Shown here: positions 1 through 64,000 of the stretch, piece after piece
How positions within the stretch are numbered: position 1 is the stretch's first letter
Layout: each line of letters begins with the position of its first letter
NCBI RefSeq assembly: GCF_037975245.1
Contig: NC_092569.1
Coordinates: 1,651,501-1,715,500, forward strand
Length of the DNA: 64,000 nucleotides
From: Apostichopus japonicus
Taxonomy: Eukaryota > Echinodermata > Holothuroidea > Aspidochirotida > Stichopodidae
Direction: 5' to 3'
Notes under the pieces: generated by a model
What the model saw: only the letters and a program-made list of their open reading frames with translations
Told to the model about the DNA's origin: nothing
Database searches by the model: none
Made by a program: the position numbers and the translations under genes

Positions 1-1745
1 TCTTTACCGGGCCTCTATACTGCACAAAACATTTTACTCATTAACTTTTTCCTTGCAAGAATATAAAGAAATTACAAAAGACCTTTACATAACCACAGGA
101 ACAGTGACACCAATTTATGTGTTCATTATGCTGTCCCCAATTCTCCATAGGCTTATGTATGCTGTGTCCACCACTTTCCATTTACCAGTTTCAGTATTAA
201 ACACTTCTGGGGTGGTACAGTGCCCTAAAATGGACAAAAACTAGACAGATAATATATGTGATTCAGTGACTAATGCATGTCCTTAATGGAAAACTGGGGA
301 ACACAGAATAGCAAATACGAAGGGAGAATTTATGGAGAACACTATACAAGATGAACATTGTTCATGATAACTTTATCTGGGGTGGTTAGGTGCAAAGTTA
401 AGCACAAATGGATTACATACAAGTGAAAATATCGGGGTTTTTTCCAGTCATCTAATGGTGCTTATGAACACATTGGCTTTACAAGAGGTGCTCAAAATCA
501 TCCAATGTTAGCTCAGCCATGCCAACATGCTGTAATATTTGCATAGTTCAACAATTTGTTTCACTGATGAGAAATGTATGCCTATGTGTGTAATAAAAAT
601 TTCTTTTGTTTAAACATATGGGCCTACACTAGCCTACAGAGCATCCCGGTGGGAAACTTCAGGTCCACTAACTACAGACATTTCCATACACATGGCTTAT
701 GGTGGATAACCAGTTTGCTGAAAGCTATTCTTCTCTATAATAGTTATCTGTTCCAGTAGTTCCAAAGTCTGAGATGGCAACATCCAAACACATTTTCTTT
801 AAACAGTTTTTGTTGTTGTTTAATCTGAAGTTAGCTGCCGAGCTAACAACTCATTTTGAGCCTTTCATTGGAACACCAGTGGATGGTCTATAATGAAGTC
901 ATGATAACTTTAAAATAACCCCTACTGTTCGCATTTGCTATGTAGAGTGATTGACACTAGAAAGCTAGATTACTGTATCACAAAGAAAATTCCTATGTAG
1001 ACAATGTGAGGAAATTCAACGAGAGCTTTGCGATTGAAAAATCCTGTAATTCCTTTTGTTACAAGTCTCATGATGGTGCCGAATACTTGACCTTCTTTTT
1101 GGAAACTGTATGGCTGTATGATATCTGTTGATGGAATTGAACCATCTGCTGAATGAATTCTGCATCACCAGAACAGATTATATAATGGCCTAACAAGTTC
1201 CAAAAAGAAAAAAATCAATTTGGTCTATGTTTCTAGCACCTGGAACTTTAAAACTGAAGTCCAATTTTGGAGTTGAATGTCAAAGAACAAATCATACCTC
1301 AATACAATTGCCACACATACTGTAGGGAATGAAACTTTGGAGAACCATCAGCAGATGAATGTATGAATATGATGAATGTGGAGTAAGTCATGGATGTGGA
1401 GTAAGTCTCCACTATATGGAAAATACATTGCATTCCACACAGCCCACCTATTTTGAGAAGACTTCATCAGGGGAAGAATAATCTTGTGCAACCTGTAAAA
1501 ATGTTTTTTTTTGCAGACAATGTTATTAATGGCACAATCAATTTACAACGAATATCATAACATGTACAGGCCTATTGAAGTTCAATGAGTTTACACTGTT
1601 GGAGATGTTGCATTTCAATATCTCAATCAGACCTTTGTTTGTCTTCAAATCTATCATATTTCTGAAATATCATGGGGAAGTAGGAATAATATCTTCTTGT
1701 TTGAACAAATGTAGGACTGGAGAAGAAACATTATATAGCCTAGAC
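1..1745. other. no recognised gene
   Basis: I read both strands and found no exon chain, no RNA gene and no clear repeat. The frames present are short (under 100 codons) and show no recognisable domain. The DNA is moderately AT-rich. It could be an intron or 3' flank of a gene to the left of the window, but nothing seen here proves that. Confidence 0.5.
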
Positions 1746-2221
1746 CAGGGTTGTCCAACCTACGGCCCGCGGGCCACAGTCCGACCCGCCTCAAGGCTGC
1801 GTCCGGCCCGCCAGAGATTATCTACGGTGCGAAATTTTAGTGAGCAGATATATTGATAACAATTTGAAGCTATATAATCATCATCCGAACCTTCTGCGTC
1901 CAAAAAACTGCATACAGGTCAGTTTTTGTGACACTCTCTCAGTGGAGGAGGGGGGAGGGGCGGGCGGTCCGTTCATCAGGACGGAAAATAAATCAGTACC
2001 ATTAGGGCCTGACTTTAGAATCCGTACCATATGAATGTGAAAGCTTACTTCGAATCGGCAGAATAACAACTCTATAATCAGTGCGCTCTGCTCGCAGTGC
2101 TCACATTTTGTTGCCTTGGGCTTCGGGCAAAAAATCGAGCGTAGGCTAGGGTTCATGCGGCCCCCTCCTTCATCATAATCATTCCATGTGGCCCTCCTCT
2201 GCAAAAGGTTGGACAACCCTG
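1746..2221. mobile_element. hAT-like non-autonomous DNA transposon
   Basis: The element is 476 bp. It begins CAGGGTTGTCCAACCT and ends with the exact reverse complement AGGTTGGACAACCCTG. It is flanked by a perfect 8-bp duplication, GCCTAGAC, at 1738-1745 and 2222-2229. An 8-bp target duplication and CAGGG...CCCTG ends are the known signature of hAT elements. No transposase frame is visible inside, so it must have been moved by an enzyme made elsewhere. The subterminal parts are GC-rich (GGCCCGCGGGCC near the left end). Confidence 0.9.
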
Positions 2222-2229
2222 GCCTAGAC

Positions 2230-3720
2230 CTACCTGCCTGGAAGATCCACATGAATCTTCAACACGTCCCTCATCATGAGTTTGGTTTTCAGATAAATAG
2301 GTACAGGTGCCATACGAGCTGTAAACGTTAGGCCTTTGCCTATTTAATTATTAGGGCCTAGCCTACTCCAGTCTCACGTCTCAGTGTGTAACTGACTCAT
2401 ATGGACGAATTGTCAATTTGTCAAGTAACGCAATAACGTTATTTTGTGAAAATCCGACCACTTTTACCTGCTAGTCCTCAGCACAGTCACCGGGCACACA
2501 TGCATTGCGTTCATATCAAAAATAGGAACTGAAGCCTTCACTTTGGTTGTTCAGCGTAATAAAGTGACGGTAACTAGTATAGGCCTTGGCTATTAGTACG
2601 TAATTCCATGTACACTACTGAAACCGGGATCGGCATAAGTTTACACAAGGGCGCAGACATGTTGTTTATCCAGGAAATGCCTGCGATTGGCTGAAACCCT
2701 AAATCTTTTCTAAGATCTATTTTGATTGGTGCTAACACTCTGTGACAACGTCGTAGTGGTAATGAACCTAGGTTTATCCTCCATGTGAGGGCCGTATCCT
2801 CATGGGTTTCCACTGTCCTCTCTAGGCTTGCTTTAGGCCGTTATTGATTGGTCATCGCTCTGTGTGTCTTTATTATTATGAAATACGATTGTGCGACTTG
2901 TAACACGAACCATCGAAATACGACTTTGAAATGTTCAACGTTATTGATTTTGAACACAGATAAAGACACGACATAGATTAGAAACATTTAAACATCACTT
3001 CAAGTTTATTTTATAGTGTTCACATTTATTTCTTAATTACCAAGTCGTATTAATGTGCGATAGATTATAGGGGTGAAATTTTGAGAAATCCATAAATCCG
3101 TAAAACCAGTTACGAAACCAGAAGGTCAAGCTACTAACAATCCACAAACGTTATTAAATAATGTGGAAGTATGATGTGGAAGAGAAAGATAAAAAATTCA
3201 GCTAAAGTTGAAAAATCCTTCTCACTTGAAGATGATCTTATCTCTTGATCTCAAGATATGGTTGATTGAATGTAACCAATTTTGACTGGCTTAATCCTTG
3301 ATTCTTCCCTGGAGTGGATCACAATGTGGTCTGTGATGTCATAATGGCAATTTTTCATTCTTTTTTTCAGAAGCTTTGCTTGTAGCTATTTTAAATTTCT
3401 TGCTGATTTATCCTTGAAACCTGATACTAATTTTGGAATGCTGACTTGGCCGTTAGTCCTCTGTATTTAGAATTTCATTAAAATGGACCTCACACCACCC
3501 TTGAGATGCAGAATATAAAGTTGAAGGAGATACTGCGTTTTTATGAGACACCAAAAACGCCAAAATGAGAGGCTATTTACCCGTACGCCACAGAAATCTC
3601 TGAAATCCTATGGTACTACATGAAAGACACCGTTATTATATGTGATGCTAGAAGTTACAATCTATATAAAAAAAAAATCATGTCACCTGCATGAATGAAC
3701 CTAGTAACAAATCTCTCCAC
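2230..3720. other. no recognised gene
   Basis: No exon-like frame with homology was found on either strand. The stretch ends in a poly-C run (3719-3733) that leads into the TA array and SINE pair. Confidence 0.45.
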
Positions 3721-3749
3721 CCCCCCCCCCCCACCCTTGCCCCTCATCC

Positions 3750-3752
3750 ACA

Positions 3753-3823
<71 letters not shown>
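3750..3823. repeat. TA microsatellite, tail of SINE copy A
   Basis: Almost pure TA dinucleotide. It directly abuts the end of the minus-strand SINE unit at 3824, so it looks like the expanded 3' tail of that SINE rather than an independent repeat. Confidence 0.85.
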
Positions 3824-3827
<4 letters not shown>

Positions 3828-4196
3828 GAAAATCGTAATGAGTTGGAAAATCAAGAACAGTGAAAAAACTTTCAGCCTCCACCGGGATTCGAACCACGGG
3901 CCTCCCGCTCTGTACGCGGACACCCTAACCACTAGGCTATGGACGCTGATTGTATGTCCAGAGGTTCGAAACCGGTAAGGAAGATCGTAATTCCACTGTA
4001 GGCGTTTGTCACCTATATCGAACAATACTAGTTCTGTTTTTGGTGACATATTTTGCCCTACTCTAGAGATCAAACATGATACTCTCCAACTCGAAAATCA
4101 TTTGTGATTCCTAAAGCCGGATCTCGAAAGAGATACTTTGAACAGACTTTATGTTAATGCAATGGAGGAAAACGACAAAGGCAAATGAATATATAT
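3824..4196 (-). mobile_element. tRNA-derived SINE, copy A of a tandem pair
   Basis: On the minus strand a tRNA-like head lies at about 3874-3947. It has an A-box-like stretch TAGCCTAGTGGTTAGGGTG and a B box GGTTCGAATCC, the two internal promoter elements of RNA polymerase III. The unit also has about 200 bp upstream of the head, a short body after it, and a TA-rich 3' end. The same unit recurs 373 bp to the right with few differences. This is not a working tRNA: the cloverleaf is poor and the unit is far longer than a tRNA. Confidence 0.75.
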
Positions 4197-4530
4197 AAAT
4201 GAAAATCGTAATGAGTTGGAAAATCAAGAACAGTGAAAAAACTTTCAGCCTCCACCGGGATTCGAACCACGGGCCTCCCGCTCTGTACGCGGACACCCTA
4301 ACCACTAGGCTATGGACGCTGATTGTATGTCCAGAGGTTCGAAACCGGTAAGGAAGATCGTAATTCCACTGTAGGCGTTTGTCACCTATATCGAACAATA
4401 CTAGTTCTGTTTTTGGTGACATATTTTGCCCTACTCTAGAGATCAAACATGATACTATCCAACTCGAAAATCATTTGTGATTCCTAAAGCCGGATCTCGA
4501 AAGAGATACTTTGAACAGACTTAATGTTAA

Positions 4531-4533
<3 letters not shown>
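4197..4533 (-). mobile_element. tRNA-derived SINE, copy B of a tandem pair
   Basis: Near-identical to the unit at 3824-4161, with the tRNA-like head at about 4247-4320 on the minus strand. The joint between the two units is a short piece containing the SINE tail (AAATGAATATATATA). The pair is therefore head-to-tail and may have arisen by unequal exchange or slippage at the TA tail. A TA array follows at once on the right. Confidence 0.75.
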
Positions 4534-4584
<51 letters not shown>

Positions 4585-4606
4585 TAGATATATAGATATA
4601 TAGATA

Positions 4607-4692
<86 letters not shown>
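4534..4692. repeat. TA microsatellite
   Basis: About 160 bp of TA repeat with a few TAGA and TTTA interruptions. All long frames here (runs of Ile-Tyr) are products of the repeat and are not genes. Confidence 0.9.
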
Positions 4693-4701
<9 letters not shown>

Positions 4702-4961
4702 AAAATATTCCAAGTAGAACACGACAGAGCTCAGGTTCTTGTAATTTATGCCAGGCCGAGAAACTAGCGATAATAGATCATTCTAGCCCTAATCTCTTGA
4801 ACAAAACAAAAGAAATCCTCGCAAGCTGCAGACATCAACCAAAACATCCCCAAAATAAAGTCAAAACTAAGATGAAAGAGAGGTATCTTTTTAGTACACC
4901 TCCTGACGATTGCTAGTAAGCATGAAACTCTGAGTAGAGGTTTGGTTGCAGAAAAATCAAA

Positions 4962-5170
<209 letters not shown>

Positions 5171-5192
5171 AAGAATTACATGTATTTAAAAT

Positions 5193-8049
5193 TTAATCCA
5201 TGAATCGCAGGTAGTATAAAATCACAAGGCCAGCGAAAGTTGTACTGACAAACGGCCGAAACTGAGAATTAGCTCCATTCCGAGGATCTACGATGGTCTC
5301 ATTGCCGAACAGTCGTTCTTCAAATTCACTGAGTTGATCGAAAGTGACACAGTAGTCTGACGGACAAACGCACGTGTTAAGGCTCTCGTAGTTAAATCCG
5401 GGACCTTGGAAGTTATCAACATGAGCTAAGGATGGGTCGATGGCTTTTAATTCATCACGATCGTTGCAGCCGCTGAGAAAGCCAGTGCCACAGGAGGTGA
5501 CCATGTATCGCACCGAATAATCGTCTTGAACTGGAGAGAGAAAGTGTAACCGTCGGTTAACTGAGGCTTATGAAGTATATGAATGAGATAACCGGGGATG
5601 CAGGCTCTTCAAGAATGAATGCTATCAACATTATACAAACACGCAGTCAACAGACGCTGAAGCTTATAAAATGACACACTTACAAATGAAAGGAACACCC
5701 CCCCCCCTCCACCCCATCATGCACCCGATCACTACGAACCTGACCACAATGAACTAGAACAATAAGAGTGGCTGAAAGACAAGAAACGGTAGCAAAAGAG
5801 CATTGTAACAAGTTATGAGCTTAGCAATGGTATGTACAGACTTAAGATGGTCACTCCAAAGAGCCTTCTTCCAGATCTTAGGACCTTTGAAACAGATACA
5901 AGCCTGAGTGGAATTCAAATGATTTACAGCAATGCTAACAGAGTTGTGGTTGTGCATGGTCTAACGCTTGGAAAGGAACGGTTGCAGTTTGCCGAATAAC
6001 TATATCATAAATATTGAGGATTTTGAGTTTTAACGGAACGTGGATTACTGTGATATAAAGAGAGTAACTCTTTGTTATGAAAAAAACCTAAAGTTTCTGC
6101 AGTCGGGAAGGATATAGTAGGTTGCCGGACAGATTTACAGTAAGAAAAGTAAGGTAAGAGAATGGTAGTAGACAGAATGTAGAATTCTTTGTACAATGCT
6201 TATATATTTGTAGCCTATGATATAGCCTATATGATTTAGCTTATCTGTGTTGTAACCTATGCACCAACCATGAGAGTATAGCTAGACTTCTTTTTAAGGG
6301 GTACCCAATATTTTTCTAGCGGGGGGGGGGGGGGGGAGGGCGGCTGGCATGACCTATTTCTAAATATAAAGAAAATATTTTCTGACCGTTTTTTGGGGGA
6401 GGGGGAGGGCCTGACAGATATTTTTTGGGGAAATGCTTGCCACCGCCCCCCCCCCCCCGCCCCCAATGCCGAGGCTACCATTAATGCAGTACGGTAGTCG
6501 TTATACCATGGACCAGAGAGCCTAACCTCTTGATGAAAGGTGCTTCTCTCTTTGCAGTTTATTCCATGGGGTTTGCAGAAAATAGGAAGGGGTGTAATTT
6601 GTAGACCTACAATCAAAACTCTATAGTCCACTTCTGCTTCATTCCGTTTGGGTAAAAAAATATATACTTACATGAGAATTTCGATGCAATCAAAACACAT
6701 TTGTCCTGCAGTGTTGGGTGACATTTTTGAGTTGTCAGTTGCAGGTTGTTGAAAGCTATCTGGTTACAAGTGTTAATGTAGCTTTGATTGTGTGCGGTAC
6801 ACTCTTTCTTTATCCAATGATAGCATTCAAGTCCCTGAACTGCCAACAAAAAAAATAGTAATAATAATAAAAATAATAATAATTTTGATCACCGCTTCCC
6901 TTTTTGGTTTCCCGAAAGGAAAAACTAGCTTGTGAGGTGGACCGCGGATTGCAAAGTCGGTAATGAATATAAAGCGATTCGCAAAGTTGGTTATTACTAT
7001 TACGTTTAGATTCGTCCAAAACGGCAGCATACAGAAACGTTGTACTCAAAGCCGAAGCCAAAGTGAATTCATCAGGTCACACATCCGGAGCCTATACATG
7101 ATGAGTTCTTCACTACCGCCCCCGTTCCCTTTCGGAGAGACATTTCATACTGTAGTTTTTATTACCGAGACATGGTGAAAATTGTTTCATTTTCAATTCA
7201 ACTAATTAACATGATTATTATAGGAATATATATTCCCCAAGATCTGTTGATTTTTTTTTATACAAATATTAAAACCCTGCATAATTATACTCCAGCATGC
7301 TATTGGGAATATTTCAAAAGCATTTCAGTAAACATGATTAATATCATCAGTTTTACCTCCAAATATGTTACAAATCCAAATAATGGCCATTAATGTCCAA
7401 CTTTCTTGAAGAAGCATTTCTACAAGGGCTACCACTCTTACCACCACCAAAAAAAGATCTTGGTTATTTGGTTCAACAAAGCAAATATCAACAGGCCAAA
7501 ATATTCTGACTGTATATAGTCCTTCCTTCACTGTCCATTTTTTTCATATTTTGTATTGATTCCCAAGAGTGTGGCTCTTATATGTAACCGACCTTTAATG
7601 GGCAGCCAATAACGCCCCACCCCCACCCCCCCCCAATTAAAACAAAGAATATACAATATGTATACTCTCAACAACATTTCATATAGTACAATATGGGGAA
7701 CCAATTATCCAACTAAATTGACACGAATTGTGAACAGTTGCAGCTCCTGATGTTTGGAACAAACTTCCTACTGACGATAAAACAGCTCATATATTGTTAA
7801 GTCTTTTAACAGAGAACTTATGACTTGTCTGTACCCAAGAGCATTTTGTATACTCTTAGCACCACTGAACATTGCATGACTTTGGATATTAGTCAATATA
7901 TAAATTATTGATTGATTGATTGATTGCTTGATCGATCAGAGAAACCATTGAAAACTGACGCTTAGGCCGATATCCTACTGTACAGTAACTTACCAGGGAA
8001 TGAAGCCGATATGCAGAGGAGAATAATGTAGGTCAGCATTTTATTTTAT
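5193..8049 (-). CDS. secreted Ly6/uPAR-like protein, copy 1
   Basis: Minus-strand exons, 5' to 3': 8039-7994 (ATG at 8039; about 10 bp of leader back to an acceptor at 8049), 6839-6672, and 5530-5193 (stop). Splice phases agree (1, then 1), giving 183 residues. Exon 1 encodes a signal peptide, [15 protein letters not shown]. Exons 2 and 3 carry ten cysteines, five each, the usual count of a Ly6/uPAR (three-finger) domain. The last ones read CVCPSDYC, a variant of the family's CC-x4-CN ending. The C-terminus ([10 protein letters not shown]) is hydrophobic and follows small residues, suggesting GPI anchoring at the outer cell surface. N-glycosylation sites are visible at NQS and NET. Ligand and role are unknown. 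The family call rests on cysteine pattern and architecture; another small cysteine-rich secreted family remains possible. Confidence 0.72.
6250..6480. repeat. G/C-tract repeat in intron 2 of Ly6-like copy 1
   Basis: Long poly-G (about 6321-6336) and poly-C (about 6447-6460) runs face each other across about 110 bp. The same arrangement, with different tract lengths, lies in the matching intron of copy 2 (about 17440-17630), so it predates the duplication. The G runs could form quadruplexes. Sequence fidelity here may be poor. Confidence 0.55.
7735..7927 (+). mobile_element. LINE 3' end, degenerate, duplicon 1
   Basis: Plus-strand translation starts [14 protein letters not shown], which resembles the C-terminal tail of reverse transcriptases of CR1/L2-type non-LTR elements (pattern APxxWNxLP). 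Stop codons follow, then a 3' end reading TATATAAATTATTGATTGAT with a short ATTG repeat tail at about 7906-7927. Only the 3' end is present, as is usual for 5'-truncated LINE copies. The same fragment lies in duplicon 2, where it is interrupted by a later insertion. Confidence 0.65.
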
Positions 8050-8239
8050 CTGCGAACAGAACAGACAGAAATTATAATAAATAATAACATGGTAAAGATG
8101 AAAAAGTATAATTTAGTGTTTCAGATTTGACGCAGTAACAAGCTAGAATGTTCTAGGCTGTTTTAGAATAGCAAAGATATTTTACGGTTCTGTGAACTAT
8201 AGAAGGTCAATGTGTAGCCATTTTGTGTCCAAGATTTTA

Positions 8240-8600
8240 CATATATATCTTTATATATTCATTTGCCTTGGTTGTTTATTTCCATTTCATTTAACAGAGT
8301 CTGTTCAAATGATCTCTTTCGACATCCGGTCTTAAGATTCACAAATGATTTCTAGTCGGTTAGCATCACGACTAAGACCAAATACCATCACCAAAGAGAA
8401 CTGGCATTGTTCGATACAGGTATAGCAAAAAGCTTGCGGTGGAATGACAATTCCTTCCTTACTGGTTTCGAAACGCTACAAGGGGTGCCCATGGTTACTG
8501 AATGAAAGAGTTTTAAACAGCGTTATATCACCTTCAATCCCCCATGTTTTCACACCAGACCTTAACCATGCAAACAGACGCAAACAAAGCCGATATCTGA
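8240..8600 (+). mobile_element. diverged SINE copy lacking its tRNA head
   Basis: From about 8250 the plus strand follows the 5' portion of the SINE pair at 3824-4533, including AGTCTGTTCAAA and CTTACTGGTTTCGAAAC. The match fades before the tRNA-like A and B boxes. It is clearly more diverged than copies A and B are from each other. It has no counterpart at the matching place in duplicon 2. Confidence 0.6.
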
Positions 8601-9282
8601 AAATACGCCACTCTCAGAAGCTGAACTGAATATATAAATAAATATCAAAACATGTCACATGTATTTTATTGAGCGGCGCCTATTGTGCTGCTTTTTTTAG
8701 TAGAGTTTTCACAGTCGTTATTGATTCACACAGCAATATAACGCGCTTTATACGGAGGCTTGTGGTGTTGCCGTTTGAGGTTCTGCGATTGTGCGTTGTA
8801 ATGACTAGACTAGTTTTGGTGCGTGTATGTGACATTGGCTTATAAACTTGCACGGTAACTCTAAAATTTCATGGTCAGGATTAAATTCATTTAATTTTAC
8901 GTCAATGTCTAAAAAAGGTCGTAGACACGATAACTCAAAACGTCACAAACCTAATTTGTATGCAGAAAGTTTTGAGATACTAATTGAGCTAAAAATATCA
9001 CTCTAGCCCTTTTCTCCCCCCCCCCCCCTCCCATTCACAAAATTTGTGTCTTATAAAGCTATATGCATATATTGGATCAGAGTTGCTAAAACCAGAGACA
9101 GTCAGCCGCCGTAGGGTTCAAACTTAGTAAACAAAGCCATTATATATAACGCTTTGGGCATGATACGATATTTCTATAAGTTACAAGGCGCTCCATCGAA
9201 GAAACAAACAACAACCTAGAACTGTAGTCTACACGGTGACATCCCTTTGTTCCGAGGCTACACAGTATGGAAGCATTGGCAA

Positions 9283-9294
9283 TAATAATAATAA

Positions 9295-9325
<31 letters not shown>

Positions 9326-9329
9326 AAAA
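9283..9329. repeat. AAT trinucleotide microsatellite
   Basis: About 14 AAT units with one interruption, lying beside the candidate leader-exon donor site at 9347. Copy 2 has no such tract at the matching site (about 20,115). Confidence 0.85.
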
Positions 9330-9347
9330 CAAATTTATAAATCTTAC

Positions 9348-9470
9348 CGATATAACAGTGAATAGCTTGGCAAATTTGTCTTTCGTGATACCGACGAAAA
9401 TGAGGTGTATTTAATACCGTAATGAAACCATGACCAATATATATATATATTCCAGACTAACACATACTGC
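9348..9470 (-). other. candidate non-coding leader exon of Ly6-like copy 1
   Basis: On the minus strand this stretch ends TTATATCG and is followed by GTAAGAT, a strong splice donor. The coding exon downstream (8049) starts after TTCTGTTCGCAG, a strong acceptor 10 bp before the ATG. Both sites are kept in the second duplicon (donor at 20,164; acceptor at 19,154). The inference is a leader exon spliced to the signal-peptide exon. The 5' limit is not visible and is approximate. Confidence 0.35.
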
Positions 9471-9584
9471 GCAACTGCGGTGACTGGAAAATTTGATTCT
9501 TCGAAAAAACGGGAATGAGGTTGACCTGGGTACGGAGAATTCAAGGTGCCATAATATACACATATATACACACATACATGCATG

Positions 9585-9940
9585 CATATTATATATATAT
9601 ATATAGATATATATATTTATATAGATATATATATATTTATATATATATATAGATATATATAGATATAGAAATATAGATAGGCTATATAGACATATAGATA
9701 TATATATACATATATATATATAGATATATATTGATATAGATATATATATATAGATATATATATAGATATATATAGATATATATATATAGATATATATATA
9801 TATATTTATATAGATATATATATTTATATATATATATAGATATATATAGATATAGAAATATAGATAGGCTATATAGACATATAGATATATATACATATAT
9901 ATATATATATAGATATATATTGATATAGATATATATATAT

Positions 9941-10017
<77 letters not shown>

Positions 10018-10082
10018 TATATATCTATATGTCTATATAGCCTATCTATATATCTGTATCTATATATATATCTATATATATA
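9585..10082. repeat. TA-rich array with internal direct and inverted copies
   Basis: A 500-bp tract made of TATA, GATATA and TTTATA. A marker, AGATAGGCTATATAGACATA, occurs at about 9676 and again 187 bp later. Its inverse, centred on AGCCTATCTATA, follows at about 10,039. The array therefore has at least two direct units and one inverted unit. The long tyrosine/isoleucine frame across it is an artefact. Confidence 0.8.
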
Positions 10083-10124
10083 AACTGAAACTAAACTGAA
10101 ATATAAACTAAACTGAAAACGCAA

Positions 10125-10640
10125 TGAAAGGCTTTAAATAGAATTAATACCGGCATTAAATAGACCAATCGCATTAGCGAATTTTGAAGCTGTTATGCTC
10201 TGATTTTCGTCGAGAATCTTGTAGGTTATTGACATGTGTTCCCAATCCGATGTTTTACCAGTTCGCAATGCTTTGAACCGTTTTGTTAATCTTCGAAGAG
10301 CATTACGCTATGAAAAGTTTGGAAGACTCCTGAATGAAGATGGATGACCTAACGGGGAAAGTTTCGCGCCTGCGCAATAGCTGGAAACATGAAAGGAAGC
10401 TTGTCGATAAAATATTGCATATTATACCAAAGCGCAACTAAAGTTTCAGTGCCAACTAAACAAATATGGTCTATTTTATGCTGGTATTGATTCTATTTAA
10501 TGCCAGTATTAATACTATTTAATGCCGGTATTAATTATATTTAATGCCGGTATTAATTATATTAAATACCGGCATATGAAGCTGCATGGTGATTGGCTGA
10601 GAATTAATGCCGGTATTAAATAGAATTAATACCGGTTAGA
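10125..10640. mobile_element. probable MITE-like element with repeated ends
   Basis: The left end contains ATTAATACCGGCATTAAATA followed by GACCAATCGC. The right end contains GATTGGCTGAG and then the inverse ATTAATGCCGGTATTAAAT. Between about 10,470 and 10,640 the motif TTAATGCCGGTATTAA is repeated several times. Inverted ends with multiplied subterminal motifs are typical of non-autonomous DNA transposons. I could not fix a target-site duplication, so the borders are approximate. Confidence 0.5.
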
Positions 10641-11452
10641 ATTTACATTCGTACGGACATTTGATCAGCAATTATTCCCGTATGGCCTACCATATACGTA
10701 AACGGTTAATGCATACAAAATAAATATTTCTGCCGTCTCTTATTAAGTTGTGAGAAAATTTGGAACTAGTCCAACAAACTTGACAAAGCGCTATTGTTCT
10801 CTGCGGTATCTATATCCTCCCGAAATCCAAGCACGGCGGCATCATTGTTTACACAGACAAAGACCGCTATTCAACCTATTACTGAGCGGATTGTGCTTAA
10901 AAAAACCCTAACACTTTGACAAATTTCTATCTTACTAACCCTTCTAGCTATAGACTTGGTTTGAGTATTAGAATAAAGCTGATATTAAGATCTACTCAAA
11001 ATATTTTATTTCCAAAATTTTGGTTTAACTTTGTTTGATTCAAGAAGTATGAAAATACTACATTTTTAATTGTTTTTCCAAGCAAACCCAGGCTCTACTA
11101 TAAGAAACAGGCCAGTACCTAGTTATAAATACACTAGAAGCCCAACACATAAAAGATAACTACCCTGAAAAGATCAGGGCTATATAGAATTGGACATTTG
11201 AATTATCATCGGAATATTGCCGTCCAAAAACCAAGAAAATGCTGAAAAACTCTTCATTGTTTCAAATATCATATCACGGTCACCCTACCCCATTGCTCAA
11301 AAATGTCATAAATATGATGTTCTTTACAAGCTTCCGTCGTGCTGACGTATATGTGAGTATGCCATATTATAGGCGTTGACACATGCATCGATGTATATAT
11401 ATATAGCTTGCTGGTCACTTCGCCCAACAACCATTTCGCCCAACTACCATTT
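10641..11452. other. no recognised gene
   Basis: Unique-looking AT-rich sequence between the MITE-like element and the 36-bp minisatellite. No domain, RNA gene or splice-linked exon was seen on either strand. Confidence 0.45.
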
Positions 11453-12413
11453 CGCATGGTAGCCTGATAGCCAACAGGCTATATGTCATTTATGGTAGCC
11501 TGATAGCCAACAGGCTTTATGTGATGCATGGTAGCCTGATAGCCAACAGGCTTTATGTAATGCATGGTAGCCTGATAGCCAACAGGCTATATGTCATCTA
11601 TGGTAGCCTGATAGCCAACAGGCTTTATGTGATGCATTGTATCCTGATAGCCAACAGGCTATATGTCATGCATGGTAGGCTGATAGCCAACAGGCTTTAT
11701 GTGATGCATTGTATCCTGATAGCCAACAGGCTATATGCCATTTATGGTAGCCTGATAGCCAACAGGCTTTATGTGATGCATTGTATCCTGATAGCCAACA
11801 GGCTATATGTCATGCATGGTAGCCTGATAGCCAACAGGCTTTATGTGATGCATTGTATCCTGATAGCCAACAGGCTATATGTCATCTATGGTAGCCTGAT
11901 AGCCAACAGGCTTTATGTGATGCATTGTATCCTGATAGCCAACAGGCTATATGTCATTTATGGTAGCCTGATAGCCAACAGGCTATATGTCAAGCATGGT
12001 AACCTGATAGCCAACAGGCTTTATGTGCTGCCTGGTAGCCTGATAGCCGAACAGGCTATATGTCATGCATGGTATCCTGATAGCCAACAGTCTTTATGTC
12101 ATGCATGGTATCCTGATAGCCAACAGGCTATATGTCATGCATGGTAACCTGATAGCCAACAGGCTTTATGTGATGCATTGTATCCTGATAGCCAACAGGC
12201 TATATGACATTTATGGTAGCCTGATAGCCAACAGGCTTTATGTGATGCATGGTATCCTGATAGCCAACAGGCTATATGTCATTTATGGTATCCTGATAGC
12301 CAACAGGCTATATGTCAAGCATGGTAACCTGATAGCCAACAGGCTTTATGTGGTGCATGGTAGCCTGATAGCCGAACAGGCTATATGTCATTTATGGTAG
12401 GCTGATAGCCAAC
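11453..12413. repeat. 36-bp minisatellite with higher-order structure
   Basis: About 26 units of 36 bp. The constant core is CCTGATAGCCAACAGGCT; the linkers vary (GATGCATTGTAT, CATTTATGGTAG, GATGCATGGTAG). Two linker types tend to alternate, giving a 72-bp period in places. A rare variant with an extra G (GCCGAACAGG) appears at about 12,046 and about 12,371, each about 55 bp after the rare variant GTCAAGCATGG at 11,989 and 12,314. This shows duplication of a nine-unit block. Because 36 is divisible by three, the array reads as an open frame of a 12-residue repeat, but it has no promoter, splice signals or family match. Confidence 0.92.
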
Positions 12414-13260
12414 GAATGTTATAGAGCCTACAGACCCTCAACATAGGATTCGGCTTCAACAACTCCAGGGCCACACCCTCCCCTCCCCCTCTTAACAATC
12501 CTGGATGCGCTGAGCCATCTTAACAGCCACATGTACACATGAGAAAGGCAATTTTCTAGTAGCTTACACATCATGCCCTTTGGTTTTCCAACTATAAGAT
12601 TTTGTGTCAAGGTGGTTGTTTCTTTAATAATTTGTTGCTCTTTTAGCCTTAAAACTAGAACAAAAAGAAATTCTTAGAACAGTCATAATAACAAATCAAA
12701 AGGAAACTGAACTATTGTTTTCCATTGTGGTTAAAAGGAAACTCAGAAATGCAATGAATAACAACAATGGCTAATAAAATTACAAAGTAATGATTGGCAT
12801 ATTAAACATGTTTATTTATTTTTCCGTGCAGCGCTTGTTTTGTATTCACTCAGGTTGTTATTATAACACACATCCGTATTTCTAATAATTTCCAGAGTTT
12901 TTTCCATTATGACATAACTAGATAGGTATTTCCCCGCGTTCACCCTAGATTATTTACGTCATGCATGGAAACTTCCATACGTTGTATTCAATAGTTTCTT
13001 ATACTGGTTAATCTTGTAAGACAGTCTTTAATTGTCCAGAATACATAATGTATATACGTCTATTACACATTCAAAGTTTACTGTTCGATTGGTAATTGAG
13101 GGGGGAGGGGGGGGGGGTTATGCTGAATCACGGGGGTAATGAACCTAGGCGTATCCTATATGAATCTTATATGAAATAAGTACCAAATAAAGTGCTGTTA
13201 TCATGAAATAAACATGCTCAAGAGCACTGTACAAAAGAACCAATTCCTGGAATATAAAGG
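12414..13260. other. no recognised gene
   Basis: AT-rich DNA with one G-tract near 13,100-13,120. No coding exon or RNA gene was recognised. Confidence 0.45.
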
Positions 13261-13261
13261 A

Positions 13262-13645
13262 ATGAATGCCTATATGACATGCACATTTTGATGTTGAACG
13301 CGTGCGGAGCGCGCCAAAAATTTTGGTTATATTTTCCGTGTTATTACCAGCTTCCATATTGGTTATAATTATTTGGCAAGTCGTTACAATAATTACGATA
13401 ATAATAACATCAGTTTAACCATTGAAAAGCAAATTGCAAATTATTCTTCTTTCAGTAGGTGCCTGAAAAATTCTCATCATATTGCCCGAATTTTCACCAA
13501 AAAAATTGAAACACACAAAACAAATTTTTCTTCTTTCAGTAGTTGCCCGAAAAATTCTCAGCCTATTGCCCGAATTTTCACCAAAAATTTTGGTTGGGGG
13601 GGGGCTGCAGCCCCCCAGCCCCCCGCCTCCTACGCCTATGGTTCT
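13262..13645. mobile_element. dispersed repeat, copy related to 15899-16309
   Basis: Shares with 15899-16309 (opposite orientation for much of its length) the core around GCGTGCGGAGCGCGCC, the stretch CAGCTTCCATATTGGTTATA, and a G/C-rich end with GGGGCTGCAGCCCCCC leading to CTCCTACGCCTATGG. Inside, a piece containing AATTCTCA and TTGCCCGAATTTTCACC occurs twice. This looks like a non-autonomous element; its left border is not fixed by a target duplication here. Confidence 0.6.
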
Positions 13646-13971
13646 CTGTATTTAGAATTTCATCAAAGGGGAACTCTTTTGTTGTGTGTTGTGTGGTTTT
13701 GTGTATAGTAATATTATTTCCCTCTGTGGCATATGAGCACAATATAAAGAATAACAAAAACATTTTACAGCTTATACAAACACGACACTATAAATAGTGA
13801 TGACAAAATAACGTCACGAGGCTATTTACACGTACGCCATATATAAATATCTCTGATGTTCTATAGTACGACAAGAAAAACACAGATAGTGTATGTGACA
13901 CAAGATGTTATAAATAATCTAAAAAATAAAACTATTGTCTCCTGCATGAATCAACCTCGCAACGACCTTCC

Positions 13972-14378
13972 CTGCCCCACCTCCAACCTTCCTGCCGCTC
14001 ATCCAACCTTCATGCCCCTCATCCAACCTTCCCTGCCCTTCATGCAACCTTCCCTCCCCCTCATCCAATCTTCCCTACTACTCGTCCAACCTTCCCTCCC
14101 CTCATCCAACCTTCCCTTCCCCTTTCCACCCCTCAACCAACCTTCCCTCCCCCTCATCCAACCTTCCCTCCCCCTCATCCAACCTTCCCCCACCCCCTCA
14201 TCCAACCTGCCCTCCCTCTTATCCAACCTGCCCTCCCCCTCATCCAACCATTCCTACCTCTCATCCAAGCTTCCCACCCCCCTCATTCAACCTTCCCTCC
14301 CCCTCATCTAACCTTCCCTCCCCCTCAACCAACCTTCCCTCGCCTTAACCCAACCTTCCCTCCCCCTCATCGAACCAT
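13972..14378. repeat. pyrimidine-rich 21-bp minisatellite
   Basis: Roughly 20 degenerate units of CATCCAACCTTCCCTCCCCCT. One strand is nearly all C and T for about 400 bp. Open frames of Pro-Ser-Leu repeats on one strand and Glu-Gly-Trp repeats on the other come from the repeat. Such tracts can form triplex (H-DNA). Confidence 0.88.
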
Positions 14379-14389
14379 CCTGTTTCCAG

Positions 14390-14950
14390 AATTGTAATCC
14401 TTGTATATCTACTTACATGACTCCAGTCATTCAACAAACAAGAAGATTGTGCTGCCCTCACTACGCGTCGGATATGCGCTGCTAGACTACCAGTTATCCA
14501 TAAATAAGGCAATAACAGGCACAGCCTTTCTGTATTTATTTCTCACTTATATTTGTGTAGTAAAAACTGTAAAACAAGATAAACGATACATAATAATAAA
14601 AACTGAAACACTATGAAACTAATCACTAAACTAAATACGGTAATGATTGCACTCAGAGTAGTGACGTGTTAACATTGTCGGTTATGACACATATTATAAC
14701 TATGACTGAGTATATGATAGGGACGAGAATAAAGTCGATTAAAAATCTAATAACCTACTACAAAAATGTTCCTTCAATTAATATAATAGTACAATAATAA
14801 TGAGAAATTATTTTTACGACACTTAAGCGACCACAAATGTGGGAGAAACCCGCAAAGGCTAATAGATTACAACTTACACGTCGGATGGCTTCCAATTGAA
14901 CATTTTAACTCAAATTTGGAATATTTTTAATTTAAGAAAGTCATTTCAGA
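14390..14950. other. no recognised gene
   Basis: AT-rich, with no supported exon or RNA gene. It separates the pyrimidine-rich array from the tRNA-like SINE head. Confidence 0.4.
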
Positions 14951-14979
14951 TGAGAAATCCGTAGATTTCTCTTGGACGA

Positions 14980-15062
14980 AAAACCCACCTTACAGGCTAT
15001 GACCCGAACCTCCCGATTGCTAAGCCTCATTGGTTCAAATGCCACTGCCTTTATCCACTCGG
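14980..15062 (-). mobile_element. tRNA-like SINE head fragment (Leu/Ser-like)
   Basis: The minus strand reads TAGCCGAGTGGATAAAGGCA, a good A-box of the Leu/Ser tRNA type, followed about 40 bp later by GGAGGTTCGGGTC, a degraded B box. A TA array adjoins. A related A-box fragment (GGCCGAGTGGATAAAGGC) lies near 20,622-20,642. The lost B-box consensus and poor stems argue against a working tRNA gene. Confidence 0.5.
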
Positions 15063-15063
15063 C

Positions 15064-15103
<40 letters not shown>

Positions 15104-15180
15104 TATATATATAGTTATATATATTTAGTTATATATATATAGTTATATATAAATATATATATATAGTTATTATATTATAT

Positions 15181-15249
<69 letters not shown>

Positions 15250-15250
15250 G
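15063..15250. repeat. TA microsatellite at the left edge of duplicon 2
   Basis: Interrupted TA array with AGTTATATATAT units on its left side and pure TA on its right. It ends about 40 bp before the stop codon of the second Ly6-like gene, matching the array before copy 1. Confidence 0.85.
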
Positions 15251-15288
15251 GCTCTTTGTATCATTTGAAAAAATTACATTAAAAAAAA

Positions 15289-18200
15289 TTATCCCATAAA
15301 TCGCAGGTACAATAAAATAAAAAGGCCAGCGAACGTTGTACTGAAAAATGGCCGAAAATTAGATCCACTGCCGAACAGTTGCTCTTCAAATTCACTGAGT
15401 TGATCGATAGTGACACAGTAGTCTGACGGACAGACGCACGTGTCAAGGCTCTCGTAGTTAAATCCGGGACCTTGGAAATCGTCAAAATGAGCTAAGGATG
15501 GGTCGATGGCTTTCAATTCATCACGATCGTTGCAGCCGCTGAGAGAGCCAGTGCCACAGGAGGCGAACATGTATCGCACCGAATAATCGTCTTGAACTGG
15601 AGAGCGAAAGTGTAACCGTCGGTTAACTTAGGCTTATGAAGTATATGAATGAGATAAACGGGGATGCAGGCTCTTCCAGAATGTTATCAAAATTATGCGA
15701 ACACGCAGTCAAATGACGCCGAAGCTTATAAAATGACACACTTAGAAAAGAAAGGACCCCCACCCACACCCACCCACAACGCACCCGATCACTACGAACA
15801 TTGAACTAAGATACATGAGACGGGTTTAAAGACGAGAAACGTTAGCAAAAGAGCATTGTAACAAGTTATGAGCTTAGCAATGGTATGTACAGACTTAAAA
15901 CCACAGGTGTAGGAGGCGGGGGGGGGGTTGGGTTCGGGGGTGGGGGCTGCAGCCCTCCCAGCCACAATTTTTCGTGAAAATTCGGGCAATATGCTGAGAA
16001 TTTTTCGAGCACTTACTGAAAGAAGAATAATTTGCAGTGTGTTTTTCAATGGTTAAACTTATTACTATCATTATTGTTGTAACGACTTCCCCATATTATT
16101 ATAACCAATATGGAAGGGTAATAAGACGGAAAATGATTGTATATATGTTATTGGCATGTGATGTAATAACCGATGAATGCCTATAAGATATGCACATTTA
16201 ACATGTTGAACGCGCGCGGAGCGCGCGAAAAACTTTGGTTATATTTTTCGGGCAACTCGTTACAGCCCCCCCCCCCCCCCCCAATCAAATTAGGCTCCTA
16301 CACCTATGCTTAAGACGATCACTCAAAGAGCCTTCCAGATCTTAGGACCTTTGAAACAGATAAAACACTGAGTGGAATTCACGATTTAAATGAATGCTGA
16401 GAGAGTTGCTGAAATCTAGTGTTGTGGTTGCGGACGGAGTAACGATTGGAAGAAAATTCAATTGAAACATTTATAGATAGACCCCATAGCAAAACTGGAA
16501 CGGAAGGGTTGCAGTTTTATGACTGTCGATATCATTAATATTGAGGATTTGGAGTTTTAACGGAACATGGATTACTGTGATAAAGAGAGTATAGCTATTT
16601 GTTATGTAAAATGAATGAATTGTCTGCAGTGCGGGAAGGATAGTTGTTGGCCGGGCAGATTTACTGTAAGAAGAGGTAAGGTATGATAATGGTAGCTGGC
16701 TATGTATAGAATGCCCTTGTTCTTTCCTGGGTGACTTTTCTTAAAAAAGTATATAGAATGGAGAATTTTTTTTTGGCTGGTGACCAATCAGAAAATCAAA
16801 TTCTGAAGAAACTTTGCTGCACACATGTAGTGCTGCTAAGTTAGATTATCATCAAGAGTTTGGTAACATGAGAACAAGTTGATGTGGTTGTTGTAGATGT
16901 CAAGACCCTTACAGCTTGATGGGATGTGGTATAAAGAGTAAATGAAATATTTTTCTTTTATAACAACGGACATATGCCGGACGTTTCATCTCTTGATACT
17001 TTTAAGACCCTATGTATAAGGAACACATTCTCTGCAAAGTTGTTCTAAATCAATACGTGTTTTTTACACAGTATACAATTGTGTAAGAGACTCTTGTGTG
17101 TGTGTGGGTGTGAGGGTTTACATGATTAATCTGAAAGAAGTGGTCACGTGTCAAACAGAGATCACCTTGATTCGGCGATCGCTTAGCCTATACAAAGTTA
17201 GGTGGAAGATTCGAGCTTTAGTTAAAATAATTGAAGAAAAGTCTGGTACATTATATCTTCTCAAGGATTCTAGAAAAACAAGGTCAAGTTAGAGATATTG
17301 TGAATAGTAGGCTACTGTAGGACCAAGTATACCTGTGATGTAGCTAGCTATAAGCAGATGTATGCCTATGATGTATGCCTATTTGTAGCCTATCGGATAT
17401 AGCCTATGTGATTTAGCCTATCTGTGATGTAGCCTATGCATCAACCATGGGCGTATAGCTAGACTTCTTTTTTTAGGGGACCCAATACCCTTCTAGCGAG
17501 GGGGTGGGGGCAGACATGACTTCTAAACGTAAAGAACATATTCTCCAACAGTTTTTAGGAGAAGGGGATCGAGGGGCCTGACAGATATTTTGGGGCCAGG
17601 ATTCAACCCCCCCCCCCCCCCACCGCCGAGGCTAATGCAGTAGCCGTTATACCCTGGACCAGAGAGATAAACTTCTCGAAAGGCACTTTTCTCTTTGCAG
17701 TTACTTCAATTGGGTTTGCAGAAAGTAGGAAGAGGTGTAATGCTGTAGACCTACAATCAAAACTCTATAGTCCACTTCTGCTTCATTCCGTATAGGTAAT
17801 AAATATATACTTACACGAGAATTTACTTGCAATCAAAACACATTTGTCATCTGGTGGGTCACATTTTTGAGTTGTCACGTTGTTGTTCACAGCTATCTTG
17901 GTACAAGTGTCATTGTACTTTTGATTGTGTGCGGTACACTCTGTTTTTATCCAATTATTGCATTCCAGTCCCTGAACTACAAAACAATCAAATAAAATAA
18001 TAATATTGATCACCGCTTTCCTTTATGGTTTACCGAAACCAAACAAAAAGTGATATCACTCTTACCGAACTTGCAGATTGAGGGGGAGGGGGAGGGAGAG
18101 GGGAGGGGAGGGGAGGGGGAGGGATTGCAAAGTCGGCAATGACTATATAGCGGATCACAAAGCCTCGGTAATTACTATTACAGTTGAATTCGTCTAAAAC

Positions 18201-19153
18201 GGCAGCATAAAGAAACGTTGTACTCAAAGCCGAAGCCAAAGAGAATTAATCAGGTCACACATTCGCAGTCTATGCATGCTAAGTTCTGAAATTTGGAGCA
18301 AACTTCCTACTGACGATAAAACGTTGTAGTGATGTTAAAACTCCTATAGTGTCAATACTTAAAGGATTGGTTCAGTTGTCATACATGTTTATGTTATATG
18401 AAAGAGGATAATAAAAGAAACACAATGGTGAAAAAACTGTTCAAATATCTTTTTCGGTTAAAGAGATATTCAAGTGTAAAGTTTTATCAAATTGTGTAGA
18501 AACTGCTGAAATCTGACTAGCTGTGACGTCACATCCTCACATTCCTGAAAAGTCTTTGTTTTATTCTCTAAATACTTTGTGAGATTTCATGACTCTCAAC
18601 CAAAAGATATATCAGGAGATCTCATATTTGTCCAAAGGAAGTATTTGAGATTAAACATCTTAAGATCATTTGATTATATTATTTTCAAATGTGTCAAAAA
18701 AATGTAAATTCTTTTTAAAGAAATATATTCACAAATGTTAAGGAAGTGAGGATGTGACATCACACCCTCACAGTTAGTCTTTCTACACCAGTCGTTTTCA
18801 AAGAAATTTTGATATCTTCAAAGTGTCATATCTCCTTAACAGAGCATGCCATCATGGTAGTTTCTTCACTGTTCTTTTTGTCTTTTTGTGCTCTTTCGTA
18901 CAAAATAGACATGTCAAACACCTGAACCAATCCTTTAAGACTTGTTTGTTCCCATGAGTATTTTCTTGACTCTTAGCGCGCTGAACATTGCATGACTTTG
19001 GATATTAGGTACTATATAAATTATTGATTGATTGATCAATCAGAGAAACCATTGAAAATTGACGCTTAGGCCTATATCCTATTGTATAGTAACTTACCAG
19101 GAAATGAAGCCGATATGCAGAAAAGAATAATATACTTCAGCATGTTATTTAAT
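15289..19153 (-). CDS. secreted Ly6/uPAR-like protein, copy 2
   Basis: Minus-strand exons: 19143-19098 (ATG at 19143; leader to 19153), 17976-17815 and 15596-15289 (stop). Phases match copy 1, giving 171 residues. The signal peptide is [15 protein letters not shown]. All ten cysteines of copy 1 are kept, as is the CVCPSDYC ending and the hydrophobic tail ([10 protein letters not shown]). Exon 3 lacks ten codons that copy 1 has just before the tail, removing the NET glycosylation site. Exon 2 is two codons shorter and gains NDT and NVT sites. The frame is intact and both splice pairs are good, so this is probably a functional paralogue rather than a pseudogene. Function is unknown; cell-surface display is inferred from signal peptide and tail. 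Confidence 0.72.
15899..16309. mobile_element. TTAA-flanked element inserted in duplicon 2
   Basis: The ends are near-inverse: CCACAGGTGTAGGAG on the left and CTCCTACACCTATG on the right. Both sides carry TTAA (15895-15898 and 16310-16313). Duplicon 1 keeps the unfilled site (CAGACTTAAGATGGTC at about 5839). So this 411-bp element entered one copy after the duplication. It is related to the repeat at 13262-13645. TTAA targets are known for piggyBac and Kolobok families; which one applies is not determined. Confidence 0.75.
17440..17635. repeat. G/C-tract repeat in intron 2 of Ly6-like copy 2
   Basis: Counterpart of 6250-6480, with shorter G runs and a poly-C run at about 17,608-17,622. It shares flanking words such as GGGCGTATAGCTAGACTTCT. 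Confidence 0.5.
18078..18123. repeat. GGGGA purine tract
   Basis: Imperfect GGGGAGGGGA repeats on the plus strand. Copy 1 lacks the tract at the matching place, so it expanded after duplication or was lost there. It is quadruplex-prone. Confidence 0.7.
18285..19037 (+). mobile_element. LINE 3' end, duplicon 2, split by an insertion
   Basis: Same fragment as 7735-7927: [12 protein letters not shown] at about 18,287, then a break, then the 3' end and ATTG tail at about 18,940-19,037. The break is the element at 18363-18934. Confidence 0.62.
18363..18934. mobile_element. TTAA-flanked MITE nested in a LINE fragment
   Basis: 572 bp with perfect 13-bp inverted ends, AGGATTGGTTCAG and CTGAACCAATCCT, flanked on both sides by TTAA (18359-18362, 18935-18938). 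The inside also shows a looser inverted layout: GTGACGTCACATCCTCAC near the left and GTGAGGATGTGACATCAC near the right. No frame for a transposase. It is absent from the matching LINE fragment in duplicon 1. Confidence 0.85.
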
Positions 19154-19171
19154 CTGCGAACAGAACAGACA

Positions 19172-19256
19172 GAAACAATAATAATAATAGTAATAATAAT
19201 AATAATAATTATAACGATGACGATGATGATAATGATAATTATTATTATTATAAATG
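19172..19256. repeat. AAT/ATG low-complexity tract
   Basis: ATAATA, GATGAT and TTATTA runs in sequence. It sits upstream (on the minus strand) of the signal-peptide exon of Ly6-like copy 2. Confidence 0.75.
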
Positions 19257-19264
19257 ATGATTAT

Positions 19265-19626
<362 letters not shown>

Positions 19627-20164
19627 CCACTGCCTTTAATGTGTCAGTGAAAAGGGAGACCTAAAAGAGGGTCGCTCTATGATAATTGTTCCATGGGTCC
19701 GATCCGGCTATATCGATGCGCCTGTAAGTATACCTCAGATGGAGTAGTATGCCAAATATACCTAAATCTAAATAATAATAATCACAATCCGCCGAAGCGT
19801 AGATTGACGTTACACCTTTATTGGCTACGCCATTCTATCGAGTGATGTATCGAAAAGAAAGTCTTGAGATAATAAGTGAACTAAAATCACTTAAGCCCTG
19901 TACTCCCCTTCACAAACTTTTTGTCTTATATAGCTATATTCAAATATGTATCAGAGTTGCTAAAAACAGAGACAGTCAGTTGCCATAAGATTTAAACTTA
20001 GTAAACAAAGTCATTATAACGCTTTGGGCAAACGATATATCTATAAGTTGCAAGGCACTCCATCGGGAAGAAAATGTAGAACTGTAGGCTATGGAAGTAT
20101 TGGCAATAAGAAAGCAATAGTTAGAGTAACAAAACATGCACGGTAAACAAATTATAAATCTTAC

Positions 20165-20290
20165 CGATATATCAGCGAGTAGCTTGGTAATATTGTATTT
20201 AAACCAAGACCGATATTTATCCCAGACTAACACATACTGCAGGTGACACTGTGGAAAAACTGATAGAACGGAAGAAAAGGAAGGAATGAT
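20165..20290 (-). other. candidate non-coding leader exon of Ly6-like copy 2
   Basis: Counterpart of 9348-9470. The minus strand ends GATATATCG before GTAAGATTT, a strong donor. The right limit is not visible. Evidence is conservation between duplicons and splice-site quality only. Confidence 0.33.
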
Positions 20291-20399
20291 AGTTGATCTT
20301 GGGTAAGGAGGATTCAATGTGCCGTAATAAATAACTATACGATAACCATAGAAATTGAAAAGGACTATAACTTACAGCATGTTGTTAATTATGGAACGC

Positions 20400-20645
20400 G
20401 GAAAGGGTCAACGTGAGGCTCCGTCCACTCAGAAATGGTCGTTCGCTCAGAAACCGTCCACTTAGAGATCGCCGCTCAAATCAAGCAGCCGTCCATTTTG
20501 ATATCGCCGTTTAACGTGAGGGGCCGTCCACTTGGAGATGGTCGTTGATACACAGACCGTCTACTCAGAGATCGCTGCGCGAACACAGCCAACCTTTCGG
20601 GAACCGTCCATTCAGAAATGCCGCCTTTATCCACTCGGCCACATG
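20400..20645. repeat. CCGTCCACT tandem repeat plus tRNA-like fragment
   Basis: About eight diverged units built on CCGTCCACTCAGAGATCGCC, spaced about 25-35 bp apart. The right end (about 20,622-20,642) contains a minus-strand A-box-like word, GGCCGAGTGGATAAAGGC, similar to the fragment at 14980-15062. The repeat may be the body of a SINE or an expanded tail. Confidence 0.5.
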
Positions 20646-20740
20646 GCACCGGTAAAATTGTCTTTTTACAATATTTTGACCGAAAAAACTCCAACCCCCA
20701 AACATATTCAAAATCAAACCAAATCAAAAGTACATAACTA

Positions 20741-21566
20741 AAACGACATGATAATATTTTTTCAAAGTTACTTTCTTCGAGCTATTTCACGATGCGTCAT
20801 CTTCACTAACACTGATATTTAATGGGGAAAGAGATATAATTTTATTTAAACTGGTAAATTGAGCTTTACGACAGGAAATATCTTGAAATTATGACATGTA
20901 TCACATTAGCATCATACATAAAATATACATTTTGAAAGCACTTCAAACAGAGATATTTAAATAATAGTTTGCTCAATTAATTACACAAAAATATTCATCA
21001 GCTAACGATAAACAAATGAGATTCAAACTTAGTAATACAAAAATTGGTATCAAATACTACATTGCAATAATTTGTATTTATTTCAATTTAATTAGGCTAT
21101 ACGTTAGACCTAGTATATGAGGCAATATGTGGGTAACGTATAAACACAATTTCGCTCAACTAGATCTAACAACAATATCAACGACAAACACCTGCTGTTG
21201 TTTACGAAATGAAAATAAGTTACAAAACAATCTTTGCAGTCGAACCGATTAACCAAAGATATAAACACTACAACTGTAAATTGCGTCAGTCCAGTACAGT
21301 CATCTAGTATTACCAGGGAGTTGTTATGGAAACTCCCTGGTATTGTATTACTAAGGTATTTACATAGAACTATGTGCTGCCAGTCCTGATAAGCCCTGTT
21401 TGAATCCCCGGCTGGAATTATACTTGGCTCAATAGCTATTCAAAATGGTTGCGCCCATAAACTGGGTTGGTCAATATTACTAGCTGCGATCTGACAAGAG
21501 AGAATTAGGTTAAGCGACTATCCAACGTGTTTCATATTTACTAACTTAATTACTGATATTATAGAG
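20741..21566. other. 5' flank of TMEM65
   Basis: AT-rich, no other gene seen. It must hold the TMEM65 promoter and 5' leader, but no TATA box or initiator can be singled out. A short hairpin with exact 12-bp arms (TACCAGGGAGTT / AACTCCCTGGTA, 8-base loop) lies at 21311-21342. Confidence 0.4.
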
Positions 21567-24500
21567 ATGTTGAGGCACGGCTCGGTTATTAATTTTCTAC
21601 GCAATTTTAAGTCAGGCGGACAAAGGTTTGTTGCAGCTGGAAATGCAGACATATTGAAACGGTCGGTGGTATCTCCATTAGGATCCTACGTAAAGCCTAA
21701 CGTTAGGCATAGTGCCAAAATAACCCATTCCGGTTGCTATGGCTTTGCAACCACTTGCAAATCTTTTTCCACTACGTGTAGAATCACAAATTTATTCTCT
21801 TCAAAAAGAGTTGATTTTGGCAAAAGTCAAGTTCTTCCAGAAACTACATTTGCAGTTTATCATATTGTACAAGCACAATTCAGAGACCATAACTATAAGT
21901 CTAACTTTACATTAAGTCACACTAGGCCTACTAACATCCCTACCAGTACTACTACTAGTCCTGGTACTAGTGTTAGAGCTATAAATGCTCAAATCAGACC
22001 TGGAAATGATGGACAATATAGGAACTGTTCTCCTCGAGTTCTCAGTGACGCTCCTCAGTCAAGGTCCACTCTTAAACTTATGCCACACAATACAGTGAAC
22101 AGGCTGAATTTGCGACATCTCCTCTCAAAGAATGTAAATGTCAATTATCCAGAGGCTTATGGAAGGATATGCAGATGTTATCATTCCCATTCAGATGGTA
22201 CCGAGTTTGAACTTCACCCGAACACTTTCAACTCGCCCGAGAAAACAAGGAAATTTGTCAAGAAGCTTCGGAGCAAGCAGCGAGCTCTACTGTTGACTGA
22301 GATACAAACTTTGAATCAAGAGCTAAATCAAGATGGTAGGTGTCACTGCCTGACCAGTGCATTTTTTTGCGTCATGTCAGCTCAATTCAAGATTTATTGG
22401 GTAATCCTATTATGAACATTTGACACAGATCCAGGGATCTTACAAGGCATAGTAAAGGCTTCATAAATTGACGCACCTTCGTAATTGACGCACCTTCATA
22501 TATTACTGGCAACGATACAGCGGGCAACTTACACTCTTTGCAGCAAAGCCGAGTTACATATTTTATGAGTTTGAATCCATTTCAGCAATGTGCTGATCAA
22601 TTTGTGGTTTTTTAAGCTTTTAACATCCCTCCCCCCAATTTTGCACATATTTTTGGGATTTGGAAATCTTACTCCCTAAAATAACCAATATTACCACAGC
22701 ATGATACCACTATACTCTCTAGGACTTGACCTGCCTAAGCTTAGGGGCTCAGAGCATAGCAATCAGTATTCAGTATTGTATGTTGCATATGCACAGAATA
22801 ATAAATATTTTGAAATCATGACATTTCTGAGGGAGCACACATGAAAAACACATACAGTTGAGTGATTGGATTTTTCCTTGATAGACATTGTTGATCAAAT
22901 ACTTAAGTGCGTCAATTATGAGCCCACCATGCTATAGTATATATACAGTAGGCCAATGTTACACAATGTAAAATTCATGATATTACCATAGCAATGCAAA
23001 GTTAGCCCAAATTGCATTTTCAGAAACGTAGGCCGCTAGTTATATGATACAATATAATTTGCAAAAGGAGGTTAAAAAGTGATCTATCCAGTAACAAGGA
23101 ACCTAGTGGATAGTCTTTACAAGGCAGTGGCATCAGAAGCAATGAAACCTTGTCTTGGGAAGTTTGTTGGTTTGAGCTCTTGGCAGAAACACTGATTTTG
23201 TTATAATCCTTGATTGATAATCATGGGCAGTAACTTTCTCTCAACATTTCAGATCAGAATATGCTGCTACCGCCATCTCGTGCACAACTCAGACTTGGTA
23301 ATTATGTCTCCAAGAACTTCCTTCTTTTTTTTTGATCAGAAGTAGAACTTAGATTTACTGTATTGTATGGATTATGTGTTGATAATCTGTGCCTACCCCA
23401 AGGCATGATGTTTCACACTCTATACAAATTTTCCATCCAATATCTAATCTATTTCTTTTTCCTTGATTAACTGAACCAACAACTAATTTATGCAGTTATC
23501 GAACACTGTAGGCTGAGCTGTGCTGTATATACCCACAATCCTGTAACTTTGATCCCCTCTTGATAAAGAGGAGAGACCAACAAGAGAAATTTGTTGGAAC
23601 TACCTATATATACTGCACATCAGTTACTGAGTGGAATGTACATTTTGTATACTGTAGCATTGAATTTACTCCCATACTCCCAGCAGCCTCTAACCACAAG
23701 AGATGATATGCAGTACGTAAAAACCATTTAAATAAGAGGTGTTATCTCTCTAGGTTCATCAATAATGTTAGGTTGGGCTGAAATTAACCAGCAGAAAACT
23801 GGTAGTATGTGAGCTACTGGACAAACAATTTTTATACTGTGAGATAGACATATATAAATAGGCTCCTGATGGTCTGCCTTCAATAATGGGACAAATTCCA
23901 CATGGTCACCCTTATCGAGTTTGGGTCATTCTCTCTTGAAAGATTTGCGACAAAGTCCATCAGCAAGATTTTTCCATGACTCTCAGAAATATCATATTAA
24001 ATAGAAGTCTGGTGTGTAAGTCTTAAGTCTTGACTATCATTCAGGCTTTCATCAGTGTACTCTGGCTAGAATGCTTTACCATCTCTATCACATGTTTATC
24101 TCTTTTCATTTGACCTCAGTCACTCTTAACAATGCTGTTCCTTTCGTTGGTTTTGGCTTCCTGGACAATGCCATTATGATCATAGCGGTGAGTCATAAGT
24201 AGAGCTCTGTCTAAGGAATTCTCCTTAATATGTAAAATCTGTTTTAACCATTGCTGCTGAATTAGCATTGCAATGGACTTAAAGGCATTGAAGACTCGCC
24301 CCAAACAGCGTGCGACCATCTGAAAAAGTTAACTTTCCGTTGCTTGCAAGTGATGTTTTGTTCGTGTCGCTACAAAATGCAGACAGTGCAGTAATGAAAC
24401 GTGATACCTTGTTATCTTTAGCTGGAACCGAGATGTCCATCGCTGTATTGTTTGTACACTGTGCTGTGGGTATTGACCGCAGCTGTATGTACTGTCTGTA

Positions 24501-27500
24501 CACTAGTGTCTAATTACCAACGGTAGCAAGCTGTGTGTGTGTATTTTCTGGGATCTATGGTGGCGTCTAACACTTCTGTTACACCTCATTTGAAGCTAGG
24601 TCAGATTACCGGCATTAGACGTTTCTTTTTGCGCGAGTCTTCACACCCTTAAAAGATGGCTGTCATTTTGTAAAATCTGTGAAATTAATACTGCCACTGG
24701 GATCTGGAACTTTTTAGTTTCTATGTTTGATTTTCTTCTCACATTTTCAAAGTGGAATGTTAACAGTAATCCCATCATTAATTAGGTGATGTAGAATATA
24801 AACATTGCAGAGAATCAAGAAAAACTTGTAAAAGTAAGTGGGCCTGACGTTTCCATCCTAGCAGGATCTTCTGAAGATCCTAGAAGATCATGCAAGGATC
24901 CAAACGTCAGGCCCTCTTACATTTACACATTCTCTTACACAGGCTCTTTAATGGATAAGCAGTTTGCGAACTGTTTTGTCGTATTTTGAATAAAGTAAAA
25001 CAACACAAATTGAAGCACATGTGGCTCAATAATGTCATCTTTAGACTTGATCAAGTCTTCCCACCTGACATGTATATCATCAATAGATCAATATTGATAT
25101 CTCTATATCATCAATAGATCAATATTGATATCTCTATATCATTAATAGATCAATATTGATATCTCTATATCATCAATAGATCAATATTGATATCTCTATA
25201 TCATCAATAGATCAATATTGATATCTCTATATCATCAATAGATCAATATTGATATCTCTATATCATCAATATATCAATATTGATATCTCTATATCATCAA
25301 TATATCAATATTGATATCTCTATATCATCAATAGATCAATATTGATATCTCTATATCATCAATAGATCAATATTGATATCTCTATATCATCAATAGATCA
25401 ATATTGATATCTCTATATCATCAATAGATCAATATTGATATCTCTATATCATCAGTAGATCAGTATTGATATCTCTATATCATCAATAGATCAATATTGA
25501 TAATTGGGTTTTGTGTCTCCTTTAAATTTCATTAATTCTGTTTTACAGTTTCGCTCCTTTTTCTGATACTTGCTTTTCTCCATCCCACAGGGTGATTACA
25601 TCGACTGGAGATTAGGTGCTTTGTTTGGAATATCAACGCTAGCAGGTGAGGAGCTGCTCAAAGGAAATTGACTGAAAATCAATCCATTTGTCTTTGATAG
25701 CAACCGTGGTGTTTGAATGAGGGTTAAACTTTGGCCGCAGCAATGCCACTACAAGTTGTTGAACAGTGACAAAGGCGACAAGAAGGATATAATATATGCT
25801 CTGTAAAAATTGTAAATTAGGAAGCGGTAAAGTAGTGATTCCCTGGCTGAATCTGTCATCAGATTCATAAGAACTAGGGTTAGTCTCTGCTAGTGCCAGA
25901 TTATCCAATATGCAAATGAGGCATTTGCCTAGTGGCCTGCATGGTCAATGGACCCCCCCCCCCCCAAAAAAAAAAAAACCAAGGTGCCTCCAAGATCAAG
26001 GGGCTGCCACAGTCATGGACCGCCGTGAACACTTTCAGACAATCTGTTACTGCAAAGCTTAACTGTTTGGGGGAGGGGTGGGGGGAGGGAAGGGGTTTAT
26101 GAGGGACAACATATGGTGCCAAAGGCCTTATAGGAAGGTAATCGGCCGTGCTCTCCGCCGACATAAATAGTGTCCTGTAGTAGTAGTGTTACTTAAAAGA
26201 ATTCTCTGGTCAAATGTTTATACTTTGGTAAACCAGTATTTTGTTTGTAAGGAGGAAGCTGAAATTATACCTCTTCTCAGAATTTATAGTGAGCCTGTGT
26301 CTGCTGGAAGAGAAAAGTGTTGTAACGAGTCCATAACTCAAGTCAATCAATTTCATAGGTCAAATGACTTGAGCATGTCATGTCAATGACTTGACCGGAT
26401 TTGGGGAAGTCGGCAGTAATTACCCGAGCCAGATATAAAAAGTGGCTCTCCCAGACTTGCTTCAGCTTTTATTAGACAACAGTGAAATGTACTGCTAGAA
26501 TTACAAAGTGATTTTTTATTAATTAATTTTGTTTCTTTTTCTGTAATCAGGTTTGCAAAGTATGTTAAAGTTTGGAAAGTGACTAACAGTTCAACACTGA
26601 CTCTAAATCCTGGGCCTATTCTACTATGTACACGTAATGTAATTTAATGTATTGTTTGAACAAGACAGCCAAAGATTGTAGATTTAACTTATGTAACAGG
26701 ACGTTTTGTAGAAGGTTAAAGTATGTACTACATAGAACTGTGTGACACATCAAGTAATCACTTCTTCTTCTTCATGAAGGATTTCCTGAATTTTACTTTC
26801 TTTTTCTATAGCTGCTGGCCTGGGAAACTTAATTTCTGACTTAGCAGGTGTAGTGTGAGTATCATAAATAATCTCTCTGTTGCTATTAATGTTTCCTGGT
26901 AAATAAATATATATTATAGCTGATGATAATGTGGATGACTGGTTTCACTTCTTTTACCTGACCTATGTACGCACAGTGTGAACACTATCATGAACTGATG
27001 TTTGATCTAGTTTATGTCATGTGCGTGCGCTTTGGTATTCTTTATTCTAACCACAGCAGATTGTTCTGCCTAATGATGTCAGAATTAACTGGTATGGTGT
27101 GAGCATACTGTACATTGGGCATTCTATATCTAGTATACGATTGCCTGATGTCAGGTATAGTTTGTGTTGTGTGAGTATGCGATGGCATACTTTTATCTGA
27201 CGCAGCATACTATCAACTGGTGTAAGAATTAACTTTAGTTGTGTGAGTGTAATTTGGGATTCTATATCTGACAGCAGCATGCAACTGCCTGATGTCAGAT
27301 TTAACTGGTGTGGTGTGGGTATAGATTGCCATTCTTTATCTAATCTAAGCTTACTACCTCCTTGTGTAAGAATTAACTTTAGTGGTGTGAGTGCAATTTG
27401 GCATTCCATATTCTGACTATCATATACTATTGCCTGGTGTAAGATTATTCTGGTGTGGTGTGAGTACACATTGTAATTCTTATTCCAATCAACGCATACT

Positions 27501-30500
27501 ACCACCTGGTGTCAGAATTAGCTGATGTGGTGTGAGTGTTGATATGAACATTCCACATCTTACCATATGTAGTATTCTATCACCTGGTGTCAAAGTCAGC
27601 TGTTGTGGTATGAATATTCATTAATGCCTACTGTGAAAGTCAGCTGTCGTGGTATGAATATTCATTAATGCCTGGTGTCAAAATCAGCTGTTGTGGTGTG
27701 AATAATCATTAATGCCTAGTGTCAAAGTCAGCTGTTGTGGTATGAATATTCATTAATGCCTAGTGTCAAAGTCACCTGTTGTGGTATGAATATTCATTAA
27801 TGCCTAGTGTCAAAGTCAGCTGTTGTGGTATGAATATTCATTAATGCCTAGTGCCAAAGTCAGCTGTTGTGTATGAATATTCGTTAATGCCTAGTGTCAA
27901 AGTCAGCTGTTGTGGTATGAATATTCATTAATGCCTAGTGTCAAATTCAGCTGGTGTGGTATGAATATCAGGGTTCGTACGGGTGCTTGAAAACCTTGAA
28001 GATGCTTGAATTTGATTGGTCAGTTTTCAAGGCCTTGAAAGTACTTGATTTCTTATATTTTTGGAAAATGTCATTGAAAAGTGCTTGAAATTTAACATGC
28101 TTAATGCAAAACATATTTTGTATGTAATTGTTATACAATAATTACCGTGGAAGAGTCAAATTGTGACAAACAAAAAACTTAAAAGAATGTCTTAGTTGTC
28201 TAAAAAATTACGAGGGAGGGTCGCGCACAATCACCGCAAACTTCTCGCACAGTCACTGGCAAATTACGGCCTCCACTAAGCAATTTCAGTACCAGCGGCA
28301 ATAACCAAAAATCCCCACAAATCTCCGACCACATGGTAGCCTAACATCACACTGAGTCAACATGGAAATCTAACCTAGCCATCTGTTTATTCGCTCAGTT
28401 GTGTCGCAAATAAAGAATAAAAATATCCATGAAAAACTTCAATCTTCGACCACATTTTAGCCTAACAATCACACTAAGTCATGGGAAATGTAGCCTAACC
28501 ATCGGTTTGGTTTGCCCCCCAAATAAACTTTAGTAGAGTAGCTTTGTTTACACACTTTCCTTGCTGCTATCGTCGCGCGCATGGTAGCCGAACACCACAC
28601 ATAGTCAACGGGAAAATCTAGCCTAAGCACCTCTCTTATCTACTGAAATTGTGACGCAGTTAGCTAGAACTAAAATATCCGTGAAATACTGCAACCTTCG
28701 ACCACATGTTAGCCTAACAGCCACACTAAGTCAATGGGAAATGTAGACAACCATCGGTTTGCAAAAAAAAAAAAAAAATGCGTAGCTTTGTTTACAATTT
28801 CAATTTACTGAAAATCGGCAGTTGTTTGGATGGTATGTGCCAGTGGCGGCGGAACCGGGGGTGGGGCTTGGGGGGCTCAGCCCCCCCAATAAAAAAGTTG
28901 AGGGGGCAAATGCTTGATTAGCCCCCCCAATATTAACCAAGGCTCCGAAACGTACATCTGCCCATTTTTCAATGCATACTTGTCGATCTGTCCGATGCAC
29001 ACGTATACTCTATAGGTGTAAAATGGACTGCTGACGCCCTTTTCAGCTTTTCACTACTTTTTACTTATTTGCGATTTTTGACTATTTTATTGCGCTCTCA
29101 TATACCTATTGACATTTGTCATATTCTGTCGGTGTATTTTCCGACCAAATGGCGACGACACCTATTTATTCTCCGTTTATCTGCAAATTAGCAAGGCCCC
29201 GGAAAGGGTCATTTCCTGCAATCTCGGGAGTATCTTTACTCAAAAATTTTCTGTACGCTCCGCGCCAACCTGTGGTGGCGCTCCGCTTAGATAGTGTCGA
29301 AAGCGCCCCTATAGACCATTCTTGCCCCCCCCGACCAATACCCCTAGCCCCGCCACTGCCCTTATTACACTCAAAAACGTCTTTGTGAGTATACTACGAG
29401 TAATAGCTACTCTCTTAAAACACCATCGAATATACAAATTACAATGTTTTTACAGACTTTACGTGCAATCTGAGAAATTGCAGGCTTGAGACTCATATTT
29501 TAGGGCCAGGTATTCGCAGCATAAAACACTCGGGAAGTGCCGTTTCCGGCCATCTGGGGGTTTGAAAAAACCCAAAATTTTCTTGTACGCTCCGCGCCAA
29601 CCGATGGTGGCGCTCCGCTTAGATAGTCTCCACACATTAGCCCCCCCCCCCCAATAATTTTTCCGTTCCGCCGCGCCTGGTATGTGCTATGTCTTAGAGA
29701 GGGAATGTTGTATTTTACGTACACCGTTGCTGTGGCAATGGATTTTAAGGTTTTAACTTTGATTACTTTTCAGCAGTATATAATGGTTTCGTATTTGGTG
29801 GTGATTTCATCCACACATGTTGTTTTCTATGTGTTTCTACATGTTTACTATTTCAGTTGCTAGGTTGTTGGTTTTTCGTTATATATTTGGTGTCTTGACA
29901 TTATTTGCTAAACGATCGCAAATTTTTGCGATTAAAATTTTAATGAATTTGCTTTAAGGTCGCAGCACTAGGAAGAGGGAAATTGTGCTTACTTTATCCT
30001 ATTAAATGCTTACAACCATTTCCTTAAACAGCATGTTGAATTTTAGAAAAGAGCACCCCTAAACCTTAACAAAAAAAACCTGGTAAATTCATGAAGAGGG
30101 TCGTTTTTAACTTTTCATTTTCCAAAATTGCCCCCAAAGCCAAATCTTAATTTCTACCCTGGTTGTAACAACAGTCGATCAGACACGGACAGTCTATAGG
30201 CCGAGTGAAAATGCATTGCTGGACGTTCGCATGTGAGCTGTACAGTAGTAAACAATCTAAATCCTACCTACCTGAACGATAAATTATTTATCATTCTAGT
30301 TGGTAGGATTTACATTGTATATCATAAACAATACTGTTTGTATGCGGCGCACGTGTAGCGTCGTTACAATTCGGATATATCACGTAAACACATGCATGCT
30401 GTGAACAATTTTGGTGGAAAATTTGGAAGGAATACCAAGTTTTTTGCAGGACTTCCAAAATCTTTGAAAATTTTTGAAACTGGTAGTCCCACGGACAACC

Positions 30501-32785
30501 TTCTCAAATACCTGAAAATCCAACACTGATCATGTCTTTATATACCCAGCGTACACACTGCATTAGATGTTTTATGCCTCTGTCTCACAGAATGTCTATA
30601 TTGTTAATGATAAGCATGTGCTTGAAAACATAAATTTGGTGCTTGAAAAGTGCTTGAAAAGTGCTTGAATTTTGTTGTGAAAAAAGTGTACGAACCCTGG
30701 AATATTCATTAATGCCTGTTGTAAAAGTCAGCTGTTGTGGTATGAATATTCATTAATGCCTAGTGTCAAAGTCAGCTGTTGTGGTATGAATATTCATTAA
30801 TGCCTAGTGTCAAAGTCAGCTGTTGTGATATGAATATTCATTAATTCCTGGTGTCGTCTTTAATTAGTTTGGTGTAAGTATACTCTAGTATTCTTGTCTT
30901 ATATTTTATTTAGTCGCTCGTACTTTTATTATTGTCGCCTGATATGTTTATTGATATTTTTCTTAATTTTTTTACATTCTCCTCATTAAATCTGATTTAA
31001 GCTCAATTATCCTCCACTGGTTGAGATGGTTGATGAAACTACTATAACATGTAAATTGCTTCTTTTGGTGTAGTGTGCAGCGAATCACTTATCTGGTATG
31101 GCAACACAAGTTACTATTCAAATATACCTGAATTGCTAAGCAAATCCAAAAGATGTACGGCAGTCTTGTACACAAAACAGTGTTTACAGTATTTTTTTAA
31201 CGGAATTTTTTATTTTAAAGGGATGGGACAATTATCATTCAAAATGTAAACACTAACTTATTCCCTGATATGTTTGGTAGGGGTCAGCAGAGGTCAATGT
31301 GTGAAAAAAATTGAAAGTGCTTTATCTTGAGAAATTGCTATTTAGAGAAATTTGGACATTATCCATATGATTGTCCTTGGACATTCTGGGTGGGGGGGGG
31401 GGTCAGTAGGACCACAACCCCTTCCTCAATTTCTGTTCTGTTTGGGGGGGGTTCAGTAGGACCATAACCCCTCCCTCAATTTCTTTTCTGTTTGGGGGTG
31501 GGGTTCAGTAGGACCACAACCCCTCCCTCAATATCTTTTCTGTTTGGGGGGGGGGGGGTTCAGTCGGACCACAACTCTTCCCTCACTTTCTTTTCTGTTT
31601 ATTCTTTTTCTAGTCTTGCTGGATATGTCGAAGCTTTCGCTGCCAAGTTCGGTATTCCTTCTCCTAACCTCAGTTTGGAACAGTACGATATGAGAGGATC
31701 TAAAATTGCCTCAGCCTTGGTGAGTCTTTCTAAAGGGACTAGATATTTAATTGAATTGTGTGAAATAAATATTCCACATTATTGTGAGTTAATTTCAAAA
31801 CACTTAGCAATTCAATTCAATGCACATTTTTGCATGGATTTAATACTAAATACTGAAAAATGGATTAAATACTAAATATTGAAAAACCTCTGTATGAACA
31901 AAGAATAAAATTGTAGGATTTTTTTGTGTGGAATGTTGAAAGAAATTTTTGGTTAGACAGGATTTAAGCCATTGACCTCAGGGGTACATGTTCTGCACGA
32001 GTCCTTAGTCAGTCAATGTTATATGTTTTTAGCCGTTGGTTAGAGGTGATCCCTATATAGCAGCCATTACATAACTGGATGGTAGGGAGGCAAGGGGAGT
32101 AGGGGTGGCCAAGGGAGGCTACCAGTGAGAAGCCAGAGTACCTTCCATGTAACCAGATATCATTCCCAACTTTCATGTTTTTCCATTTAATATAACTTTA
32201 ATTTGGTGACAATACTTAGGAGGATGTCTTGTTTTGATCAATTTGTTAAACTTGCAAGAAATTTGGTGACCGAATGAAAGCAACTTCTTTTATGATGATG
32301 CCTTGCTCAAAGTTGAAGATTTGGGCTAAATTTATTCCTTGACTGACAGGTTTCAATCAAATTTATGATGAAATACCAATTTAACTCAAAAAATGCTTTC
32401 AAAGCTACCAATCTAAATTAATAATTACGACAGAAAACCTCTGCCACGTAATTAATGTCTTGTTTTTAGGTTTTGTCAAGTAAAATTTAATATCATTTAG
32501 TTTATAGTAGAATTTTTTTTATACCTTAAAAAACACTTTATAAATTTATAACATGAGAATGGTTAATATCATGCATGTTAAATGCTCATCATAGTCAACA
32601 ACATATTAGTACATCTGATTCTGATGATTGTACAAAGAAAAAATGCATAATTTTCCGGACCCGTTGTCTTTCAGGGTCGATGTATCGGAATCGCTCTCGG
32701 CTGCCTTCTAGGAATGTTCCCGTTGTTCTTCCTCAAGACGGAATCTAAAGAAGAGACAGATTCTACAGAAGAGCATCAAGAATAA
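21567..32785 (+). CDS. TMEM65: TMEM65, mitochondrial inner-membrane protein
   Basis: Exons: 21567-22335, 23253-23297, 24120-24187, 25591-25645, 26812-26854, 31614-31719, 32675-32785. All introns are GT-AG and phases agree, giving 398 residues. The conserved core (about 260-398) includes NNAVPFVGFGFLDNAIMIIA, GLGNLISDLAG, LAGYVEAFAAKFG and GCLLGMFPLFF, matching vertebrate TMEM65 along its length. Three hydrophobic stretches are visible (about 276-296, 300-330, 363-382). TMEM65 is known as a mitochondrial inner-membrane protein tied to sodium-dependent calcium efflux. The N-terminal part (about 250 residues, rich in Arg, Ser, Thr and Asn) is much longer than in human, whose whole protein is about 240 residues; it starts MLRHGSVINFLRNF, a plausible mitochondrial presequence. 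The start is the first ATG of the long first exon. Introns 3 and 5 hold large minisatellites and transposons. Confidence 0.93.
24283..24648 (+). mobile_element. TTAA-flanked MITE family, copy 1
   Basis: 366 bp with imperfect inverted ends (AGGCATTGAAGACTCGCC and GCGCGAGTCTTCACACCC) between TTAA at 24279-24282 and 24649-24652. It lies in TMEM65 intron 3, about 95 bp after exon 3. Copies at 34961-35265 and 52600-52958 share the body, for example CGTGATACCTTGTTATCTTT and GATTACCGGCATTAGACGTT. Confidence 0.85.
24828..24965. mobile_element. fold-back element, copy 1
   Basis: Arms around GGCCTGACGTTTCCATCC and GGATCCAAACGTCAGGCC pair with each other, with AGCAGGATCTTCTGAAGATC in the middle. The right flank (TCTTACACAGGCTCTTTAAT) matches, in reverse, the left flank of the second copy at 47165-47326, so the family unit extends past the hairpin. 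Confidence 0.7.
25073..25502. repeat. 31-bp palindromic minisatellite in TMEM65 intron 3
   Basis: About 14 units of 31 bp containing ATCAATAGATCAATATTGAT and ATCTCTATATC. The units are almost identical; two have ATAT in place of ATAGAT and one has two A-to-G changes. Each unit contains the palindrome ATCAATATTGAT. It ends about 90 bp before exon 4. Confidence 0.93.
27060..27590. repeat. degenerate long-unit minisatellite in TMEM65 intron 5
   Basis: Repeated words GGTGTCAGAATTAACT, TGGTGTGGTGTGAGTAT and CATTCTATATCTGAC recur with spacing of about 70-75 bp. The units are diverged and grade into the 44-bp array to the right, with which they share CTGGTGTCA and GTGTGGT, so the shorter array probably grew from this one. 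Confidence 0.65.
27590..27968. repeat. 44-bp minisatellite, left part
   Basis: Eight to nine units of 44 bp with GTCAAAGTCAGCTGTTGTGG and ATGAATATTCATTAATGCC. The array is cut inside one unit by the element at 27969-30699 and goes on at 30700-30860. Confidence 0.92.
27969..30699. mobile_element. 2.7-kb DNA transposon within the minisatellite
   Basis: Starts CAGGGTTCGTAC and ends GTACGAACCCTG, exact inverse. The bordering GAATAT occurs on both sides (27963-27968, 30700-30705), giving a 6-bp target duplication inside a known repeat unit, so the insertion point is unambiguous. Subterminal parts repeat GTGCTTGAAA on both ends. No intact transposase frame is visible; internal pieces repeat CGACCACAT and TAGCCTAACA two to three times. 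It carries a second element at 28841-29679. The superfamily is uncertain: the ends look hAT-like, but a hAT duplication would be 8 bp. Confidence 0.85.
28841..29679. mobile_element. hAT-like element nested in the 2.7-kb element
   Basis: 839 bp. The ends are CAGTGGCGGCGGAAC and GTTCCGCCGCGCCTG, and the perfect 8-bp duplication GTATGTGC lies at 28833-28840 and 29680-29687. Inside, a piece with GTACGCTCCGCGCCAACC and GGTGGCGCTCCGCTTAGATA occurs twice (about 29,248-29,296 and 29,583-29,630), and a second CCGCCACTG end-like word is at about 29,352. It may itself be a composite of two related elements. Confidence 0.87.
30700..30860. repeat. 44-bp minisatellite, right part
   Basis: About three and a half units, continuing the array at 27590-27968 after the transposon. 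The last unit (TTAATTCCTGGTGTC) is diverged. Confidence 0.9.
31388..31600. repeat. G-tract tandem repeat upstream of TMEM65 exon 6
   Basis: Four units of 50-55 bp: a G run of 8-12, then TTCAGTAGGACCACAACCCC and TCCCTCAATTTCTTTTCTG. Unit length changes with the G run. The last unit ends in the pyrimidine tract used by the exon 6 acceptor (AG at 31,612-31,613), so repeat copies carry acceptor-like sequence. Confidence 0.88.
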
Positions 32786-32943
32786 AATCCAATAGATTAA
32801 TATCCTCGGTAACGATATCGATTTAAAAAAATTAAATTATTTATGGTAAATTTAGATTAAAGATGGTCGTGGCATGAACCCGAGCTGCCGTATTCATTGT
32901 GTCTGAGGGATAGCAAATAGCCTTGTAGTAAATGATCCCTCGT
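32786..32943. other. TMEM65 3' untranslated region, start
   Basis: Follows the TMEM65 stop codon. AT-rich, with no further exon. The polyadenylation site cannot be fixed: AATAAA-like words occur in several places, including 34,243. Confidence 0.45.
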
Positions 32944-32947
32944 TTAA

Positions 32948-33350
32948 GGCCCGGTCACACTACAGCGATATTTTATCGGAATACGGTCCGATTTTTCCGA
33001 TTTTAGGCCGAAGAGTGAGGTTTGTGGTAGTGAATGTAATGAATGCAGTGGAATATTCGAATACCTACTTCAAATCTGAGGGGTTCTAGAACTGACTACA
33101 TTCTGAAGTGACGTCACATCGAAAAACGATAAAAATCGGAAGAGAAATCGGATAGCTATCCGATAAAAGGAAACGGAGTCAATAGCAAAAGTTAGGAGAG
33201 GGCTATTCCACATCGGAATGGCTCAACAGATAGCAAATCAGGTCCTTTATCACTGTGGCTAGAAGACCCGAACGGAAAACAGGCTGTTTCGATTCCTCTG
33301 GGAAAATCGGATAGTATTCCGATAAAAAATCGGTATAGTGTGACCGGGCC
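32948..33350. mobile_element. TTAA-flanked MITE with perfect 15-bp ends
   Basis: 403 bp, ends GGCCCGGTCACACTA and TAGTGTGACCGGGCC, with TTAA on both sides (32944-32947, 33351-33354). The inside repeats short words such as AAAAATCGG and ATAGTATTCCGATAAA. It probably lies in or just after the TMEM65 3' UTR. No coding capacity. Confidence 0.92.
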
Positions 33351-33359
33351 TTAAGAGGT

Positions 33360-34956
33360 AAGTAATTCTGTTTGAAGAGGTCTGGTATCTTTCTATTTGT
33401 TTGTAAACGTTAACTTATGATCTCTTGGTACGATTTTACATGTGTCATGTATTCCCTAATGCTTCAGCATTCAATTATAATCCCTTGTGTGTATGTTTGT
33501 AACCCATAGTTTTTTACATCTCCTGATCTCCGTAAAAGAAAAGTCCAGGTCAAAATTTCTTTCTGATATGTTAAAGAGGAACATAATCTCAGCATTCTTT
33601 TGAAATTGCATTCAATTCCTATTTACCGTTTTTGACGCGTGATAAGTTTGTTGTCACCTTCGTGGTATCTTTAAACAACAAATACGAATACAACAAATGG
33701 GTATCTCTGTTGCCATAGCATTGGTTGCCATGGTGAACCTTAATGTCCCAAAAGCAGGGACTCTTGTGGTGCGACACTGATGGTGAGTGAGAATTGATTG
33801 TCTCTGGTGCTTTTATCTCACCCTAAGTAAATTTTACAATGGCATCAAAAATATATCCTGATCATTACTATTCTATCGTGTTGAAAATATTTCATAAATG
33901 CAGGCGATAACACTTAACAAATTTAGATATAGTGAAGAATATCCACAGAAGAAAAAGGTAGGGTGGAAGAAATGGTATTTTTAATGATTAAATTGTAAAT
34001 ATCTTTTCCATTTCCTGGGGTTAAATTTTTCACAGAAGTTTAACCCTAGGTGTAAAAAAGGAAACAGCAGTGCCAGCAATTAACTTGGTTGTCTATGATG
34101 CTCTAATCACAAAAACAGAGCACTAGTTCATTAAGCACTGTGTACTAATTACAGAGACCACACACGGCTTGCTTTATAGTTGTGACATAGTAAGTAAGGA
34201 GCGAAGGGTACAACTGTAATTGTTTATGATGGATTCATTTACAATAAAACGGCAGGCATTTGTTGGTTTTATCGTACTTATAACAAGGAAATTGCCAAAC
34301 TTCTCTATGCAGTACTAATGACATATGAAAGGCATGGCTTCGTTATTGATGATTTACTAATTACAGTAAAACAAAAATGAATCGTAATTATGTAGTACTG
34401 AGTTCAGAGAAAATAAAGAACATGTTTTATTTTTTTTATTTTTTTATCCAGTACTAATCACATATGAAAGGCAGGACTTGGCTACAGTATTTATGTCAAG
34501 GAAAAAGTTTTTATAGTTTGAAGAAACGTATTTGACTATAGTCTATCTACTTATAAGGATGTGAAGTCTGCAGTGACATTTAGGCCTTGAGGTGTTTGCC
34601 AGTATTGTTGTGTGTGCTATTGTAATCATTTTGAGAATGCGCCAAAAAGAGAATCCTGCATGCAGTGCATGATCAGGAGCATATTTACTTGTTTCATTAT
34701 ACCTTGTGTGTGTATACTAGTGGCATGATGCCATGGGGCTGAGAGAGGCTGAATCCTTGAGCCATAGGGGCCCGTAACCTTGCTCACTTTAGGACCCCTA
34801 AGCTTGCTCACTTTATGGCCCCCCCATCACCTCCCCTCACAGTCCCCCAAGTATATTGTTATGCCGCTGGTGTATACCATGTTGTTGCAAGAAGACAACT
34901 GTTGTTGAAGTACACTCTGGTGTACTTCAGTTTATTGTCCATCAATCTTCAGTCAT
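33360..34956. other. no recognised gene
   Basis: AT-rich spacer downstream of TMEM65, perhaps partly 3' UTR. A short duplication of GCTTGCTCACTTTA is seen near 34,780-34,815. No exon or RNA gene was recognised. Confidence 0.4.
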
Positions 34957-34960
34957 TTAA

Positions 34961-35265
34961 AGGCACTGAAGACTCGCCCCAAACCGCACTACAAAATGCA
35001 GACAGTAATAAAACGTGATACCTTGTTATCTTTAGCTGGACCTGAGATGTCCATCGCTACATGTATCGTTTATACAATGTGCGGTGGGTATTGACTGCAG
35101 CTGTATATACTGACTGTACACTAGTGTCTAATTACCGAAGGTAGCAAGCTGTGTGCGCATTTTCTGGGATGTATGGTGGTGTCTAACACTTCTGTTACAC
35201 CTCATTCGAAACTAGGTCAGATTACCGGCATTAGACGTTTCTTTTTGCATGAGTCTTCACTCCCT
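34961..35265 (+). mobile_element. TTAA-flanked MITE family, copy 2
   Basis: 305 bp between TTAA at 34957-34960 and 35266-35269. Ends are AGGCACTGAAGACTC and GAGTCTTCACTCCCT. Relative to copies 1 and 3 it lacks about 60 bp after the left end (the part with GAAAAAGTTAACTTTC). Confidence 0.85.
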
Positions 35266-35269
35266 TTAA

Positions 35270-37957
35270 ATGCTGCTGCCTCTGCTTTCCTTCGCACCTC
35301 ACATTCCTCGTCCTACTCTTACAGTCTTACTATCTACCTCTAATCTCTAGTGATCGAAATGGATGGCATTAGCCACCAGATTAATTTTGATATGTTGTAG
35401 ACCAGTACAAAACACTGCCAGGTTGTAATTCTGTAAACACGGTTTAATTTTTTGAGAAATGAACCTATAAACAGCTGCTGAGGGTCATCAGTTAAAGTGA
35501 CTGGTCTCTATAGTCTAATAGACAGACCTTGAGGACAATTCCTTGGATGCAAAGCAGAACTCAATTCAGAAAACATAAGACTTTTATAGCCTCCAATGAC
35601 ATGTTTATAATGTAGTACAAATTGGTCAAGGACAAATTGTGTTGTATGTCATCCAAAGACACTCTGTTGTTTATATAAAGTTAAAAGAACACCTTTTGGT
35701 TTGAGTTGTTAGACTTTATCAAACAAATTTATTAACTTTAACAACATTTAGGCCTGTGCTGTACTGAGGAGTTAACCTCATCATTGTATCCTTAAAGGAG
35801 CTTCCAGGGACTTAACATATGTTGAAGGTGAATATCTTGAAAACAAGAATAGCTGTAGAAAATTTACTTTTTTTTTCTTTTGGTCTTAAACTATGATATA
35901 TCAAGATGACAATTCTACCTACATTAACTTTATTAAAAGTAGCAGATTCTTCTAGCGACCTCATGTGAACAGTTGGATAATTTTTCAATCCCATATATGC
36001 TTGCTGAGATTCTTTAGTAGACATAGTTGATCCTGAAAAGTTAGGTTGGTAAGCTTTCAACTGTCATGGAAAAGTCATGGAAAGTCAATCGCCAGACCTG
36101 GAAAAGTCATAGAAAAGGGTAAAAAATGTAAAAAGTCATGGAATATTGAATTATTTTCATGAATTGTTTTGACCTAAATGACTTGGTTTTTTTTTTTGCA
36201 TCCTGAAAATTGGGCAATTTTAGAAGACATTTGTATTCTATGAAAAAAAAGGTATTGGAATTTGTTAAATTTGTAATGGAAAAAAAGTCATGGGAATTTT
36301 ATTTTCAAGAAAGTGTGGGGGTGGAGGGTTATATATAGTGTGTGATGGCGACTTGCCAACTACATTTGTTTCCATCTTCCTGTCATTAGACCTATCCTTC
36401 ACATCATCATGTAATTAGTTTAATTTGTGTCATGTCTTGTAAACTAATAACAAATATTTAATCAAATATAAAAATTCCTGTGAAAGAAGTTGATTGCTTA
36501 AAAATATTGATGGAAATTTCAGGTAAAAACCACATCCTCATAGCATTTTGTATTTCAAAGGTATGAATTTGTCAAATTTTGTAACCTTTGGGGAATATAT
36601 ATCTGGCAACGTTACAATTGCATGATGTCATCGTGGCAATGGAACTGAAAATGATTTTCAGATTATCTTTAAAACATATCAATCATTTATCTACAGAGGA
36701 AAAATGAATAGTTCTACAAACAAAAAATTGCATTTCAGTGAAATTCTGAATACAGGGAACATAAAAAGCATAGCAAGCTTTCTAAATGTATCACATTTCG
36801 ATAATAAATTGAGAAGATGAGTTGAACAGGTAAATTCTTTGAAAGAAAAACTTGTGATGACATTGCAGATCACCTATTTTGATCATTTTCCTGGAGCAAG
36901 GAAGGGTTATTTATCTCGAATTAGGGACAAGATATTGATATGTTTTTTTCCCTTCTTTTTAACTAATAGTATAGAATATTTCTCTCTTTAAGATAAGTCT
37001 TACATTGTCTGCTACAGGAATATCCTTAAGAAAAAAATTCATATCTGCTATATAAAACCAAATGACAAATTATTTAACTATTTAGCATTTCTGCCAATGC
37101 CTAATCACCAAAAGTAGGTCTTACTTTCATTCCTTAGTATGAAAGTACTTTTATTTCTGTGCAATAAATTCACTTCCATGTAATGGTCTTGTCTCTTTTG
37201 GTATTTTTGGTAAGAAGGGAATAAAGAGAATGTACTGGCCGTTAATTGTTATGTTAATGACATATATATGTGAATATGAAATTAAACTAAACCCTTGAAG
37301 AAGGAAGCTTGTTGTATTTCTTTGACTCAATTTACATTTATATCTTTTGTTATCTATATTTAAAAATTTAAGTTTTAGATTGATAAATTCTCCACTTTCC
37401 CTCAATCATGTCCCCTCATTTCCCTTGCTCTCTTTGCAAAATATGTTTAACCAAAACTACGTATAAAGTTTTGCCCTTTTTAAAGGTCAGCACTGTTGTC
37501 CCAAATATGCTAGAATTTTTCATATAATGGTCACGCATACCAAGACTTCTCCAAGAAGTTCACTGTTTTCTTGCAATCCTTTTGCCTTAACCAAATAGTT
37601 ATAACTTTAACTGATTTGTATTCCACGGATTGTCTGGAATGATTTGGACCTCTTCGAATCTTTTGGCAACTTGTCTGAAGATAAATGAAAACGCGGGAGA
37701 GTGCAGGTATGTGAGGTACATATTGGAACAATTTGCGAAAGATTTTAGATAAGTTTTGAGACTGGACATTAAATTATTCCCACCACCACCATTTCCCATT
37801 CCCCAATAACATGTGCGATAAAGCAACATCCTAGTTTGGCCTAATGTTTAGGCCGTTAGTAGCACTTCGTATCTAGTCACGCCATTCTGTTAAAAACGCC
37901 GTACGCTGAGTTTTGCAATACGCAGTATTTACGAAGAAAGTGAAGAGTAAATCAACC
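35270..37957. other. intergenic DNA and RTF2 promoter flank
   Basis: No gene was recognised. At about 36,060-36,310 the words GTCATGGAAAAGTCATGG and AAAGTCATGGAA recur, which look like a fragment of a DNA transposon. The last few hundred bases must hold the RTF2 promoter, but no specific element is visible. Confidence 0.4.
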
Positions 37958-40900
37958 ATGGGTGGAGATGGAGGAAGCATTCCTGGTAGGCAAGACCTTG
38001 TGAAAACGAAGCGAAAGCCAGAAAAGGTAATGAAGTTTTTCACTTTGAAACTTTCTGCATTTATCAAGAACTTAACAGTTAGGCCTAGCCTATGCACAGG
38101 CACTCGTAACGTTATGTAGGTGTATTGTATATATACTCCGTGTTTATATACTATACACCTACATAACGTTACCAGTGCCTGTGAGCCTATGTAGCCTAGA
38201 AGACAGTTCCTGCCTATGGCCTATCGCTAGGCCTACACTACAGTTTGACTAGTAATATTAATTATTAGTATTACTACTAGGCCTCGGCTATAGGCTAGCT
38301 AATACCAACGAAATAGTGGTGTGGGACATGTTACATAGCTTTATAATTAAAGAAGAGTTGTTGGAATTAACAGCAGTTTCAAACCCTTAGAGTTAGCCAC
38401 TAAAGTAGGCCATTTAATGTCAGACTAAAAGCATTTAAATTATATAGTCTTGGCAACGTAAGCCTTGACTCTTTTATGTAGACCGCTTAGAAACATTTCT
38501 ATCCTTTGAATTACAGACTCAATATTCCATTCATATGCTTCATTTCAGTGGTATGTGGAATCCTTTAAAGCTTGATTTAATGTAGTTCTTTGTAATCATT
38601 TTGATGTCTTCAGGCAGAACGTCACGTGGAGAGAATAGCAAGATGGCTTCATTGTGCAATCACGCAGGAAAAGTTGGGACCGCCGATAGTCTCATGTGAA
38701 TTAGGAAGGTAAGATAAGCCTAATGGGGGAGAGGAGGTGGTAGGGTGGCCTCCCTGGTGGTAGGAGATCTAAAGTGTATGACATGTGTTTACCAATTATC
38801 AAGTTTTTCACATGGTTTTCCAATGTAGTGTTTCCATTAAACTGCTACTTTTTAAAATCATTCTTAGATTTTTCATATTTTATCCAAGATAAAATGCAAA
38901 CAGCATATTCATTCTGATTTAAATGTTGAAAGGAAACAACTTTTAATTATTGATTATTAATTAACCAAAATTAATTAATAAATAATTAAGCAAAAATGAT
39001 ATCTAAACTATAGGGAGATGACTGGGACCAGTGAATCAGATGTGTACATGTTTAGTGGTGTAGTGTGCTCTTGTCTTGTTTTGATTAGAAGCAATATGAA
39101 AACCCCTTTGGCTGCAATATTCTTTTAAAGACAATATTTGTTATTTTCTTCCATGTGGATCTCTTCTGATTATTCTAAATTTCACTCTTATAGTCAATAT
39201 CATATTGAGGGAACCTCATTGCTTATACTGATTGATTTCCCTTAAAATCAATATTTATTGAAAAGTAAAGAAAAATTGAATATATAATTACTTAAATTCA
39301 TGATAACTGAATGATCTCTTTCTCTTTATGTTTGGCAGGTTGTACAACAAAGAGGCGGTGTTAGAATTCCTATTAGACAAAGGAAGTTGCCAATCAGCCC
39401 AGCACTTAAGAAGTTTAAAGGTAAAAAGTATAAAATGCAAACATGTACTGTTATATCTACTCTACGCTACATAACTTTAAATTTTTAAGTATATATAATA
39501 AATGTCAGGTCCTCATACTCGCTCTACTTTGTGTGTACTATGTATCCCCCTCCTTGCAGGGTATAAGGTGTTACTTTTATATATTTATGATGCAAAAAGC
39601 AGATAAAACCTAATCATGAATAAATGAACAACAAGAAATTTGTGTGTTACTTCAAAACTATATCTCATTATATGACACTTTCAGCTCTGAAAATGTCTTA
39701 GTCATCAACATTAACAAAATTAATGTAAAAGGTCAGAAACCCGTAGGAAAGTGTGGTGGATCAGTTTGAGCAGCAAATTTAGCAAATCAAGCAGGTTCAT
39801 TAGCCTGGCTGGGGCACAGGGAGGGGGAGGGGGGACATGCCCCTCTGTGCAGACTATTGTACCCTTGTCCACATCTTTGTCACCATGATGGGTTCAAAAC
39901 TTCACAACAGTTTTGTGTCCCTCCTTCAATTGCTAACTGTCCACCAACTCTGATTGCTTCTAAAAACACTTTTAATTCAATTTCATTTGGTATTGCGACA
40001 TACATCGTTTTGATGTATGACACAATTCAACAGGGAGATGTATTTGCTCAACATTAGCTGAAATGATTGTATAAAAGATGAATGAATACAGATATTTCTT
40101 CGTCATTTTCAGTTTCTGCCATTTCTGAGAAAATAATAGCAGAAATATTCTGTCCCTTTTATGAACTTATGAAGTCATTATACAGTTGTTTGATTTATTC
40201 TCTGACATAAAAGAAATGATATAAATTATGTACCAATCGAGCAGTTTTGAAATCACTAAACAATTATTCTTTCAATGAAAGATTTTGAGCAATCTCATTT
40301 TTCATTTACCTCTTATAGGACTTTAAGGAGCTGAAACTGACAGATAATCCTGCTTACAGAGGTCCAAGTAATGATAAAGGTGATGCATACAGTGACAATC
40401 AAGCATCTTTGTACGTCTGTCCGGTTACTGGCCTTGAAATGAGTGGAAGATACAGGTAGGAGGACAGGGGCTATGGAGCACGTAAGGGGGAGGGTGGTAC
40501 ATTCCCCCAGTATCGGGAAAAACATCAAAGTTGTCCGTTTGTTTTAGAAAAAACATGCTTTTTTGTTTACAGCAATTGACGACCACAGGAACCAGTGGCC
40601 ACTTTTCAATAGGGAGTGGCCCCTGGTCCATGAAATCTTTAAGTTCACCCCAGTATCATATCTTATGAGAACATCTCAGCGGTGTGCATGTCTTGTTGAC
40701 AGAGGTATCTTCCAAAGTGACTAAATTTCTGGCATGATGAAAACCAGCTGCAAGTATTTTAGCAGCTTCCTTACTTGTTACTCTGGATATATCATAATGT
40801 TTAGTTGGCCGCATCAATGGGGTCATGAAAACCTCACATGATGGACGGGACAGGGCTGGTCTGTGCTCTTTATAGTATAGCTCAATAAACAATGTGGATG

Positions 40901-42864
40901 TTGAAGCATTTTCTTTTGAAAGTCTGTCTGGGACAGTAAGACAGTGACACAGACAGTCTACCTAGTTCACCCCGGTATCACAGGACAGGGCTTGTCTGTG
41001 CTCTTTATAGTATAGCTCAATAAACAATGTGGATGTTGAAGCATTTTCTTTTGAAAGTCTGTCTGGGACAGTAAGACAGCGACACAGACAGTCTACCTAG
41101 TTCACCCCGGTATCACAGGACAGGGCTTGTCTGTGCTCTTTATAGTATAGCTCAATAAACAATGTGGATGTTGAAGCATTTTCTTTTGAAAGTCTGTCTG
41201 GAACAGTAAGACAGTGACACAGACAGTCTACCTAGTTCACCCCGGTATCACAGGACAGGGCTTGTCTGTGCACTTTATAGTATAGCTCAATGAACAATGT
41301 GGACGTTGAAGCTTTTCTTTTGAATGTCTGTCTGGGACAGTAAGACAGTCTACTTATGCTGACACATAAATTTAAACTTTTGCTCTTGTAATCTCATACT
41401 TGTCTTCTGTAAAACTGTCAAGATAGAGGGTGCACGCATCTATTTCAAGATGCCTAAACACTACAGGTACGACATGAGTATATGCACCTTTTAAGGTTTT
41501 CATGATGATGAATAATGGTGTTTCTTTGCAGGTTCTGCTTTCTGTGGACGTGCGGGTGTGTTGTATCTGAGAAGGCTATCAAGGAAGTCAAATCAGATGT
41601 GTGTCATAAGGTAAGAGAGGTCAGGGGTCAAAAACATTGTGGGCATGCTCTGTTGATATGGTGAATGTATTTAAAAACAATTTTGAAGAGATCAGTTGAA
41701 AACATCTCCATTTGGACAGGGGGGGATTTATTGTCAATTGAAACAAAAGAGAACATTATACAGTAAGAGTTTGATGCTGGTGAGAGTGACAACGAAGAAT
41801 TACATTTATTTGATAAAGGTCTTATCTAGTTGATGATTGTCGTTTCTTTTTCTTGAATTTGATCACTGACAGCTTTATCTTTAACTTCACTTGCAGTGTG
41901 GGGGACCTTACATCCCCGGTGATGAGATTGTCATCAATGGTACGGAATCAGACATTAGTCTACTGAGAAACAAGATGTTAGACAAGAGAGCCAAGGCAAA
42001 GGCTGAGAAAGTAGGTACCGCTAAATGATGTCCACACCCCATCACTGTTCTCCTCTCCTGTCCCTCCCACCCCCCCCCCCATCCTCATCCTCCTCATTGT
42101 GTATCCATCTCTCTCAACCTGTGGTACACAGAAAGATTGGGATAAATATTTAATTGACCTATGTGTTCTCAAAGCAGTCTGAAATGGTCTAAGAGTGCCA
42201 TTTTGGGCCAAAAAATTCCTTTGCTCAACCCCGCCTTTCGTCAAGAACAGAACGAGAAGTGCAAGGATGTTCATTGAAAAGGAAAAATGTTTTTTGGAGA
42301 ATGGTGACAATGCTCACATACAGCAATGACAACATCTTCAACAACAACATCAACCACAATAACATCATCGTCACATCAACATCAACCACAAGAACAAAAC
42401 TTGAAATCTCTTTCTAGGTATAAATTTCATGATAGATACATATTAATTTGGTCTACACCTTTGTTAACGAAATGGATGCTCTTTAATTTCATCCGTTTAC
42501 GTTTCTTCTATTCACGTTTCTTCTGTTTCACATTTTGCAGAAAGCGAAGAAATCTCAGAAGCGGAAACTGGACGAGAAGGTCGTTGATGGAGTTGACGAG
42601 AAATCTGAATCAGTGGAGAGCAAGTCACTGCAAGCAAAATTTCAGAAATCTTCCAAAAAGGTAGAACAGCATCAGCAAGGCCCGTCTGTCTCCAAGGGTC
42701 CGCAACCTCTGGCCGCCAAAAGGGACGCTCAGGGAGAACGCAAGCCAGAATTTGACGCAAAGAAGAGCAACGTTTACAAATCTCTGTTTCTATCAAAGGA
42801 GGATAAGGATAAGAAGTCACCCTGGGTTACTTACAACCCTTACTATGCCATGTCTGCGCCATGA
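37958..42864 (+). CDS. RTF2: RTF2, replication termination factor 2 homologue
   Basis: Exons: 37958-38026, 38614-38708, 39339-39420, 40319-40455, 41532-41610, 41897-42010, 42541-42864. All are GT-AG and phases agree, giving 299 residues against about 306 in human. It starts MGGDGGSIPGRQDLVK, close to the human N-terminus. Residues about 24-75 form the first zinc-finger-like half (RWLHCAITQEKL, GRLYNKEAVLEFLLDK). Residues about 118-170 form a RING-like half with VCPVTGLEMSGRYRFCFL, CGCVVSEKAI and CHKCGGPYIPGDEIV. A lysine-rich, charged linker follows, then a conserved tail (NVYKSLFLS, SPWVTYNPYY). RTF2 is a nuclear protein at replication forks, needed for site-specific termination in fission yeast and removed from stalled forks in human cells. 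The start is the only upstream ATG that fits the family. Confidence 0.95.
38082..38203. repeat. long imperfect hairpin in RTF2 intron 1
   Basis: The left arm contains CACAGGCACTCGTAACGTTA and TGTAGGTGTAT; the right arm contains the inverse ATACACCTACATAACGTTAC and AGTGCCTGTG. The arms are about 50 bp with a few mismatches, around a short AT-rich loop near 38,135. It starts about 55 bp after exon 1. No target duplication was found, so it could be a decayed fold-back element or a local inverted duplication. Confidence 0.8.
40849..41355. repeat. 135-bp tandem repeat in RTF2 intron 4
   Basis: Four units begin at 40,849, 40,984, 41,119 and 41,254 with GACAGGGCTTGTCTGTGC and contain TAGTATAGCTCAATAAACAA and GTCTGTCTGGGACAGTAAGA. 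The units are nearly identical apart from single changes; the last is shortened. The regular 135-bp spacing points to recent expansion. Confidence 0.93.
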
Positions 42865-43140
42865 TGGAACCAGTTGGCCTGGCTTATTGAACCGGAGAAA
42901 AATGAATGACAATATTTTGTAAGGCCAAAGTCACCCTGGGATACTGAGTACACTTACTGCCATGTCTGGGGCATGGTAGAACCAGTTGGCCTTGCTTTTT
43001 AACCGGGCAAAACTGAATGAGAATATTTTGCTAGGCCAAAGTAAACCCTGGGTGTACTTTTAAGGCCCTTACTGCAATGAATGGACCATGGTGGAACCTG
43101 GCTTCTGTACCTGAGAAAACTACGGACAATACCTATTGAA
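42814..43140 (+). repeat. threefold repeat of RTF2's last codons and 3' flank
   Basis: Units start at 42,814, 42,928 and 43,039 (spacing 114 and 111 bp). Each begins AAGTCACCCTGGG or a close variant, includes a form of CTTACTGCCATGTCTG, then GGAACCAGTTGGCCT, and (in the first two) AATATTTTG and AGGCCAAAG. Unit 1 contains the true C-terminal codons and stop of RTF2; units 2 and 3 lie beyond the stop in the 3' UTR and are degraded. Confidence 0.88.
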
Positions 43141-46100
43141 GTATGCAAATATGGCAACCACATGTTTTGCATTGCTGTTTAGCAGAGGTTCTAAATAGAT
43201 TTTGATTCGGCCTACTAAAACCAAATCATCATTTTTAGTTTTAAACAATCACAGCTTAGCCTAGATTCAAGCTGTCTCTACGAACAGAGGAGGCCAAGTA
43301 AAATTGAAATGACACGGTCTTTTCAAAATTTGTGTATACTGCGGGGACCGTACATGAAATCCGGGGACATGCTTTTAATATGGTGATAACACATGAAACC
43401 TATGCTGGCCCGATCTGGGGACGTCTGATCACCTTATGTTAGAAGTTTCTAAAAATGTATTGGATACTTCAACTGTTTGTTTATTCTTGTTGATACCATG
43501 GATTATTGTATGAAAAATACATAGAAATTATTAGATTGAATAATTAAAGAAGTTATTAGGTTCACCTGAAATGTCATTCACATTGTGTTTGTATTATATA
43601 TTTGTTTCTGTCAGCATGTACATCAAATCACAGATACTCGGTAATGATGAAGGTATTTGATGATCACAGTTAATGTTATAGGACATTCATAGGATCAAGT
43701 CGGGTTAAAAGAGAAAGGGAACGCATCATTAAACTTAGCAGTGGTAATATACTTGAATCTGAGGGGTTTATTAAAGGCATTGGGCATGGCAAGGGGCATT
43801 ATTAATGGCATTGGGCATGGTATTGAATGTTTGAAAGGCAATTTGAAAAGCAATGAAGATAGTTAAGTTGTTGTCCTTTGTCTCTACTACATAAATTCTT
43901 ACACAAGACACAATAAAGAACAAAATCCAGATTCTCCTCTGTCACGTCTTTAATATGCATTCACAGAATAGGTTATCGTTCCGTATTCATCGCACGTAAA
44001 GATTTTGTAAAACTAAAAGTTACAAGCAGTTTTGAATAAATAAAAGAACTACTTCATTATGCGTGGAGGATTCCATGACATTCGTACTTGATAATGGTTG
44101 ATATGATTATGCATAGCTTTTAACAACAACATTGCAAACCACTATGTCTAACTGTACTGTTTCAAATAATCAAAAGGCTGTCATTATCTTTGTTCAAAAA
44201 TGAGTACAATAACATCTTTATTTAACTTATTTAGAGTTAGGTATACTGCTGTAAGCATAAAACTTCCTTCGTAGGAAGTGAATAAGTTAATTTCTTCTGA
44301 AAATATTTTTTCATGGAAACCATTTTTGCAAGCTATTACATAGTGAAACCACATTTTTTTCTGAAAAATGGAACTATATGGAAGTTTCTTCTAATTCCCA
44401 TTCAAGCTCTTTGCATCACAACAGAATGTTTCGCATTGTAATTTGGGACATTATATTATGCAGATTACACTATTTTTTATTCAACTCTGTTTATTCAGGT
44501 GTAAAGTGTGTAACCCAATTACGGATACATGATATTGCAAACAAAGATGAAAACACATATCCGCTCCATTAGGTTAAAAGCTCATGAACGATAAAACATT
44601 AGCCATAAGAATTTCAAGAAAAGATCAAGTTTGTAACCGAGCAAATGGAATTTATGGATTAAATTTAAAGTAAAATGGCAAAAAACGTGGATATATATTT
44701 GCATAAATAAAACAAATAGAATGCAGAATAAAAAAACAAATTTTTTAAATAATTCGAAGGCAATTAAATGAGTACTAAATGAATATAATTATATAACTCT
44801 ATCTAACAAAGAAACTAGATATTGTTTTATTTAAATACTTCAAAGAATTTGGTGACTGCAGAAGATACTAGATCTTGACTAGGAAGCACTTAATTATAAT
44901 TTAGAAGTTTTAAAGACACTAGATTAAAAATAAATCTGTCAAAAATACATTTTTTAGGAAGTAATTGTAAAGAGAAAGATAAACATCCAAGGGGTGGATT
45001 ACATTACTATATATTAAAAATATATATTTCAATTGAATCATTGCAATATTAGATTTCAGTTGTTTGCTGAAGTAGTACAAAAGAAGCGCTTATTTATATA
45101 TACTATTGAAATAAACTTTATAACAGAGTACCAGAAATTAAAATGGTTACATTTATATTAAACACAGATGTTTACATTATGAAATCTAATATATTCAAGC
45201 TTTAATAATTGCTAGGAATTCCACTGATTTTTCTAGCAGTCTGTTAAAATTTAGGGAAAGGTTTAGGGCAAGACTAACAGTTTTCACAGTAAGCAAGAAT
45301 TTTTCTCTGGCATGGAAAATGAGAAATTCTTCTTTGAAGAAATAAAACCTACTTTTCAATTTTTATACATAGTTTTTTTTCAGTTGAATTAATAGTTAAA
45401 CCAATTGGTTAAACATTTCAATTATTTATGACATTTTAATATAACTTTTAGCGGAAAATAAAAATTTGCCATTTAGAAAACTTTAGGAAAAAAGTCCAGG
45501 TTGCCCCGGAGACTACCAGCAAGGTCAATCATGGAATTAATAACCAATCAGCAGCCTGATTCTACATTTCATAGGAATCTAGAGACAATAATCACAAGTC
45601 CATAATCTAAATGCCATCCTGTAGCCTACACTTCACATCCAATTAATAATTAATGCTTGTTTTATTTTATGTTTTTAAAAACTTAAAAAGGAATGGAATG
45701 GTATACAGAAAAAATATGTATTACGGAAATAGGTACCCCCTTCAGTAAAACAGAATTATTTTGTTCATTCTCAGCTTTGAATATGCAAATAGACAAAGTG
45801 GTATACATATATGCTACAATATATGCATAGAAATGAAAGAGTATAGTGACTGTTAAGCCTAACACACTGAAGAATAATATGTGAGGTGATAACACAATAA
45901 ATGATAAATTTCTTTTCTAGATGCCAGTGAGTCATCAGACTGGAAAACTCTCTAGACTTGGACAGCAAATGAAATCTAGAAAGTTACATATTTATCGTGA
46001 GGGATCTTTGATTGGTGTTGATTCTATTTGCATATTAAGTTTCCATATGCATATTTGCATATGAACAGAATACAGGCTTCCTTGCATAACCAGAGAGTTT

Positions 46101-47164
46101 GCTTATAATCAGTGAAACTGCTTTTGTTTTACAAAGAATGAAGAGAAAGAGGATATTAGAAAAGATATTGTTATTATGTCGTCATATAGCTTTGTAAATG
46201 TGATGCTGTGATGTTTTCCACTGAGGTCTACTGACAATTTAATTGATAAATTTATTAGATCATTTTAATTTTTTTACATTTTTGACCTAATATCTAAAAA
46301 ATTGTACGATAAAGTGGAGGAAATATGACACTTTATAAGCTGCATATGAATTCATGAAAGGTAGGAACTATAAAGCTATCTAAAGGAAACCTTAGACAAA
46401 CATATATGCTAGATAAACAAGCAATGACCAATCAAAGGAAATACAACTATTATTGAGAAAATAACATATCTGAGACTATAAAATCCTTATCTGGATGATA
46501 ATCGAAGACTGATTTTAATATCAAGTTGTCTAAGAGGGTCTAATTTCTTTGTCAAACAACTTATACTATAATTGAATTTGTTGATTTCAGCAGAAATTAT
46601 CTGGCAAAACTTTTTCAAATTAAGACCTTGGTTCTTATAAACTGAGCAGTTTAATAGTAATTAATTTACTACTTTAACTTATTTAGAAATTGGTCAATTT
46701 TGTTTTCCAATTTATTTAAGAAAGGGTGGCTCAATTGATTGCTCAAATAATCCATCCCATTTCATGAAACTGCTTTGATATAAATCTAGTTTTTGTGAAA
46801 TCATATAGACTTGGTTTGATAAATTCCGCTATGAATGCACAAGTTCACACATTACCTTATAACCTCTTAAAGGAAAAAACTTACACCCACTTGTTCAAGT
46901 GATATTATTTTGGAAATGAAATGGCTTTGTAAATTGGTATTAAGTTCACCTGGAATGTATGTTTCCTCACAGGTGTTCTACAATTGAAAGCATGTTTCAT
47001 CGACAAAAGCAAACGCTTGCATGGAAGAGTAGGATAAATTTTGCATAGGATTATTACTAAGGCATCACTTCACTCACACATGACCAACTAGTAAAAAGAA
47101 AGCCAAGCAAACTCTTTCACACTTTTGATAATATGTAAACATCAAAATAAAATAAAACTGTTAG
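43141..47164. other. AT-rich convergent intergenic region
   Basis: Between the 3' ends of RTF2 (plus) and ANKRD29 (minus). No exon or RNA gene was recognised. A short duplication of GGCATTGGGCATGG is at about 43,777-43,822. Both genes' 3' UTRs must extend into it, but polyadenylation sites cannot be chosen among many AATAAA-like words. Confidence 0.4.
45958..46073. repeat. dispersed repeat, copy A of an inverted pair
   Basis: About 115 bp. Its reverse complement is at 51882-51992 with roughly one difference in seven bases. Shared words include AAATCTAGAAAGTTACATAT, TTTATCGTGAGGG and CATATTTGCATATGAA. Confidence 0.75.
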
Positions 47165-47326
47165 CAAACTGCTTATCCACTAGAGAGCCTGTGTAAAAGA
47201 ATGTGTAAAAGTAAGTTGGCCTGACGTTTTGATCCTAGCAGGATCTTCTTCAGAGGCTAAAATCATTTTCGCCTCTGAAGAAGATCCTGCTAGGATCCAA
47301 ATGTCAGGCCAACTTACTTTTACACA
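47165..47326. mobile_element. fold-back element, copy 2
   Basis: Almost perfect hairpin at 47202-47326: TGTGTAAAAGTAAGTTGGCC through CTTCTTCAGAGGC on the left and the inverse GCCTCTGAAGAAGATCCTGC through CTTTTACACA on the right. Arms are about 55 bp with a loop of about 14. The left flank with GCAAACTGCTTATCCA also occurs, inverted, beside copy 1 (24828-24965). Confidence 0.85.
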
Positions 47327-47770
47327 ATATGTAAACATGAGAGTACAAAGGTCAAACTTTGCTACTGACTTCTTGTAAACACACACATTCTGCTAGAAAT
47401 TGGACACTTCACTTTATTTTACTGTCGTGTTTACTGTTTTCGAGCACCGATTCCAGGTTGAGTCATCAATGAGTGAACCGCAGCACAAAGGTCAGGGGTT
47501 ATGAATATGCATACACCCTGGCATGCTGCATAATCCCCCAAAATGATCAGTAAACTTGCGAATAGAAGGTTCTAAGAGGTTTCTGGAATTGTCTAATATT
47601 GCAAAAGTGGGTCTTCTTCTATGCTCAGTGATAACTGAGAGAGATTCTGACGTCAGATTTAAGCTTAAAACTTCAGATAGTAAAAATCAGCTAAGTTCAA
47701 CAATGTATCATGTTTGTTTCTCTTTCATACTTTCTCTGGATTGTAGGATTTGTCTAAATTCACATCACCA

Positions 47771-50700
47771 TTAACAATTTGTTTCAACCTGGTCTCTGTC
47801 CTCCAAATCAAGAATAACTTTATCTTCTGTACTGCTGGTATAACAAGGTGCTTCGTCGCCGGGGTTACAAGTCTTGAGAAACTCCACGATGAGAGTGTAG
47901 TCTGCATCTCGGGCAAGATCGATGGGTCGAACCCCTTCCTGAAAATAATATGAATTTATAAGACACAATTAATAAGTGACATGTCTGTTCATAATTTTTT
48001 CATGTCAGGCATTCTGCATGGTTTATGTGGGATATGGTATGGAGTGGGGGAAGGTGGGGTGGGGTTAGAAGTTGCTTGTGGTGTTGGAAGTAAATGTCCA
48101 ACTGTGGTACATGAAACAAAAATGTTTCACTTATGAACTCATGCATTTAGCCGATCAAATTTTTTGAGTCATATGTATAGACAGGTGTATGGGAAAAAGT
48201 GAATAGTTATAGCACTGCTAATACCATAATAAAATACAAATCACATTCTTTTGATATTTTGTGTAAATATGCAATAGGTAGGATTCCTGCATGGCTTAGA
48301 AAGATGGCTGAATCTCCTCTGTGCATTTTTACTCCAGCCCCCTCCCATCTCTCCCACCCACTTTCTATTCAGATATATACATCAATGCTTAACATCATAT
48401 GTAGTTAATGTTTCAGTGTTATTTTCAGGGATAAGCAACTGAGCCTTCTTTCCAGCCCAAACCTCCATTGATAAGTTGATCATCAGTGTCTAAGGCTTAA
48501 GTGCACATTTTTAATCAAATTTTTTGTTCGAAAATCAATTCAGGGGTTTTCCTTCCCACAAATTTTCCATAAACACCCATCAAAGACCAACAAAACAGAA
48601 AAGAAAAAATCAAAATAAAAGCAAGGAAGGAAAGGAAAAGACCACTTTCAGTAAACATACTTTTGGTCACTTTCACCATATCATAGTTTTTTTGCAATCC
48701 AGAAACTTACCTTATTTTTTAAATTGACATCCGCTCCGGATTGCACAAGTTTGTTGACAATTGTCAAGTGGCCATGTAGAGCAGCAGCATGCAGAGCACT
48801 CTCACCATTCTACATGCCAAAAAAAAAAGAAAAAACTTGCAGCACTAAATAAGATTGATATTTTCATAAAGTAGTTTGGTCTCAACATGTTGTTTAATTT
48901 CATCATGTTGTTTGGCCTCATAATATTGGTTAATTTCATGATGTTGTTTCTCATAATGTGCATTTTAATAAATTCATTCCTACAGAAGTGGGGGGGGGGG
49001 GTTACAGTGTTCATAACAAAAGTTTCTTATTTTTCATCCTGTTGCTACTTTATTATAATTATTATGATTTGTTATTATTGAAATTGTTCTTGAAAAATAA
49101 AGCCTGCTGTTCAAGATGATTAATATATAAATTCAATATATGCTGAAGTAACTTTTAATGCAAACAAACTCTTGGGTAACTACAATGAACATCTTGATAG
49201 ACCAGAAAAAAAAATTAAATCATGTCAATTCAGCAGAAAGTAACTTAAGACTCATTCTGTAGGACCTACTTACCGCCATTAGTCCTGTATTTGCACCACA
49301 CTTTAAAAGTTCTCGAACGCATTCTACATGGCCCTTATGAGAAGCTTTGAACAGAGGGGTGACCCCATCCTTAAATAACAATCAAAAGTGACAACAATTG
49401 AGTTAATATCACAATGTACACTTAGATTAGTGTAGAAAACCATGAAATGTATTGTTATTTATCTTAAAGGAGAGTATCCACTTAATAAATGTTGTGGCAA
49501 GTCCAGGGAATTCTTGGTGATTCCTGGTATACACATTCTCTGATGACATTTATCTCAAAAGTAGAAAATTTATATTTATGATATTTATTATAATATTTAT
49601 AATATAATATTTACATACCTTCCATCTTCAAGACTATACTTAAAGGAATATAGACAAATTAAAAAAAAAAGTTTGTATTGTACAGTAATGCTAAACTATG
49701 TTAAGGAACATTAAACTGCATATTCTATTCTGCTCATCTTTAAGTAGTTACAAGTAAAAATTTGTGACTATTGAAAAAATTACAAAATATTTTCAGTCCG
49801 GTAGAACGACAAGTACTTGGAGGCCTGTTATCACATGAGGGGGCACACACTTCATACGCTACACCTTCAACTGATATTAACACACACATCACAAACATAC
49901 CTCTCTGGCAGCATCTACAGTCGCTCTATGGTACAGAAGCTCTGATAGGACTTCAAAATGACCCATTTGAGCAGATATCCAGAGAGGTGAAGCTCCATCC
50001 TACAGTAGTAAAAATCAAAAAAGAATATGTTTACTGTAAGAGCCTTTAAAACAGCTGATTATGTCTCATTCCTGAAGTTACATAATTACATCATTGTAAT
50101 ATAAATGGTATCATAACAATTTTTAATTATATAAATTATATAATTGTGTTACTGTTTCCTGGTGATTTATTCAATTCACCTGTGGAGTGGTCAATAACAA
50201 TTTGTATGATGCATTTGGACTCACCTCACCTCACCCTCCCCCCCCCCCCCCCCCAAAGAAACAAAAGAGGAAACATCTGGTGATATTTAATTGGTAATTG
50301 GCATTACCATTTATAAGGAAAATCAAATTTGATAACACTCGATATTATTCTATCAGAAGTAACAACATGTTTAGTCACATTTGATTTTTGAAAGTCAGCC
50401 TGACATATCAAGTTTTATCACTTTTTTTTTTAATATAAGTTGTCATGAGCAATCTAGTCTATCAAGGTAGTCTCAATTTCTTGTAAAATAGTTAGGGAAT
50501 TGAGAAAATGTGAAAATGTCTTTTTTTCCTTGAAGAGTAGACTGAACCATGACTCAAGGGTGGTTAAGTAGAAAAGGTAATATTTTCTGAAATACAGTCA
50601 TGTCATGTAAATGTAACATCTGTCATAATCTAGTCTTTTATGCTCAATCAAACCATGACGCAGACACCCCCAACCCCCCCCCCCCAAATAAAAAGAGACA

Positions 50701-53700
50701 GAATGACTCACTGTTCTACAAAGATTAACATCAGCCCCATAAATTATTAGATACTTCACAATGTCAAGGTTGCCACTCTGAGCTGCTATGAAAAGGGCTG
50801 TTGCACCATCCTGTGGGGAAAATAAAGGTGAGATTAACGGTAAATGCATCAGAAATGAATTGAAGTTAAGTAAAGGTCAATTTATGATGTGTATGGTAAA
50901 GGCATGGATATAATATTGTAAATGGCATCGTGGATAAAGATGGTGACTATGGACGGATGGAAGAAAGGAAACCTGGGACATTCAGGAGTTCCACCGCTGG
51001 GTGGCTTCAGTATAGGCAACACAGTGGCAAGGGCGGCACTATCAAAACACACAACAGTAACAATAGCACCAAAGCAACACCTACCAGTAGCAAAGACACT
51101 GGAAGAGCATCACCAGAACATCATGCAGTAGCAGGGACACCACCAACGCGATAAACATTACAGAAAAAACGGCACCATTACAGCACCCAGCATCAAAAAC
51201 ACATACGCTTGCAGCAACAAAATAACTGACAGAAAAACTCCCAGTAACAAGAACAATACCACCACAACGCTATTACAACAATACTGAGTAGCAATGAATG
51301 TGCCACAATAACAACACTCTGCAGAAGGACAAATGCAACTACTAGCAAGTGTAGCACCACAACACCTAGCAGCAACACCACCATTACAAAAACATTCAGT
51401 AACAATAACAGCACCATCAAAACTCCACTCACCATTAAGAACAACACCTCTTGACACTAACACATACTGCACACCAATGCCTGCTGTGTCTATGTATAAG
51501 TTTCTACTTACATCCATCTGCTGGTGTATATTAGCACCATTTTCCACAAGGATTTCCACAACTGGTAAGTGGTTACACTGGCAAGCGACAATTAAGGGTG
51601 TACCACCACCCTAAGAAAGAGAAAAATTAATTTGTGAAAATGGTGTAAATAATAATTATTTCATTCTGAAAGTTGGTGGAGTAATGGAAACAGTATTCCT
51701 AAGAGCAGTTTCACTGTTAATGCAGCTGGCCGCATGAGTCTGCTTGATATCTCCAGTCATACAAATGCTAGAAATATTGCTGCTTAGTTATTAAACCAGA
51801 ATTTGTTTGTGGTTGATAATTCTGCATCACAACACTGTCATATGAGTATCCTATACATGCATTTTAGCTTTTGTCTTATAAATTCTATTCATATGCAAAT
51901 ATGCGTATAGAAGCTTAATAAGCAAATAGAATCAACATGAATAAAAGAACCCTCACGATAAATATGTAACTTTCTAGATTTCATTTCTGTCAAATTTAAG
52001 GAGGGTATCCAACATGGCATTTCATTTGACTAAAATTGAATGATTAACTTCTTGCTTACTTTATTAATTATTTGATTGATTCATTGCCTGGGATGGTGGG
52101 GGAGGGGGTGGGGGGTGGCAAGGATGGAGGGGATCAATTGCTTAGAATATTTACACTTTCATATTTGCTCTCACCTTACTGGGCGAATCAAATTCGGCTT
52201 TAGAATTGATGAGCAAAGAGACAATTTCTAGGTAACCTCCTTGACTAGCAAAAAATATAGCAGTTGTACCAGTCTGCATAGGAAAGAAAATAAGGATGCA
52301 ACAATATAAATCTAAGAAGATTTGTGCATACAAAATTTGACCGATTGAGACACTTCACCCAGAGTAAGTAACGTAACTGTGCATTCCTGCGATTTCCAAT
52401 GATATACTGTATATCCTTCATCAAATGTCAAAAGTCAGAAATGTTCTCCTAAGGTCAAAGGTCTAGAATGATACATGGCACAGAGCAAATGGATTACTAC
52501 CTTTGAAGATTATGTAACTAATATTGAGGAAAACTTGCCAAATAGCCTTGTGCCATCTGTGAGCTAATTATGCCGGGTTTGCCCGGACCCCTTTCTTAAA
52601 GGGTGTGAAGACTCGCGCAAAAAGAAATGTCTCATGCCGGTAATCTGACCTAGTTTCGAATGAGGTGTAACAGAAGTGTTAGAGACCACAATCGATCCCA
52701 GAAAATACACACACAGCTTGCTACCGTCGGTAATTAGACACTAGTGTACAGTCAGTACATACAGCTGCGGTCAATACCCACAGCACAGTGTACACACGAT
52801 ACAGTGATAGACAAGTCAGGTCCAGCTAAAGATAACAAGGTATCACGTTTTATTACTGTCTGCATTTTGTAGCAACACGAATACAACATCACTTCCAAGC
52901 AACAGAAAGTTAACTTTTTCAGATGGCCACACACGGTTTGGGGCGAGTCTTCAATGCCTTAAAGGTTTATTACAGTGTGACACTGGATAAATTATTCCCT
53001 GTACAGGGTGAATTGATTAGTTGTTGGCAGGCAGAAGCACTTTATTCCTGTACACCCGGAGTCAAGCGCTCCAGTCTCGTTCTAGCCGAGAGAAAATCTG
53101 TTGCCGTCTTTTGATAAATTTTCAAAGGTCAGTTTCCTGGTCCATGATTGACCAAGTTACCACAAAACAATGTTAAATTCAACTACTTGCTTGTTTGTAG
53201 GAGTTAACGTTAAGAAAATAACAACTACTTCACAGAAGATGTGGGCAACTGATTTGAATTATTTACCTCCCGTTTCAGATTTGGGTCGGCACCCTGATCC
53301 AAAAGCTCTGTGATGCAATCGATGTGGTTGTTGGCTGCTGCTAGGATAAGAGGTGTTGTGCCTTCCTGAATGGGAAATGGAATAAGACAAACAGGACAAA
53401 GTTAGTAATAAAAAAAAGTTAAAATGAGGGGAAAGGGCAGAGAGATATGTTAATATTTGTATCCATGAAAGTTGAAAATTGATTAGAAAACTGCTAATGC
53501 AACAAAACAGCTATTGCAACTAAATTGAAAGGCTGAAACACTATGTTGCAGGTATACATGAATTCGGAAAGTTGTATAGTTTGAGTACTGTTTATAGGAA
53601 TGAAATATTTTTTTTAAATTGCTGTTATAAATAGTAAAACATAGAATGTAAGTTTGTCACTGACTTGCCATCAGTAGTTAATAAACGATCACACTACAAC

Positions 53701-54293
53701 AGAGCATTAAGCTAGTGGTTCAGAGTTAGTAATATTCAGAAACGACTTAAAATGTTTATGTCCTGCATTCCTGATTTTCAGGTGGAATAATTTAAGCATT
53801 TAATACACTCCATACATTTTTAACCTCTACATATATGGTACTCACACACACTGGAGCGTGCGGTGAATTAAGTAGTACACCACACACAGTGAAAATTCAC
53901 TTTTATGGTCAATAAAGAACATACACAAACAACCTGCATTCATGCATCATATCAGCCACAAAAGTATTAAATCAAAAGTATATATATATTAATACAACTT
54001 GGCAAGACATAAATATGTACACAGTAATTAGCAGCACAAAATGGGAATTTACATAATACAATCACCACGTAACCCTTAAACTATTTCTTTTGCATATCAA
54101 AACTGACAGCTATTTCATGCTTATAAATTCAAACTTATATATTTTTTTTCTATTGTCAAATGGCAAAACACATTTCACAAACCTTGTCGACGCTGTCTAC
54201 ACAGACCTTTCCTGTTTCAGAAATCTGCCTGAGTTTCTCCACATCACCTTTAACTGCGGCACTGTGGAGCCTCATGTCCGAAAGAGATTCCTT
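47771..54293 (-). CDS. ANKRD29: ANKRD29, ankyrin-repeat protein
   Basis: Minus-strand exons in order: 54293 (or 54290)-54183, 53365-53267, 52273-52175, 51610-51512, 50810-50712, 49999-49901, 49369-49274, 48809-48711, 47938-47771 (stop). All borders are GT-AG and phase 0. From the ATG at 54275 the protein is 316 residues (human is about 301). Repeats read in order with the human protein: EGTTPLILAAANNHIDC, GTTAIFFASQGGYLEIV, GGTPLIVACQCNHLPVV, DGATALFIAAQSGNLDIV, DGASPLWISAQMGHFEV, DGVTPLFKASHKGHVEC, NGESALHAAALHGHLTIV. The tail after the last repeat is acidic and ends in VETNC. Ankyrin repeats bind other proteins; the role of ANKRD29 itself is poorly known. The first coding exon has a splice acceptor, so at least one 5' exon lies upstream; if it carries an in-frame ATG the protein is slightly longer. 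Confidence 0.9.
48840..48985. repeat. short AT-rich tandem repeat in an ANKRD29 intron
   Basis: ATGTTGTTTAATTTCATCAT and variants with GGCCTCATAAT recur about every 35-40 bp, three to four times. The units are degenerate. Confidence 0.5.
50955..51480. repeat. CAA/CAC-rich low-complexity tract in ANKRD29
   Basis: Words of the type AGCACCA, AACAACA and CAGTAACAA repeat irregularly for about 500 bp in the intron next to exon 51512-51610. It gives open frames rich in Thr, Gln and Ala on the plus strand and Val and Leu on the minus strand, none of them a gene. Confidence 0.6.
51882..51992. repeat. dispersed repeat, copy B of an inverted pair
   Basis: Inverse of 45958-46073. It lies in the ANKRD29 intron between exons 51512-51610 and 52175-52273. 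Confidence 0.75.
52600..52958 (-). mobile_element. TTAA-flanked MITE family, copy 3
   Basis: 359 bp between TTAA at 52596-52599 and 52959-52962, opposite in orientation to copies 1 and 2. Ends are AGGGTGTGAAGACTCGCGC and GGGCGAGTCTTCAATGCC. It lies in an ANKRD29 intron. Confidence 0.87.
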
Positions 54294-54299
54294 CTTTTA

Positions 54300-55792
54300 G
54301 ATTAGAAAGCAAAGGGATAGAGTTTAAATTCCTGATGAAATATAATGTAATGTAAAATAGTGAACTCATCAGTATCAGAGATGGTTCCTGCTATTAAATT
54401 ACATCAAAACCTTGTGTAACTAATCTTTTAGAAGAAAGAAAAAGTTAAATCTTTTTTTTATTTGTGGGGGGGGGGCTGGACTGGAGTTTAGGATAGCCAC
54501 TTGCTTTAAATTAAAACTTCTTTCAATATTTACTTTGTTAGTGAGCATATTTTGTTATATTGATTTTGTTAAGAGTCAATTTATTATTAATACAGAAATC
54601 ACTCAATCCTATCTATTTCAAGTTTTTTCCCAAAATAATGGAATAAAAGCAAATAGAGAAAATAAAGAAAACTGTGTGGTGGAATTGTGACAACTTGCTG
54701 AATTATACATAACAGGAAAGGAATTAATTCAATAATGAATAAATATTGTCCCTAACAAATGTTTACCCCCAAATCAAATGTACTGGACTACTGGTCATAA
54801 CTTCTTAACTTAGATACACATGCATGTATGTATGATGAAGTTCTCAGATTGGATAGACAAAGCTAATATCATTGTCTAGCTTGTAAACTAAACATATATG
54901 GAGTATTATTATTATGTATACAGGCATACTGCTAGAACTTGTTGGTACTTAAAGACTAGGCGTTTAAATTCAATGCCTTTTCTCCGCCTAGGCTGAACGG
55001 GAATCGCTCCTATCACTTCAGGGAGCTGCAACTTCCGAGCTCCATGGTTCTAGTAAGCAGTACAGGAGTGTGCATAAACAAACACTGCCATAACTTAAGC
55101 CAACAAACCTTGGCAGACATGATCTGAGAATATAGCTTTCCGAGTAATATTCACCCTTCTTCATCCACACCGTTGCCTTCAAGTCATAATCTCGGATATT
55201 TCTAATACTCTTCTTCTCAATCACGTCTTCCGTTAATAACAATTATTCATTTTCGTCTTCAGTTATTGCTTATACGTTAGGTGCTTTCAACATATAGTCG
55301 ATCAAGAGAGCCTATTAGTAGGGCAGGTATTAGTATGACCTAACCTATGTCAATGAAACAACCCACGGATGTAAATAATGTACTTGATCAAGTTGGAAGA
55401 CTTTGATCTTTACCTTTGTTTATTGATAACAAACAGTTACTTCATGAAAGTCGACTCACTGGAAACCCCAATTAAACATTATTATTGAATCGCCTGCGTA
55501 ATTGCGACAATTTGGTGAACGCCGTACGATATAAATATGACCAGAAATATGAAGTATAACGAATGACCTTTCACCCTACTACAGTATACTTGTAATACAA
55601 ATGGTACACAGGACATTACATTGAGTGTCAAAGACCTTTCACAAATAGATATGCCAATGCTAGTAGAGGGTGAAAAGGGGATTTCCCTAGTTTTGTACCA
55701 TTTACTACACATTTGACTTGAACTTAACCTGCTGAAATACATTTGAAATAAATCTTTTTCTTAACATTCATTACGATTTTCTGCAAACCTAC
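54300..55792. other. probable 5' intron of ANKRD29
   Basis: No coding exon that joins in phase to the first ankyrin exon was found here. Several short frames exist but none has a family match. If the donor at 55,792 is used (see the candidate leader exon), this whole stretch is one intron. Confidence 0.35.
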
Positions 55793-55960
55793 CGATATCA
55801 CAATAGAGATTGTTTCTGTATCCCGGCAAGTAGAGGTCGATAGCGCAGGTTCAACGCACTCGTTTTGCTACGAATTATGAACAGATGGCTCATCTTCCGT
55901 ATGATACATCTCTGCTTCAATTGCTGGCATTCCATTCGCGATCGAATTTGACCAAGATCA
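55793..55960 (-). other. candidate ANKRD29 leader exon
   Basis: The minus strand reads GTGATATCG followed by GTAGGTTTG, a good splice donor. Joined to the acceptor at 54290, no ATG in frame is gained, so translation would begin at 54275. The right limit is a guess. Evidence is donor quality and position only. Confidence 0.25.
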
Positions 55961-56035
55961 ACAACGACCGTCTGCATACTAGTTACTGTAAAATATCTGT
56001 CGTTTGGTGATGTTAGTTGATGTTGAACTCCAAAA
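55800..56035. promoter_or_regulatory. possible bidirectional promoter, ANKRD29/IFT172
   Basis: The two genes diverge. IFT172 has its ATG at 56036, and if ANKRD29 has a leader exon near 55,793 the start sites are within about 250 bp. No TATA box, CpG cluster or named factor site can be asserted from reading the sequence. A ciliary RFX-type X-box would be expected for IFT172, but I did not find a convincing one. Confidence 0.25.
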
Positions 56036-63124
<7,089 letters not shown>

Positions 63125-63202
63125 TGACAGTGATACCACTAGCCTGCGAGGGACCGTCGATTCCCTTTACCCGCCAAAGGTACGGATGTGACGAGTCTAG
63201 AT

Positions 63203-64000
63203 AGCTAGGAACTGTAGCCAACTGTGTGATTTTAGTTGTTATTAGAGAGGAAAGTGGAAATCATCTGCTGTGTCCAATGAATAGTATATTAAAACCGTAA
63301 TAGCAGCAAGGAAATAACACCACAATCATTTCTCTTGACAGATTGATAGATCTTGATAGATAGCTAGGAACTATAGCCAACTGTTTGATTTTAGTTGTTA
63401 TTAGAGAGGAAAGTGGAAATCATCTGCTGTGTCCAATGAATAGTATATTAAAACCGTAATAGCAGCAAGGAAATAACACCACAATCATTTCTCTTGACAG
63501 ATTGATAGATCTTGATAGATAGCTAGGAACTATAGCCAACTGTTTGATTTTAGTTGTTATTAGAGAGGAAAGTGGAAATCATCTGCTGTGTCCAATGAAT
63601 AGTATATTAAAACCGTAATAGCAGCAAGGAAATAACACCACAATCATTTCTCTTGACAGATTGATAGATCTTGATAGATAGCTAGGAACTATAGCCAACT
63701 GTTTGATTTTAGTTGTTATTAGAGAGGAAAGTGGAAATTATCTGCTTAAGCCCTGGTGTCCAATGAATAGTATATTAAAACCGTAATAGCAGCAAGGAAA
63801 TAACACAACAATCATTTCTCTTGACAGATTGATAGATCTTGATAGATAGCTAGGAACTGTAACCAACTGTTTTATGTTAGTTGTTTTATAGAGGAAAGTG
63901 GAAATTATCTGCTTAAGCCCTGGTGTCCAATGAATAGTATATAAAAACCGTAATAGCCACAAGGAATTAACACCACAATCACTTCTCTTGACAGATTGAT
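63203..64000. repeat. 159-bp tandem array in IFT172 intron 7
   Basis: Units start at 63,203, 63,362, 63,521, 63,680 and 63,848 with AGCTAGGAACTATAGCC or a variant. The first spacings are exactly 159 bp; the fourth is 168 because of an extra TAAGCCCTGG-type insert that the fifth unit shares. Each unit includes CATCTGCTGTGTCCAATGAA and CAATCATTTCTCTTGACAG. Middle units are almost identical. The array runs off the end of the window. Confidence 0.95.

What the first reader, a model, noticed from the sequence alone, without database searches (positions are those of the whole stretch)
5193..19153. Tandem pair of undescribed-looking secreted ten-cysteine (Ly6/uPAR-like) genes
Seen: two intact three-exon coding chains with signal peptide, ten conserved cysteines and a hydrophobic tail. 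Known: Ly6/uPAR proteins are small, GPI-anchored or secreted, and often expand in tandem. Inference: a lineage-specific cell-surface family. The ending is C-V-C-P-S-D-Y-C-V, not the usual CC-x4-CN, so a profile search may miss it.
Basis: partly seen in the sequence, partly recalled or inferred. Interest (0 to 1): 0.7.

Follow-up and report, generated by a model that had tools for sequence, protein, structure and literature searches.

The report
Ly6-like surface-protein genes, sea cucumber
Two neighbouring intact genes, with a third copy just outside the window, appear to encode small cell-surface proteins distantly related to the Ly6/CD59 family in what is very probably a sea cucumber genome; this is a fairly ordinary kind of local gene family, with an unusual repeat that changes the length of the stalk.

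Summary
Two three-exon genes lie on the minus strand at 8039-5193 (A, 183 aa) and 19143-15289 (B, 171 aa), with GT-AG splice sites, two phase-1 introns and 82% identity. A-B gaps are multiples of three in 3 of 3 exon gaps but 5 of 37 intron gaps. The genome (671,581,487 bp) matches the Apostichopus japonicus assembly in size. A third intact copy (C, 230 aa) lies about 20 kb outside the window; it has nine in-frame copies of an 18-bp stalk unit (A one, B none). A Ly6/uPAR relationship is the best reading: gene layout, intron between Cys5 and Cys6, cysteine order, and weak Pfam hits of A, B and C to Ly6-type families, against 0 of 9 cysteine-fixed shuffles. Membership is not shown: all scores are below cut-off, the domain is long (110-112 residues), Asn after Cys10 and adjacent Cys8-Cys9 are absent, and a CD59/LYNX1 profile gave no signal. 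Exon-wise fold predictions were uninformative; expression is untested. I file it as a divergent variant of a known kind. The stalk-length variation is the most interesting part.

The parts
7994..8039 (-). Gene A exon 1: start codon and most of the signal peptide (phase 1 donor GTAAGT)
6672..6839 (-). Gene A exon 2: end of the signal peptide and first half of the cysteine domain, Cys1-Cys5
   Evidence: copies found
5193..5530 (-). Gene A exon 3: Cys6-Cys10, stalk with one 6-aa repeat unit, hydrophobic tail, stop
8040..8049 (-). Short 5' UTR piece between a conserved AG acceptor (8051-8050) and the ATG of gene A; implies an upstream non-coding exon
   Evidence: aligned with copy B; inference, no RNA evidence
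19098..19143 (-). Gene B exon 1
17815..17976 (-). Gene B exon 2, end of the signal peptide and Cys1-Cys5
15289..15596 (-). Gene B exon 3, Cys6-Cys10, stalk without the repeat unit, hydrophobic tail, stop
19144..19153 (-). Short 5' UTR piece after the AG acceptor (19155-19154) of gene B
   Evidence: inference

Best explanation
A, B and C are three intact paralogous genes of a small local family in a sea cucumber (very probably Apostichopus japonicus). Each encodes a secreted precursor that loses its signal peptide, folds as a divergent Ly6/uPAR-like disulfide domain of about 111 residues, and is held on the outer cell surface through a stalk of variable length and a C-terminal GPI signal. The domain most likely works by binding or modulating a partner protein at the cell surface. 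The genes, frames and stalk repeat are shown from sequence; the fold is weakly supported; GPI anchoring, partner and tissue are inferred.
For: Intact frames, GT-AG sites and the same exon layout in A and B and C. A-B exon gaps 3 of 3 in frame against 32 of 37 frame-breaking intron gaps; A-C gaps 144 and 3 nt, B-C gaps 3 and 174 nt, all multiples of three. LU genes are described as three exons (signal peptide, then two for the domain), phase-1 introns, the inner intron at the tip of loop 2, and often clustered (PMC6600238, passages and one section); here both introns are phase 1 in A, B and C and the second lies between Cys5 and Cys6. Pfam hits of the trimmed domains: A QVR E 0.77; B PLA2_inh 0.014, QVR 0.078 (and LysM 0.19); C QVR 0.032, UPAR_LY6 0.061; the QVR match ends at profile position 85 of 86, at Cys10, in all three. 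Controls: 0 of 9 cysteine-fixed shuffles of B hit a Ly6-type family, full length or trimmed (same nine). Both ends hydrophobic in A, B and C. Echinoderm precedent: 48 LU-domain proteins in Asterias rubens, nine of them without a GPI site, and Lystar5 reported to bind an integrin alpha-8-like protein (PMC11595613, passages).
Against: No Pfam score reaches its curated cut-off; full-length A had no hit at all, and 2 of 9 full-length and 1 of 9 trimmed shuffles hit unrelated families at similar E-values, so no single hit is significant. PDB sequence searches gave 0 hits up to E 10. A profile of human CD59 and LYNX1 scored A and B no better than their shuffles (797 and 675 of 1000 cysteine-fixed shuffles scored as high). 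Asn after Cys10 is missing and the domain is long. The tail ends in RFMD in A and C and RFMG in B, charges that are not ideal for a GPI signal (recalled rule). No expression evidence.
Confidence: 0.68

Rival explanations
1. The genes encode an unrelated ten-cysteine surface protein that only converges on the Ly6 cysteine order.
For: Below-threshold profiles, no gain over shuffles with a CD59/LYNX1 profile, long domain (110-112 residues), missing Asn after Cys10 and a residue between Cys8 and Cys9.
Against: Gene layout with two phase-1 introns and the inner one between Cys5 and Cys6; the three paralogues hit Ly6-type families while 0 of 9 shuffles do.
Confidence: 0.22
2. The copies are recently duplicated genes now drifting as pseudogenes.
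For: Bootstrap omega reaches 1.20 at its upper 97.5% bound; in the A-C comparison dN is about equal to dS in the domain (0.034 and 0.030).
Against: Three of three copies have intact frames and splice sites, coding gaps are multiples of three, and B has kept its frame at dS of about 0.19 from A and C.
Confidence: 0.1
3. The proteins are secreted, not anchored: the C-terminal hydrophobic stretch is not processed as a GPI signal. (Compatible with either reading of the fold.)
For: Charged residues at the very end of the tail; secreted LU proteins exist (PMC6600238, passages).
Against: All three keep a hydrophobic tail of similar sequence (STTFAGLxILxYLRFM) after a hydrophilic stalk with small residues; 39 of 48 starfish LU proteins had predicted GPI sites (48 less the nine without, PMC11595613).
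Confidence: 0.2

Closest known systems
Ly6/uPAR (LU) domain proteins such as CD59 and LYNX1 (Pfam UPAR_LY6 PF00021)
   Same: Signal peptide, ten cysteines, three coding exons with phase-1 introns, inner intron between Cys5 and Cys6, hydrophobic tail, clustered genes
   Different: About 111 residues from Cys1 to Cys10 rather than 60-90; Cys1-Cys2 spacing of 7 residues against 2 in CD59; Cys8-x-Cys9 instead of adjacent; Val instead of Asn after Cys10; scores below cut-off
Quiver/Sleepless-type Ly6 domain (Pfam QVR PF17064)
   Same: The one profile hit by all three trimmed paralogues, matching to the profile end at Cys10
   Different: Scores 11.3 to 15.7 bits against a cut-off of 27.3; the match starts at or next to the second cysteine, not the first
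Starfish lystars (Asterias rubens three-finger proteins; PMC9410279, PMC11595613, passages seen)
   Same: Echinoderm three-exon gene (Lystar5) with predicted signal peptide and GPI site; a helix in loop III is reported for Lystar5
   Different: No lystar sequence was compared here; the passages seen mention no stalk repeat

Membership tests
Ly6/uPAR (LU) domain | Ten cysteines in the mature domain | tested here: met
   Ten mature cysteines in A, B and C, first at residue 21
Ly6/uPAR (LU) domain | Three exons, phase-1 introns, inner intron at the tip of loop 2 | tested here: met
   Phases 1 and 1 in A, B and C, inner intron between Cys5 and Cys6; definition from PMC6600238. That Cys5-Cys6 brackets the tip of loop 2 is recalled
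Ly6/uPAR (LU) domain | Asn directly after the tenth cysteine | tested here: not met
   Val in A, B and C
Ly6/uPAR (LU) domain | Domain of 60-90 residues | tested here: not met
   Cys1 to Cys10 spans 112, 110 and 111 residues in A, B, C
Ly6/uPAR (LU) domain | Score above the curated Pfam cut-off | tested here: not met
   UPAR_LY6 14.2 bits against 24.8 (C only); QVR at most 15.7 against 27.3; PLA2_inh 16.5 against 22 (B only)
Ly6/uPAR (LU) domain | Three-finger fold | tested here: inconclusive
Ly6/uPAR (LU) domain | Disulfides 1-5, 2-3, 4-6, 7-8, 9-10 | not testable with these tools
   Needs protein chemistry or a structure
GPI-anchored protein | C-terminal hydrophobic stretch after small residues | tested here: inconclusive
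   Hydropathy peaks 2.05 (A), 2.25 (B), 2.28 (C) in the last 30 residues; no GPI predictor was available
Quiver/Sleepless (QVR) | Score above the curated cut-off | tested here: not met
   11.3, 14.4 and 15.7 bits against 27.3

The most novel reading that the evidence does not exclude
A holothurian Ly6-like cluster in which an in-frame 18-bp repeat sets the length of the stalk that presents an otherwise similar binding domain (none, one and nine units in B, A and C). Amino-acid changes between A and B are concentrated in exon 2, which would code the first finger, and in the tail. Such a length-variable, fast-changing surface family could serve individual or gamete recognition, or immunity, and would then be polymorphic between animals.
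Probability: 0.12. Interest if true: 0.6.

Novelty: new variant of a known kind. Interest (0 to 1): 0.36.

Why it matters
Ly6/uPAR-type proteins are used across animals for complement control, adhesion, receptor tuning and fertilisation, and the echinoderm members are little studied. This cluster gives three intact, closely related genes that profile searches at curated cut-offs miss, with a natural series of stalk lengths on similar domains. If expressed, it is a convenient case for testing what stalk length and first-finger changes do.

Tried and rejected
Sequence relatives: PDB sequence searches with A and with an A+B profile gave 0 hits; NCBIfam, which covers bacterial and archaeal annotation, gave 0 families for 2 proteins; viral contigs and prokaryote genome contigs gave no relative (42 and 36 pattern matches, none confirmed). 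A profile of two human LU proteins did not separate A and B from shuffles. Exon-wise folds were too poor to search with, so no fold search was made. A motif scan of the window printed nine rows, of which two were the exons 3 of A and B; I judged the other seven chance or low-complexity by eye. A scan of 214 kb around it found only A, B and C above HMMER's inclusion threshold; other tblastn matches there had E 0.36 or weaker, apart from C's repeat matching itself. The genome-wide UPAR_LY6 exon search gave one place, on contig C8 (25.2 bits, just over the cut-off, with a stop reported inside the matched frame). My first look missed the matched frame; on re-reading its minus strand shows an exon of ordinary Ly6 look (LQCYSC...), so it is a separate, more typical candidate and not a copy of this family. 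The H. glaberrima genome preprint PMC13228809 had 0 occurrences of the five terms asked, ly6, upar, three-finger and cd59 among them. Paper searches listed no title that reports this cluster, but each showed only its top rows (20 of 23, 20 of 205, 12 of 16, 15 of 80, 12 of 79, 12 of 1,073 papers), so absence from print is not claimed.

My first exon coordinates were off by one at exon ends and gave broken frames; one search corrected them. My first joining of C missed the exon-2 donor; one search corrected it.
Full report
Observation. The two coding chains are real. On the minus strand gene A uses 8039-7994, 6839-6672 and 5530-5193 and gene B 19143-19098, 17976-17815 and 15596-15289; both are open from ATG to stop (183 and 171 aa), with GT donors, AG acceptors and both introns in phase 1. 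After the signal peptide each has ten cysteines at matching places; with 82% identity over 171 aligned residues that match is not strong evidence by itself. Exon identity is 0.87, 0.85 and 0.91; intron identity 0.60 and 0.83. Gaps between A and B are 3, 3 and 30 nt in exons (3 of 3 multiples of three); in introns 32 of 37 are not (14 of 16 and 18 of 21). The intron-1 alignment is poor, so its gaps are approximate. dN is 0.115 and dS 0.188; bootstrap omega has median 0.62 and a 95% range 0.35-1.20, so constraint is likely but not proved by this measure. Between A and B, dN is high in exon 2 (residues 19-71: dN 0.181, dS 0.155) and in the tail (147-183: 0.241, 0.340) and low in residues 72-146 (0.046, 0.117). 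An AG acceptor conserved in both copies ends 10 nt before each ATG, so a non-coding first exon is likely (inference).

Where it is. The window is G000:C9:1651501-1715500 of a genome of 671,581,487 bp in 35 contigs. The published Apostichopus japonicus assembly is 671.60 Mb with 34 scaffolds (PMC10344927, passages). I infer that host from the match in size; nothing in the tools names it. An IFT172 exon in the window (60563-60919; PDB 8bd7_S, E 7.7e-21) fits a ciliated eukaryote.

A third copy. The exon-3 DNA of A matched three places genome-wide (four rows, the third copy in two pieces) and the exon-2 DNA three, all on C9: A, B and C (the tool calls such counts lower bounds). C has exons at C9:1632010-1631965, 1630805-1630641 and 1629502-1629021 on the same strand, no internal stop, 230 aa, both introns again phase 1. 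Its second donor is GTGAGT. C is 94% identical to A (182 aligned residues; dS 0.035) and 80% to B (171 residues; dS 0.193), so A and C are the recent pair and B the older branch. A scan of 214 kb (100 kb before the window, the window, 50 kb after) with tblastn and two paralogue profiles found only these three above the profiles' inclusion threshold. Genome-wide protein and QVR searches did not complete, so distant relatives in this genome are not counted. A genome-wide UPAR_LY6 exon search gave one place on another contig, C8, which on re-reading shows an exon with the ordinary LxCxxC start; it is a different, more typical gene candidate.

The stalk repeat. C's extra length is nine tandem copies of an 18-bp unit (TRF period 18, 9.0 copies, 89% matches) coding DPRNGA-like hexapeptides between the cysteine domain and the hydrophobic tail. 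By the alignment A has one unit and B none (48- and 58-residue gaps against C). At the DNA level the A-C gaps are 144 and 3 nt and the B-C gaps 174 and 3 nt, all in frame.

What it is related to. Published LU genes typically have three exons, one for the signal peptide and two for the domain, phase-1 introns, the inner intron at the tip of loop 2, and often occur in clusters; the domain has 60-90 residues, ten cysteines, and Asn invariably after the tenth (PMC6600238, section 2 of the paper read). The gene layout fits; length and the Asn do not. The spacing in A is C-x7-C-x10-C-x14-C-x7-C-x21-C-x7-C-x31-C-x-C-x4-C-V; B and C differ by one residue in the third or fourth interval (B 13 and 6, C 14 and 6). 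A larger Cys3-Cys4 spacing has a precedent in flatworm members (PMC3812095, passage). Pfam full-length scans: A no family; B PLA2_inh 0.035 and QVR 0.2; C QVR 0.085 and UPAR_LY6 1.2. Trimmed domains: A QVR 0.77; B PLA2_inh 0.014, QVR 0.078, LysM 0.19; C QVR 0.032, UPAR_LY6 0.061. All lie below curated cut-offs. That PLA2_inh, QVR and UPAR_LY6 belong to one Pfam clan is recalled. Controls: nine shuffles of B with cysteines fixed hit no Ly6-type family (0 of 9 full length; 0 of 9 when the same nine were trimmed), but unrelated families appeared in 2 of 9 and 1 of 9 at E 0.04-0.21. A and C were not shuffled. Single hits are thus meaningless; recurrence on one kind of family in three paralogues, which are not independent, is moderate support. 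As a positive control CD59 and LYNX1 pass the UPAR_LY6 cut-off. A profile of these two did not prefer A or B over shuffles (797 and 675 of 1000 scored as high). PDB sequence searches found nothing.

Fold. Exon 3 gave mean pLDDT 38.6, exon 2 50.8, with two rows each. Neither says anything about a three-finger fold.

How it probably works. Shown: intact paralogous frames, a hydrophobic N-terminus, a ten-cysteine domain, a stalk of different lengths, a hydrophobic tail; the chains of A and B after residue 18 are acidic (pI 4.96 and 4.41). Inferred: secretion, GPI anchoring, and a disulfide domain that binds a surface partner. In the starfish Asterias rubens 48 LU-domain proteins were found, nine without GPI sites, and Lystar5 is reported to bind an integrin alpha-8-like protein (PMC11595613, passages); four lystars were among surface proteins of coelomocyte or coelomic-epithelium fractions (PMC13409769, passages). 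An adhesion or immune-cell role is plausible but unproven here. N-glycosylation sequons differ (A: 33 and 148; B: 37 and 48).

Verdict. The features are real genes. They work like, and probably descend from, Ly6/uPAR proteins, but tested defining features (length, Asn, score) are not met, so I do not file them as established members. Local expansions of such genes are well known, which keeps interest modest; the stalk-length series and the profile-evading domain raise it a little.

Noticed in passing
window 3816-4488: Two direct copies (identical over the 300 nt compared, spacing 373) each hold a tRNA-Cys gene with anticodon ACA (minus strand 3873-3947 and 4246-4320).
   Followed up: no
window 11329-12493, 13994-14407, 24949-25595, 27539-28021: Minisatellite arrays with periods of about 36, 21, 31 and 44 bp; the 36-bp array is open from stop to stop for 246 aa (11407-12147).
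   Followed up: no
window 21495-22415 and 31468-31875, + strand: Open frames that may belong to a TMEM65 gene divergent to gene B: the second matches Pfam TMEM65 at E 0.0086, below cut-off; the first had no Pfam hit and is linked by recollection only.
   Followed up: no
window 50598-50876 and 51158-51610, - strand: Ankyrin-repeat exons (Pfam Ank E 6e-09 and 2.4e-07).
   Followed up: no
window 60563-60919, + strand: Exon of IFT172 (PDB 8bd7_S, E 7.7e-21); neighbouring open frames at 60009-60290 and 61723-62007 may belong to it (recollection).
   Followed up: partly
L008 2522-3003 (G000:C9:1629021-1629502): In-frame 18-bp tandem repeat, nine copies, inside exon 3 of the third gene copy; polymorphism between animals unknown.
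   Followed up: partly
L025, minus strand of about 1401-1750 (G000:C8:28890900-28891049): A more typical Ly6-type exon (LQCYSC start; UPAR_LY6 25.2 bits, just over cut-off) elsewhere in the same genome.
   Followed up: partly
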